A stretch of DNA of 54,638 bases from Gammaproteobacteria bacterium (GTDB lineage Bacteria > Pseudomonadota > Gammaproteobacteria > Steroidobacterales > Steroidobacteraceae): positions 1 through 54,638 of the forward strand of contig JANYJY010000067.1 of the NCBI GenBank assembly GCA_025358295.1, in the 5' to 3' direction. The notes under the pieces are model-generated. The model worked only from the letters and a program-made list of their open reading frames with translations. It was not told the origin of the DNA and ran no database searches. Of this stretch, positions 1 through 54,638 are shown piece after piece (the first letter of the stretch is position 1; every line of letters starts with the position of its first letter). The position numbers and the translations under genes were made by a program.

Positions 1-126
1 AATCAGGGCAGCCACCCCCAGGGCGACGCCCAATAGAGACACCCAGGTGATGAAAGAGACGAAAAAGCCATGCTCGCGGGCCAGCGAATAGCGCAGGCCC
101 ACGAAAATCGGTACGGGCTGGAACAT
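1..126 (-). CDS. Lipoprotein-releasing system permease LolC/LolE, N-terminal part (runs off window)
   Basis: Only the first 42 codons lie in the window. They read MFQPVPIFVGLRYSLAREHG and continue into a hydrophobic stretch, which is the typical start of the LolC/LolE family: a short cytoplasmic FIGLRY-type segment followed by the first membrane helix. The family forms the inner-membrane part of the LolCDE ABC transporter that extracts outer-membrane lipoproteins for transfer to LolA. mfd lies close by on the other strand, and mfd and lolCDE are also near neighbours in Escherichia coli. LolC and LolE cannot be told apart from this fragment. Confidence 0.8.
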   Translation of the reverse strand, partial: MFQPVPIFVGLRYSLAREHGFFVSFITWVSLLGVALGVAALI

Positions 127-199
127 GCGCGGCGATTAAACCACAATTGACTGTGTAATCAGACTGTTAATTGAGTCAAGTATCGGGCCCCGGCGGGGG

Positions 200-208
200 T
201 GCTATAGT
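200..208 (+). promoter_or_regulatory. Possible extended -10 promoter for the small secreted protein gene
   Basis: A TG dinucleotide at 200-201 followed by TATAGT at 203-208 matches an extended -10 element. No good -35 hexamer is visible, which extended -10 promoters tolerate. Transcription would begin near 215, a few tens of bases before the gene at 259. Confidence 0.35.
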
Positions 209-258
209 TTGGGGGGACCAAGTTCCTAAAGACGGGGGGTAGACAAATGAGGTGCGCC

Positions 259-534
259 ATGAGGTATCAAAGCCTATTGCTCGCGGCAGTGTTCGCCAGC
301 GGCCTCGCAGGGGCCGAGACCATCGCGGTCGACAGCGGCATCGCCGTCAAAGAGTCCGATGTGGCCACGCCTGCTCGCGGCATGTCCATGGACCAAGTTG
401 CCAACAAATTCGGGGCGCCGGTGACCAAGGTGCCCGCCATCGGCAAACCGCCGATTTCACGCTGGGAATATCCGGGCTTCGTGGTGTATTTCGAAGCCAC
501 CCATGTGATCCACAGCGTCATCGCGAACTCCTAA
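259..534 (+). CDS. Small secreted protein, possibly BamE/SmpA-like fold
   Basis: The 91-residue product starts with a short basic segment and a hydrophobic core ending in GLAGA, a plausible Sec signal peptide cut before ETIAV. The mature part contains the pattern MSMDQVANKFGAP, then PPISRWEYP, then FVVYFE, then HVIHSVI. This resembles small periplasmic proteins with a BamE/SmpA-like fold, but that is recognition from memory and weak. I chose ATG 259 because GAGG at 249-252 sits six bases upstream; ATG 247, twelve bases earlier and in frame, is the alternative, with GGGGGG seven bases upstream. mfd follows 85 bases downstream. Its function is unknown. Confidence 0.7.
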   Translation: MRYQSLLLAAVFASGLAGAETIAVDSGIAVKESDVATPARGMSMDQVANKFGAPVTKVPAIGKPPISRWEYPGFVVYFEATHVIHSVIANS

Positions 535-619
535 AGCAAAATCGCGTAAGATTCCATCGGCCTATCACGCCCACCGCGACTAGTTCGCGGCGGGCGTTTA
601 TTCGTTTTATTTCCTTGAA

Positions 620-3600
620 GTGTCGATGACCCTACTCAAACCCTCCCTCCCTACTGCCGAAGCGCCTGTCGTCAAATGGGGCAAGCTGTACGGTGCCGCG
701 GCTGCGCTCGCTATTGCCGAGGCGGCGGCCCAGGCCAAGGGCCCGCTCATCGTCATCGCGCAAAATACGCGCGACGCGGAGACCCTCAGCGACGAAATCA
801 AGTTCTTTGCCGGCGCTGCCTTGAGCGCACGGGTCTTTCCCGATTTGGAGACGCTGCCCTACGACAGCTTCTCCGCGCACCCCGACATCACCTCGGCCCG
901 GCTCGCTACCTTGGCGGAGCTGCCGCGCGCCCGCCAGGGCGTCTGGCTGGTGGCTGTCGATACTCTGCTGCAACGGCTCGCGCCTCGCAGCTATGTCGAG
1001 GCCTACTCCCTCAAGGTGCACGTCGGCGAGACGCTGGATCTGGATGCGCTGCGCGCTCAACTCGCACTGGCCGGCTATGCCGCCGTCACGCAGGTGGTGG
1101 CGCATGGCGAATTTGCCGTGCGCGGCTCGCTGGTCGACGTCTTTCCGATGGGATCGGACACTCCCTTTCGCATCGACCTGCTGGATCGCGACGTCGAAAG
1201 CATTCGGCGCTTCGATCCGGACACACAGCGCTCCCTGGATAAGCTGGACCGCATACACCTGCTGCCGGCTCGCGAGACGCCGCTCAATCCCGAGGCGGTA
1301 CGTGAATTCCGCCGCCGTTACCGTCTGCGCTTCACCGGAGACTTGTCGGAACAAGCGATCTATCGCGATGTCAGTCAGGGAATTGCCCCCGGCGGCATCG
1401 AGTTTTTCCTGCCCCTGTTCTTCGAGCGCACGTCGCATCTATTCGAATATTTGCCGCCGGACAGCGTCCTCATCGATATGAACGACGCGGCGTCGAGCGT
1501 GGACCCACTGTGGCATGGCATCGTCGAACGCCATGAACAACTACGGCACGATCGGCATCGGCCGATCTTGGATCCCGCGGAAGTGTATTTGACGCCGGCG
1601 GAATTTGCGGCCTCCTTTCGCCTCTGGCCGCAGGTGCAGCTGCATGGCTTCGAATGGCCGCCCGAGACCGCGGCGCCCGTGCAGAATTTCCCCAGCGTGG
1701 CGCCGGCGGCGGTGCGCATCGATGCGCGCGCCGAGCAGCCGGCGGCGGACTTGGTGTCCTACCTCCTATCGAGCCCGGCGCGTATTCTGCTCGCGGCCGA
1801 ATCCGCCGGCCGCCGCGAACTGCTGCTGGATCTGCTGCGCGGGCGCGATATCCAGGCGAAGATCTTCGACAATTTCGCGAGCTTCATGGCGAGCCCGCAG
1901 ACTCTGGGAATCACCGTGTCGGCCGCCGTCTCGGGACTCAGGCTCGAGACTCCGCCTCTGGAAATTCTCACCGAAGCGCAGCTCTTCGGCGATCGCGCGC
2001 GGCAGGAGCGCCGCCGCCGCCGCGCTGAACGCGATCCGGCGAAAATCCTCAAGGAGCTGACGGATCTTCGGATCGGCGCACCGGTGGTGCACGAATCTTA
2101 CGGAGTGGGACGCTATGTCGGGCTGCAAACCATGGACGTCGCCGGCTACACCGGCGAATTTCTGGTGCTCGAATATGCGGACGGCGACAAGCTATATGTT
2201 CCCGTTCAGGCGCTGCACCTGGTATCGCGCTACACCGGCGCGCCTGCGGAAACCGCGCCGCTGCACAAGCTCGGCGGCGAACAATGGCAGAAAGCGCGCC
2301 GCAAGGCCGCGCAGCGCATTCGCGACGTCGCCGCGGAACTCTTGGATTTGTATTCGCGCCGCGCCGCGCGCAAGGGCACGCAAATGCTGGCCGGCGAGGC
2401 CGAGTATCGCGCCTTTCAAGCCGGCTTCCCATTCGAGGAAACCGCCGATCAAGCCGCGACCATCGAACAGGTGCTGGGCGACCTCAAATCCGACAAGCCC
2501 ATGGACCGGGTCATCTGCGGCGACGTCGGGTTCGGCAAGACCGAGGTCGCGCTGCGCGCCGCCTTCGTCGCCGTGCAGGCCGGCAAGCAGGTCGCGGTGT
2601 TGGTCCCGACCACTCTGCTCGCTCAACAACACTACACCACCTTCATCGACCGCTTCGCAGACTGGCCGGTGCGCGTGGAGAGCCTGTCGCGCTTTCGCAG
2701 CAACAAGGAGGCTCAGGTGATCCTCGAAGGTGTCGCCGCCGGGACCGTCGACATCGTCATCGCCACGCAGCGCTTGCTGCAAGGCAAGGCGCGCTTCAAG
2801 GATTTGGGCCTGGTCGTGATCGATGAGGAACACCGCTTCGGCGTGCGCGACAAGGAAAAACTCAAGGCGCTGCGCACCGAAGTCGACGTCCTGACATTGA
2901 CCGCAACCCCGATTCCGCGAACCCTGAATATGGCCATGGGCGGATTGCGCGATCTGTCCCTGATCACGACCCCGCCCGCCGAGCGCCTGGCGGTAAAGAC
3001 CTTCGTGCTGGAGTGGAACGAATCCGTGGTGCGCGAAGCTGCTTTGCGTGAAATACGGCGCGGCGGCCAGATCTACTTCGTTCATAACACCATAGAGACC
3101 ATCGAGAAAACGGCGCAGGCGATTCGCGAACTGGTGCCCGAAGCGAATGTCGCCGTCGGTCACGGCCAGATGCGCGAGCGCGATCTGGAGCAGCTCATGC
3201 TCGATTTCTACCATCGGCGCTTCAACGTACTGGTCTGTACAACCATCATTGAGAGCGGCATCGACGTACCGACGGCGAACACCATCGTCATCGACCGCGC
3301 GGACCGGTTCGGCCTGGCGCAAATCCACCAATTGCGCGGGCGCGTCGGGCGATCGCATCATCGCGCCTATGCTTATTTGATCACCCCGCCCCGCAAGGCC
3401 ATGACGGCCGATGCCATCAAGCGTCTCGAGGCGCTGGAGTCGCTCGAGGAACTGGGCGCCGGATTCACGCTCGCCACCCACGATCTGGAGATCCGCGGTG
3501 CCGGTGAACTTCTCGGCGACGAGCAAAGCGGCCAGATTCAAGAGATCGGCTACAACCTGTACATGGAATTGCTGGAGCGGGCCGTGGCAGCGCTCAAATC

Positions 3601-4069
3601 AGGCAAGCAGGCCGATCTGGAACGGCCGCTTAACGCCGGTCCCGAAGTCGAGCTGCACATCCCTGTGCTGATTCCTGAGGACTACGTTCCCGACGTGCAT
3701 CTGCGACTGGTGCTTTACAAGCGTATCGCGGGCACTGCCTCGCGCGAGGAGCTCGACGAATTGAAAGTCGAGATGATAGACCGCTTCGGACCCATGCCGG
3801 CATATGCCCAATCGCTGTTTCGCGCGACACGGTTGAAATTACGCGCCGGAGAACTCGGCATACGCAAAATCGATGCGGGCGCGAACAGCGGTTATTTCGT
3901 ATTCGAGGAAACGAACCAGATCGATCCGAAACGCGTGCTGAAGATGATCCAGGGAAAACCGAAGGAATTTCGCCTCGATGGTCCGCTGAAACTGCGCTTC
4001 GCGCATGATGCACGCACCGAAGAGAAGCTGTTCTTGCGCGTCGAACAGCTGGTCGAGCAACTCACCTAG
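620..4069 (+). CDS. mfd: Transcription-repair coupling factor Mfd
   Basis: Mfd is an ATP-driven DNA translocase that displaces RNA polymerase stalled at lesions and recruits UvrA. The 1149-residue length matches the family (about 1150). The N-terminal third is the UvrB-homology module. A CarD/TRCF-type RNA polymerase interaction domain follows near residues 480-545 (VVHESYGVGRYVG). The helicase part has Walker A GDVGFGKTEVA near 634 and the motif II box DEEHRFG near 735. It continues with TATPIPRTLNMA, GRVGRS and a C-terminal TRCF domain. The start may be GTG 620 or ATG 626; neither has a strong ribosome binding site. The gene stands alone and ends at a hairpin facing a convergent gene. Confidence 0.97.
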   Translation: MSMTLLKPSLPTAEAPVVKWGKLYGAAAALAIAEAAAQAKGPLIVIAQNTRDAETLSDEIKFFAGAALSARVFPDLETLPYDSFSAHPDITSARLATLAELPRARQGVWLVAVDTLLQRLAPRSYVEAYSLKVHVGETLDLDALRAQLALAGYAAVTQVVAHGEFAVRGSLVDVFPMGSDTPFRIDLLDRDVESIRRFDPDTQRSLDKLDRIHLLPARETPLNPEAVREFRRRYRLRFTGDLSEQAIYRDVSQGIAPGGIEFFLPLFFERTSHLFEYLPPDSVLIDMNDAASSVDPLWHGIVERHEQLRHDRHRPILDPAEVYLTPAEFAASFRLWPQVQLHGFEWPPETAAPVQNFPSVAPAAVRIDARAEQPAADLVSYLLSSPARILLAAESAGRRELLLDLLRGRDIQAKIFDNFASFMASPQTLGITVSAAVSGLRLETPPLEILTEAQLFGDRARQERRRRRAERDPAKILKELTDLRIGAPVVHESYGVGRYVGLQTMDVAGYTGEFLVLEYADGDKLYVPVQALHLVSRYTGAPAETAPLHKLGGEQWQKARRKAAQRIRDVAAELLDLYSRRAARKGTQMLAGEAEYRAFQAGFPFEETADQAATIEQVLGDLKSDKPMDRVICGDVGFGKTEVALRAAFVAVQAGKQVAVLVPTTLLAQQHYTTFIDRFADWPVRVESLSRFRSNKEAQVILEGVAAGTVDIVIATQRLLQGKARFKDLGLVVIDEEHRFGVRDKEKLKALRTEVDVLTLTATPIPRTLNMAMGGLRDLSLITTPPAERLAVKTFVLEWNESVVREAALREIRRGGQIYFVHNTIETIEKTAQAIRELVPEANVAVGHGQMRERDLEQLMLDFYHRRFNVLVCTTIIESGIDVPTANTIVIDRADRFGLAQIHQLRGRVGRSHHRAYAYLITPPRKAMTADAIKRLEALESLEELGAGFTLATHDLEIRGAGELLGDEQSGQIQEIGYNLYMELLERAVAALKSGKQADLERPLNAGPEVELHIPVLIPEDYVPDVHLRLVLYKRIAGTASREELDELKVEMIDRFGPMPAYAQSLFRATRLKLRAGELGIRKIDAGANSGYFVFEETNQIDPKRVLKMIQGKPKEFRLDGPLKLRFAHDARTEEKLFLRVEQLVEQLT

Positions 4070-4082
4070 CGCAGGCTGCAGC

Positions 4083-4106
4083 GCCCGGACAGCATTCTGC
4101 CCGGGC
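4083..4106. terminator. Hairpin between convergent mfd and DUF1993 gene
   Basis: GCCCGG at 4083-4088 pairs with CCGGGC at 4101-4106. An A-C mismatch and three inner pairs close a CATT loop. It lies 14 bases past the mfd stop and before the stop of the convergent gene, so it could act in both directions. There is no clear T-tract. Confidence 0.5.
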
Positions 4107-4124
4107 AGCCATGCAACGAAACGC

Positions 4125-4634
4125 TTACTGAATCGCGCCGAGAAAATCGCCCTTGCCGACTTCGACGCCGGCCTTGCGCAACAGCGCATAGAACACCGTG
4201 CTATGGAAGTAGAAATTCGGCAGCACGAAATCGGTCAAATACGCAGTGCCGGTGAACTTCCAGGTGCCGCCGGGAAATTTGAGCTCGATGGCGCGGCTTT
4301 CAGCGTCCTTCATCTGGCTCGCGTTCACCGACTTCACGAATTCCAATGTCTTGGCGATTCGCGCCTTCAAGTCGGCAAAAGTCACTTCGGTATCTTCGTG
4401 CTTCGGCACCTCGATTCCCGCCAGTCGCGCAGCACCGCCCTTGGCAGCATCGCAGGCGATTTGCACCTGACGAACCAGCGGATACATGTCGGGAAACAGG
4501 CGCGCCTGGGTGAGCACGGCGGAGTCGAACTTCTTTGCCGCGGCGTGCGCGGCCGCCTTATCGAGAATTGCCGACATATTCGTCAATCCGCGCGTCAACA
4601 TCGGAATCGAAACATCGTATATTGAAATCGACAT
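4125..4634 (-). CDS. DUF1993 family protein
   Basis: The 169-residue product matches the DUF1993 family: MSISIYDVSIPM start, repeated helices, LFPDMYPLVRQVQ and a C-terminal LPNFYFHSTVFYALLRKAG segment. The family has a DinB-like four-helix fold and no established activity. No signal peptide or membrane segment is visible. GGAG lies upstream of ATG 4634 at good spacing. The gene is monocistronic and convergent with mfd. Confidence 0.85.
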   Translation of the reverse strand: MSISIYDVSIPMLTRGLTNMSAILDKAAAHAAAKKFDSAVLTQARLFPDMYPLVRQVQIACDAAKGGAARLAGIEVPKHEDTEVTFADLKARIAKTLEFVKSVNASQMKDAESRAIELKFPGGTWKFTGTAYLTDFVLPNFYFHSTVFYALLRKAGVEVGKGDFLGAIQ

Positions 4635-4740
4635 CGAAATCTCCTTCGTAAATCCTCAGCGGGGGCGATACTGTAACCAAACACGCCTCGCTTGAGTAGC
4701 AAATGCCTCGCGCCGGTTTCTATAGTAAAGTCGGTGTCAC

Positions 4741-5337
4741 ATGCTGCCCTTTTCCGCATCCTGCGAACGCAATAAGGAACCCATCCTCGATGTGTTGCGC
4801 AGCCGATTCGCCCGATCCGCGCAAGTCCTGGAAATCGGCAGCGGCACAGGTCAACACGCCGTCCACTTCGCCCGCGCCCTGACGCACCTGACCTGGTATC
4901 CGACCGAGCAATTGACGTATTTGGCGGATTTGACCGAACGCGTAAGGCTCGAGGGCACCCACAATCTTCGCGCGCCGACTCTGCTGGATGTCAGACAGGC
5001 CGTCTGGCCGCTGCGCAGCGTCGATGCCGTATTTACGGCCAATACCCTGCACATCATGTCGTGGCCCGCGGTCACGAGCGCCCTCAACGGCATCGGCGGC
5101 GTGCTGGCTCCCGGTGGTGCGCTGTGCGTGTATGGCCCGTTCCGTTACGCGGGCAGCTATACATCGGAGAGCAATCGGGAGTTCGACCAAATGCTTCAGG
5201 AGCGCGACCCTCTGTCGGGACTGCGCGATATTCAGGCAATCACGCCGCTCGCCGAACAATACGGCATGCGACTTGTCGCAGACCATGACCTGCCGGCGAA
5301 CAACCGCCTGTTGGTGTTCATCAAGGAACCCGGCTAA
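4741..5337 (+). CDS. DUF938 family SAM-dependent methyltransferase-like protein
   Basis: The 198-residue product has the DUF938 signature PFSASCERNKEPIL at the N-terminus and a class I SAM-binding motif I LEIGSGTGQHA near residues 37-47. TANTLHIMSWPAV follows, and LAPGGALCVYGPF fits motif post-II. The substrate is unknown. A TATAGT hexamer at 4721-4726 could be a -10 element very close to the start. An SDR gene follows 20 bases downstream in the same direction, so the two probably share a transcript. Confidence 0.85.
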   Translation: MLPFSASCERNKEPILDVLRSRFARSAQVLEIGSGTGQHAVHFARALTHLTWYPTEQLTYLADLTERVRLEGTHNLRAPTLLDVRQAVWPLRSVDAVFTANTLHIMSWPAVTSALNGIGGVLAPGGALCVYGPFRYAGSYTSESNREFDQMLQERDPLSGLRDIQAITPLAEQYGMRLVADHDLPANNRLLVFIKEPG

Positions 5338-5357
5338 GTCCACGTAAAGGAGATTGC

Positions 5358-6059
5358 ATGCCCGGCTTCCCGTACCGTACCGCGCTGATCGTCGGCGCCG
5401 GCCCTGGGATCAGTGCCTCGCTCGCCCGCCGGCTCGCCGGATTGGGCGTGAAAGTCGCTCTGGCGGCGCGCAACGTGCAAAAACTCGACGCCGTGGTTAA
5501 AGCCTGCGGCGCACAGGCCTTCGCCGCTGATGCCGCCGTTGCAGAATCGGTCGCAAAGCTCTTCGACCAGGTGACGTATCGCCTAGGCGAACCCGACATC
5601 GTCATATATAACGCGGCCGCACGCGCCCATGGGCCCCTCGCGGAGCTTGACCCGAGCGCCGTACAAAAGGCGATGGCCATTACCGCCTTCGGAGGATTTC
5701 TCGTGACTCAGCAGGCAGCGAAGCGAATGCTGCCCCATGGTCGCGGGGCCATCCTGTTGACCGGCGCTACGGCAAGCGTCAAAGGGTTTGCGAATTCGGC
5801 CGCGTTCGCCATGGGAAAATTCGCGCTGCGCGGCCTGGCGCAGAGTGCCGCGCGCGAATTGGGGCCGCGCGGCATCCACGTCGCGCACTTCATCATCGAT
5901 GGTGGAATTCGCGCGGCCCATCGCCCGGACACCGCAGACGCACCCGACAGCACGCTCGACCCCGAGGCGATCGCACAGAGCTACATCGACGTGCTGCGCC
6001 AGCCGCGCAGCGCTTGGTCCCTCGAGGTTGAACTGCGACCCTGGGTGGAACAATTCTAG
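5358..6059 (+). CDS. Short-chain dehydrogenase/reductase-like protein lacking the catalytic Tyr
   Basis: The 233-residue product has a Rossmann fold with the nucleotide-binding pattern GAGPGIS near residues 12-18 and YNAA in place of NNAG near residue 93. The usual YxxxK active-site pair reads FAMGK near residues 155-159, so the Lys is kept but the Tyr is Phe. A subfamily of SDR-like proteins with a similar region (ARELGPRGIHVAHFIIDGG) is known to me, so the change is probably ancestral rather than a random mutation. AAAGGAG lies nine bases before the ATG. It may be an NAD(P)-binding protein with altered or no oxidoreductase activity. Confidence 0.85.
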   Translation: MPGFPYRTALIVGAGPGISASLARRLAGLGVKVALAARNVQKLDAVVKACGAQAFAADAAVAESVAKLFDQVTYRLGEPDIVIYNAAARAHGPLAELDPSAVQKAMAITAFGGFLVTQQAAKRMLPHGRGAILLTGATASVKGFANSAAFAMGKFALRGLAQSAARELGPRGIHVAHFIIDGGIRAAHRPDTADAPDSTLDPEAIAQSYIDVLRQPRSAWSLEVELRPWVEQF

Positions 6060-6316
6060 ATACTGTATGGTAATCGGGTAAGCCTCGAAGTCTGCATTGC
6101 TTGACTACAACAATAATAATTGGAGCCCCAGAAGCCCATGCTGCCTTTGCCCACTTTTCTGATGCGCAGCTCCCATCACGACGTGGGCGCAGGACGCGAG
6201 GTCGCCGGCAACATCAATCTGAACGGGGGCACGGCAGCAACCACCGCCACCGATCAAGTACGCGCGGTCGGCTATGTATCGAGCGGCCACCCAGCGTCGG
6301 CTGAGACGGCGCCGTC
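6060..6316. other. 257-base spacer without a supportable gene
   Basis: The stretch between the SDR-like gene and the SMP-30 gene has an open frame from TTG 6120 to 6320 that overlaps the next start by ATGA. Its translation has no recognisable motif and low-complexity Ala/Thr content. I see no RNA gene, clear promoter or strong hairpin. The region immediately after the SDR gene is locally AT-rich (6098-6120). Confidence 0.4.
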
Positions 6317-7216
6317 ATGAAATCTTTGCTGTTCATCTTGCTTTGCGCTGCCGGCCTGTGCCGCTCACAGGCTCCCGTGCAGGTGCTGAACGACGATGCT
6401 CACTATCCGGAAGGGCCGATATGGTTTCACGGCAAACTGTACTATGTGGAATACGCCCGCAATGCAGTCATGACCTGGGACGGCACGCGCAATACTGTGT
6501 TTTCTGCCGAACAAGGCTGTGGTCAATCTGCTGTCGTACCGACGCTGCACGGCGAGTTCCTCACGACCTGCTACGACAACGGCACGATCGGCCGCATGTC
6601 ATCGGACGGCAAGGTACTACCCGCCTACACCCACGACAAAGACGGCAATAAATTCGTCGGCCCCAACGATTTCGCGCCGGACGGCCGTGGCGGAATTTAT
6701 TTCACGACCTCGGGAAGTCACGGCGATGCCATCGATGGCAAGGTTTTCTACATTGCGCGCAATCAAACCATTTCATTGCAAGCGGACGATGTGCACAACG
6801 CCAACGGCGTGGCCGTGTCGAAGGATGGAAAAACACTGTACCTGGTCGAAACCGATGAGAACCGGCTGCTCCAGTTCAAGATCGGAATCGACGGCTCCCT
6901 GTCGGAGCGGCGGATCTTTGTGAATCTCGACGATCTCACGCATCACGTGGTGCACCTCTGGCCGGACGGCGTCAAAATCGACTCGCGCGGCGAAATCTAC
7001 ATCGGCCAGAGCCCCCGCGAAACTCAAGTGCCCCTGGCCGGAGTGATTTTCGTCGTCGATGCAGAGGGCAAGCTGCTGCGCCAATTGACGCTGCCCTCCC
7101 TGCAGGTGCCGAACTTCGCATTCAGTCCCGACGAGAAGACCCTGTACGTCACCGCCGTGGATCAAATCGATAAGCCGCCCTTTCTCGGCAAGCTATATTC
7201 CATCGCCACCCGCTAA
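6317..7216 (+). CDS. SMP-30/gluconolactonase family protein, secreted
   Basis: The 299-residue product begins with a Sec signal peptide (hydrophobic LLFILLCAAGL, probable cut after CRSQA). A six-bladed propeller of the SMP-30/gluconolactonase/LRE family follows. Metal-site markers are visible: YPEGP near residue 30 (Glu), GPNDFAPDG near 115 (Asn, Asp), NANGVAVSKDG near 162 and WPDGVKID near 215 (Asp). The family hydrolyses sugar lactones or similar esters with a bound divalent metal; the substrate here is not predictable. The neighbouring aromatic-demethylation and transporter genes on the other strand hint at a catabolic context. Confidence 0.88.
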   Translation: MKSLLFILLCAAGLCRSQAPVQVLNDDAHYPEGPIWFHGKLYYVEYARNAVMTWDGTRNTVFSAEQGCGQSAVVPTLHGEFLTTCYDNGTIGRMSSDGKVLPAYTHDKDGNKFVGPNDFAPDGRGGIYFTTSGSHGDAIDGKVFYIARNQTISLQADDVHNANGVAVSKDGKTLYLVETDENRLLQFKIGIDGSLSERRIFVNLDDLTHHVVHLWPDGVKIDSRGEIYIGQSPRETQVPLAGVIFVVDAEGKLLRQLTLPSLQVPNFAFSPDEKTLYVTAVDQIDKPPFLGKLYSIATR

Positions 7217-7219
7217 GGC

Positions 7220-7243
7220 GCTCGCCGCCCGCCGCTGGCGAGC
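7220..7243. terminator. Hairpin after the SMP-30 gene
   Basis: GCTCGCC at 7220-7226 pairs perfectly with GGCGAGC at 7237-7243 over a ten-base loop, starting four bases after the SMP-30 stop. It lies between convergent genes. No T-tract follows, so terminator activity is only probable. Confidence 0.4.
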
Positions 7244-7347
7244 CGGCCATCCGCCGTTGGAGCTTCCTATACGGACAGCGACGCCTACAACGACGACCTG
7301 CCTTACGGGACCCGGGTGGGTGGCCGCGCCCCGCCGCAGCACTTGCC

Positions 7348-8745
7348 TCAGACAGCCTGACGCGTGCGCCAACCGTCGGCGTACGAATCTCGCGCCACCT
7401 CGGAATACGGTACAGGGCTTACCGTCGCCCGAATCTCGGTTTGCACATGGCGCTCCACCGTGAGCTTCGCCGACCCCCCCTGCTCCTCACCCCACAACAA
7501 ATTGACCTGGGTGCCGGGCCTGCTGTACTTGGCGTCCATCACCGCAAGGGTCAGCATGCGGCCTTCGTTGGCACTGTATCCGATCCAGGTCGACAGGCCG
7601 GCCGATTGACCATCGACCAATACCTTGTCGTAGGGATGCATTGCATACACCGCGGACGGAAAATCGATGTACTTGGCGCGCTCGCCCTTCTGAAACATCG
7701 AACTCAACACCCGCGTAACGTCCTCGTTATCCAAAGCCAGGGTCACTTTCTTGCGATGCTCGCCCGCCGCCAACCTCTCGAGCGCAGCTCGCCCGATAAA
7801 GTCGTGGTCGAACTTGACGAAAGGCCCATAACCTAAGTCCCACGGCGTCAAGTAATAGTCTTCGATATCGTTGGAATAAAAACTGCCGCCCAATGAAGCA
7901 GTGCCCTCATAGCCGTTTGCGGGCAGCCATTGGCGGTACGGCTTCATCTTCTCGCCGCTGTACACCGCGGGCAATGGCGAGGGTATCCAACCGGATTCAA
8001 TGGTGTTCGAGGCGTACGTCCGACCACCCACCAAGTGCAGACCGAATTCCTTCCCTGCCAAGATCAGCGCCTGCCTGACCTCCTCGCCCTCCTCCCACGG
8101 GCCGAACAGTTCAACCCCCGGCTGTCCCGCCATCCCGTGACGAAGAGTACGCACGGACCTGCCGGCAATGGTCATGGTGGTCATGTTGAAGAACTTCAAA
8201 TCGGGAGCGGGTTTACCGGTCACGCTCTGAACCAATTGCATGGCGTTCGGGCCCTGCAGCTGGAAACGATAAGATTTGCGCCGGCTGGGATCTGCCCGAC
8301 GCGCGGTTCTTTCATCCAATTCCACCTTGACATCGTACCCGCCGGTTTCCGCGTGGTATCTGACCCAATTAAGCACCGGCACGCGGCCCACGAGATTGAA
8401 TTGATTGGGGGCGAGATAGAACAGAATGACGTCGCCAATCACGTATCCGTCATGGCTGCATGGCACGAATTGTTTGGCCGTGTCGACCGCGAAATTCTGA
8501 AAACTGTTGACCCCGAGGTAGGAGAGCATTTTTAACGCATCGGGTCCTTCCACGAGCAGGTCCGCCATGTGGTAGGACTGATTGAAGAGAACGCAGGTCT
8601 CCTGCCACGCGCGCTGCTCGTCGCGCCAATTCGTGTATTCGGCAGGCACGCCCGGATACGCGTTCGGACCGGTCTGCATATTGCGTAACAGATCGACCGG
8701 GTTGCCGCTGCTTTGCAACAAATCTTCCAGACTCTTGACGCTCAT
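7348..8745 (-). CDS. LigM/DesA-like aryl-ether O-demethylase (tetrahydrofolate-dependent, GcvT fold)
   Basis: The 465-residue product resembles LigM and DesA of Sphingobium, which move the methyl group of vanillate or syringate to tetrahydrofolate. Shared segments include NWRDEQRAW near residue 40, GDVILFYLA near 108, RTLRHGMAGQPG near 205, SGWIPSPLPA near 250 and YGPFVKFDHDFIGR near 320. The length fits that group and exceeds DMSP demethylase DmdA. ATG 8745 is chosen because AGAGGA precedes it at good spacing and the homology begins there; the frame stays open further upstream without family similarity. An aromatic-acid-type MFS transporter lies just upstream. The exact methoxy-aromatic substrate is not determined. 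Confidence 0.87.
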   Translation of the reverse strand: MSVKSLEDLLQSSGNPVDLLRNMQTGPNAYPGVPAEYTNWRDEQRAWQETCVLFNQSYHMADLLVEGPDALKMLSYLGVNSFQNFAVDTAKQFVPCSHDGYVIGDVILFYLAPNQFNLVGRVPVLNWVRYHAETGGYDVKVELDERTARRADPSRRKSYRFQLQGPNAMQLVQSVTGKPAPDLKFFNMTTMTIAGRSVRTLRHGMAGQPGVELFGPWEEGEEVRQALILAGKEFGLHLVGGRTYASNTIESGWIPSPLPAVYSGEKMKPYRQWLPANGYEGTASLGGSFYSNDIEDYYLTPWDLGYGPFVKFDHDFIGRAALERLAAGEHRKKVTLALDNEDVTRVLSSMFQKGERAKYIDFPSAVYAMHPYDKVLVDGQSAGLSTWIGYSANEGRMLTLAVMDAKYSRPGTQVNLLWGEEQGGSAKLTVERHVQTEIRATVSPVPYSEVARDSYADGWRTRQAV

Positions 8746-8851
8746 AATTCCTCTCTCGAAATGCCTTTGGTTGATTCGCAATTTTACCCCAGACGCGCGT
8801 TGCCTCAGGGCGATAGAAGGAACGATAATTGGTCTGTCCGCGCACAAGCGC

Positions 8852-10108
8852 CTAGGCTTTGGCGGTGTGACGCTGCTCGGACGTGAAGGGCAGGAACCAC
8901 AAGGCAACCGCCGCCGCCAACGACCCGACGCCCATGATGAGCGCCACTGTTTGCAGGTCATCGCCGGCGCGAAAAAGAAAACCGGCCATGATGGGCGCAA
9001 GCACAGCGCCCGCCCGGCCGGTTCCCACCGCAAAGCCCGTACCGGTCGCCCGCAAATAAGTGGGGAACACCTGAGCCAGAATTCCATACAGACCGACGAT
9101 GCCGGCGTTGATGAAAAAACCGGCAATCGCACAGACAAGCGACAAATGCGGAAGATCGGCGTGGCCAAGTCCGAATACGGCAAGCATGACGGTCGACATC
9201 ACCAGCACGGCCATGGTCAGAGCCTTGAGTCCCAGCCGCAGCGACAGCAGCCCCAGCACTGCACCGCCAGTCGCGCCACCGACATTGAGCCAGACCAGGA
9301 CACCCGCCGCAGACGCCGCAGTGAAACCCAAATCCACCACGATCTTCGGCACCCATTCGACGACGAAGTAGAAACTGATGACGTGCAAGAAATAAGCAAG
9401 CGACATCAACACTGTCGTGCGCACCAGCTGAGGGCTGAAAATATCCGCCACAGAGCGCCTGCCTGCCTCGGCCGAGGCAGCCGGCAATGCGTCGAGCGGC
9501 GCGTGACCCATTCGCACCAGGCCCCGGTTGACGTCGGCGAGCGCGTTCCCCGGCTGCCGCTGACACAGCCAATCGATCGACTCGGGCACCAGAAAGTACA
9601 CGAGTGGAATGAAAAACATCGTGGCCGAGGCGCCGAACCAAAACACCGAGCGCCAATCGCCAAGCTGCAACAGCAAGGCCGCGATGGAACCGCCGGCCAC
9701 GGCGCCGAGCGGATATCCGATCGCCATTAAGGATACGTTCATGCCGCGGCGGCGCGAGTTTGAGAACTCCGCCGCCACGGCATTGATGGTGGCAAGCATG
9801 CCGCCGATTCCAAGTCCGGTTACAACGCGCCACCCCGACAGCGAATACACGCTCCTCGCCTGGGTGGCCATCAACATGCCGATGGCCATGACCACGAGAC
9901 AGCCGAGCAAGGTCCGGCGGCGCCCGATCTTGTCGGCGACGCCTCCGAGCAGCACGGACCCCAGGCCCATTCCGATCAACTCCATCGAGAGTACGAATCC
10001 CAACGCGGCGCGGTCAATTCCCCACTCGCGTGCGATGCCGGGGGAGGCAAAGCTGATGGATAGAATATCGAATCCGTCCAGTGCATTCAGGCCCATAGTG
10101 ATTGCCAC
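8852..10108 (-). CDS. MFS transporter, aromatic acid:H+ symporter-like, N-terminus eroded
   Basis: The product has about eleven to twelve hydrophobic helices and AAHS/MFS landmarks: LDGFD in the first helix, the loop motif GGVADKIGRRR between helices 2 and 3, and YLRATGTGFAVGTGR in the C-terminal half. Related carriers import benzoate-type acids. Members normally carry about 25-30 residues before the first helix. Here homology begins abruptly at VVVAIT, and the upstream open frame (to 10192) is an out-of-frame reading of a biotin carboxylase. GTG 10108 or ATG 10096 are the only starts within transporter sequence, and neither has a clear ribosome binding site. The gene may be non-functional or poorly translated. 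Confidence 0.8.
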   Translation of the reverse strand: MAITMGLNALDGFDILSISFASPGIAREWGIDRAALGFVLSMELIGMGLGSVLLGGVADKIGRRRTLLGCLVVMAIGMLMATQARSVYSLSGWRVVTGLGIGGMLATINAVAAEFSNSRRRGMNVSLMAIGYPLGAVAGGSIAALLLQLGDWRSVFWFGASATMFFIPLVYFLVPESIDWLCQRQPGNALADVNRGLVRMGHAPLDALPAASAEAGRRSVADIFSPQLVRTTVLMSLAYFLHVISFYFVVEWVPKIVVDLGFTAASAAGVLVWLNVGGATGGAVLGLLSLRLGLKALTMAVLVMSTVMLAVFGLGHADLPHLSLVCAIAGFFINAGIVGLYGILAQVFPTYLRATGTGFAVGTGRAGAVLAPIMAGFLFRAGDDLQTVALIMGVGSLAAAVALWFLPFTSEQRHTAKA

Positions 10109-10118
10109 AACGACGTCG

Positions 10119-10553
10119 CCCGAGCAGTCGTTCCACGAATCCCGTGTCCACGCCCCCCGCAATGAATTCAGTATCCGCCAGCAATGCAGCATGGAAGGAT
10201 AGATTGGTCTTTACGCCAACGATGCGAACCGCTGCAATCGCCGACCTGAGCCGCTGCAGCGCCGTCTGACGATCCGGCCCATGGGCAATGATCTTGCCGA
10301 GGAGCGAGTCGTAAAACGGAGGCACGTGCGAGCCCGGAACGATGTGAGTATCGACACGTATTCCAGCACCGCTCGGCCACACCGCCTCGTGGGCGATGCC
10401 GGGGCTGGGCGCAAAGCCGTTGGCGGGGTCCTCGGCATTGATCCGGCACTCGATAGCGCAGCCTTGAATGTGTACCTTCGACTGAGCGAGCGACAGGCCG
10501 GCGCCGCTCGCGATGGCGATTTGTTCCGCCACCATATCCAGTCCGGTAACCGC
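10119..10553 (-). pseudogene. Biotin carboxylase (AccC/PccA-type) C-terminal fragment
   Basis: The fragment encodes the last third of a biotin carboxylase. It starts at VTGLDMVAEQIAIASG, then HIQGCAIECRINAEDP, PSPG, VPPFYDSLLGKIIAHG and VGVKTNLSFHAALL, and ends at GGVDTGFVERLL. This is uninterrupted until it runs into MFS-derived sequence near 10121. The ATP-grasp N-terminal two thirds are missing and an in-frame TAG sits at 10554-10556, just before the homology. It therefore cannot make an active carboxylase. GGVDTGFVERLL resembles acyl-CoA carboxylase alpha subunits (propionyl-, methylcrotonyl- or geranyl-CoA type), whose BCCP domain would normally follow. Confidence 0.82.
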
Positions 10554-10555
10554 CT

Positions 10556-10621
10556 AGCCCGGCCGAGTCCGCGCGAAGCGCCGGTCATCAACGCGCGACT
10601 ATTGTCGAGTGCTAAATCCAT
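10556..10621 (-). pseudogene. Short-chain dehydrogenase N-terminal fragment (22 codons)
   Basis: An ATG at 10621 opens a reading frame whose first 22 residues, ending TGASRGLGRA, are a canonical SDR N-terminus with the TGxxxGxG nucleotide-binding loop. After GRA the similarity ends and the frame reads through the biotin carboxylase fragment out of frame. About nine tenths of the gene is missing. It lies directly upstream of the carboxylase remnant in the same orientation, so both look like leftovers of one lost cluster. Confidence 0.7.
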
Positions 10622-10651
10622 GGCCCGCAGTGTGCCGCGGACCGGCGGCGG

Positions 10652-12553
10652 CTATCCGATCAGCGACCTCAGTCTTTGGGTGCGGGTGCCGGCCGTGGAC
10701 TCCGCGGCTCGGCACAGCAATTTGTGCGCATCGGCAGCGGGTAATGCGCGACTGAACAGAAACCCCTGCGCCTCGTGGCAATCATGCTCCTGCAAGAACA
10801 GCAACTGCGGAAAGCTCTCCACGCCCTCCGCCGTTACGCTGATCCGCAACGATCTCGACATGGCAATGATGGCCGCGGCAATCGCACGATCGTCGCTGCA
10901 ATCAATAAGGCTGGTCATGAACGATCGATCGATTTTCAGACGGTCCACGGCAAAGTGACGCAGCCGGCCGAAGCTGGAATAGCCGGTGCCAAAGTCATCG
11001 ATCGCCAGCATCACACCCTGCTCCTTCAATTGAGCCAGCGCCTGCTCGGCCCAGACCTCGTCCTTCATAACCACCGATTCGGTAATTTCCAACTCGAGCA
11101 TGGACGCTTCGATTCCGGTTTCCTTGATGATGGATGCCACTAATTGCGGAAAATCCTTGAGAATGAACTGCTGACCCGACACGTTGACCGCCATCCGCGC
11201 CACCGGCAAGCCCTCGTCCAGCCAGGCTTTGGCCTGCCGGCAGGCATTGCGCAGCACCCATTCTCCGATCCCCAGGATCAATCCCGTCTCTTCGGCCACG
11301 GGGATGAATTCGACGGGCGATACGACACCCAACTCGTCATTGGTCCAGCGCAGCAAGGCCTCCATTCCGGAGACTCCACCGGTACGGACGTCGAATTGCG
11401 GCTGATAATGCAGGGCGAATTCGCCGCGCTCCAGCGCGCCGCGCAGTTTCGCCTCCAGGGTGAAACGATGCAAAGCCGCGTCGTTCATCGTGGCGTCGAA
11501 GAACGCGAACATGCCGGGACCCTTGCGCTTGGCAAAGTACATGGCAAGATCTGCGTTGCGCAGCAGGATGTCCACTTCCACGCCGTCCGCCGGGAACATG
11601 GCGATGCCCACGCTCGGCGTGACCACCAAGGTATGCAGCGCGAGCCGCATTGGCTCCTGAAGCTCGGCGATCAATCGGGCTGCTACTGCAGCCGCATCGT
11701 CCGCGGAACGAATGTTCGGCAGGATCACGATGAATTCGTCGCCGCCGAGACGCGCAATATGACTCGAACGCGAAGTGGGCAGATCGTCCAGCGAATCGTC
11801 GGCACGCAGCGAGCTGCGCAGGCGCGCGGCAACCTGACAGAGTAGTTCGTCGCCGACGGCGTGCCCAAGGGTATCGTTAACGCGTTTGAAATTATCCAAA
11901 TCCAGATACAGAACGGCGAGCATGCGTTGATGCTGCTTGGCCGATACGAGCGCACTGGTCAGCCGGTTGCGCGACTGCTCCCGATTAGGCAAGCCCGTCA
12001 GGGCGTCGAAATACGCCAGCTTCACAATGCGATGCTCGGAGCGCCATTTGCTCGCCAGCGAGATGGTCATCTGGCGTATTTCATGAGGATGAAACGGCTT
12101 TTGCAGGTAGGAGAGCTTCTCTTCCGGCGGAACCATGCCACCGATATCGCGCGGATCGACATCCGAATACGCCGTGCACACGACAATTTCGATGGCCGGA
12201 TCGAGCTCCCGAATCCGCGCCGCGGCCCACACGCCGTCCGGGCCCGGCGGCATTCGCATGTCCAGAAATGCCACTGCGAAGGGATCCTCCGCCGCCAGCG
12301 CATCGCGCACTGCCGCCACCGCCGCCTCAGCTCCCTCGCAAAAGACAGGGATGAAAGTCGCTTCGCTGGGCGCGACCGCCTTTGACATCTGCTCCTGCGC
12401 GTTCTTGCTGAAGAGCCGCTCGCGCAAGTTGTGAAACACGACGGTCTCCCTGCTCATGTCCGCTTCCGACAGGATTTGCCGGTAGGCATCACGCACCTCG
12501 GCTTCATCATCGGCGATAAGTACACGAATAGGCATTCGTTTTTTGTCAGACAC
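10652..12553 (-). CDS. Response regulator with REC, GGDEF and EAL domains
   Basis: The 633-residue product has a receiver domain with the acidic pair D15-D16, phosphoacceptor D98 (FLDMRMP) and K152. About 40 residues are inserted between the first helix and second strand of the receiver. A GGDEF domain with intact GGDEF at 270-274 and an EAL domain with EAL at 398-400 follow, with DDFGTGYSS and AEGVE in the EAL part. Both catalytic signatures are intact, so it may make or degrade c-di-GMP. The RxxD inhibitory site is not in its usual place before GGDEF. GTG 12553 is preceded by GAGG at good spacing; GTG 12565 and ATG 12535 are alternatives. The sensor kinase lies 18 bases upstream. Confidence 0.9.
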   Translation of the reverse strand: MSDKKRMPIRVLIADDEAEVRDAYRQILSEADMSRETVVFHNLRERLFSKNAQEQMSKAVAPSEATFIPVFCEGAEAAVAAVRDALAAEDPFAVAFLDMRMPPGPDGVWAAARIRELDPAIEIVVCTAYSDVDPRDIGGMVPPEEKLSYLQKPFHPHEIRQMTISLASKWRSEHRIVKLAYFDALTGLPNREQSRNRLTSALVSAKQHQRMLAVLYLDLDNFKRVNDTLGHAVGDELLCQVAARLRSSLRADDSLDDLPTSRSSHIARLGGDEFIVILPNIRSADDAAAVAARLIAELQEPMRLALHTLVVTPSVGIAMFPADGVEVDILLRNADLAMYFAKRKGPGMFAFFDATMNDAALHRFTLEAKLRGALERGEFALHYQPQFDVRTGGVSGMEALLRWTNDELGVVSPVEFIPVAEETGLILGIGEWVLRNACRQAKAWLDEGLPVARMAVNVSGQQFILKDFPQLVASIIKETGIEASMLELEITESVVMKDEVWAEQALAQLKEQGVMLAIDDFGTGYSSFGRLRHFAVDRLKIDRSFMTSLIDCSDDRAIAAAIIAMSRSLRISVTAEGVESFPQLLFLQEHDCHEAQGFLFSRALPAADAHKLLCRAAESTAGTRTQRLRSLIG

Positions 12554-12571
12554 GGGCAACCTCACGTACTG

Positions 12572-14422
12572 CTATGAACTCGAGCGACTTGCTCGAACCG
12601 GCAACGGGAGCATCAAATGCATGGACGCACCCAACCCTGGACCCTCACTTGCCGCCCAAATCCGCCCGCCGAGGGCGGCTATGGCATTGGCGCACCAATG
12701 CAGCCCGATGCCATAGTTGGTCTCTCGGGATTTGGTCGAGAAGCCCTTCTCGAAGACACGCTGCAAATTGTCGGGCGCGATGCCCACGCCATCGTCCTTG
12801 CAGTGAATATGCAGCTGCTCGCTGTCGGCATCGCCGACTATCTCCGCAGCGAAATGCAGAACGCCTTGATCGCGGCCGGCATCGCGCACGGCATCCGCCG
12901 CATTGATGATCAAGTTCTGCAATATCAATCGAAGCACAGTGCGCGCCACTTGCACGGCTCCCACTTTGCGCAGCGATTCGTCGGAATCGACCACCAGCCG
13001 CTGACGGCAGGTGTCCGGCACGATCTCCAAGGTCTGGGCGACCAGCTCCGGGAGACGGACCGACTCGACCACGTGCGCGTTGTGTGTCGAACGCATGAGC
13101 TCGGAGAGCGCCGATTGCACGATGGCGGCCTGCCGCTGCACTACGGCGACATCGTCGCGCGATTCCTTGACGCTCGACGCCAACTCACGGCAAGCCAAGC
13201 GCAAAAATTCCTCCAGATCGGCGCGACGGTCGACAGAGGCATCGGTCCCCGCAAGCTCGGCGAGTGCGACTTCCACATCGCCTGCCGGCGCATTGCGCAG
13301 CCGGTCGACCAATTTGGCCAGCCGCACACCGAGCGGCGTCATTGCATTGCCGAGATTGTGCAATACGCCCTTGGCGAGTTCGGCAAATCCGGCCTGGAAC
13401 GACTGATCGACGAGTTGGCGCCGCGAGTCCGTCACGCGCTCGACCATCCGATCGAATTCCCGCGCCAACACCGCGATCTCATCGTGTCCCGGGATATTCA
13501 GACGGGTCGACAGGTCCGCATCGTCGCCGACCGCCACGGCGTGGCGCGTCACCCGGGCCAGCGGCCGAAGCACGATACGGTTGAGGGCAACCACCAGCAA
13601 CAGCAATACCGTAACCGCCGCGCCGATCAGGTACAGCGAAGCGTAGGTCACCGCGCCCTGGCCGCGCTCGGTGATTCGGCGCGGAATATCGACACGAAAG
13701 CTCATCAGCGGCGCGCCATAGACATCCATGAATGGCTTACGGACCTGGGTCGACGTCGCGGTTGCCTCGATCAGCTGGTCACCGGACACGGGGCGCTCGT
13801 CCAGCATGAGGAGGCTGGTTTGCGCCTGAGCGCCTATCTTGCGCACCTGCGCCGGCGTCAGAAGCCTGCCCATGAGCACCATCCCCAAGACCTTGCCGCT
13901 GCCGCTGCCGTTCAGCACCGGCGCAGCGGCTATCATCATGACGCCCTGATTCGTGCGCAGCAATCCTCTTGTCGTCTTACCCTCCGCCAAGTATCCGCGC
14001 CAAGGAAAATTCTCGGGCAAAGCCTTGCGTGCGGCCAGATCGATCGGCATGGGTTCGCCGGTATCGAGGTTTCGCGCGCTGGACAGCACATAGTTGCCGT
14101 GCAGATCGATGATCAGTATGGCATTGACCTTGAGCTGCTTGAACGCGACCGGCGTGATGTTGGCGGTCACGAATGCCGTATTCGGCAACTGCACGAATTG
14201 GTACACATCGGCCCAGTTGCCCCAGTCCGCAGCGGTCAGTTCCAAGCTCTCGAGAGCCGTGTCGAGCGCGTAGTCGATTCGTTTCATCGACGTTTCCGCA
14301 TCGTCCCGCTCGAGCTGGGCAAAGCTCGGCATCAGCACCTGTTTTTGGATCGAGATTTCGAGCGCGATCAGGACCGCAAACAGCAGCGCCAGCAGCGAAA
14401 TCATTTTGGTACGGATATTCAC
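12572..14422 (-). CDS. Sensor histidine kinase with CHASE4, HAMP and HATPase domains
   Basis: The 616-residue product has membrane helices near residues 7-27 and 262-282 around a periplasmic CHASE4-like sensor (DWGNWADVYQFV at 67-78). A HAMP linker follows to about 335. The phosphoacceptor region GVLHNLGNAMTPL gives H355. The ATP-binding part has QNLIINAADAV (N box), DDGVGIAP (G1), FEKGFSTK (F box) and GIGLHW (G2). The H-box resembles the LHN-type kinases that often pair with c-di-GMP enzymes. The start is GTG 14422 without an ideal ribosome binding site. It almost certainly phosphorylates the REC-GGDEF-EAL protein encoded 18 bases downstream. The signal is unknown. Confidence 0.9.
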   Translation of the reverse strand: MNIRTKMISLLALLFAVLIALEISIQKQVLMPSFAQLERDDAETSMKRIDYALDTALESLELTAADWGNWADVYQFVQLPNTAFVTANITPVAFKQLKVNAILIIDLHGNYVLSSARNLDTGEPMPIDLAARKALPENFPWRGYLAEGKTTRGLLRTNQGVMMIAAAPVLNGSGSGKVLGMVLMGRLLTPAQVRKIGAQAQTSLLMLDERPVSGDQLIEATATSTQVRKPFMDVYGAPLMSFRVDIPRRITERGQGAVTYASLYLIGAAVTVLLLLVVALNRIVLRPLARVTRHAVAVGDDADLSTRLNIPGHDEIAVLAREFDRMVERVTDSRRQLVDQSFQAGFAELAKGVLHNLGNAMTPLGVRLAKLVDRLRNAPAGDVEVALAELAGTDASVDRRADLEEFLRLACRELASSVKESRDDVAVVQRQAAIVQSALSELMRSTHNAHVVESVRLPELVAQTLEIVPDTCRQRLVVDSDESLRKVGAVQVARTVLRLILQNLIINAADAVRDAGRDQGVLHFAAEIVGDADSEQLHIHCKDDGVGIAPDNLQRVFEKGFSTKSRETNYGIGLHWCANAIAALGGRIWAASEGPGLGASMHLMLPLPVRASRSSS

Positions 14423-14669
14423 CCATACTTCGTACCAGAAATCTCCTAGTCCGGCCGTGCCTCTGTCTTATTTCATGGCTATGTATGCGCTGCAGCGTGC
14501 CGGCGTCGCTGAGAATGAGACGTGGATCACGCTGTTGGCCGTGCCGTCGCCCGTGTATTAACTCGCCGTAATTCATGTAGGCGATTTGCCGCCGGCCTCG
14601 TTACATCACATCAAGAGCTGGACATTGGCTCGTATTTAGACAGTCATCACGGAGCGAGGAGAAACGCAC
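14423..14669. other. 247-base divergent intergenic region
   Basis: The region separates the kinase gene (minus) from a small secreted-protein gene (plus), so promoters for both should lie here. I could not identify convincing -35/-10 pairs. A 28-codon plus-strand frame at 14475-14561 has no recognisable content. Confidence 0.35.
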
Positions 14670-15011
14670 ATGTTAAATTCAGCACGCAAACATCTCGGCT
14701 TTGCCGCCATGCTGGTATCGCTGGCCGCCGTCGCCGGCACCGCGTCGGCGGAAACCACTTGGCAGAAGAATCACCCGCGCCGTACGCAGGTGAACCATCG
14801 TCTTGCCAATCAGGACAGCCGCATCCATCAGGACGTCAAGGACGGCACGCTGACCAAGGCTCAGGCGGCCAGCTTGCACCACGAGGATCATCAGGTGCGG
14901 CAGGAAGAACGCGCTATGGCCAGTCAGAACGGCGGCCACATCACCAAATCGGAACAGAAGGTCCTGAATAAACAGGAGAACAACATCAGCGGTCAGATCC
15001 CGCCGAAATAA
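14670..15011 (+). CDS. Small secreted protein rich in His, Gln, Asn and charged residues
   Basis: The 113-residue product has a clear Sec signal peptide (hydrophobic FAAMLVSLAAVAGTASA, cut before ETTWQ). The mature 85 residues are hydrophilic and probably helical: NHPRRTQVNHRLANQ, then RIHQDVKDGTLTKAQAASLHHEDHQ, then HITKSEQKVLNKQEN. The two halves look like internally related helix pairs (DGTLTKAQAASL against GGHITKSEQKVL). Similar short periplasmic proteins occur in Xanthomonadales and Burkholderiales, as I recall them, without assigned function. AGGAG lies nine bases before the ATG. The gene is monocistronic and ends before a strong hairpin. Confidence 0.82.
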   Translation: MLNSARKHLGFAAMLVSLAAVAGTASAETTWQKNHPRRTQVNHRLANQDSRIHQDVKDGTLTKAQAASLHHEDHQVRQEERAMASQNGGHITKSEQKVLNKQENNISGQIPPK

Positions 15012-15035
15012 TCTGTCGATTCATCCAACGGGAAC

Positions 15036-15064
15036 CACGGGGAAGCAGGTATTGCTTCCCCGTG
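15036..15064. terminator. Perfect 12-bp hairpin between convergent genes
   Basis: CACGGGGAAGCA at 15036-15047 pairs perfectly with TGCTTCCCCGTG at 15053-15064 over a five-base loop. It lies 25 bases after the small secreted-protein gene and 10 bases before the stop of the convergent dimethylargininase gene. It is a likely bidirectional terminator, although no T-tract follows on either side. Confidence 0.6.
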
Positions 15065-15073
15065 ACCGGGCCG

Positions 15074-15859
15074 CTAGAAGCGCAGCGACAAGCAGCTCAA
15101 GCCCCCGTCCATCTTTCGAAATTCGGACATGTCCAGCGTTACCGCGCGGCAGCCCATGGCGCTTAGCGCCGCGGTAAGCCGCGGATACCCGGCCGCCACC
15201 AGCACGACCTCGTTCACGCGCACGCAATTCGCAGCGTAGGCTTCTTCGGCAGATACCGTAATGAGATCGCAGACCTCGATACCGCTGCGCGACCGTAGTT
15301 CGGATTCAAAGCTGCCGTCCGCCACCCACAGTCCGTCGCCGAGATAGGCAATGCCGCTTTTCAAATGCAGCAGTGCCGGGTTGGCCCTGATGTCGACGAT
15401 ACTTGAGCCGTAGCCCCATCGCGTCAAATGCTGCGCCAGCTGCCGCGCGCCGGCTTCATTGGTTCGGGCCGACACCCCGATGAGAAAATGCCCATCCGCC
15501 TCGCAGATATCGCCGCCATCGACACTGCCCGGCGCCGTGATGACCGGCAACTCCGCATGAAAATTCCGCAGGCTTGCGCCGATGCTCACAACCTCGCCCT
15601 GACGGCTTGGCGCACCGGGGCGTGTGAGAATCGCGCCGCGCCCTGTCACGATGGCCGTATCCTCGACGAAGGTGGCGTCGGGCAGGGCCGGCTGCGGCTC
15701 CAGACAGGTGACTTCGATTGCGGCGGCGCGCAGTGCGCGCACGTACGCCGCGTGCTGCTCCAGCGCCAGGTCGACATCGGGCGTTCCTTCGGCGGAGCTC
15801 GACAGGCCGGCGGCGAAATTGCGGGAGGGCGGCCGCACGATAGCGTTGGAGAAATGCAT
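15074..15859 (-). CDS. ddaH: N(omega),N(omega)-dimethylarginine dimethylaminohydrolase (DDAH)
   Basis: The 261-residue product matches the DDAH branch of the amidinotransferase fold, which hydrolyses methylated arginine to citrulline and dimethylamine. Visible markers are PDATFVEDTAI near residues 59-69, GSVDGGDIC near 110, the catalytic His region LLHLKSG near 162 and the C-terminal catalytic Cys in DGGLSCLSLRF. The length fits bacterial DDAH (about 255). It is the last gene of a long minus-strand run, 16 bases after the LOV-like gene, and ends at a hairpin. An arginine deiminase-like hydrolase of a related substrate is the alternative. Confidence 0.88.
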   Translation of the reverse strand: MHFSNAIVRPPSRNFAAGLSSSAEGTPDVDLALEQHAAYVRALRAAAIEVTCLEPQPALPDATFVEDTAIVTGRGAILTRPGAPSRQGEVVSIGASLRNFHAELPVITAPGSVDGGDICEADGHFLIGVSARTNEAGARQLAQHLTRWGYGSSIVDIRANPALLHLKSGIAYLGDGLWVADGSFESELRSRSGIEVCDLITVSAEEAYAANCVRVNEVVLVAAGYPRLTAALSAMGCRAVTLDMSEFRKMDGGLSCLSLRF

Positions 15860-15875
15860 ACGGGACGGGCGGCGA

Positions 15876-16808
15876 TCAGGCGGCTTGATTGCGCCCGGAC
15901 TTCTTGGCGATCATCAGCTGCTTCTGTGCCTTCTCCAGCAAACTAGCAGGATTTTCCGCGGCCTCCGGGACCGAGGCGCAAACGCCCACGCTCACGCTAA
16001 TATAACGAAGAATCGCCGAACGCGGATGGTGGATTCGAAGGTCCCTGACCCTTTCGGCCATGATCTGGCCCACACGCATGGCCTGCTCGTTTGTGAGGCC
16101 GGGCGCAAACGCGATTAGGCTGCCGCCGTCGATGCGTGCCGTGACATCGCTCGCCCGCCGCAGGCATCCCGACACCACATGCGCCACGCGGCGAATGGTG
16201 GAGTCGCCGGCAGCGCGGCCAAATGTCGCGTTGTACAGATCCAAGGCATCGATGTCGATCGCGAATACCGCGATGCTGCGTTTTTCCCGCTGCGCGACCG
16301 ACCAATCGCGCTTCAACAGCTCTTCGAGATAAGGCAAGCTGAACAGCCCCGTCAAGCGGTCGTCGCGGATCGCCACCGCGGTCGGTTGATGCGCTCCGCT
16401 CAACGAGTCACGTGTCATCTTGGGATCAATGCGCAGCCTCTCGCCAGCGTCTCGATGATGACCCGCGAAGTGCGTGACCCGCCCGTCCGCATCGGGCAGC
16501 GGCATGACATTCATCTCGTTCCAGAATAGCGTGCCGTCCTTGCGATAATTTCGCAGCAGCACGCGGCAGGATTCTCCTTTGGCGAGCGCCTCGCGCAGTC
16601 GATGCCTGGCGTCCTGTTCGCGATCCTCGCCTTGCAGGAAGCGCAAGTTGCGGCCCAGCAATTCGTCCGCCGTATAGCCGGTCAGGGCTTCAAAACCTCG
16701 ATTCGCATAGACGACGGGGCGCTCCGGATTGAGCGCATCGATGAGCACTACGCCCTCGGGCGAGCTCTCGACCAAGCGCCGATACATGTCCGCATCAAAT
16801 CCCGTCAT
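15876..16808 (-). CDS. LOV-like PAS domain fused to a degenerate GGDEF domain
   Basis: The 310-residue product opens with a PAS domain of LOV type: GRNLRFLQG at 52-60, NYRKDG near 87-92 and FWNE near 96-99. The photoactive Cys of GRNCRFLQ is Leu55, and the Gln expected in the last strand is His118 (GHHRD). The GGDEF domain is degenerate: RIDGGSLIAF replaces RxGGDEF, so cyclase activity is unlikely. The start at ATG 16808 overlaps the nagZ stop as ATGA, with GGAAGAG just upstream, which supports it over longer frames. It could be a redox or ligand sensor that binds c-di-GMP or a partner. The odd place is within a housekeeping operon. Confidence 0.85.
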   Translation of the reverse strand: MTGFDADMYRRLVESSPEGVVLIDALNPERPVVYANRGFEALTGYTADELLGRNLRFLQGEDREQDARHRLREALAKGESCRVLLRNYRKDGTLFWNEMNVMPLPDADGRVTHFAGHHRDAGERLRIDPKMTRDSLSGAHQPTAVAIRDDRLTGLFSLPYLEELLKRDWSVAQREKRSIAVFAIDIDALDLYNATFGRAAGDSTIRRVAHVVSGCLRRASDVTARIDGGSLIAFAPGLTNEQAMRVGQIMAERVRDLRIHHPRSAILRYISVSVGVCASVPEAAENPASLLEKAQKQLMIAKKSGRNQAA

Positions 16809-17857
16809 GGTTGCTCTTCCGTCAACACCAGCGGTGGTATGGCCGACAACGCGGCAATCCGCGCCACCGTCTCCTGCCAATGACTGTTCGCGCGTAGGTC
16901 CGTCGGTATCTCGCCGCGCGCTCGCATGCGCACCAACCGCGCCTGCGATGCCGCGGAACCGGCATCCGCCGCGAATCGTTCAAGCACCAATTCTACGGAA
17001 TGTCTATCGTTGCATATGGGCAGGACGTCGCATCCTGCGGCAAATGCAAGTTCGGCGCGGGCCAGGACATCGCCGAAAGCCGCCGCGCCGGCCATCGTCA
17101 GGTCGTCGGCGAACACACAACCATGGAAACCCAGCTCACCGCGCAGGATGTCTGTAATCCAGCGACGCGATAAGCTTGCCGGCAGGGCATCCACCGCCGG
17201 AAACACCACATGGGCGGCCATGATTCCGGGCAGATTGTTGTCGATCAGCGGGCGATAAGGCCGGATATCTCCCTCCAAATCCGCAAATTCGCGTCGATCC
17301 ACCGGCAGCGCCACATGCGAATCCGCAATAACCGCACCATGGCCCGGGAAATGCTTGGCAACCGCGGCCATTCCCGCCTCGCGCAAGCCGGTCAAGGTCG
17401 CAACCGCCAATGCGGCGACCGCATCCGGATCGCGGTGGAACGCCCGGTCGCCGATGACTTCGCTCACGCCGTAGTCAAGGTCGATGCACGGAGTAAAGGA
17501 GAAGTCCACTCCCGCAGCGCGCAATTCCCCGGCCAGCAGCCAGGCTACCGACTGTGCCAGGTCCAAAGCGTCGCGCCTCTCCTCGTCGAAGCGCCTGCCC
17601 AGCAGGCGCACCGCCGGCAGACGCGTGAAGCCTTCGCGAAAACGCTGCACTCGTCCGCCCTCTTGATCGACGGCGATCAAGAGATGCGGCGTGCGTAGGG
17701 CGCGGATCGCAGCGGTGAGCGCAGCGAGTTGCTGCGGGTTACTGTAGTTCCTAGTGAACAGGATGACGCTGCCGACGAGAGGATGCCCCAGCACGCGGAC
17801 ATCGTCGGCGCTCAATTCAGCGCCCGCAATATCGACCATGAACGGACCCAAGCTCAT
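16805..17857 (-). CDS. nagZ: Beta-N-acetylhexosaminidase NagZ
   Basis: NagZ is a cytoplasmic family 3 glycoside hydrolase that removes GlcNAc from anhydro-muropeptides during peptidoglycan recycling. The 350-residue product contains DQEGGRVQR near residue 64, the family motif KHFPGHG with catalytic loop ADSHVALPVD near 170 and the nucleophile Asp in FADDLTMAGA near 247. The length is typical. ATG 17857 overlaps the rlmD stop (ATGA), with GAGGG six bases upstream. The 3' end overlaps the LOV-like gene by four bases. Confidence 0.96.
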   Translation of the reverse strand: MSLGPFMVDIAGAELSADDVRVLGHPLVGSVILFTRNYSNPQQLAALTAAIRALRTPHLLIAVDQEGGRVQRFREGFTRLPAVRLLGRRFDEERRDALDLAQSVAWLLAGELRAAGVDFSFTPCIDLDYGVSEVIGDRAFHRDPDAVAALAVATLTGLREAGMAAVAKHFPGHGAVIADSHVALPVDRREFADLEGDIRPYRPLIDNNLPGIMAAHVVFPAVDALPASLSRRWITDILRGELGFHGCVFADDLTMAGAAAFGDVLARAELAFAAGCDVLPICNDRHSVELVLERFAADAGSAASQARLVRMRARGEIPTDLRANSHWQETVARIAALSAIPPLVLTEEQP

Positions 17858-19176
17858 GCCGGGCCCTCGAAAACGGCCATCGATTCGACGTGCGTCGTAT
17901 GCGGAAACATGTCCATCACCCCTGCGCAGGTCAGCTTGAAACCTTGGCCGTGGACCAATATCTCAGCATCCCGCGCTAAACTCCCCGGATGGCAGGAAAT
18001 ATACACGACTCGCCGCGGGCGCCAATGCGCCAGGCGCGCCAGCAGTGCGGAAGCTCCGGCGCGCGGCGGGTCTAGCAGCACTAAATCGTAGGCTGCATCC
18101 GCCCAGGGCCCGAACTGCGCCGGTTCGAACAGATTCTCCCTGAAGAATGCTGCGTTGCCAACGCCGTTGCGGGCGGCATTAGCCTCCGCCTTTGCGACGA
18201 GCGCCAAATCGCCCTCCACGCCGACCACGCGCCCCGAGCGCAACGCCGCGGGCAAAGTGAAATTTCCCAGGCCACAAAACAGATCGAGTACCGAATCGTC
18301 CCTGGTGGGCATCAATAAATCCATTGCCGCGGCCACCATGGAGGCGTTGACGTCGCGGTTGATCTGGACGAAATCCACGGGTCCGAACTCGATGATGACG
18401 CGCCCGCCATCCACGGCATAGCTCAGGGGTGGGTAGTCCGAGCGCAGCGGCCGCACGGTGTCGAGCCCGCCGGTCTGCAAGAAGATCTGCAGGCTGTGCT
18501 CGATGCCGAAAGCGGCGATTTTCAGCCTGTCATCGTCGCCGGGCGCTTCCAACACCCGGAATACCAGCGCAATCGACGCGTCTCCTCCGGAAACCTCCAC
18601 CTGGGGTATTTTCTCCCGAATGGCGAGCGTTTCCACCAATGCCGCCAGGTCCCTCGGCAGATCCGCGAGTGGCTGCTGCAATACTTCGCAGCGCCGCACG
18701 TCGGCGATGTAGGGCTTTTCACGTTCGCGAAAACCGGCGAGTACCCTGCCCTTCTTGTGTACGTATTTCACGCCGAGCCGTGCGCGGCGCCGGTACGCCC
18801 ACTCCGGACCCAGCAGAGGCGGCAGAACCCGCTCCGGGTTCACCCTGCCGATACGCTGTAGATTGTCGAGCAGCTGACGCTCTTTCGCCGCCAGTTGCGC
18901 GGGCGGCGACAGATGCTGCAAAGAACATCCCCCGCACACTCCGAAATGCGCGCAGGCCGGCACAACGCGATCCGGCGAAGCACGTAGAACCTCAACCAGT
19001 CCAGCCTCATCCAATTGCCGGCGCCGCTTGAATACCCTAAGGCGAACCCGCTCGCCGGGCAATGCACCGTCGACGAATACGGCCTTGCCGTCCATGCGCG
19101 CAATGCCGCGGCCGTCGTGGGCCAAATCCACGATATCCGCTTCCTGAATATCGCCGCTGCTCAAGTCGCGGGCCAC
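17854..19176 (-). CDS. rlmD: 23S rRNA (uracil(1939)-C5)-methyltransferase RlmD
   Basis: RlmD (RumA) methylates U1939 of 23S rRNA. The 440-residue product has an N-terminal TRAM domain and a 4Fe-4S cluster site (CAHFGVCGGC near residue 75 and RRCEVL near 161). The SAM fold carries DLFCGLGNFTLP near 300 and DPPRAG near 372, with catalytic Cys in YISCHPGSLARD near 397. Its GTG start overlaps the end of the upstream exonuclease gene by 16 bases. nagZ follows with a 4-base overlap. Confidence 0.95.
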   Translation of the reverse strand: MARDLSSGDIQEADIVDLAHDGRGIARMDGKAVFVDGALPGERVRLRVFKRRRQLDEAGLVEVLRASPDRVVPACAHFGVCGGCSLQHLSPPAQLAAKERQLLDNLQRIGRVNPERVLPPLLGPEWAYRRRARLGVKYVHKKGRVLAGFREREKPYIADVRRCEVLQQPLADLPRDLAALVETLAIREKIPQVEVSGGDASIALVFRVLEAPGDDDRLKIAAFGIEHSLQIFLQTGGLDTVRPLRSDYPPLSYAVDGGRVIIEFGPVDFVQINRDVNASMVAAAMDLLMPTRDDSVLDLFCGLGNFTLPAALRSGRVVGVEGDLALVAKAEANAARNGVGNAAFFRENLFEPAQFGPWADAAYDLVLLDPPRAGASALLARLAHWRPRRVVYISCHPGSLARDAEILVHGQGFKLTCAGVMDMFPHTTHVESMAVFEGPA

Positions 19177-19934
19177 GCAGCCGCAAACTCCTTCAAATGC
19201 GGGGCCGCAGAGTCGTCCAGCAGTTTGCGCACGCGGCCAACCTCGTGGGCATGCTCGAGCGCGTTCAGATGCCCGCGCAACAGCTCGAAGCGCAGATAAA
19301 CCAAATAGGTGTTCAGCACGTCGGTCTCGCAGTAATCACGAATCCGCGACAGACCGCCGCGCAGATACTCCGGCCAGACATCGGCGCCATGCATCCCAAC
19401 CTTGCCGGGAAAGCCGAGCAGGGTCGCGATGTCGTTCAGGCTCGCGCGGCCGCGCCCTTGGAAACCGGACAATATATCCATTAGGTCCATGTGCCGCCAA
19501 TGGAAGCGGCTCAAGTAATTGCTGAAACGGAAGCTATTATCCGAATCGCCGGTCTCCCAGTATCGTGCGGCCGTCACGCCATGCAGCATGCTGCGATAAT
19601 TCAGCACCGGCAAGTCGAATCCTGCGCCATTCCACGACACCAGGTCCGGCGTGAACTTATCCAACCCGTCGAAAAAGCGCTCTATCAGCACCTTCTCCGA
19701 CGCGCCCTCATCCCCGAGACTCCAAACCTTCAGCGAGTCTTTCGAGCGCATCACCACCGAGATGGCGACCACACGGTGCTGTTCATGCGAAAGGAATTCG
19801 CTGCCGGTTTCCTGGCGACGCTTGGTAAACATGATTTGCCCGACCTGCTCGTCGGACAAATCATGCAATCCGTACAGCCGCCTGCCAAGGTCGGTATCGG
19901 GCACGGTCTCGATGTCGAACACCAGTGTGTTCAC
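19161..19934 (-). CDS. PolB-like 3'-5' exonuclease domain protein
   Basis: The 257-residue product matches the stand-alone predicted 3'-5' exonuclease group related to the PolB proofreading domain (DnaQ-like fold). Metal-binding acidic residues are visible in FDIETVPD near residues 6-13, WNGAGFDLPVL near 100 and YCETDVLNTYLVY near 205. It probably trims DNA or RNA 3' ends, but the substrate is unknown. Translation begins at GTG 19934, directly after the acpS stop with no gap. It sits between acpS and rlmD in the long operon. Confidence 0.88.
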   Translation of the reverse strand: MNTLVFDIETVPDTDLGRRLYGLHDLSDEQVGQIMFTKRRQETGSEFLSHEQHRVVAISVVMRSKDSLKVWSLGDEGASEKVLIERFFDGLDKFTPDLVSWNGAGFDLPVLNYRSMLHGVTAARYWETGDSDNSFRFSNYLSRFHWRHMDLMDILSGFQGRGRASLNDIATLLGFPGKVGMHGADVWPEYLRGGLSRIRDYCETDVLNTYLVYLRFELLRGHLNALEHAHEVGRVRKLLDDSAAPHLKEFAAAWPAT

Positions 19935-20321
19935 TTAAGGCTGCCTCCGCATGAGAACGGCAACGGCCACGACGAGGCCCGCTTCGTCGGTCAATGTCAC
20001 GTGACCTTCGCCGATGCCGAGTCCGTCGCGCACCTTGGCGCCCCGCGCGGAATAAACAACCTCGGGTTTTCCCCAGGAATTCTGTACGACTCCCACGTCG
20101 CGTATCCAAATGCCATGCGCGAATCCCGTGCCCATGCCCTTGACGATGGCTTCCTTGGCCGCGAAACGCATGGCGACGAATCGCACGGGGCGCGCCGTGC
20201 GCTCGTACTGCACGCGCTCCTCCGGCATCAACAGATGCGATAGAAACCGCTCGCCGTACTTCGCGTATACGCGCTCGATGCGGTCGACCTTGAGCACGTC
20301 GATGCCGATGCCGTAAATCAC
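19935..20321 (-). CDS. acpS: Holo-[acyl-carrier-protein] synthase AcpS
   Basis: AcpS transfers 4'-phosphopantetheine from CoA to the acyl carrier protein. The 128-residue product has [14 protein letters not shown] at residues 4-17 (metal-binding Asp) and [13 protein letters not shown] near 55-67, the two family signatures. The start is GTG 20321, overlapping the pdxJ stop as GTGA. The frame is open much further upstream, but that part is antisense-like pdxJ shadow with no family similarity. The pdxJ-acpS pairing is conserved in Gammaproteobacteria. Confidence 0.95.
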
Positions 20322-21064
20322 ACGCGCGCCGCGCGCATCAATTCCTTCATATCGCGCACGGCCTTGGACAGCCCGTCGGTGACGGAGCGCGCGATGATGG
20401 AGTGGCCGATGTTGAGTTCGACGATTTCGGGTATGGCGGCAATCGGTTCGACATTGTGATAGTTCAAGCCATGACCGGCATTCACGACCAGACCGAGCCG
20501 AGCCGCAAATTTCGCGGCGGCGCATAGTCGCTCGAACTCGCGCGCGCGCGCGGCGCCGGTCGAATCCGAGTACGTTCCCGTATGCAGCTCGATCACCGGA
20601 GCGCCCGCCCGCTGTGCCGCCTCGATTTGCTCCGGGTCTGGGTCGATGAACAGAGAAACGCGAATTCCGGAGGTACCGAGCGCCTTCACGGCAGCGCCGA
20701 TCCGCGCCTCCTGCCCCAAAACATTCAACCCACCTTCGGTGGTCACTTCCTGGCGGGATTCCGGCACCAGGCACGCATCCTGGGGCAGAACCTTCTGCGC
20801 GATCCGGATCATTTCCTCCGTCACCGCCATTTCCAGGTTCATACGCGTCTGCAGGACTTCGCGCATTGCCGTCACGTCCCGATCCTGGATGTGGCGCCGG
20901 TCTTCGCGCAGATGCAAGGTAATGCTGTCGGCGCCGGCCTGCTCTGCCATCAACGCCGCGTAAACAGGGTCAGGGTAGCGGGCGCGGCGCGCTTGACGCA
21001 GCGTCGCCACATGATCGATGTTGACGCCAAGCGCTATGCTGCCGTGCAAGTCGCCGCCGCTCAC
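20318..21064 (-). CDS. pdxJ: Pyridoxine 5'-phosphate synthase PdxJ
   Basis: PdxJ condenses 1-deoxyxylulose 5-phosphate with 3-amino-1-phosphohydroxyacetone to give pyridoxine 5'-phosphate. The 248-residue TIM barrel shows [15 protein letters not shown] near residues 12-26, [12 protein letters not shown] near 48, [10 protein letters not shown] near 75, CLVPE near 97 and [10 protein letters not shown] near 200. The length is typical. Its GTG start overlaps the recO stop by four bases (GTGA), and its stop overlaps acpS. Confidence 0.96.
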
Positions 21065-21846
21065 GAGACGGACTCGCGATGACGCAGCGCCAGTGCAACT
21101 TCGCGCGACTTCAACGAGCGGCCGTCGAGGCAGGCGTCGATCGCCGCACGTAGCACCCGCTTCGCATCACGCAGCGAACGGGCATCGCCGAAGCGTTCCG
21201 CTTGCAGATCGACCAGAGATTGTCCGTAGACGGCGCCTGGTGCATCCGCCACACACGGCTGCGGTCCGCTCTCGGCGGCAAACCGGTAATAGCGGCTCAT
21301 TTCCACCGGAACTCCCTCGCCGGTTCTTTCCAGCTCCAGGCCGTATCCCAAATCGTTCAGTAGTCGCTTCTCGAAGCGCCGCAGCGCCGGCTCCTCGTAC
21401 TCGCCCTCGCACAGCGCCTGCATGCAAGCAGCATAAGAATGGAAGATTGCTGGGTGGGGGTCGCAGCGCTGGGTCAACTTCAACAGCAGCTCGTTCAAAT
21501 AAAATCCGCTCATGAGCCGGTTCGGCGCCAGGCTTGTGATCAGACCATCCACCTCCGCCGTCACCAGCTGGCAGGCTTCCCCCTTACCGGACCAGGACAC
21601 TAGTATCCGCTGGAAGGGTCGAAGCACGCCACGAAGGGCGGATTTCGGCCCGCTGGCGCCGCGGGCGAACAGAGTGAGGCGTCCATGGTCGCCGGTGAAC
21701 ACTTCCACGATGCGGCTGGTATCACGGTAGGGGTACTGGTGCAGAACATAGGCCGGAGCCAGCCACACCTGCCGCGCGGATGGCCGCCCCGCGGACGGCC
21801 GCCCCGCGGATGGCCGCCCCGCGGATGGCCGCCCCTCGGTGTTCAC
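21061..21846 (-). CDS. recO: DNA repair protein RecO with a repeat-expanded N-terminus
   Basis: RecO helps RecR load RecA on SSB-coated gaps. After the start, the 261-residue product has four tandem copies of GRPSA (residues about 5-24). The canonical RecO OB-fold follows ([20 protein letters not shown], then [10 protein letters not shown]), then a helical C-terminal domain with [18 protein letters not shown] 21846 overlaps the era stop (GTGA) and is the operon-consistent start. The repeat peptide is outside the normal family alignment. The frame is open upstream of 21846 but that reads era sequence. Confidence 0.93.
21776..21835. repeat. Four tandem copies of a 15-base unit inside recO
   Basis: The unit GCGGATGGCCGCCCC occurs at 21776-21790, 21806-21820 and 21821-21835. 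A one-base variant (C for T at the sixth position) sits at 21791-21805. The 15-base period keeps the recO frame and codes for GRPSA. Such a GC-rich in-frame microrepeat can change copy number by slippage. Confidence 0.95.
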
Positions 21847-22742
21847 AGCGTATCGTACCCAAACTGGCGCAGTGCCATTTCGCTGTCCGCCCAGTTTTCC
21901 TTGACCTTGACCCACAGCTCCAGATGCACGGAGCGTTGCCACAGGTCGTTGAGTTCGATGCGCGCCAGCCGACCTATTTCCTTCAGCCGCTCGCCGCCTT
22001 GGCCGATGACAATGGCCTTCTGCCCCGCACGCTCGACCCAGATCACGGCATTGATCATGAGCCGGTTGTTCTCATCCGCAAAGCGTTCGATTTGCACATT
22101 TATGCCATAGGGCAGTTCCTCGCGCAGCTTCAGCGTCAGCTTCTCACGCACGATTTCCGCCGCATGGAACGGCTCGTCGCGGTCGGTGACGACATCCGAG
22201 GCAAACAACGGCGGCGATATCGGCAGCCGCGAGCCGACGAGATCGACCAGGCGATCCAGGTTATCGGACTGCATCGCCGATATCGGGATGATGCCCGACG
22301 CAGGGATGCGCTGCGTCATATCCTCGAGAAACGGCAACAGCTGATCCTTGGGGAACACTCGATCGACCTTGTTGACCACCAGGAACAACGGCTGTTTCAA
22401 GCCCCGCACCCGCTCCCAGACCCAGGTGTCTTCCTCGGTAAAGCGCATGGCTTCGATCACGAACAAAACGACATCGGCGTCCTGCGACGACGAAATGGCG
22501 ACGCGGTTCATGTACTGGTTCATCACACGGCGCGTGGATTCGTGCAGTCCCGGCGTATCGACCAGCACCAACTGGGCCTCGGGCCGGTTGACGACGCCTA
22601 GAATCCGGTGCCGCGTGGTTTGCGGCTTGGCCGTCACGATAGAGACCTTGCGCCCCACCAGGGCATTGACGAGCGTCGACTTGCCGACGTTCGGCCGGCC
22701 CACAATGGCCACGTGACCGGCATGGAAAGGAGGGCTGCTCAT
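21843..22742 (-). CDS. era: GTPase Era
   Basis: Era is an essential GTPase for 30S subunit assembly and 16S rRNA 3'-end handling. The 299-residue product has G1 GRPNVGKSTL near residues 15-24, G3 DTPGLHE near 62, G4 NKVDRV near 124 and a C-terminal KH domain with GQGGERLKEIGRLAR near 250. Its ATG overlaps the rnc stop (ATGA). rnc-era-recO is a conserved block. Confidence 0.97.
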   Translation of the reverse strand: MSSPPFHAGHVAIVGRPNVGKSTLVNALVGRKVSIVTAKPQTTRHRILGVVNRPEAQLVLVDTPGLHESTRRVMNQYMNRVAISSSQDADVVLFVIEAMRFTEEDTWVWERVRGLKQPLFLVVNKVDRVFPKDQLLPFLEDMTQRIPASGIIPISAMQSDNLDRLVDLVGSRLPISPPLFASDVVTDRDEPFHAAEIVREKLTLKLREELPYGINVQIERFADENNRLMINAVIWVERAGQKAIVIGQGGERLKEIGRLARIELNDLWQRSVHLELWVKVKENWADSEMALRQFGYDTL

Positions 22743-23449
22743 GACGACTTGCGCAATTCGGGCGGCAGCAGGCCGAGCACTGTCGCGGCCGCCAATTGCT
22801 CGGCGCGCCGGCGGCTGCCACCCTCGCCCGCGGCGGCCAGTCCGAATGCCGGCACTTCGCAGTTGACGGTGAACGACTGCAGATGGGGCTCGCCCGCGAC
22901 CGTGGTCAAGGTATAAACCGGCAATGCGAGCCCGCGTGCCTGGAGGGCTTCCTGCAAGCGGGTCTTTGGATCCTTCAGGGTGTCCGCCGCCGGCAATGTC
23001 GCCAGCCGCGGACCCATGATGTGTGCCACCGCTGCCGCCGCCGCATCGAATCCCGAATCCAGAAAAATCGCGCCCAAAATGGCCTCCAATGCATCCGCAA
23101 GTATCGATGCCCGGCGAAATCCGCCGGTTTTCAATTCACCGCTGCCGAGACGCAGGTGTTCGCCCAGCCCAAGCTCCCCGGCGACTTCCGCCAGGGTATC
23201 GCCGCTGACCAGCGTCGCCCGCAGCCGCGACAAGTCGCCTTCGTCGACCTGCGGGTGCGCATCGTATAGCAAGCGCGCCACACTGCAATTGAGAATCGAA
23301 TCGCCCAGGAATTCCAGACGCTCATTGTGTTCGGCAGCCGCGCTGCGGTGAGTGACTGCTGCATACAACAGCGAGGGCTGCTTGAAAACGTAGCCGAACG
23401 AGCCTTCGATCCAAGTCAACAGATCATCGGATTTGCGCAGCGGAATCAC
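22739..23449 (-). CDS. rnc: Ribonuclease III
   Basis: RNase III cleaves double-stranded RNA in rRNA and mRNA maturation. The 236-residue product has the catalytic signature ERLEFLGDSILN near residues 43-54, a second acidic site DALEAILGAIFLDSG near 118 and a C-terminal double-stranded RNA-binding domain (residues about 160-230). Translation starts at GTG 23449, overlapping the DUF4845 gene stop (GTGA). Confidence 0.97.
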   Translation of the reverse strand: MIPLRKSDDLLTWIEGSFGYVFKQPSLLYAAVTHRSAAAEHNERLEFLGDSILNCSVARLLYDAHPQVDEGDLSRLRATLVSGDTLAEVAGELGLGEHLRLGSGELKTGGFRRASILADALEAILGAIFLDSGFDAAAAAVAHIMGPRLATLPAADTLKDPKTRLQEALQARGLALPVYTLTTVAGEPHLQSFTVNCEVPAFGLAAAGEGGSRRRAEQLAAATVLGLLPPELRKSS

Positions 23450-23817
23450 TGCACCTTCACGGTCTTCTCAAAGTGCACGGACAGGGACACGTTGGCGATA
23501 TACGGGACCGGCTCGTCGTATGCGAGGTGCATGGTCACACCCGAATCATCCTTGGTGATTTCGATATCCTTGTAGCTCACCGCAGAGATGTCCTCGATTG
23601 CCCAGTGGCGCTCCAGGGAACGGCGTATGGCGCCCGGATCGGGAGTGTCCTTCAGTTCTTGTGCCGTCGCATCCATGGTGCGCACGACCTGCATGTAGGT
23701 GAGATAGACCGGAACCAAACGTATGCCCGCGTAGGCGATAACCCCTACCAGCGCGAGGATGACGAGAATTCCGATAAACGTGATGCCTTGCTGACGATGT
23801 CGCATGATTTTTTTCAT
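23446..23817 (-). CDS. DUF4845 membrane protein between lepB and rnc
   Basis: The 123-residue product has an N-terminal membrane helix (ITFIGILVILALVGVIAYAG) after a basic start MKKIMRHRQQG, then a periplasmic domain of about 85 residues. This matches DUF4845, which is often found between lepB and rnc in Gamma- and Betaproteobacteria. The start resembles a type IV pilin-like leader (QQGITFIG), but the family is not known to be processed. Its function is unknown; the position suggests a link with signal peptidase or the envelope. Confidence 0.9.
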   Translation of the reverse strand: MKKIMRHRQQGITFIGILVILALVGVIAYAGIRLVPVYLTYMQVVRTMDATAQELKDTPDPGAIRRSLERHWAIEDISAVSYKDIEITKDDSGVTMHLAYDEPVPYIANVSLSVHFEKTVKVQ

Positions 23818-23841
23818 CCCATGGCCTCCAAAAATGACCCT

Positions 23842-24861
23842 TTATTGAATCGCATTCCCGATCCGTCGCCAGAGAGGTCCGTCACGAGTATCAAGATTAA
23901 GCCAAATTCGCACCGCTTTACCCACTAGATTTTGCTCCGGCACGAAGCCCGGGGCGTCAACTTCGTTCTGAAACCGGCTGTCCTTGCTGTTGTTGCGATT
24001 GTCGCCCATAAAGAAATAGTGCCCCTCGGGCACCACCCACTCGCCCGTCTTGACGCCGCCGTTGGCGAACATGATGCGGTGTCGGTTGGCACCGAGCTGC
24101 TCAATGACGGTCGGGGCGTCCGCATAGTTCAGCAGATCTTGCTTCGGGCCGGCATAGAGCGGCCCCCGTTCCTGCGGTACGGGCTTGTCGTTGACGTAGA
24201 GTTCGTTGTTATCGTCGACCCGGATGCGGTCGCCGGGGAGGCCCACCAGCCGCTTGATGTAGTTGATTTTCGGATTGGGCGGCAGCCGAAACACGATGAC
24301 ATCGCCCCGCTGCGGAGTCCCCGTGGGTATCAACAGCGTATTGGTGACGGGCAGGCGCAATCCATAGGAATACTTGCTCACAAAGATGAAGTCGCCATCG
24401 AACAAGGTCGGCATCATGGAATCGGACGGAATGCGGAACGGTTCGAACAAGAACGATCGGATCACCAGCACCAACACGATGACCGGAAAAAATGAACGCG
24501 CATATTCGACCGCGATGGGTTCGCGTACCCGCTCGAGCGGTGTGCCTGCCGCGGCCGCCGCGCGCTTGCGGCGGCGCGCGAAGAACGCCTGATCCAGCGC
24601 CCAGATGATGCCCGAAGCCGCGCCCACCACCACCAACATCAGGCTGAAGTCGACGGCTTCATAGCGAAACAGCCGCCATAGCATGGCCAGCGACAGACCC
24701 ACCAGCGTGTAGCCCGCCAGTTTCGGCAGCATTGGCTCCTCGACGCTGGTTGCGCCGGGATCGCGCTTGGGCCGCGCGAACCAGCCGTCGGCCAGAATCA
24801 CCAGGACGCAAACCACGCCTGCGCATAGCAGACCCAAGAAAAGGCTATCGCCATCAGTCAC
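23842..24861 (-). CDS. lepB: Signal peptidase I
   Basis: Signal peptidase I removes Sec and Tat signal peptides at the periplasmic face of the inner membrane. The 339-residue product has three N-terminal hydrophobic helices (near residues 8-24, 50-65 and 74-92) and a further segment before the catalytic domain. The nucleophile Ser lies in PSDSMMPTL near residue 148 and the general base Lys in YIKRLVGLPGD near 202. C-terminal boxes include GDNRNNSKDSR near 290. Translation starts at GTG 24861 with GGGGGAA five bases before it. lepA is 49 bases upstream. Confidence 0.96.
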   Translation of the reverse strand: MTDGDSLFLGLLCAGVVCVLVILADGWFARPKRDPGATSVEEPMLPKLAGYTLVGLSLAMLWRLFRYEAVDFSLMLVVVGAASGIIWALDQAFFARRRKRAAAAAGTPLERVREPIAVEYARSFFPVIVLVLVIRSFLFEPFRIPSDSMMPTLFDGDFIFVSKYSYGLRLPVTNTLLIPTGTPQRGDVIVFRLPPNPKINYIKRLVGLPGDRIRVDDNNELYVNDKPVPQERGPLYAGPKQDLLNYADAPTVIEQLGANRHRIMFANGGVKTGEWVVPEGHYFFMGDNRNNSKDSRFQNEVDAPGFVPEQNLVGKAVRIWLNLDTRDGPLWRRIGNAIQ

Positions 24862-24910
24862 GAAATTCCCCCAAATAAAAGGCTAATTTAGATGTCCCTT
24901 AATCATGGAT

Positions 24911-26710
24911 TCAATTGGTCTTCTTGCCCACCTGCAAGACCGCCAGGAAAGCTTCCTGCGGAATCTCGACCTGACCCACTTGTTTCATGCGCTTTTTGCC
25001 GGCTTTTTGTTTCTCGAGAAGCTTGCGCTTGCGGGAGATGTCGCCGCCATAGCACTTGGCCAGCACGTTCTTGCGCATGGCCTTGACGCTCGCCCGCGCA
25101 ATGATATGGCTGCCGATCGCGGCCTGCACGGCAATGTCGAACATCTGCCGTGGAATCAGCTCCTGCATTTTATCGACCAATTCCCGGCCGCGGTTATACG
25201 AATTGTCGCGATGAACGATCAGCGACAGCGCATCCACAGCATCGCCGTTGATCAGCACATCGAGCTTGACCAGCGGCGCCGCCTGAAAGTGGCTGAATTC
25301 GTAATCGAAGGATGCATAGCCGCGGCTAGCTGATTTGAGGCGATCGAAAAAATCGAGCACGACCTCGGCCAGCGGCAAGTCGTATTGCAGCGAAACCTGA
25401 CTGCCGAGAAACAGCATCTTCTTCTGCACTCCGCGCTTTTCGCTGCACAGAGTCAGCACAGCACCCACATGATCGGGCGGCACCAAGATATTGGCGGTGA
25501 TGATGGGCTCGCGCAGCTCAGAGATGCGATCCTGAGGCGGCAGCTTGGAGGGATTGTCGACGTTGACGACGGAACCGTCCGTGAGCAGCACTTCGTAGAT
25601 CACGGTGGGCGCGCTGGTGATCAAGTCCAGGTCGTACTCGCGTTCCAGCCGCTCCTGGACGATGTCCATGTGCAAGAGCCCCAGGAAACCGCAGCGAAAT
25701 CCGAAGCCCAATGCCGTCGATACCTCGGGCTCGAAGTGCAAGGCAGAATCGTTGAGCTTCAGCTTCTTGAGCGCTTCGCGAAATTGCTCGTAATCGTCCG
25801 AACTGACCGGGAACAAACCCGCGAATACCCGAGGCTGTACCTGCTTGAAGCCCGCGAGCGGCGCCTTGGCAGGGTTGTTCTCAAGGGTAATGGTATCGCC
25901 CACCGGGGCGCCGTCGATCTCTTTGATGCCGGCTATGACGAAACCGACTTCGCCGGTGTTCAGAGAGTCACGCGTCATGGGTTTCGGAGCGAATCGACCC
26001 AGCTTGTCAATTTGGTGGCTGCGGCCCGTCGACATGACGCGGATCTTGGCGCCCGTGTGCAATGCACCATGCATGACGCGCACCAACGAGACGACACCGA
26101 CATAGTTATCGAACCAGGAATCGATGATCAGGGCCTGTAACGGGCCATCCGGATCGCCTTTCGGCGGCGGGATGCGCTTGACCAGCTGCTCCAGAAGCTC
26201 GGGTACGCCGAGTCCGGTCTTGGCGCTCACCAGTGCGGCATCGTCGGCCGGAATACCGATGATTTCTTCTATTTCATGGATGACTTTGGCGGGGTCGGCC
26301 GAGGGCAAATCGATCTTGTTAATGACCGGCAGCACTTCTAGCCCCTGTTCCAGGGCCGTATAGCAATTGGCCACGCTCTGGGCTTCGACGCCCTGGGCGG
26401 CATCCACCACCAGCAGCGCCCCTTCGCAGGCCGCCAGCGATCTCGATACTTCGTAGGAGAAATCCACGTGACCCGGCGTATCGATGAAATTCAGCTGGTA
26501 CACCTCCCCCGTCACGGAGGTAAATGACAACGTGACGCTTTGCGCCTTGATAGTGATACCTCGTTCCCGTTCGAGGTCCATCGAGTCGAGCACTTGGGCC
26601 TGCATTTCCCGTGCGTCGAGACCGCCGCATTCCTGGATAAATCGATCTGCGAGCGTGGATTTGCCGTGATCAACATGAGCAATAATAGAAAAGTTGCGGA
26701 TATTCTTCAT
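24911..26710 (-). CDS. lepA: Elongation factor 4 (LepA)
   Basis: LepA is a ribosomal GTPase that remobilises stalled or mistranslocated ribosomes. The 599-residue product has [13 protein letters not shown] near residues 12-24 (G1), the switch region [10 protein letters not shown] near 48, [11 protein letters not shown] near 77 (G3) and [10 protein letters not shown] near 131 (G4). The C-terminal LepA-specific domain includes [18 protein letters not shown]. Length and order match the family. A glutaredoxin-like gene lies 36 bases upstream and lepB follows. Confidence 0.98.
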
Positions 26711-26746
26711 CGACGATTGGGGACCCCGGCTCGGACAAACCAGCGA

Positions 26747-27010
26747 TTATACCGGTCGGCGGTGGTATGCGAGGGTCTTATGTACTTCCTGGGGGTCCAG
26801 ACGTCCGTGGCAGACCAGGTCTCCGGCAAAAAACAGCACCGGAATCTTGTGGCCATAGCGCACTTTCGCCGCGGGGTCGGCATCGACGTCGAGCACATCC
26901 ACACCGAAGGGCTGCGCCTCGGCCAGCGCGGCAAGTTCGCTCAGCATCTCCTCGCAAAGGCCGCACCCGGAACGCGAGTACAGCAGGAAGCGTGGCGTGG
27001 CCCCCTGCAT
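26747..27010 (-). CDS. Glutaredoxin-like protein (DUF836 type)
   Basis: The 87-residue product has a thioredoxin fold with the redox motif SGCGLCEEM (CxxC, Cys16 and Cys19) and the cis-Pro region KIPVLFF near residues 55-61. Such short DUF836 proteins are commonly found next to lepA or rseB in Gammaproteobacteria. The role is probably thiol-disulfide exchange, with partner unknown. It starts four bases after rseB. Confidence 0.85.
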   Translation of the reverse strand: MQGATPRFLLYSRSGCGLCEEMLSELAALAEAQPFGVDVLDVDADPAAKVRYGHKIPVLFFAGDLVCHGRLDPQEVHKTLAYHRRPV

Positions 27011-27014
27011 GGAA

Positions 27015-28109
27015 TCAGCGGCTAGGGAGTTCGGCGACCCCGGAAGATTTGACGGCGTGAGCGATGAACTCCACGGTCTGCGCCGGCACTTCGCCCACCG
27101 CAGTCACCTGGTGGCCTTGAACCACGGTGGAATAGGCAAATCCCGATCCCACCCGCGCAAGCCCCTGCATAGGCGGTTCGGCGGTTGCGCTCGATGCAAC
27201 GTCCGGACCCGGCGCGGCGGCGACCGGCGCACCGGCGCCCGGCGCACCGGCGCCCGGCGCAGCGACCTGCGGCGCCTCGACGAATACCGATACGGTCGCC
27301 AACCCATCCGAGTACACCAAGTGAATGGCGGGCGCGCTTGCCCCGCCGATGGTCTGGGCGCCGGCCACGGTCAGGCGAAACCCCGGCGGCAGCTCGCTGG
27401 CTCGAAAGGCAGACAACTCTGGGGGTGTGGTGTCGTGCGAGGGGCCTTGGCGCACCCATCTCATGCCTTCGGTCCGCACCGCAGGCACAAGTTCACTGTC
27501 CGGAATGGTATCCGGCATGTCCAAGCGCGCGAAAAATATCTGTTCTATTACCTGGCCGCGCGAGTCGCAAAGCTGGGTCTTCAGTGGCATTGCGCTCTTC
27601 TCATCGAGCCAGAGCCGATATCCGAAACGGAATTGATCCTTGGGGTTCACGGCAATAACACGGGCTGTGCGCCCAAGAATGCGCGCCGACGGCAACAGCT
27701 CGATGCGATAAAACTCATCCACATCGGCGCCGAATTGCGGCAGCGACCCCAGAAACGGCCCATGGGCGGGCCTGGGTTGGACCAACACCGTATGTTGGTC
27801 GGGCAAATAACATGTCAATTCATCGTTATTGCGCACGAACTCGCGGCCGGATCCATCCAACGACTGCAGGCGCTCTGTCACCATGCCGGCACGCACGCGG
27901 TGCACGATGCGCATGGTCTCCACCCGGCCCTCGCTCAAGTGAAAGAAAGTGCCGTCGTAGTTGCGCGTGGTCAACGCACGATTCATTTTTTGCAGCCACT
28001 CGCGCGGATCCTCGGCGCCCAGGGAACGATGCGGCAGCGCGGCCAGCATAAGTCCGACTACGGCGCTCGGTATCAGCCAGTTTGCTCGATTGCGCGCGGT
28101 CGCCGTCAT
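27015..28109 (-). CDS. rseB: Sigma-E factor regulatory protein RseB/MucB
   Basis: RseB binds the periplasmic part of the anti-sigma factor RseA and protects it from DegS cleavage; it also senses lipopolysaccharide and mislocalised lipoproteins. The 364-residue product has a Sec signal peptide (WLIPSAVVGLMLAALPHRSLGA), the MucB N-terminal domain (NYDGTFFHLSEGRVETMRIVHRV) and a C-terminal domain beginning ELPPGFRL. The C-terminal domain is interrupted by an Ala/Pro/Gly-rich low-complexity insert near residues 275-300, coded partly by two exact 15-base repeats at 27226-27255. The start at 28109 overlaps the rseA stop (ATGA); the open frame further upstream is spurious. Confidence 0.92.
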   Translation of the reverse strand: MTATARNRANWLIPSAVVGLMLAALPHRSLGAEDPREWLQKMNRALTTRNYDGTFFHLSEGRVETMRIVHRVRAGMVTERLQSLDGSGREFVRNNDELTCYLPDQHTVLVQPRPAHGPFLGSLPQFGADVDEFYRIELLPSARILGRTARVIAVNPKDQFRFGYRLWLDEKSAMPLKTQLCDSRGQVIEQIFFARLDMPDTIPDSELVPAVRTEGMRWVRQGPSHDTTPPELSAFRASELPPGFRLTVAGAQTIGGASAPAIHLVYSDGLATVSVFVEAPQVAAPGAGAPGAGAPVAAAPGPDVASSATAEPPMQGLARVGSGFAYSTVVQGHQVTAVGEVPAQTVEFIAHAVKSSGVAELPSR

Positions 28110-28711
28110 GGAGCTGTGTGCGCCGCTTCGCTGGGCGCAGGCGGCGGCTCGGCCTCGATGAGCAGATCGGCCATGACCCCGCGTTGATCCAGGCCCGAGG
28201 AATAGCGGCTGTGCGCGAACACATAGTTGGTCAGGCGCGCGGGCGGCATGACCGAAGGCCCCACCACCGATGCGGCGGGAACGGTATAAGAGATGGCTTC
28301 GCGCGCCACGGGTTGAATCGGGGACGTGCTTTGCGCGGTGAGCGGCAATGCCGGACGCAAAACGGGCGCATCGGCGCGCTGCTGCAGAGCGACGACGGCC
28401 ACGGCTGCGACGCCCGCCGCCACCGCGGCGCCCGCGAACGGCCGCCACCAGCGCGACGCGCGCACCGCGGCGGGGTTGCCGTCGGCCGGCACCGCTTCAC
28501 CGTCAATGGCGTGATTGACGCGGTCGGCAAAGCCCTTGGCCATCAGGCTCAGACTGCCGCCGCGCACTGCCTCGCCGATCAGGGCATAGCGGCCAAAGCT
28601 TTCGCGCAACTCCGCATCGCGAGTTAGCCGTTTCAACAATAATTCGGTTTCTGAGTTGGGCAATTCCCCGTCGAGAAATGCCGAGACCTGTTCACGGATT
28701 TGTTCGCTCAT
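28106..28711 (-). CDS. rseA: Anti-sigma-E factor RseA/MucA
   Basis: The 201-residue product begins with the RseA/MucA cytoplasmic domain (SEQIREQVSAFLDGELPNSE, then LTRDAELRESFGRYALIGEA), which holds sigma-E at the membrane. One membrane helix follows near residues 93-110 (AGAAVAAGVAAVAVVAL), then a Pro/Ala-rich periplasmic tail. It lies between rpoE and rseB with 4-base overlaps on both sides (ATGA), as expected for balanced production of sigma factor and anti-sigma factor. Confidence 0.93.
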   Translation of the reverse strand: MSEQIREQVSAFLDGELPNSETELLLKRLTRDAELRESFGRYALIGEAVRGGSLSLMAKGFADRVNHAIDGEAVPADGNPAAVRASRWWRPFAGAAVAAGVAAVAVVALQQRADAPVLRPALPLTAQSTSPIQPVAREAISYTVPAASVVGPSVMPPARLTNYVFAHSRYSSGLDQRGVMADLLIEAEPPPAPSEAAHTAP

Positions 28712-29310
28712 GTGTCCTCAGGCCGACCTAGGCCGCCGTCGAAAATCGGTCGTAGTTTCTTGTCGATCGCCTCTCGCGCGCGAAATATTCGCGAGCGCAC
28801 GGTACCCACCGGACAGTCCATGGTTTGCGCGATATCCTCGTAACTCAATCCTTCCAGCTCGCGCAAGACAATCGCGGTGCGCAAGTCCTCGGGCAAATTC
28901 TCGATGGCGCGGTTCACCGTATCGCGAATCTCTTCGGTGAGCAGAAGTGCTTCCGGCGTCTCGGACTCGGCCAGCCGCGCATCCAGGTCGTATTGTTCGG
29001 GGTCCTGAAGGTCGAGATCGTAATCCATCGGACGGCGTTTGCTGGCAACCAGCGCGTTCTTGGCGGTGTTGATGGCGATTCTATACAGCCAGGTGTAGAA
29101 GGCGCTATCGCCGCGGAACGACTGCAGCGCCCGGTAGGCTTTCACGAAAGCCTCCTGTGCGATGTCTTCAGCCTCGGTTGCATCGTGGACGTAACGCATG
29201 ATCAGCTTCAGCACCTTGTGCTGGTACCGCAGGACCAACAAATCGAACGCAGCGCGTTCACCGCGCTGGACTCTCTCGACCAGTTTGAGGTCACTTTCCT
29301 CGACACTCAT
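28708..29310 (-). CDS. rpoE: RNA polymerase sigma-E factor (RpoE/AlgU)
   Basis: The 200-residue ECF sigma factor has region 2 (LRYQHKVLKLIMRYVHD, then EDIAQEAFVKAYRAL, then FYTWLYRIAINTAKN) and region 4 (LPEDLRTAIVLRELEG, then YEDIAQTMDCPVGTVRSRI). It is close to E. coli RpoE and Pseudomonas AlgU and directs the envelope-stress regulon. ATG 29310 is chosen because the family alignment starts there; TTG 29322 is less likely. A matching sigma-E promoter lies upstream at 29354-29379, so the gene is probably self-activated. Confidence 0.96.
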   Translation of the reverse strand: MSVEESDLKLVERVQRGERAAFDLLVLRYQHKVLKLIMRYVHDATEAEDIAQEAFVKAYRALQSFRGDSAFYTWLYRIAINTAKNALVASKRRPMDYDLDLQDPEQYDLDARLAESETPEALLLTEEIRDTVNRAIENLPEDLRTAIVLRELEGLSYEDIAQTMDCPVGTVRSRIFRAREAIDKKLRPIFDGGLGRPEDT

Positions 29311-29353
29311 GCGTGATCCCAAACCGGCGAGCTCACTGCCCAGCCTGCCGCGA

Positions 29354-29379
29354 TAGACCGGCGGCCGAAGGAAAAGTTC
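29354..29379 (-). promoter_or_regulatory. Sigma-E-type promoter for rpoE-rseA-rseB
   Basis: On the minus strand GAACTT (29379-29374) is separated by exactly 16 bases from TCTA (29357-29354). This fits the sigma-E consensus of a GAACTT -35 element and a TCTGA-like -10 element. Transcription would start near 29346, about 36 bases before the rpoE ATG. Self-activation of rpoE by this class of promoter is established in E. coli and Pseudomonas. Confidence 0.7.
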
Positions 29380-29456
29380 GACAAATTCCGCGACGAATTG
29401 GATTTAAACGTGACTTTGCGCACAGGCGTGGGATTCTAGCAGCGCGCGGGGCCGTG

Positions 29457-29723
29457 TTACCGGTCGGTGCTACCGGTTATTCGCGCGATCAGCGCGACGA
29501 ACTCTGCCGGAGGCAGTTGCTGGCCGAGGCAGTATCCGTACAAAGCCGTGTCCTCCGTCTCCAGCAGCCGCAGGAACGCGTCTTGTTCCGGTTTCGAGGC
29601 GCCGCGGAAGCGCTCTGCCACATAACGCTCCAATAAAACATCGAGCTCCTTCATCCCGCGGCGGCAGCGCCAGCGCAGTTTGCCGAGGTCGCGGTCCTCT
29701 GCGGCCGGCGGCGGAGCAACCAT
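29457..29723 (-). CDS. sdhE: FAD assembly factor SdhE
   Basis: SdhE (YgfY/CptB, SDHAF2 family) promotes covalent attachment of FAD to SdhA. The 88-residue product has the key RGxxE motif as RRGMKELD near residues 22-29, then DVLLERYV and the C-terminal DTALYGYCLG. ATG 29723 shares its A with the sdhB TGA stop (TGATG), so translation is coupled. It is the last gene of the sdh operon. Confidence 0.93.
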   Translation of the reverse strand: MVAPPPAAEDRDLGKLRWRCRRGMKELDVLLERYVAERFRGASKPEQDAFLRLLETEDTALYGYCLGQQLPPAEFVALIARITGSTDR

Positions 29724-30508
29724 CAATAACGGCGATGGGCCATCATTTGCTTGATCTCGCCGATCGCCTTGGCCGGATTGAGATCCTTCGGACAAGCCTC
29801 GGTGCAATTCATGATGGTGTGACAGCGGTACAGGCGAAACGGATCTTCGAGGTAGTCCAACCGCTCGCCCGCCGCCTCATCGCGGCTGTCGACGATCCAA
29901 CGATAGGCCGCCAGCAGTGCGGCGGGACCCAGGTAACGGTCGCTGTTCCACCAATAGCTCGGACAACTGGTCGAACAACAGGCGCACAGGATGCATGCCG
30001 AGGGCCGGTCGACTTTTTCCTGATCTTCCTTGGACTGCAGGCGCTCGCCGTCGGGCGGCGCCGGGGTGCGGGTTTGCAGCCAGGGTTTGATCGACGCATA
30101 TTGAGCATAGAAATTCGTGAGGTCCGGGACCAGATCCTTGATGACCGGCATATGCGGCAAGGGGTAGATCTTGATGTCGTGCTTGACGTCGGCGCACGCA
30201 CTGATGCAAGCCAGCCCATTCTTGCCATCGATGTTCATGGCGCACGAGCCGCAGATTCCTTCACGGCATGAGCGGCGAAAGCTCAATGTCGAATCAACCT
30301 CATTCTTGATCTTGATGAGGGCATCCAAGATCATCGGCCCGCAGGCATCCATATCGACTTCGTAGCTGTCGAGACGCGGGTTTTCGGTCGAGTCCGGATC
30401 GAAGCGGTAGATCTTGAACACACGGACATTCTTGGCGCCTGCCGCAGCCTTGAACACGCGGCCGTCCTTGCGCACTTTCGAATTGGCGGGAAGCGAGAAT
30501 TCAGCCAT
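29723..30508 (-). CDS. sdhB: Succinate dehydrogenase iron-sulfur subunit
   Basis: SdhB carries electrons from the flavin to quinone through three Fe-S clusters. The 261-residue product has the 2Fe-2S motif [13 protein letters not shown] near residues 81-93, the 4Fe-4S motif [12 protein letters not shown] near 173 and the 3Fe-4S Cys in [17 protein letters not shown] near 230. ATG 30508 has GAGGA seven bases upstream; the family usually starts here. Confidence 0.97.
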
Positions 30509-30533
30509 CAAAGATCCTCAGTGGTCCGCGTCG

Positions 30534-32315
30534 TCAGTAAGTTCGAGCTTTCGGCGGAATTGTTTGCGCGTCGTCGGTCAGGGTATGCAGATGCACAGGC
30601 CGATAGTCGAACCGGGTGGCGCCGTTCGCCGCGACCCAGCAAAGCGAATGTTTCATCCAATTCTGATCGTCGCGGTCGGGAAAATCCTCACGCGCCTGTG
30701 CGCCGCGGCTCTCCTTGCGATTCTCAGCCGAATGCAGGGTCGCCACCGCCTGCCCCAATAGATTGTCGAGTTCCAAAGTCTCGATGAGATCGGTATTCCA
30801 AACCAACGAACGGTCGGTGACTTGGACATCGGCAAAAGACGCGAAAACTTCCGCGAGCTTGCGCTTGCCGTCATTCAAGGTCTCGCCGGTGCGAAATACG
30901 GCGGCATCGTTTTGCATGACGCGCTGCATGTTCAAGCGAATGTCGGCCGTGCGCAGGGCACCCTTGGCATAACGAAACTTATCCAAGCGCGCGAGCGCGG
31001 CGTCGGTGGCGTCAGCCTTGAGCGCGCGGTGCGCCGTGCCCTTCTTGACGATGCGTGCGCAATGACGCGCCGCCTCGCGGCCGAACACCACCAAATCGAG
31101 CAGCGAATTGGAGCCCAAACGGTTGGCGCCATGCACCGAGACGCAGGCGGCTTCGCCCACCGCCATGAGTCCGCGGACCACGGTGTCGGAACCGGCCGCG
31201 CGGGTCACAGCCTCGCCATGCACATTGCACGGGATTCCCCCCATATTGTAGTGCACCGTCGGCAACACGGGTATCGGTTCCTTGTTAACGTCCACGCCGG
31301 CGAATATTCGCGCCGTCTCCGCTATCCCGGGCAATCGCTCCTTGATCACCGCCGGCCCCAAGTGTTCCAAATGCAGATCGATGTGATCCTTCAGCGCGCC
31401 CACGCCGCGGCCCTCGCGCACTTCGACCGTCATGGCGCGGCTGACGACGTCGCGCGACGCCAAGTCCTTGGCATTCGGCGCATAGCGCTCCATGAAGCGC
31501 TCGCCGGACGAGTTCGTTAAGTAGCCGCCCTCGCCGCGAGACCCCTCGGTGATCAGGCAACCGGCACCGTAGATGCCCGTCGGGTGAAATTGAACGAACT
31601 CCATGTCTTGCAGCGGCAAGCCTGCGCGTAGCGCCATGCCGCCGCCGTCGCCCGTGCAGGTGTGGGCCGACGTGCAGGAAAACCAGGCGCGGCCGTAGCC
31701 GCCGGTCGCCACGATCACCATGTGAGCGCGAAATCGATGCAGGCTGCCGTCGGACATATCGAGCGCTATCACGCCGCGGCATTCGCCGTCTTCCATGATG
31801 AGGTCGAGTGCGAAGTACTCGATGAAAAAACTCGCCTCGTGTTTCAGCGACTGCTGATACAGAGTGTGCAACATCGCATGACCGGTGCGATCCGCCGCGG
31901 CACAGGTGCGCTGTGCGATGCCCTTGCCGAAGTGCGTGGTCATGCCGCCGAACGGGCGTTGATAAATCTTACCGTCCTCGGTGCGCGAAAACGGCACGCC
32001 GTAGTGCTCCAACTCGATGACCGCGCCGGGCGCCTCCTTGCACATGAACTCGATGGCGTCTTGGTCGCCGAGCCAATCCGAGCCCTTCACGGTGTCATAC
32101 ATATGCCAGCGCCAATCATCGGCGCCCATATTGCCGAGCGCCGCGGAGATTCCGCCCTGCGCCGCGACCGTATGACTGCGGGTGGGAAACACCTTGGTCA
32201 AGCACGCAGTCGACAAACCCGCCTCGGCAAGGCCGAAGGTGGCGCGCAACCCCGCGCCTCCCGCGCCGACTACGACCACATCGTAGGTGTGGTCGATCAA
32301 TTTATATTCGCTCAT
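30534..32315 (-). CDS. sdhA: Succinate dehydrogenase flavoprotein subunit
   Basis: SdhA oxidises succinate to fumarate using covalent FAD. The 593-residue product has the dinucleotide fold [12 protein letters not shown] near residues 13-24, the FAD-attachment His in SHTVAAQGG near 45, [11 protein letters not shown] near 245, the catalytic Arg region [15 protein letters not shown] near 270-285 and [14 protein letters not shown] near 390. ATG 32315 is chosen by homology; the open frame upstream is not conserved. sdhD ends 4 bases upstream. Confidence 0.97.
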
Positions 32316-32319
32316 AACT

Positions 32320-32700
32320 CTAGGATCCGAACGCGACGCGCAAAATCGCAAATATGCTCGCGCCGCCAACAAGCACATACAGGAATCGCAACGACAACAG
32401 CGACAATAGTTTCGCACCGGCGGAGTGCATGTAATCTTCAACGACCACGGTGGTTCCGAGGTAGGAGTGATACGTCAATACAGCAACCAACAGCACGGCT
32501 AAAAATCCGCTCAACGGAAACGACAGCCAGGTTCTGACCGTGACGTAGTCGAGAGCCGGCAGGCTCAGCAATGAGAAAAAGAACCACAGCGTCAGGGGAA
32601 TCAGCGCCACGGCGCTGACGCGCTGAGCCCACCAATGTCCGGTGCCGTCTTTGGCCGACCCCATGCCCAGCACTCGTCCCAAAGGGCTGCGCAGGCTCAT
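32320..32700 (-). CDS. sdhD: Succinate dehydrogenase membrane anchor subunit SdhD
   Basis: The 126-residue product has three membrane helices (near residues 30-47, 58-80 and 97-118) and the haem/quinone-site region [17 protein letters not shown], which carries the expected His. It anchors SdhAB with SdhC. ATG 32700 overlaps the sdhC stop (ATGA). Confidence 0.9.
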
Positions 32701-33086
32701 GGTGTCAAACGCCAGATCAGCGCCCATACGCACACGGTCAATCCCGTTGCACCGAGCACCGCGAACCATCCGCTCAAGTGGCGCTGCGTGCGCTCGAAAC
32801 CGTAGCCCACGTCCCAGAACAGATGACGCATGCCGTTTAAAAGGTGGTAGAGAAAAGCAAAGGTCCAACCGATCAGGACGATGAGCCCCACAGGACTCGC
32901 AAACATCCTGATCGCCGTGGCATAGCTTTGTTGCCCGCCGGCCAGCGATACCAGCCAATAGCAAAGCGCAAGCAAGCCAACCGCGAGGCCCACGCCGGTC
33001 AATCGATGCAGTATCGACAGGCTATTGCCGATCTGCCAGCGGTACACCTGCAGATGAGGGGAAATCGGACGCTCGCGGGCAGGCAT
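32697..33086 (-). CDS. sdhC: Succinate dehydrogenase cytochrome b556 subunit SdhC
   Basis: The 129-residue product begins RPISPHLQVYRWQIGNSLSILHRLTG, the SdhC signature with the Ser and Arg of the quinone site, followed by three membrane helices and the haem-ligand region FLYHLLNGMRHLFWD. Two ATGs in tandem (33089 and 33086) follow AGGAG; 33086 gives the better five-base spacing. The frame is open further upstream without homology. Confidence 0.93.
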   Translation of the reverse strand: MPARERPISPHLQVYRWQIGNSLSILHRLTGVGLAVGLLALCYWLVSLAGGQQSYATAIRMFASPVGLIVLIGWTFAFLYHLLNGMRHLFWDVGYGFERTQRHLSGWFAVLGATGLTVCVWALIWRLTP

Positions 33087-33126
33087 CATCGCTCCTGGCG
33101 ACTTAGTATTGAAGTATGGGGCATGG

Positions 33127-33303
33127 TCAAAAATCGATGCAGCGGCCGCGCAGCTCCCAATCACCGAAGCGCGTCGGCTCCGGTCCGTCACGACCGCCTA
33201 CCTCGCGTGCAACGGCCGCCGGAGCGGGAACCGCAGCAGGTTCAAGGCCCGCTTCGGGCTTGGGCAAAGGCTGGAATTGGAGCGGATCTGCGGGATGCGT
33301 CAT
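33127..33303 (-). CDS. DUF1674 protein, SDHAF4-like succinate dehydrogenase assembly factor
   Basis: The 58-codon frame runs from ATG 33303 to TGA 33127. After a Pro/Ala-rich N-terminus the C-terminal 19 residues GPEPTRFGDWELRGRCIDF match the DUF1674 signature (GPEPTRYGDWE..GR..DF). That family includes mitochondrial SDHAF4, which binds flavinylated SdhA before it joins SdhB. It lies 40 bases upstream of sdhC in the same direction, behind a TATAAT promoter, so it is the first gene of the sdh operon. A weak AGG precedes the ATG. The product is too short for ordinary ORF cut-offs. Confidence 0.88.
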   Translation of the reverse strand: MTHPADPLQFQPLPKPEAGLEPAAVPAPAAVAREVGGRDGPEPTRFGDWELRGRCIDF

Positions 33304-33333
33304 CAGGACCTAAAGTTTGCCAGAAAACGTCCC

Positions 33334-33362
33334 ATTATAAACCCTTGATTCGTTCAATTCAG
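33334..33362 (-). promoter_or_regulatory. Sigma-70-type promoter of the DUF1674-sdhCDAB-sdhE operon
   Basis: On the minus strand a perfect TATAAT (33339-33334) lies 17 bases downstream of CTGAAT (33362-33357), a weak -35 hexamer. Transcription would begin near 33327, about 24 bases before the DUF1674 ATG. Confidence 0.6.
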
Positions 33363-33442
33363 TGCTCGCACCCTCCCCGAGTCGAGCTTCGGAGCGTTCC
33401 ACGTGTGCAGGTGGCGGAAGCGCAGGGTTGACATCCCGCAAA

Positions 33443-34399
33443 ATGTACCCACTTTATAGCGTGATGACCACTGATGTGTCCCGCCGATCCGGCCGCCTAT
33501 CTCATTTGGGGATATTGCGATTCACCGGCGCCGATTCGTTGACTTTTCTGCAGGGTCAGGTGTCGAACGATACTCGCCGCCTCGCTCAGGGCGAAGGCGT
33601 GCTGGCCGCCTACTCGAGTCCTCAAGGGCGCGTACTGGCGCTGCTGCACCTGCTGCCTCATGCCGGCGGCATCGTCGCAGTGCTGCCGCGCGAACTGGTG
33701 CTGCCGACCTTGGAAGCGTTGCGCAAATTCGTGCTGCGCGCCAAAGTGAAAATTGACGATGCCAGCGACGCCCTCAGCGTCAACGGCGTCAGCGGCGGGC
33801 AGCTGCCACGGTCGACCGGTATCGAACTCCCGCCGGCCGGCAACGCCTGCGTAGAAAACGACGGCATCGGCATAGCCGGCGTGAATCACAGTCCGGGCCG
33901 GTACTGGATCATTGGCGCCGCAGAAAAAATCCAGCAGCACGGCCTGGCCGGCGATCCTGCGCAAGCCGCGCACTTCGAACATGATTGGCGTCTCGCGGAC
34001 ATTCGTGCAGGCCTGCCGCAAATATATCTCAGTACTCGCGAGACCTTCGTCGCGCAGATGCTGAATCTCGATTTACTGGACGGCATCAGCTTTACCAAGG
34101 GTTGCTATACCGGACAGGAAATTATCGCGCGCACTCAACATCTGGGCCGCATCAAGCGGCGGCTATACCGGCTGCAATTGCCGCCCGGTGAATGGCAGGT
34201 CGGCCAGGCCCTGCGCCTGACCGACGGCCGCGCGGGAAAGTTGACCGAAGTCGTTCGGCATGGCGGCGGCAGCGAAGCGCTGGCCGTGCTCAATGTACAA
34301 GCAGGCACGCCTGTTGCCGAAGGCGCGTCTGCAGAGGGTGACGCGGCGCTCGCTGCACCGGTGGCGGCATCCGAGCTGCCCCTGCCCTACACGCTCTGA
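33443..34399 (+). CDS. ygfZ: YgfZ/GcvT-like folate-binding protein
   Basis: YgfZ is a tetrahydrofolate-binding protein needed for Fe-S enzymes such as MiaB. The 318-residue product has [18 protein letters not shown] near residues 25-42 and the hallmark [13 protein letters not shown] near 219. The gene lies divergently from the sdh operon, as ygfZ does from sdhE (ygfY) in many Gammaproteobacteria. The start is uncertain: ATG 33443, GTG 33461 and ATG 33464 are all in frame and none has a good ribosome binding site. TTGACA at 33428-33433 near TTTATA suggests a promoter very close to the start. Confidence 0.92.
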
Positions 34400-34404
34400 T
34401 CCCG

Positions 34405-35214
34405 CTACAGATCGATGATGTCGATGGCCTCGGCGTCAAGCCTCTCGCCGAGAAATGCGCTTCCCACCCGCGCGAAACGCGCTGCCCCGTCGGTGGCGAG
34501 CCACGCCACGGCGCCGCGTGTACCCACGCGTGCGGAATTGCCCCCGACCAGCTGCAGCACGGCGGCAGCGGTGATCGTGGCCGAGTCGACGATGTTCACG
34601 TGCCGTGGCAGTACCGCCCGGATGGCTGTCGCAAGCGCCGGGAAATGCGTGCATCCCAGCACCAAGGTATCCGGCGCGCCCGCATTCTGGAAAATCGGAT
34701 CCAGATAGCGGCTCGCGACCGCCTCCGCGATCGGGCCTTCGGTCCAACCCTCTTCCGCCATCGATACGAACAAGGAACACGCCCGTGACGTGACGCGCGC
34801 GGCGGGATTCAGCCGGTGTATTGCCGTTTGATACGCTCCGCCACTGATCGTGCCCTCGGTCCCGATGACGGCAATGTGTTGTGTGGCCGACGCGGCCACC
34901 GCTGCGGCCGCGCCCGGCTCGACGACGCCGATGACAGGCAATGTCGGATGGTGCTCGCGCAGTGCGCCGAGCGCCGACGCGGACGCAGTATTACACGCAA
35001 CCACCAGGCAACGGACGCGCCGCTTGATCAAGGCGTCCGCGCACTGCAGGGAGTAGCGCACGACGGTCTCGGCGCTCTTGGTGCCGTAAGGCAGCCGCGC
35101 GGTATCGCCCAAATAAATGAAATTCTCGGCCGGCATGGCCGCGCGCAGCGCGCGCAATACCGTCAACCCGCCTACGCCGGAGTCGAACACTCCGATCGGC
35201 TTGCTCTCATTCAA
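34405..35214 (-). CDS. murI: Glutamate racemase
   Basis: MurI makes D-glutamate for peptidoglycan. The 269-residue product has [13 protein letters not shown] near residues 8-20, the two catalytic Cys in [11 protein letters not shown] near 73 and LGCTHFPAL near 186, and Asp/Glu pairs typical of the fold. The only start that keeps the conserved N-terminus is TTG 35214, which overlaps the lysS stop as TTGA; an ATG at 35210 is in the wrong frame. It is convergent with ygfZ, only five bases away. Confidence 0.95.
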
Positions 35215-36695
35215 AACTCGGGCCGCATATGGGGAAACAGCAGCACGTCGCGAATCGATGGCGAATTCGTGTACAGCATGACCATCCGGTCGACACCCAG
35301 CCCAAGTCCGGCGGTGGGCGGCATGCCGTATTCCAATGCCCGCACATAATCGGCATCGTAGTACATGGCTTCCTCGTCGCCGGCGTCCTTGCGTTCGACC
35401 TGATCCTTGAAGCGTTGGGCCTGATCCTCAGCGTCGTTCAACTCCGAGAATCCGTTGGCAAGCTCGCGGCCTCCGACGAAGAATTCCCAGCGATCCGTTA
35501 TGAAAGGATCCGCATCGTTGCGCCGCGACAGCGGCGATACTTCCGCCGGATACGCATAGGCGAACGTCGGCTGCACCAGGGTGTGCTCGCCCGTCCTCTC
35601 GAATATCTCGATTTGCAGCTTGCCGGGACCGTCGCCGGCCTTGTAGGGAATTTTCATGTAATCGCACACCCGCCGCAGATACGCCGCGTCGCGCAGCGAC
35701 ATGGGGTCCAAGTCGGGAGTGTTGGCCAGGATGATGTCTTCTATGCTCCTGCGGGCGAAACTCTGCGATAAATCGATCTCGGTGCCCTGATAATTGAGCT
35801 TGCGCGAGCCCAGCAGGGTGTCGGCGAGGCCTTGGAACAAAGCCTCGATCATCTCCATCAGATCGCTGTAGTCCGCATACGCCTGATACAGCTCGAGCAT
35901 CGTGAATTCGGGGTTGTGCTGCGTTGAGACCCCTTCATTGCGGAAGTTCCGGTTGATCTCGTAGACGCGCTCGAAACCGCCGACAGTGAGCCGCTTTAAA
36001 TACAATTCAGGCGCGATGCGCAGATACATCTGCACATCGAGCGCATTGTGATGAGTTTTGAAGGGACGCGCGGCGGCGCCGCCGGGGATAGGGTGCAGCA
36101 TCGGCGTTTCGACTTCCAGGAATCCGCGTGCATCGAGAAAGGCGCGCAGGTAGCGCACGATTCGCGAACGGGTCTCGAACACCCGCCGGCTCTCCTCGTT
36201 CATGATCAAATCGACATAGCGCCGCCGGTAACGCATCTCGGTATCGGCGATACCGTGCCACTTATCCGGCAGCGGCCGCAGCGACTTGGTCAGCAATACC
36301 AAACGCTCCACCCGCACGGACAACTCGTCGGTCTTGGTTCGGAACAAGGTGCCTTCCACACCGATCACATCGCCGACATCCCAAGTCTTAAACTCATCGT
36401 AAACCTCGCCCAGTGCCTGCTGCTGCAGAAACACTTGAATTGCACCGCTCGAATCCTCGAGCTTCGCGAAGCTTGCTTTGCCCATGACGCGCTTGGCGCG
36501 CATCCTTCCCGCCACCTTGACCCGAACCGGAGTCGCCTCAAGCACGGCGGCGCTCTTTGCACCGTACGCGTTCAATATATCGGCGGCCAAGGCATCGCGG
36601 CGGAAGTCGTTCGGAAAGGCAATGCCGCGCTCGCGTAATTTCGCAAGTTTCGCACGCCGCTCGGCGATCAAATGGTTGTCTTCGTTGTCGCTCAT
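35211..36695 (-). CDS. lysS: Lysyl-tRNA synthetase, class II
   Basis: The 494-residue product has an N-terminal OB-fold anticodon-binding domain (residues about 60-150) and the class II motifs: motif 1 near 180-208, motif 2 [18 protein letters not shown] near 257 and motif 3 [12 protein letters not shown] near 466. The length matches the family. prfB ends 23 bases upstream; prfB-lysS is a conserved pair. Confidence 0.97.
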
Positions 36696-36718
36696 AATCG
36701 CAGGCTCATTCGCTTTGG

Positions 36719-37814
36719 CTATAGTCCCTGTTTCAGGCTGGCTTGCATGAATTCATCCAGCGCCCCGTCCAACACGGCCGTGGTATTGCCGATTTCGACA
36801 CCGGTGCGCAGATCCTTGATCCTCGACTGGTCCAGCACATAGCTGCGGATCTGATTTCCCCAGCTCACGTCGGACTTTGAATCCTCGAGCACCTTGGCCG
36901 CGGCGTTGCGCTTGTTGAATTCCAATTCGTAGAGTTTGGCCTTCAGCATTTTCATGGCGGTGGAGCGGTTCTTGTGCTGGCTGCGCTCGCCCTGGCATGC
37001 GACCACGATGCCGCTTGGCACGTGCGTGATGCGCACCGCGGACTCGGTTTTGTTGACGTGCTGGCCGCCGGCGCCGCTGGAGCGGTACACATCGGTGCGC
37101 AAGTCGGCCGGATTGATTTCGATGTCGATGTCATCGTCGACTTCCGGCGACACGAACACGGACGCGAATGACGTGTGGCGGCGGTTCCCCGAGTCGAAGG
37201 GCGACTTGCGCACCAAACGGTGCACGCCCGTTTCCGTGCGCAGCCAGCCGTAGGCGTAGTCGCCCGTCATGCTGATGGTCGCACCCTTGATCCCGGCCAC
37301 TTCGCCCGCGCTCTGATCGATGATTTCGGTCTTGATGCCATGCGAGTCCGCCCACTTCAGATACATGCGCAGCAACATGGCGGCCCAATCCTGCGCCTCT
37401 GTGCCGCCCGCACCCGCTTGAATGTCGAGAAACGCATTGTGCGAGTCCATCTTGCCGGGAAACATTCGCTGGAATTCGAGTTGCTCGACGTCGAGCCGCA
37501 AACGTTCGAGGTCGGCTTCGACTTCCTGCGCTGCCCCGGTATCCGACTCGGCGGCGGCGAGATCCAGAAGTTCCGCCGCGTCGCTCAAGGCGCGCGTAAG
37601 ACGATCCAAGCCGCCGACGACCTGTTCGAGCTTGGCACGATCCTTCCCTAGCTCCTGGGCGCGCTCCGGATCACTCCAAACGCCCGGCTGCTCGAGCTCG
37701 CGCTCCACTTCCTGCAGTCGCTCGCGTTTGTTGTCGTAATCAAAGATACCTCCTCAAAGAGTCGGTGCGCTCCTCGAGATCTTTGATGAATCGTTTGATT
37801 TGATTGAGTTCCAT
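36719..37814 (-). CDS. prfB: Peptide chain release factor 2 with programmed +1 frameshift
   Basis: RF2 terminates translation at UGA and UAA. The first frame (ATG 37814) codes 24 residues ending RRYL and stops at TGA 37742-37740; translation continues in the +1 frame with [10 protein letters not shown] to 36719, giving 364 residues, as in E. coli (365). The stop-codon recognition motif SPF (VRKSPFDSG) and the catalytic GGQ ([10 protein letters not shown]) are present. GAGG precedes the ATG. The frameshift makes RF2 synthesis self-limiting. Confidence 0.97.
37740..37754 (-). promoter_or_regulatory. prfB programmed +1 frameshift site
   Basis: On the minus strand AGGAGG (37754-37749) lies three bases before CTT TGA (37745-37740). 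This is the classic RF2 arrangement: an internal Shine-Dalgarno sequence, a slippery CUU and an in-frame UGA. Low RF2 favours the shift. Confidence 0.95.
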
Positions 37815-37931
37815 AGCCCTCAATCCTAGCACATCGTGCGCGGGCCATAGGCGTCCGATCCCTATGCGGGCGAGCTCGGCGTGAGGGTCGCACCCCTGGT
37901 CCTGCAACGCCTGCCACAACATTGCCGCACT

Positions 37932-39665
37932 TCAAACGCGATTTGCCATCACCCTCACATGCTGGCAGTTCAGCTGCACTCGCTCCATGCCTCGATATTC
38001 GTTCACTTCCAGGCGATAGGCGAGCTCAATGCGGGCGCCGCTTCGCAGGCTTGGATCCTCAGTGGCACCGCCGATGTACCCAAAAGCAATTGCCTCGATC
38101 GCGTCGCCGGCGCCGTTCGAACCGTCCACTGGTTGCAACATCATCTTCACGTGCTTTCCGCCGAGGATACGCAAATCGACGACGTGAAAGCCGCCGTCGA
38201 ACACGGGTTCCGGAAAGCCCTGCCCCCAAGGACCGGCGCCGCGCAGCATGCGTGCCGTATCGAGAGAAAGCTCGGCTGCTTGCAGTGCGCCGTCCGAATG
38301 AATCACTCCGGTCAGCGATTCCCGATCTGAGCGGGCGGCGATCTCGGCTGCAAAGGCGGTCTTGAACCGGCCCAAATTCTCCTCGGGCAGAGTCATGCCG
38401 GCCGCCATGGCATGACCGCCGAATTTGTCGATGAGACCCGGGTTACGCGTCGCAATGCTGTCGAGCGCATCTCGAATATTAACCCCGGAAACCGAGCGCC
38501 CGGAGCCTCGCAGCGAGCCGTCCTCGGCGCGCGCGAAGGCGATGACGGGACGATGCAGCCTATCCTTGATGCGGCCGGCGACCAGCCCCACCACGCCCTG
38601 ATGCCAGCTCTCCTCAAACAGGCACAGCCCCAGGGATTCATCCCCGTTCTCGCTGAACCGCACGGTCGCGGCGATGCCGAGCGCCTCGAGCTGCATGCGC
38701 TGTTCGATCTCCCGTCTTTCTTCGTTGAGCTTGGCGAGCAGCCCCGCCAGGCGAGCCGCCTCAGATGATTCGTCGGCGAGCAGGCACCCAATGCCGACAC
38801 TCATGTCATCGAGTCGTCCCGCGGCATTCAGGCGGGGCGCCACGGCATAGCCCAGATCCGCGGCGGTGATCTGCTCGACGCTGCGTCCGGCGCTGTCGAG
38901 CAGAGCTAGAATGCCCGGCACGCAGCGTCCGGCGCGGATGCGGCGCAACCCCTGGGCTACCAATACCCGATTATTGCGATCCAAAGGCACCACATCGGCT
39001 ACCGTGCCAAGCGCGACCAGGTCGAGCATGTCCGCGACGCGAAATTCATCTGGGGCGAGCGCTCGCGCCAGCGCCGCGATCACATAAAATGCAACACCCA
39101 CCCCCGCCAACGCGGGGCTTCCGAAACGGGCATTCGTCAGGTTTGGGTTGACGATGACTTGTGCGCGCGGCAGTACGGCGCCGGGCAAATGGTGGTCGGT
39201 CACCAATACGGGAATACCCAGGCTGCTCGCCGTCGCCACACCCGCCACGCTCGACACTCCGTTATCCACGGTCACAATCAGAGTAGGCCGGCGCGTCGCT
39301 GCCAGCGCCACGATTTCCGGGGTAAGGCCGTAGCCGAACCGAAATCGATTGGGCACAAGAAAATCCACATGGGCAAAGCGCATCGCGCGCAGGCTGCGTA
39401 CCACCAACGCCGTACTGGTGGCGCCGTCCGCGTCGAAATCACCGATGACCAATACCCGGCCGGCGGCACGATGCTCGGCCAGAAGTTGAGCAGCCGCATC
39501 GACGCCGTCGAGGGAACCCACCGGCAAAAGCCGGTCCAGCGATAAGTCCAAATCCGCATTACGACTCAGGCCGCGCGCCGCATACACGCGCTGCAATATG
39601 GGATGAACGTCGGTGCTGAAGTCCGACGGCGGTGACACACGGCGGCGGATCTCGGGCGTGCTCAC
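37932..39665 (-). CDS. recJ: Single-stranded-DNA-specific exonuclease RecJ
   Basis: RecJ degrades single-stranded DNA 5' to 3' in recombination and mismatch repair. The 577-residue product has the DHH phosphoesterase motifs DFDADGATST near residues 76-85, TVDNGVSS near 135 and VTDHHLPG near 158. A DHHA1 segment (GGHAMAAGM near 423) and a C-terminal OB-like domain follow. GTG 39665 overlaps the upstream gene stop (GTGA); the longer open frame is not conserved. prfB lies 117 bases downstream. Confidence 0.95.
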   Translation of the reverse strand: MSTPEIRRRVSPPSDFSTDVHPILQRVYAARGLSRNADLDLSLDRLLPVGSLDGVDAAAQLLAEHRAAGRVLVIGDFDADGATSTALVVRSLRAMRFAHVDFLVPNRFRFGYGLTPEIVALAATRRPTLIVTVDNGVSSVAGVATASSLGIPVLVTDHHLPGAVLPRAQVIVNPNLTNARFGSPALAGVGVAFYVIAALARALAPDEFRVADMLDLVALGTVADVVPLDRNNRVLVAQGLRRIRAGRCVPGILALLDSAGRSVEQITAADLGYAVAPRLNAAGRLDDMSVGIGCLLADESSEAARLAGLLAKLNEERREIEQRMQLEALGIAATVRFSENGDESLGLCLFEESWHQGVVGLVAGRIKDRLHRPVIAFARAEDGSLRGSGRSVSGVNIRDALDSIATRNPGLIDKFGGHAMAAGMTLPEENLGRFKTAFAAEIAARSDRESLTGVIHSDGALQAAELSLDTARMLRGAGPWGQGFPEPVFDGGFHVVDLRILGGKHVKMMLQPVDGSNGAGDAIEAIAFGYIGGATEDPSLRSGARIELAYRLEVNEYRGMERVQLNCQHVRVMANRV

Positions 39666-40579
39666 TGCAGGGACTCCCACCAGGGCCGGCGAGACCGCCA
39701 GAAACGCCAGTTCCAACGAGGTCCGACGCTGAAACATCGGTTGCCCGCTGAAATGTCGAGCCGCGCTATGCGGCCGCGGCGCAGTTCGTCGATAGAGTGT
39801 GCGAGCCAACGCGACTCAGCCTCGTGCCATTCGCGAGTACCCGGCTGCGCAGCAATCGCGATGACCGCCGGGCCCGCGCTTGCGGGCGGTTCCGTGACGG
39901 CGCCCAAGGCGCGAAACAACGGATCGTTGCCCGCGGTCCAGCCTCTGAGCGCAGGCAGCCCGTCTAGGGCGGGACCTCCGCCCCACAGCCAAAGGCCGCT
40001 CACCGCTGACGCTCCCGCCGACAGTCGAGTTCGGTTCACGGCATGATCGAATAACCACATTTCAATTTCACTCATCAGTAGCCGAACTCGCGACGCGCGC
40101 GTCGCCGCCGGCAAGTGCTCCGCAATATGCAGGCCGAGAACATCCTCCGGATCACAGGCCGCAACGATCAGCGGACCATCGAACAAACAGAAGAGCTCGG
40201 CCGAGCCCCCGACCAAGAGTTGGACCCCGGCATCGCTCCACAGGGTGTTGAAATCAAGAGCCAGTCGCTCCGCTTCGGATTCACTCAGGGTCAGGATGCC
40301 GTCGACCGGCAATCGCACAGTGCTCATCTCGGCAACATAGTGAACCGGCGTGGCCATGAACACCGTTCCGGCGGCTACGGAACCGCGGGCAGCATACAGT
40401 GCGGCCGCACCCACGGCGGGCATGGAAGTCCCAGCCGATGCCATGAGGCGAAATGCGTCGAGCCGCCAATTCAAGATGTCGTGCCGCGCGCACGCGCAGG
40501 CCAGCAGACGTTCCAGCAGTGGTGAACGTTCGCGGCCAGCAGCGCCGCGACGGGTCAATCGGATGTAATGGGTGAACAC
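39662..40579 (-). CDS. Conserved protein of unknown function translationally coupled to recJ
   Basis: The 305-residue product has no signal peptide or membrane segment. Recognisable pieces are ATPVHYVAEM near residue 76, LSESEAERLA near 98, LHIAEHLPA near 149 and GLWLWGGGPA near 195. Proteins with a GLWLWGGG segment next to recJ occur in Gamma- and Betaproteobacteria and are sometimes annotated as phosphoglycerate mutase-like; I cannot confirm an active site. The C-terminus is rich in Trp and Arg. The 4-base overlap with recJ suggests linked expression. Confidence 0.7.
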   Translation of the reverse strand: MFTHYIRLTRRGAAGRERSPLLERLLACACARHDILNWRLDAFRLMASAGTSMPAVGAAALYAARGSVAAGTVFMATPVHYVAEMSTVRLPVDGILTLSESEAERLALDFNTLWSDAGVQLLVGGSAELFCLFDGPLIVAACDPEDVLGLHIAEHLPAATRASRVRLLMSEIEMWLFDHAVNRTRLSAGASAVSGLWLWGGGPALDGLPALRGWTAGNDPLFRALGAVTEPPASAGPAVIAIAAQPGTREWHEAESRWLAHSIDELRRGRIARLDISAGNRCFSVGPRWNWRFWRSRRPWWESLQ

Positions 40580-40614
40580 GAACGCTCCGGCGCCAATTTC
40601 AGTATCTTACGCAC

Positions 40615-40983
40615 ATGCGCTTCACCCAAGACTCCGGTTCCGCCGCCCACATCATCCGTGCCTACGCAGCCGGCGAGCTGCGCATCGACGCCGAGCACTA
40701 TCGCGAGACCCTGATCCTCAGTGCCGACACAATAATGACCGTGCCCGAGGTTCGAGAAGTGAATGATTTGGCAATGTTCGATCCGTCCCGCATTCTCGCG
40801 CTCGATCCTGAACTGGTTCTGCTGGGGACAGGGCCGCGCCAAATTTTTCCGGCCGCCGCATTCCGCGCTCAATTCTTAGGCGCGGGCATCGGCTTCGAAG
40901 TCATGGATACGAGTGCGGCCTGCCGCACCTTCAATGTGCTGGTGGCAGAGCAACGCCGCGTGGTCGCGTTGCTGATGGTGTGA
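40615..40983 (+). CDS. Mth938-like domain protein (DUF498)
   Basis: The 122-residue product matches the Mth938/Xcc1710-like family: IIRAYAAGELRI near residues 13-24, YRETLILSAD near 29, LLGTGPRQIFP near 69 and MDTSAACRTFNVLVAEQRRVVALL at the C-terminus. A human relative (NDUFAF3) assists complex I assembly, but the bacterial role is not established. It is divergent from the recJ partner gene, with 35 bases between the starts. Confidence 0.88.
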   Translation: MRFTQDSGSAAHIIRAYAAGELRIDAEHYRETLILSADTIMTVPEVREVNDLAMFDPSRILALDPELVLLGTGPRQIFPAAAFRAQFLGAGIGFEVMDTSAACRTFNVLVAEQRRVVALLMV

Positions 40984-41239
40984 AAATCAAGGAATAAAAT
41001 GGCAGGGCGCTTTCAGAATTAACGTTAAATACGGTATCGAGAATTATTCTTCTTCTTCTTGATCTTATTACTTTTTTCGTCCCCAAGACCCCACGCAAGC
41101 CTGCAGCGCCCCGCAAATAGACTTTCCCGAACGGCGCACAGTAAATCACAGGGATTCCCTGGTCGCAAGCCACTACCTTATTATGCAATAACGTTAATAT
41201 ATTTATATAATTCAATTTATTACATAGACTTAAAAGAAT
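40984..41239. other. AT-rich spacer downstream of nlpD where rpoS is often found
   Basis: The 256 bases are strikingly AT-rich at both ends (41010-41075 and 41180-41245) against the GC-rich surroundings, with a GC-rich core near 41080-41160. TTAACGTTAA at 41020-41029 and TAACGTTA near 41190 are similar palindromes flanking the core. CAGGG and CCCTG near 41151-41163 form a small stem. A 94-codon minus-strand frame here has no recognisable content. Confidence 0.5.
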
Positions 41240-42076
41240 TTACTTTAATTTTGGGAGAAAGAGCAAGGGGTCAATCGGCTTGCCGTTTTGGCGTATTTCG
41301 AAATAGAGGATAGGCGTTTGATGGGGACCCTCCCCCATATGTGCGATCACTTCGCCTGAAACGACTGCTTGGCCGTCGTGAACCAGCATTTCGCGATTGT
41401 GGGCATAGGCGGACAACAACGCGTCACCGTGCTTGATGATGATCAAGTTGCCGTAGCCGCGCATGCCACTACCGGCATACACAACCCGGCCCGCGTTTGC
41501 CGCCCGTACGTCCTGCCCCAAGCGTCCCGACAAGAGTATGCCTCCACCCGGCACGGGCCGCGGCGCAGCCACACGATCAGTGGGCCAAACCCAGCGCGCG
41601 GCTCCGCCGGTGGATACGGGCGCAACCGGCGCCGGCTTCGCGCCTCCGGCGCCCGGCGCTGCCGATGCGGGACGCTCGCCCGGCGCTGGGCTGGGGGGCG
41701 CCGCGGAGAGTGATGCGATGACAGGCGTCCGCGGCTGCGGAGAGTTCGGCTGGGCCACTCCCGCCGTCTCGGGAATTGGGCGCGGCTTGCCCACCTGCGG
41801 CGCATCCTGGGGTGCGTTGCGGCGTGGGGAGTCGGGTGGCGGCACCCTGCCCGGGCCCAGCACCAGCATCTGCCCGATCGAGATGCGATAGTCGGCGCCG
41901 ATGTTGTTCCATCTCGCCAGGTCACGATAGTCGAGGTCGTGGCGCCACGCGATGCTGTACAGCGTGTCCTCGGGCCTGACCACGTAATTTTCCGGACCAT
42001 CACCGCCGCTATCGGCACATCCGGCCAGCAGCCACCAGCACATCCCCATCGCGCAAATCGAGCGCAAGGTGCGCAA
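41240..42076 (-). CDS. nlpD: NlpD-like lipoprotein (LysM and degenerate M23/LytM domains)
   Basis: The 278-residue product is a lipoprotein (lipobox LLAGC, Cys20) with a LysM domain near residues 30-75 (YVVRPEDTLYSIAWRHDLDYRDLARWNNI), a long Pro/Ala linker and a LytM domain. The LytM part has the NlpD-type GYGNLIIIKHGDALLSAYAHN. It lacks the zinc-binding residues: LYFEIR replaces LHFEIR, and the first His/Asp motif is missing. In E. coli degenerate NlpD activates amidase AmiC at the septum. It follows pcm by two bases. Confidence 0.92.
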   Translation of the reverse strand: MRTLRSICAMGMCWWLLAGCADSGGDGPENYVVRPEDTLYSIAWRHDLDYRDLARWNNIGADYRISIGQMLVLGPGRVPPPDSPRRNAPQDAPQVGKPRPIPETAGVAQPNSPQPRTPVIASLSAAPPSPAPGERPASAAPGAGGAKPAPVAPVSTGGAARWVWPTDRVAAPRPVPGGGILLSGRLGQDVRAANAGRVVYAGSGMRGYGNLIIIKHGDALLSAYAHNREMLVHDGQAVVSGEVIAHMGEGPHQTPILYFEIRQNGKPIDPLLFLPKLK

Positions 42077-42078
42077 CG

Positions 42079-42744
42079 CTATTGCTGCAATCCCGATAAA
42101 AGGGGTACGAAACTCACCGTGCCGAGCGACTGGCGTTCAATCCGCGTCTCTCCCTTGGTGTAGCGATACAAATCTTGGCGGCCTTCCGGGCCCACGGGCG
42201 CGATGAGCCGCCCGCCGACGCTCAGCTGTTCGAACAGGGCGGGCGGCACGGCATGCGGGGCCGCCGTCAATAAAATCCCATCGAAGGGCGCACGCGCAGC
42301 CCAGCCGACGCTGCCGTCATCGTGGCGAAAACTGACATTGCGGATCTTCAGCTCGCGCAAGGTCCGTCGCGCACGCCCGGAGAGGCTGGCAATACGCTCG
42401 ATGGTGTAGATCTTTTCAACCAAGGGCGCGAGCACCGCCGTCTGGTAACCGCAGCCCGTGCCTATCTCCAGGACGTTTCGGATCGCTCCGCCCTCCAACA
42501 ATGCCTCCGTCATGCGCGCCACCACATAGGGCTGCGAGATGGTTTGGCCGAACCCGATCGGCAATGCCGTGTCCTCGTAGGCGCGGGTGGCCAAAGCCTC
42601 GTCCATGAACAAGTGCCTTGGCACATTGCGAATACGGTCCAGTACGCGCGGATCGACGATGCCCTGTTCCTGCAGACGCAGCACCAGACGTTCCCGGGTG
42701 CGCGCCGAGGTCATACCGATGCCGCTGAGCCGGGGGCCCTCCAT
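42079..42744 (-). CDS. pcm: Protein-L-isoaspartate O-methyltransferase
   Basis: Pcm repairs isoaspartyl residues using SAM. The 221-residue product has ALPIGFGQTISQPYVVARM near residues 58-76, the SAM motif VLEIGTGCGYQTAVLA near 88 and LLTAAPHAVPPAL near 157. ATG 42744 lies four bases after the surE stop; ATG 42714 is a shorter alternative. surE-pcm-nlpD is a conserved order. Confidence 0.95.
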   Translation of the reverse strand: MEGPRLSGIGMTSARTRERLVLRLQEQGIVDPRVLDRIRNVPRHLFMDEALATRAYEDTALPIGFGQTISQPYVVARMTEALLEGGAIRNVLEIGTGCGYQTAVLAPLVEKIYTIERIASLSGRARRTLRELKIRNVSFRHDDGSVGWAARAPFDGILLTAAPHAVPPALFEQLSVGGRLIAPVGPEGRQDLYRYTKGETRIERQSLGTVSFVPLLSGLQQ

Positions 42745-42748
42745 ATAG

Positions 42749-43513
42749 CTACTCAAGCTTGAGCCATTTCTGCAATTCGGGCAGAGCAGCATGACGCGTC
42801 AAATCGATCTGCAACGGTGTGATGGACGCATATCCCTCGGAGACGGCATGAAAATCCGTGCCGGGCCCGGCATCCTGGCCGGAGCCTGCATTGCCCACCC
42901 AGTAGATGTTCCGGCCACGCGGGTCCTTTGCCTTCACGATCGGCTTGCTGCGATGGCGGTTGCCGAGTCGGGTGACCTTGATGCCGCGTAATTTCCCGTC
43001 GGGCAGATCCGGGACGTTGACATTAAGAATGACCGGCCCTCCTTCAGGCCCCTGAAATCGGTTTTGCACCATTCGCTGCACGAGCTGTGCGGCCACCTGC
43101 GCAGCTGCCGCAAAATTGCGCGGACTGCCCGGCTCGACGCAGAGCGAGACCGCGATGGCCGGGAGCCCGAGATGCCGGCCCTCGATGGCCGCAGCCACCG
43201 TGCCCGAGTACAAGGTGTCATCGCCGAGATTGGCGCCGTCATTGACTCCCGACACCACGATGTCGTGGTCGAAGTCGAACAGGCCTGAAACCGCAAGATG
43301 CACGCAGTCGGTCGGCGTGCCGTTGACGTAATAGGAGTCGACGTCGAAACTGGCCGCGCGTACCGGCACATCGAGGGTAAGGGAATTGCTCGCACCGCTG
43401 CGATTGCGATCGGGAGCAACGACGGTCACTGCGCCCAGCGGCCTCATGGCCGCCCCAAGCGCGGTCAAGCCCTCGGCGCGATAGCCGTCGTCATTCGAAA
43501 GAAGGATTTTCAC
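42749..43513 (-). CDS. surE: 5'/3'-nucleotidase SurE
   Basis: SurE is a metal-dependent survival phosphatase that removes phosphate from nucleoside monophosphates. The 254-residue product has LLSNDDGY at residues 4-11 (metal-binding Asp pair), RNRSGASNSLT near 37-47, YVNGTPTDCVHLA near 62 and SGVNDGANLGDDTLYSGTVAAA near 88. The length is typical. It starts the surE-pcm-nlpD run and is divergent from the Smr gene. Confidence 0.96.
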   Translation of the reverse strand: MKILLSNDDGYRAEGLTALGAAMRPLGAVTVVAPDRNRSGASNSLTLDVPVRAASFDVDSYYVNGTPTDCVHLAVSGLFDFDHDIVVSGVNDGANLGDDTLYSGTVAAAIEGRHLGLPAIAVSLCVEPGSPRNFAAAAQVAAQLVQRMVQNRFQGPEGGPVILNVNVPDLPDGKLRGIKVTRLGNRHRSKPIVKAKDPRGRNIYWVGNAGSGQDAGPGTDFHAVSEGYASITPLQIDLTRHAALPELQKWLKLE

Positions 43514-43536
43514 GAAATTTAACAGCCTGCCTCAAG

Positions 43537-43565
43537 CTGGCGGGTGTCGCCGTGCGGACTATACT
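43537..43565 (+). promoter_or_regulatory. Possible sigma-70 promoter for the Smr gene
   Basis: CTGGCG at 43537-43542 lies exactly 17 bases before TATACT at 43560-43565. The -10 is good and the -35 weak. The start codon is at 43607. The overlapping TATAGT on the opposite strand (43563-43558) could serve surE. Confidence 0.4.
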
Positions 43566-43606
43566 GTAACGCTTGAAACCCCGATAGCCGATCGAGTCGT
43601 CAATTC

Positions 43607-44200
43607 ATGGCCAAACAACGTTCCCCAAGTCGCGGCGCCGCGGACGATTTTACAGACGATGTCGGCGCATTTCGCGCCGCCGTTCGCGACGTCACGCCGT
43701 TGGCGCAGACTCCGTTGGCGGCAGGCCTCGCAAAACCCAAGCCGCGTCCGAGCCGACGCAAGTCCGCATCGTCCCCGATGGAAGATCTCGACGCGGCGAT
43801 GCCTTTGGTCGGCGGCGCTCCAGCGGATCCCGACGCCTCGACCGATGAGGCTGTGACGGTCGAAGGCGCTCTGACCTTTCAACGCGGCGGCGTACGCACC
43901 CAAGTGATGCGCCGCCTGCGGCGCGGCCTGTACCCGATCAATGCTGAATTGGATCTTCACGGGTTGAGTCAAACGGCCGCACGCATGCAGCTTGCCGAAT
44001 TCATCGCATACGGTCGCGAAAGCGGCTGTCGCTGTGTAAGAATCGTTCACGGCAAGGGTTATCGCTCAGGCGCCCGCGGTCCGGTATTGAAAACCGCCGT
44101 GAATCTTTGGTTGAGGCGGCATATGGACGTCATGGCATTCGTGTCCGCTCGCGCCATCGACGGCGGCACCGGCGCCGTGTACGTGTTGCTGCGAGCTTAA
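43607..44200 (+). CDS. Smr domain protein
   Basis: The 197-residue product has a basic, disordered N-terminal half and a C-terminal Smr domain with both signatures: ELDLHGLSQTAAR near residues 119-131 and IVHGKGYRSG near 145-154. Smr domains of the YdaL/SmrA/SmrB type nick nucleic acids; SmrB cleaves mRNA at collided ribosomes in E. coli. This protein belongs to the SmrA/SmrB size class, without a decisive assignment. A secreted-protein gene follows 12 bases downstream. Confidence 0.9.
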   Translation: MAKQRSPSRGAADDFTDDVGAFRAAVRDVTPLAQTPLAAGLAKPKPRPSRRKSASSPMEDLDAAMPLVGGAPADPDASTDEAVTVEGALTFQRGGVRTQVMRRLRRGLYPINAELDLHGLSQTAARMQLAEFIAYGRESGCRCVRIVHGKGYRSGARGPVLKTAVNLWLRRHMDVMAFVSARAIDGGTGAVYVLLRA

Positions 44201-44212
44201 TTGAGGAAATCG

Positions 44213-44770
44213 ATGAATCTGCAAACGACAAGGGCCTTATGGGCACTGATTGCCGCAGTTTTGGCCGGCTCGGCATTGGCGTTCGACCTGCCCCTCGATG
44301 CAGGAGCCGCGCGGGCTGGGGTCGCGACCTTTGACCTGTTCACAGAGAGCGAAGCTCTGACTTGGAACACCACCCGGCCCAACGAACTGAAGGATTTTAA
44401 GACTCGCGACTTGCGCGACGATAATTCCGCGCCCAATTGCAGCTCAACTCCCGACAACGACGCGGACAATCCCCAGATAAAGATCACCGCGCCGACCGTG
44501 GAGAAGCCCTTGATTGCCCCCATCGATCTCGATCTGCGTTTCGTCCCAGCGGGCGGCGCGCAAATCCGTCCTGAGACCTTGCGGATCTGCTACATGGGCT
44601 TGGTCAGCATGGACATCACCAAGCGGATCACCGATCGCGCCACGGTCTCGACACAGGGATTGCACGTCAGCGGCGCGCTGCTGCCTCAGGGACACCATCG
44701 CCTGGTGATCCTCGTTGCGGACCAGCGCGGACGTCTGGCCAGGCGTGAGGCCGTATTCAACGTGCTTTGA
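44213..44770 (+). CDS. Secreted protein of unknown function
   Basis: The 185-residue product has a Sec signal peptide (LWALIAAVLAGSALA, cut before FDLPL). The mature part has FTESEALTWNTTRPNELKDF, a Cys pair (Cys75 and Cys122), and a beta-rich C-terminal half with ICYMGLVSMDITKRI and HHRLVILVADQRGR. This suggests an Ig- or carbohydrate-binding-like sandwich, but I recognise no family. ATG 44213 is chosen because GAGGAA precedes it at good spacing; TTG 44201 is in frame. It probably shares a transcript with the Smr gene. Confidence 0.78.
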   Translation: MNLQTTRALWALIAAVLAGSALAFDLPLDAGAARAGVATFDLFTESEALTWNTTRPNELKDFKTRDLRDDNSAPNCSSTPDNDADNPQIKITAPTVEKPLIAPIDLDLRFVPAGGAQIRPETLRICYMGLVSMDITKRITDRATVSTQGLHVSGALLPQGHHRLVILVADQRGRLARREAVFNVL

Positions 44771-44811
44771 ATCGCCTCATTCGCCCCTGCCGATATTGCT
44801 GCTGACGCGCC

Positions 44812-44830
44812 CCGCAGCATGCCGCTGCGG
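44812..44830. terminator. Hairpin between convergent secreted-protein gene and truD
   Basis: CCGCAGC at 44812-44818 pairs with GCTGCGG at 44824-44830 over a five-base loop, followed by TTGCTCGCTC on the plus strand. It lies 41 bases after the secreted-protein stop and 27 bases before the truD end, so it may stop transcripts from either side. Confidence 0.45.
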
Positions 44831-44857
44831 TTGCTCGCTCGAGGCCTGCTGGGCTGA

Positions 44858-45943
44858 CTACTCCTCGTCGGAATCGAGTTCAGGGACGCCCTCGAAATCG
44901 CATATTTCCCTCAATACGGCAGTGGCGAACTGTCCGCGGCCCAGCGAAAAACTCAAAGTCAGCGTACTGCACTCTTGCTCCGCCGATAGATTTCGGACAA
45001 CGCTGCGCAATGCGCGCCGCTCCTGCGATAGGCCCTGAGCAGCCAGCAATTCCGTAACGGCCGGAAATTCATGCGACACCGCGAGTTCATGCTGCAATGC
45101 CTGGCCGAGACTCGCGGGAACGCCGCGCCCCCACAGAGGTCCGGAGGGATGAACATCGAAGCTGTTCAAACGCTCGCGCAACTGATCATCGACGACGGCA
45201 ACCGCAAAATGACTGCCGCTGCCGTCGAGACTCGCCAAGTCGCCGGGCGCCAACTGCGACCAGTCGCCCGCCTCGACTCGCCGGGCGAGTAACGCATTGA
45301 ATATCAGAGAGCGCGCGGCGGACAGCGCAAAACCGCGCTCGGCGCGCCCTCGCGGTGCGGCGCCGCTTTGCAACCACGCCGCGACGCGATCGAGATTGTA
45401 GCCTTCGCGTCCGAAGCGCTGCGATCCGAAATAGTTGGGCGCACCATGCACCCGCAACGCATCGAGCTTCGAGTCGAGCTGTTCACGCGACCAAGTCACA
45501 TTGCGCAACCGGATGCGAAAGTGATTGCCCGACAGAGCGCCGCGCCTGAGTTTGCGGGTATTCGCCCGCGCTTCGAGCACTTTGAATTCCGGCGTACGCA
45601 CGGCCGTCCAAAATTCCGCCGTCGTGGCGAGGCCGGGCACGCTGAACCACTGCACGGCGACTGCATGACGATCCTTAAGGCCCGCGTATCCCACATCGAA
45701 CCCGGGAACTCCGGCCAGTCGTGCCAGTTCGGCGGCGACCCAACGCGTATTGGCCGTGCGCTTCTCGACCCGCAACAGCCAATGCGGTCCCGCATCGGAC
45801 GGCACGAACGACAATTGCTCCTCGACGTGAAAATCTTCGGGCGTGGACTTCAATTCTGCGGGCGGCAGCGGCGCGCCGTGCGCGCGCGGCGGATGCAAGG
45901 CAACCTTGTCCCAGGCATCGGCGCGCCTGCCGTGCGCAGACAC
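44858..45943 (-). CDS. truD: tRNA pseudouridine(13) synthase TruD
   Basis: TruD makes pseudouridine at position 13 of tRNA-Glu. The 361-residue product has TPEDFHVEEQL near residues 34-44, the catalytic Asp in GYAGLKDRHAVAVQWFS near 82-98, RRGALSGNHFRIRLR near 130 and NYFGSQRFGR near 166. GTG 45943 is four bases after the ispDF stop and fits the family N-terminus. It ends the minus-strand run that begins with dnaE. Confidence 0.95.
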   Translation of the reverse strand: MSAHGRRADAWDKVALHPPRAHGAPLPPAELKSTPEDFHVEEQLSFVPSDAGPHWLLRVEKRTANTRWVAAELARLAGVPGFDVGYAGLKDRHAVAVQWFSVPGLATTAEFWTAVRTPEFKVLEARANTRKLRRGALSGNHFRIRLRNVTWSREQLDSKLDALRVHGAPNYFGSQRFGREGYNLDRVAAWLQSGAAPRGRAERGFALSAARSLIFNALLARRVEAGDWSQLAPGDLASLDGSGSHFAVAVVDDQLRERLNSFDVHPSGPLWGRGVPASLGQALQHELAVSHEFPAVTELLAAQGLSQERRALRSVVRNLSAEQECSTLTLSFSLGRGQFATAVLREICDFEGVPELDSDEE

Positions 45944-45947
45944 TTTC

Positions 45948-47162
45948 TTAGGGCCCCAGCAGCACGGAGGCCATCGCGGCCAACCCTTCGCCTCGGCCGA
46001 TGAACCCGAGGCGCTCCGTCGTGGTTGCTTTGATATTGATCCGTTGCGCCGGGGCGTCCAGATCCGCCGCAAGATTCTCAGACATTTCGCCCCGATGCGC
46101 GGCGATACGCGGCGCCTCGGCAAGTACGGTGACATCCGCGTTGATCAGTTTCAGCCCGGCGGCGCGCATGCGCTCCGCCACCACACGAAGGAATACACGA
46201 CTATCGGCGCCGCGATAGCGCGGATCGCTGTCGGGGAAATGTCTGCCGATGTCGCCGTCGCCCATCGCGCCGAGCAGGGCATCGCACAGCGCGTGGATGA
46301 CCACGTCGCCGTCCGAATGCGCCACCACGCCCTTGGGATGCGCGATGCGCACGCCGCCCAGAATGACGTGGTCGCCCTCACCGAAGGCGTGTACGTCAAA
46401 ACCTTGTCCGACCCGCATGGACGAACCCTCCGTCGTTCTCAAAATGTTGCCGGCAATCACCAAGTCCTCGGCGCGGGTAATTTTCACATTGAAGGGCGAA
46501 CCCGCCACCAGTACCGGACGCAAGCCCATGCGTTCCATGGCCTGAGCCTCATCCGTCACCACGATGCCGGCGTGCGCCGCATCCTGCAGCGCGCCGCGCA
46601 ATCGCTCGAAGCCGAACACCTGCGGCGTCAACGCCCGCCATAAGCCTTGGCGATCTACGGTCGTCACCTCGCCTTGCATCTGGCGCTTGACGGTGTCCAC
46701 GATGGGCGCGGCAAGCACCGCGCCGCCGCCGGCGCTGAGTTCAAAGCCGGGCGCATCAATGGCATCGAGCAGCGCCTTAAGATCCTCGCCGCTCAAACAT
46801 GGGCGCGCCGCATCGTGCACTAAAATCCAATCCTCCGCCCCCGCTTGTGAAGCCAGGGACTCCAGACCGTTCAGCACCGAATCCTGGCGATTGCGGCCGC
46901 CGATGGTGGTCTGCAGTTTGGCGGAATCGAGCTTAGATGCGATTGCTGGCCAGCGTCCGTCCTGCGCGGCAAGCGCCACGACCACTCCCTGCACCCGAGG
47001 TTCAGCCAGCAAAGCGCGCAGCGACCATTCGAGGACGGTGGCGCCGAGCAGCGGCGCATATTGCTTGGGAGCGGCTTCCTGACTTGATGCGGCAAAGCGC
47101 GCGCCGCTGCCCGCCGCAGGAACGATCGCCCACACGCGCCGCGTCGCCGGGACGGGCTTCAT
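45948..47162 (-). CDS. ispDF: Bifunctional IspD-IspF (MEP isoprenoid pathway)
   Basis: One uninterrupted 404-residue frame codes two enzymes of the MEP isoprenoid pathway. Residues 1 to about 240 are IspD (CTP:MEP cytidylyltransferase): VPAAGSGARF near 14-23, PKQYAPL near 32 and VHDAARP near 114. Residues from about 249 are IspF (MECDP synthase): VGQGFDVHAFG, HSDGDVVIHAL and NIKATTTERLGFIGRGEG. The two are separate genes in E. coli; fusions are known in alpha- and epsilonproteobacteria. ATG 47162 overlaps the ftsB stop (ATGA). An internal ATG before RVGQGFDVHAF could also yield separate IspF. Confidence 0.95.
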   Translation of the reverse strand: MKPVPATRRVWAIVPAAGSGARFAASSQEAAPKQYAPLLGATVLEWSLRALLAEPRVQGVVVALAAQDGRWPAIASKLDSAKLQTTIGGRNRQDSVLNGLESLASQAGAEDWILVHDAARPCLSGEDLKALLDAIDAPGFELSAGGGAVLAAPIVDTVKRQMQGEVTTVDRQGLWRALTPQVFGFERLRGALQDAAHAGIVVTDEAQAMERMGLRPVLVAGSPFNVKITRAEDLVIAGNILRTTEGSSMRVGQGFDVHAFGEGDHVILGGVRIAHPKGVVAHSDGDVVIHALCDALLGAMGDGDIGRHFPDSDPRYRGADSRVFLRVVAERMRAAGLKLINADVTVLAEAPRIAAHRGEMSENLAADLDAPAQRINIKATTTERLGFIGRGEGLAAMASVLLGP

Positions 47163-47482
47163 TGGATGCGGGCGGTAACCGGGGCGGCAGGTGCGCTGGG
47201 GGCCGGAGTTGCTGCCGTCACGACTTGGTAGAAGGTTTCGCTGCTGCCCACCATGCCGAGTTCGCTGCGGGCGCGTTCCTCGAGCGCAGTCAAACCCACT
47301 TTAAGATCATTGACTTCCGCAACCAATTGCCGATTGCGCTCAGCCTGCTCGCGATTGGCGGAGACTTGTGTGTCGACCGCGGCTTGCAGGCGCGAAACCT
47401 CGCGCAAACCTTGGTCCGAAAGCCAAAGACGGTATTGCAGCAATACCAGGGTAAGGGCCAGGACGGCGGAGAAAATCCTCAT
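47159..47482 (-). CDS. ftsB: Cell division protein FtsB
   Basis: FtsB is a small bitopic divisome protein that joins FtsL and FtsQ. The 107-residue product has a membrane helix near residues 3-20 (IFSAVLALTLVLLQYRLWL). A coiled coil follows to about 70 (LQAAVDTQVSANREQAERNRQ), then LEERARSELGMV and GSSETFYQVV, a typical FtsB end, plus an Ala/Pro-rich tail. It lies between eno and ispDF, the usual place. Confidence 0.93.
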   Translation of the reverse strand: MRIFSAVLALTLVLLQYRLWLSDQGLREVSRLQAAVDTQVSANREQAERNRQLVAEVNDLKVGLTALEERARSELGMVGSSETFYQVVTAATPAPSAPAAPVTARIQ

Positions 47483-47507
47483 GGGGACAGGAGCTTAGCA
47501 TGACCTC

Positions 47508-51324
<3,817 letters not shown>

Positions 51325-51400
51325 TTAAACAGCCAATAGGGAATAAATGGAATTCGACGGGAATTCAGGTTAGCAGAACATGAGGTCTGCGACAATCCAC

Positions 51401-52747
51401 TTAGACAATAATCGGTCCCGCGTCCCACGCGATGGCGCGTCCCGGCGAGCCGCGGGCCACACACCAGCTCGCGTCCACCCACAGATCGGCGACGCCGATC
51501 AAATGCGCGCCCGCGAACACCAGCGGCAGCGCATCGCGCATCCACGGCAGCACGCCGAGCGACTGGCACAGGTGCTGCACGCTCTGGGTCTTGGCTTGCA
51601 CCGCGGGCTTCAGTGTTTCGCCCCCGCGGCGCCGTTGGATCGACAGGGTTTCGGGCAGGCGCTGAGGGTCGAGGCCGCCGATTTGCTCTATCCAGCGCAA
51701 CCTCCCCATGTGCAGCCCAAGCGCGAGCTGCGAGCCCACCGCGCTCGACCATTGCCAAGTGCCGTCGAGTCGCGGAGGTTCGGCCCGCGTCAGAAATATT
51801 CTCTGCCGATAGCGCCGCAGTGCGCAGTCGCCCCACACGATCGCGGGCAGATGATCGGTCTTGGCCACGAGTATTTGCCGTAGGGCTTCGGCCAATCGTG
51901 CCGTGGACGGCGGCTCAACCCCCGCCTCGGACAGCCAGAACCGCAGGGCGTTGGCGCGCCGCTGGGGATGCAGACCGCGCAGCACAGGGACCGACAATGC
52001 ATCGCCGTCGCGCAAACGGCCGACATCCTCGGCCGCGGCATGCTCCAACAAATCCTGCGCCTCAGCCACATGCCGCGCGGTTCGCGACAGCGCGGTGCCC
52101 GCTCCGGGCCATCGAGTTCGGATGAGGGGCCAAACTTGCCGTCGTAAATAGCCGCGATCGAAGCGCAGATCGGCATTCATCGGATCCTCGATGCCGGCGC
52201 CGGCGCCGGCGGCGCTCTCGCCAAAGGCAAGCAGCTCGGCCTGCGAAACATCCAGCAGGGGCCGTAAGTGCCAGCCGCGCCCGAACGGCCTGCAAATCGG
52301 CATGGACGAGATGCCTTTCAGTCCCGCACCTCGCAAGGCCTGCAGCAACAGAGTTTCCGCCTGGTCTTCACGATGGTGGGCCGTCAGCAAGCACTCGCCG
52401 AGCCGCAGCTCGGTTTGGAACGCGGCATAGCGGGCGTCGCGCGCCGCCGCCTCGATGGATGCACCGGGAGGCGCGTCGACGATGACGGGAATGACGGTGA
52501 GCGGAATATCGAGTGTGGCGCACACTCGAGCACAGGCCTGCCGAAACGCGGCGGCGGCCGATTGCAAACCATGATCCACGTGTACGGCGCGCAACGGCAA
52601 ACCGCGGAAGCGATCGCCCGTTGAAGCAGCAGCAGCCAACAGGGCAGCTGAATCCGCCCCGCCGCTCAAGGCGACCACGAAACCCGTGACGGCGCCCGGC
52701 GTGTGGGCATCCAGAACCGCGCGCAGGGAGACCGCGGAAAATCTCAT
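51401..52747 (-). CDS. tilS: tRNA(Ile)-lysidine synthetase
   Basis: TilS modifies C34 of tRNA-Ile(CAU) to lysidine, changing its decoding to AUA. The 448-residue product has the ATP PP-loop ALSGGADSAALL near residues 26-37, VDHGLQ near 57, LTAHHREDQAETLLLQALRGAGLKG near 120 and a C-terminal substrate-binding domain. The length matches E. coli TilS (about 430). It is 44 bases downstream of accA and 133 bases upstream of pyrG. Confidence 0.95.
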   Translation of the reverse strand: MRFSAVSLRAVLDAHTPGAVTGFVVALSGGADSAALLAAAASTGDRFRGLPLRAVHVDHGLQSAAAAFRQACARVCATLDIPLTVIPVIVDAPPGASIEAAARDARYAAFQTELRLGECLLTAHHREDQAETLLLQALRGAGLKGISSMPICRPFGRGWHLRPLLDVSQAELLAFGESAAGAGAGIEDPMNADLRFDRGYLRRQVWPLIRTRWPGAGTALSRTARHVAEAQDLLEHAAAEDVGRLRDGDALSVPVLRGLHPQRRANALRFWLSEAGVEPPSTARLAEALRQILVAKTDHLPAIVWGDCALRRYRQRIFLTRAEPPRLDGTWQWSSAVGSQLALGLHMGRLRWIEQIGGLDPQRLPETLSIQRRRGGETLKPAVQAKTQSVQHLCQSLGVLPWMRDALPLVFAGAHLIGVADLWVDASWCVARGSPGRAIAWDAGPIIV

Positions 52748-52791
52748 TGGGATGGACCTATGCGTCCCGCAGCGTGCCGCGACGCGCCGCG

Positions 52792-53751
52792 CTAGGCGAT
52801 GTGGAACGCGCCGAAAGCCCGCAGGCGGGCCTGCCGCGTATCCAGCAATTGCGTTACCGGTTGATTGCGCAGTTCAGCCAGGTGCTTGACCATGCTTTGC
52901 TTGACGGTCTCCGCCATCGCCTGCGGATCGCGATGCGCGCCGCCATGCGGCTCTTTCAACACCTCATCCACCAGCCCGAGCTTTTTGAGCCGTTCCGCGG
53001 TGCCACCCATGGCGTCCGCCGCAATTTCCTTCTTTTCCGTGCTCTTCCACAAAATCGAGGCGCAGCTTTCCGGCGATATCACCGAGTACACGCTGAATTG
53101 CAGCATGACTAGCCGATCGCAGACGCCGATGGCCAGAGCCCCGCCCGAACCTCCCTCGCCGATGACCACACTGAGAACCGGCGCAGCCAAACTCGACATC
53201 TCGAACAAATTGCGCGCAATGGCCTGGCTCTGCCCACGCTCTTCCGAACCGATCCCGGGATAGGCTCCCGGGGTATCGATCAAAGTGATGACGGGAATAC
53301 GGAAGCGTTCGGCCGTCTTCATCAGACGCAATGCCTTGCGATAGCCCTCGGGCTTCGGCATGCCGTAATTGCGGCGTACGCGCTCCTTGGTGTCGCGGCC
53401 CTTTTGATGCCCGATTAACATGACTGGGGTTCCTTCCAGACGTGCCAGGCCGCCGACGATGGCCAAATCATCGCTGTACATGCGGTCGCCGTGCAGCTCA
53501 TGCCAGTCGGTGAAAATCATGGACACATAATCGAGCGTATAGGGCCGTTGAGGATGTCGCGCTAACTGTGTGATTTGCCAAGGAGAAAGGTTGGCGAAAA
53601 TGCTGTTCGTCAGCGCCCGGCTCTTCGATTGCAGCCGCTTGATCTCTTCCGAGATATTGACGCTCGAATCCGAACCTAGGAATTTCAACTCCTCGATCTT
53701 CGCTTCGAGCTCAGCGATCGGTTGTTCAAACTCTAGAAAATTCATCGCCAT
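52792..53751 (-). CDS. accA: Acetyl-CoA carboxylase carboxyltransferase subunit alpha
   Basis: AccA with AccD moves the carboxyl group from biotin to acetyl-CoA to form malonyl-CoA. The 319-residue length equals that of E. coli AccA. It begins [19 protein letters not shown] and has [15 protein letters not shown] near residue 79, [22 protein letters not shown] near 158, [11 protein letters not shown] near 201 and a C-terminal helical tail. ATG 53751 has GAGGAA eight bases upstream and gives a 10-base overlap with dnaE; ATG 53745 would overlap the stop as ATGA. Confidence 0.97.
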
Positions 53752-54638
53752 AAAGACGTTTCCTCGCCACGCACTTCGTTACGCGGACCATACACTAAAT
53801 ACCAGCCATCGCGTCCCACCGCGTCGGTGAGCTTGTCGAGCAGAGCGCGCGAGGCATGCACCGACCAAGTGTCCGCCAAATTGAGCCGGCCGCTATAGTC
53901 CGGACGATTAATAACCACGCTCACCCCACAGGGGCCTCGCAGATGGGGCTTTAACATTTGCTCAAACCGATTCATACCCTGGGGCCCGTCGAACGCCTCC
54001 GGCCAGCGCAGCCACAGACGGCAAGCGAAGCGCTCCCGCGCACGGTCAATATCCATCAGCGACTTTGCCTGCAGGCGCCACGCCTCGATGAAATCATCGA
54101 AACGCAGCGTGCCGTCGATGATCAGGATGGCGTCCTTGACGATGATGTCGCGGTGCTGCTGGAAAGTTTCTTCGTACAGGCTCACCTCGAGGCGGGCACT
54201 GCGATCGTCCAGAATCAAGGTCACGCGATTCGGGCGCCGGCGGATTTCCAGCACCAAGCCGGCCACGGTGGCGGCCTTGCCGGCCGACCAGATGCGCGCG
54301 CCGTCGGCCGCGGCGGCAGGCTTGGGCGTGCTCACGACATCCGCAAGACGCGTACATCCCAGCAGCTTTAAATCCGGCTCATAGGGCGTGATGGGATGCC
54401 CGCTCAAAAACAGGCCCAGGGTTTCGCGTTCGCCCGCCAGGCGCTGTGCCTCGGTCCAGTCCGCCACGGCATTGTCTTGTGGTGCGCTCAAGCCGAACAG
54501 ATCCACCTGCCCCACGCTCGTGGCGCGGGTATTCTGCTCGCCCAACTGCATGGCCCGATCGAGTTCAGCGGTCAGACTGGCGCGGTTAGGCCCAATGCGG
54601 TCCAAGCTGCCTGAACGAATCAACGCGTCGAAGACCCG
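53742..54638 (-). CDS. dnaE: DNA polymerase III alpha subunit, C-terminal part (runs off window)
   Basis: The 298 visible residues start [12 protein letters not shown], typical of the DnaE helix-hairpin-helix region, then [14 protein letters not shown] near residue 71 and an OB-fold ([21 protein letters not shown], then [12 protein letters not shown], then KDAILIIDG). A C-terminal tail follows ending in GEETSLWR. The catalytic PHP and polymerase domains lie outside the window. dnaE directly before accA is a standard gammaproteobacterial order. Confidence 0.95.

Follow-up and report, generated by a model that had tools for sequence, protein, structure and literature searches.

How do the beginning of one gene, the last third of a second and a third gene without its first codons, all three unrelated, come to lie end to end? 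This is what the minus strand holds between positions 10621 and 8852 of the window, the whole stretch of 54,638 nucleotides that we analysed: the 5' piece of an SDR gene (10621-10556) passes into the end of a biotin-carboxylase gene, and this passes into a gene for an MFS carrier. Full-length homologues of the partial genes exist in relatives, referred to here by our labels for genomes (G), contigs (C) and loci (L). The stretch is a genuine scar of ordinary gene loss, a known kind of event that involves no new mechanism, and the explanation we favour, with a probability of roughly 85%, is the stepwise deletion of a catabolic island at joins with little or no homology. The lost pathway apparently served the breakdown of lignin-derived compounds; the scar would record the stepwise loss of a lignin-aromatic island, an hpe/acv-type carboxylase gene included, in a lineage in which a syringate O-demethylase and a likely carrier are still present.

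The original prediction, made from the sequence alone, had described three gene fragments edge to edge with two clean junctions, and the homology blocks and both abrupt joins, each sharp to a few bases, do map in this way against the relatives. As a whole that reading, with deletions in a catabolic cluster, recent ones as regards the carboxylase piece, and the loss of an SDR and the rest of a carboxylase, is supported, with the changes given below. For annotation, it is of use to know that at the scar the native MFS start is no longer there for an automatic gene caller to detect, and that the carboxylase piece is not to be counted as a carboxylase gene.

The three fragments and their junctions

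The first fragment, SDR1, runs from the ATG at 10621 through codon 22 of an SDR gene (MDLALDNSRALMTGASRGLGRA; 10556..10621, minus strand). It has 77% amino acid identity to a 257-residue SDR of G017 (L062) and 68% to that of G013 (L053), its DNA is 80% identical over 65 bp in L053, and the 22-codon piece is found by tblastn with an E value of 4e-6 (against 16 kb). In both genomes the full 257-residue SDR comes after the EAL regulator gene, the same placing as in the window, and the predicted SDR N-terminus down to 10556 was correctly recognised.

The second fragment comes from a biotin carboxylase of the hpe/acv type, of which it keeps the C-terminal third (10116..10555, minus strand). It covers residues 302-448 of about 462 in the G010 protein and is in frame from 10553, at the alanine just before the VTGLD motif, to about 10116, and the Pfam domain Biotin_carb_C (PF02785) is found in the middle open reading frame with an E value of 5.3e-38, so that the earlier identification as the last third of such an enzyme holds. 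Against the G013 protein the relic scores 234 bits, whereas 500 dinucleotide shuffles of this stretch reach 29.6 at most. Its amino acid identity is 77% to G013 (C115) over 146 codons and 66-71% to G018, G010 and G023, against 48% to the genome's own AccC over the same columns; taken together, this is 66-77% to the biotin carboxylases of four relative clusters versus 48-51% to the AccC rows. A phylogeny of 12 rows, from an initial 15 of which G006_C46 (wrong-frame), own_C65 and own_C72 were left out, groups the relic with the hpe/acv-type cluster biotin carboxylases at a split with support 98/94, the inner forks being weak.

The first junction (10553..10557, minus strand) sets SDR1 codon 22 against biotin-carboxylase codon 302. 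In the base-level comparison with two SDR relatives and four biotin-carboxylase relatives, the SDR homology stops at 10557 and the biotin-carboxylase homology starts at 10555-10553, with an overlap of about 1-2 bases; in blastn the blocks end at query position 144 and begin at 146-148. At the second junction (10108..10117, minus strand) biotin-carboxylase codon about 448 meets MFS codon about 7. The carboxylase homology is over by about 10116 (the blastn matches of four relatives stop between 10132 and 10114), and MFS homology begins at 10114 against G013 and G017, at residue 7 of the short form, or, as DNA, between 10115 and 10095 for all relatives compared and at 10115-10108 for the nearer ones, which leaves an overlap of a few bases at most. 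The three blocks had been placed in three reading frames; they occupy two, one common to the SDR and the MFS gene and another for the biotin carboxylase.

A single homologous gene covering the joins was considered as well, and rejected, as neither junction is crossed by a match in 39 relatives or in a further search of the order with 295 other genomes; the two sets overlap, and scoring was limited to the best candidates of each genome. In the 295-genome search the five longest matches to the carboxylase run from query position 86-88 to 520-523, which is 10555-10553 to 10121-10118 in the window.

The carrier gene and its neighbour

The third fragment (8852..10114, minus strand) is an MFS carrier gene without its native start and with no stop down to 8852, from which the first 6 residues are lost if the short start is counted, or about 20 by the long one. 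Open frames for this carrier are found in G013 (C130), G017 (C291), G018 (C70) and others, and the amino acid identity to the first three is 81, 79 and 76%. The best NCBIfam match is TIGR00895 (aromatic acid/H+ symport; E value 1.6e-92), whose 310.5 bits lie below the curated cut-off of 418.55, and since the N-terminus is also missing we claim only a likeness to this family: the predicted truncation and aromatic-acid likeness of the carrier stand, while a firm family assignment does not. Without its own start the gene may be poorly translated, or may be read from a chance start such as the ATG at 10192 or 10096. A paralogue with its N-terminus and 75% amino acid identity is present on contig C9 of the same genome (L003 8263-9576), where it adjoins apparent MarR-type regulators and a FadB-like gene, all named by eye.

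Behind the carrier follows an apparently intact gene for a DesA-type syringate O-demethylase (7348..8745, minus strand; NF047633, 864.6 bits, cut-off 800), and the 107 bases between the two match nothing better than shuffled sequence does (17.3 bits, against a shuffle median of 18.5). G013 seemingly has two DesA-type genes that differ from each other: the one downstream of the MFS gene (L075 6332-6949) is 86% identical to that of the window, and the one convergent with the carboxylase cluster (L054 2878-3189) 50%.

Relics in the surrounding genes

The scar had been given the extent 10096-10621; the blocks are there, and a search with 126 proteins from 11 relative loci against positions 1-16000 of the window shows that it is wider, with further relics at 6150-6260 and 7256-7333. 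On the left it is bordered by a second SDR gene, SDR2 (5358..6059, plus strand; 79-82% amino acid identity to G013 and G014). Next to it lies a relic of about 37 internal codons of a second MFS carrier, MFS2 (6150..6260, plus strand), with 49-51% amino acid identity to MFS2 of G017 and G013, where this gene stands before SMP; the relic scores 38.1 bits, against 27.3 for the best of 500 shuffles. SMP itself, an SMP-30/gluconolactonase-like gene, is apparently intact (6317..7216, plus strand; 83-87% to G013 and G017, the G013 homologue matching PF08450). Beyond it are about 24-26 internal codons of a polysaccharide-deacetylase-type gene (7256..7333, plus strand, with 24 codons at 7259-7330 in the protein search; residues 180-205 of 308), 69-75% identical to the gene of G017, to which this relic is the sole match in the window's genome at an E value of 0.001; with the gene of G013 it scores 38.9 bits (match 7226-7330) and the best of 500 shuffles 24.6. 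The relics with 22-37 codons are short.

The right border is a Receiver-GGDEF-EAL regulator gene (10652..12565, minus strand; Pfam EAL, GGDEF and Response_reg; 89-92% amino acid identity in G021, G014, G013 and G017), beyond which lies a gene for a CHASE4-HAMP sensor histidine kinase (12572..14422, minus strand; Pfam). Among the 8 relative loci with the regulator, 7 have the kinase gene beside it, and in the remaining one (L053) the contig breaks off within the regulator. The deletions could have been useful in themselves, by removing the carboxylase operon and leaving the carrier and DesA genes co-transcribed with the c-di-GMP signalling pair, with a new MFS start in the relic. If true, genes for aromatic uptake and demethylation would have come directly behind a histidine kinase and a GGDEF-EAL regulator on the same strand, an idea that we regard as a long shot. 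Counts of promoter-like sites (1, shuffles 0.5) and terminator-like sites (4, shuffles 2.6, sd 1.6) in 8700-10900 are uninformative.

A plasmid origin was also considered and rejected, the best 10 of 25 matching plasmid records covering at most 25% of the query.

Gene order in relatives

On contig C108, G013 carries an island with the order SDR2-MFS2-SMP-SDR3-M20-epimerase-deacetylase-SDR1-EAL, the contig stopping inside the EAL regulator gene, and G017 (C502), in a compared stretch that does not reach SDR2, shows the same order from MFS2 onward, with one extra gene for a berberine-type oxidase. The order in the window, SDR2, MFS2 relic, SMP, deacetylase relic, SDR1 relic and EAL regulator, matches G013 and, from MFS2 on, G017. 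In G014 (C248) SDR2 directly adjoins the EAL regulator with no gene between them, and the outer borders in the window are therefore true neighbours.

These observations bear directly on chimeric assembly, which the original prediction had named as its alternative, and by which the contig would join DNA from different places or strains and there would be no real scar. The genome is indeed a draft of 74 contigs with an estimated contamination of 2.57%, and no other genome searched matches across either junction. A k-mer assembler needs, however, a far longer overlap than the few bases found at the joins, the outer neighbours agree with the order in the genus (G014), and the MFS2, deacetylase and SDR1 relics follow the order of G013 and G017, where two false joins would leave the other two relics unexplained. 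With relics that are collinear and overlaps of a few bases, a chimera is very unlikely.

The part of the window with DesA, MFS and the carboxylase sits between the deacetylase and SDR1 relics, an interval with no gene in G013 and with the berberine-type oxidase gene in G017. In G010 (C81) and G018 (C70) a cluster consists of a large kinase part (607 and 606 residues), a small kinase part (350), BCCP, biotin carboxylase, carboxyltransferase and a HAD hydrolase; in G010 an acetoacetate-CoA-ligase-like gene comes next. The families in G010 are PEP-utilisers mobile domain, PPDK_N, Biotin_lipoyl, PYC_OADA and HAD-IIA, and the cluster genes of G018, G013 and G023 were assigned to those of G010 by tblastn (48-94% identity). 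The clusters of G013 (C115) and G023 (C50) are cut by contig ends, that of G023 after the kinase parts, BCCP, biotin carboxylase and the first part of the carboxyltransferase. In G013 a convergent DesA-type gene, and not a CoA ligase, comes after HAD.

The MFS gene stands directly behind an acetoacetate-CoA-ligase-like gene (60-61% to that of G010) in G013 (C130), G017 (C291) and G018 (C70). At nine other loci with the MFS gene, the ligase gene is directly upstream in three, a few kb off in one and missing in five (L003, L009, L010, L057 and L059). In G018 about 164 kb separate the carboxylase cluster from the MFS gene, both being on one contig. An intact SDR-carboxylase-MFS cluster, with which the scar was to be compared, is found in none of the relatives examined, as none of them has SDR1, carboxylase and MFS adjacent. 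Together with the layout in G018 and G013 and the count at the nine loci, this counts against a route of two simple deletions from one such row: the two deletions in a catabolic cluster that were originally proposed fit the evidence, while the row from which they would have started, and hence the route itself, is putative.

The same gene orders allow that an already truncated block of carboxylase relic, MFS and DesA moved, from another place or by transfer, into the interval between SDR1 and deacetylase, which would make the second junction the only internal deletion. That interval is without carboxylase, MFS or DesA in G013 and G017, and in G013 a separate contig carries the MFS gene and a DesA-type gene after an acetoacetate-CoA-ligase-like gene (L075). 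Against this, the genes listed for the window, judged by eye from their first 60 residues, include no recognisable transposase or integrase, which is also why we rejected a transposon as such. We consider the moved-in block a live variant for the first junction, though on balance a doubtful one.

According to the stepwise deletion that we favour, an island of catabolic genes like that of G013 and G017 would once have stood between SDR2 and the GGDEF-EAL regulator, and would also have included, besides the MFS and DesA genes, some or all of an hpe/acv-type carboxylase cluster. Most of this island would then have been taken out by deletions whose ends shared little if any homology, and further losses would have led to the MFS2 and deacetylase relics. 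The earlier position of the carboxylase cluster, between SDR1 and MFS, is inferred, as are the number and order of the events.

Bacterial deletion scars in general hold truncated pieces of genes in ancestral order, with ends that lack long homology, and the scar in the window differs from them only in the particular genes involved. MFS2, SMP, deacetylase, SDR1 and EAL follow the order of G013 and G017, and the part with carboxylase, MFS and DesA has no counterpart row in the relatives examined. Deletion between repeats was rejected, since each join shares only a few bases and there is no long repeat in 6000-11000, in a scan that covered the present sequence and to which deletion ends now lost are out of reach. 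A weak 15-base repeat (87%) links 10106-10120, on the second junction, with 8422-8436 in DesA, and such short pairs often occur by chance.

Genes missing from the genome, and their distribution in the genus

The genome of the window is 97.54% complete, and close copies of the tested carboxylase-cluster genes, of SDR1 or of the deacetylase are absent elsewhere in it. Other matches to the biotin carboxylase have 46, 39 and 34% identity; the best matches are 27% for the carboxyltransferase, inside a frame of 1221 residues, 43% for the large kinase part over only 97 residues of an 824-residue frame, 29% for the CoA ligase and 35% for SDR1. The genome-wide test covered these five genes and the deacetylase. 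Among the 23 genomes of the genus, with the query genome G010 counted, a close carboxyltransferase (77% or more) is present in 3 and a close large-kinase gene (77% or more) in 5, and these counts together with the searches of the genome itself indicate that the pathway is patchy in the genus and absent here as far as the tested genes are concerned. That the rest of an acyl-CoA carboxylase and an SDR had been lost was predicted and agrees with this, although the enzyme is better named an hpe/acv-type (phospho-hydroxyphenylethanone) carboxylase.

Age and fate of the remaining pieces

In the 12-row phylogeny the end branch of the biotin-carboxylase relic is 0.14, and that of the G013 gene 0.23, and dN/dS between the two is 0.066. 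The shorter branch and the low ratio suggest that the relic was under selection for nearly all of its history and was cut recently. For the MFS gene, dN to G018 is 0.162 in the window and 0.179 in G013, which shows no acceleration. In contrast, the 37 codons of the MFS2 relic have a dN of 0.34-0.38 to two relatives that differ from each other by 0.044, and by this measure the MFS2 relic looks older. A recent event had been predicted, which appears right for the truncation of the carboxylase, where change is not accelerated. The SDR1 and deacetylase relics are too short for dating, and as dS exceeds 1 in most comparisons all dating is rough.

The lack of accelerated change in the biotin-carboxylase piece and the MFS gene, and the fact that both reading frames are open, would also be expected of a functional new gene, either a stand-alone biotin-carboxylase C domain (open reading frame 10535-10014) or a fusion that gives the carrier a new N-terminus from the ATG at 10192. 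The piece lacks residues 1-301 of the enzyme, however, close copies of the tested partner genes are gone, it ends out of frame within the MFS codons, no ribosome-binding site was seen by eye before the ATG at 10192, and no other genome searched matches across the joins, all of which makes a new gene barely credible.

Comparison with known carboxylase systems

The hpe (hydroxyacetophenone) operon of Rhodococcus rhodochrous GD02 is given in PMC9618137 as hpeH, I, C, B, A, D, E and F, with hpeH and hpeI for a kinase, hpeC for BCCP, hpeB for a carboxyltransferase, hpeA for a biotin carboxylase, hpeD for a phosphatase and hpeE for a CoA synthetase; the HpeHI kinase is treated in PMC12167813. PMC9618137 also describes acvABCDEF of Sphingobium sp. 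SYK-6 (Higuchi et al. 2022) as homologous to and syntenic with hpeHICBAD, and as serving acetovanillone and acetosyringone. With the hpe operon, the clusters of G010 (C81) and G018 (C70) have in common a two-part PPDK/PEP-synthase-like kinase, BCCP, a biotin carboxylase, a PYC/OADA-type carboxyltransferase and a HAD-IIA phosphatase, and G010 also the acetoacetate-CoA-ligase-like gene. This is a likeness by gene type, and the relatives differ in having the biotin carboxylase before the carboxyltransferase (C-A-B, not C-B-A). The window differs further, as only the last third of its biotin-carboxylase gene remains. A point of likeness to the acv genes, as PMC9618137 describes them, is the syringate O-demethylase gene that adjoins the relic. 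The source clusters in G010 and G018 are of the hpe/acv type by their gene types, and their action on phosphorylated hydroxyphenylethanones is putative, as is the substrate of the lost pathway; the carboxylase piece is presumably without function. A narrow literature search found no paper on biotin carboxylase, acetovanillone and pseudogene together.

Plasmids of Pseudomonas putida YC-AE1 and Sphingomonas bisphenolicum AO1 carry BCCP, biotin carboxylase, a carboxyltransferase homologue and HAD in the order of G010 and G018, with identities to G010 of 62% and 55% for the biotin carboxylase and 57% and 54% for the carboxyltransferase. They differ in having a Tm-1-like gene at the place of the kinase genes, and they are complete in the genes named, whereas the window is not. 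The Rhodococcus oxybenzonivorans plasmid pRB98 (L085 1429-13177) bears kinase and carboxylase genes in one cluster, in which a thiolase and a tyrosine-phosphatase gene take the place of the HAD hydrolase of the others; in the 12-row phylogeny the biotin carboxylase of this plasmid is on the side of AccC.
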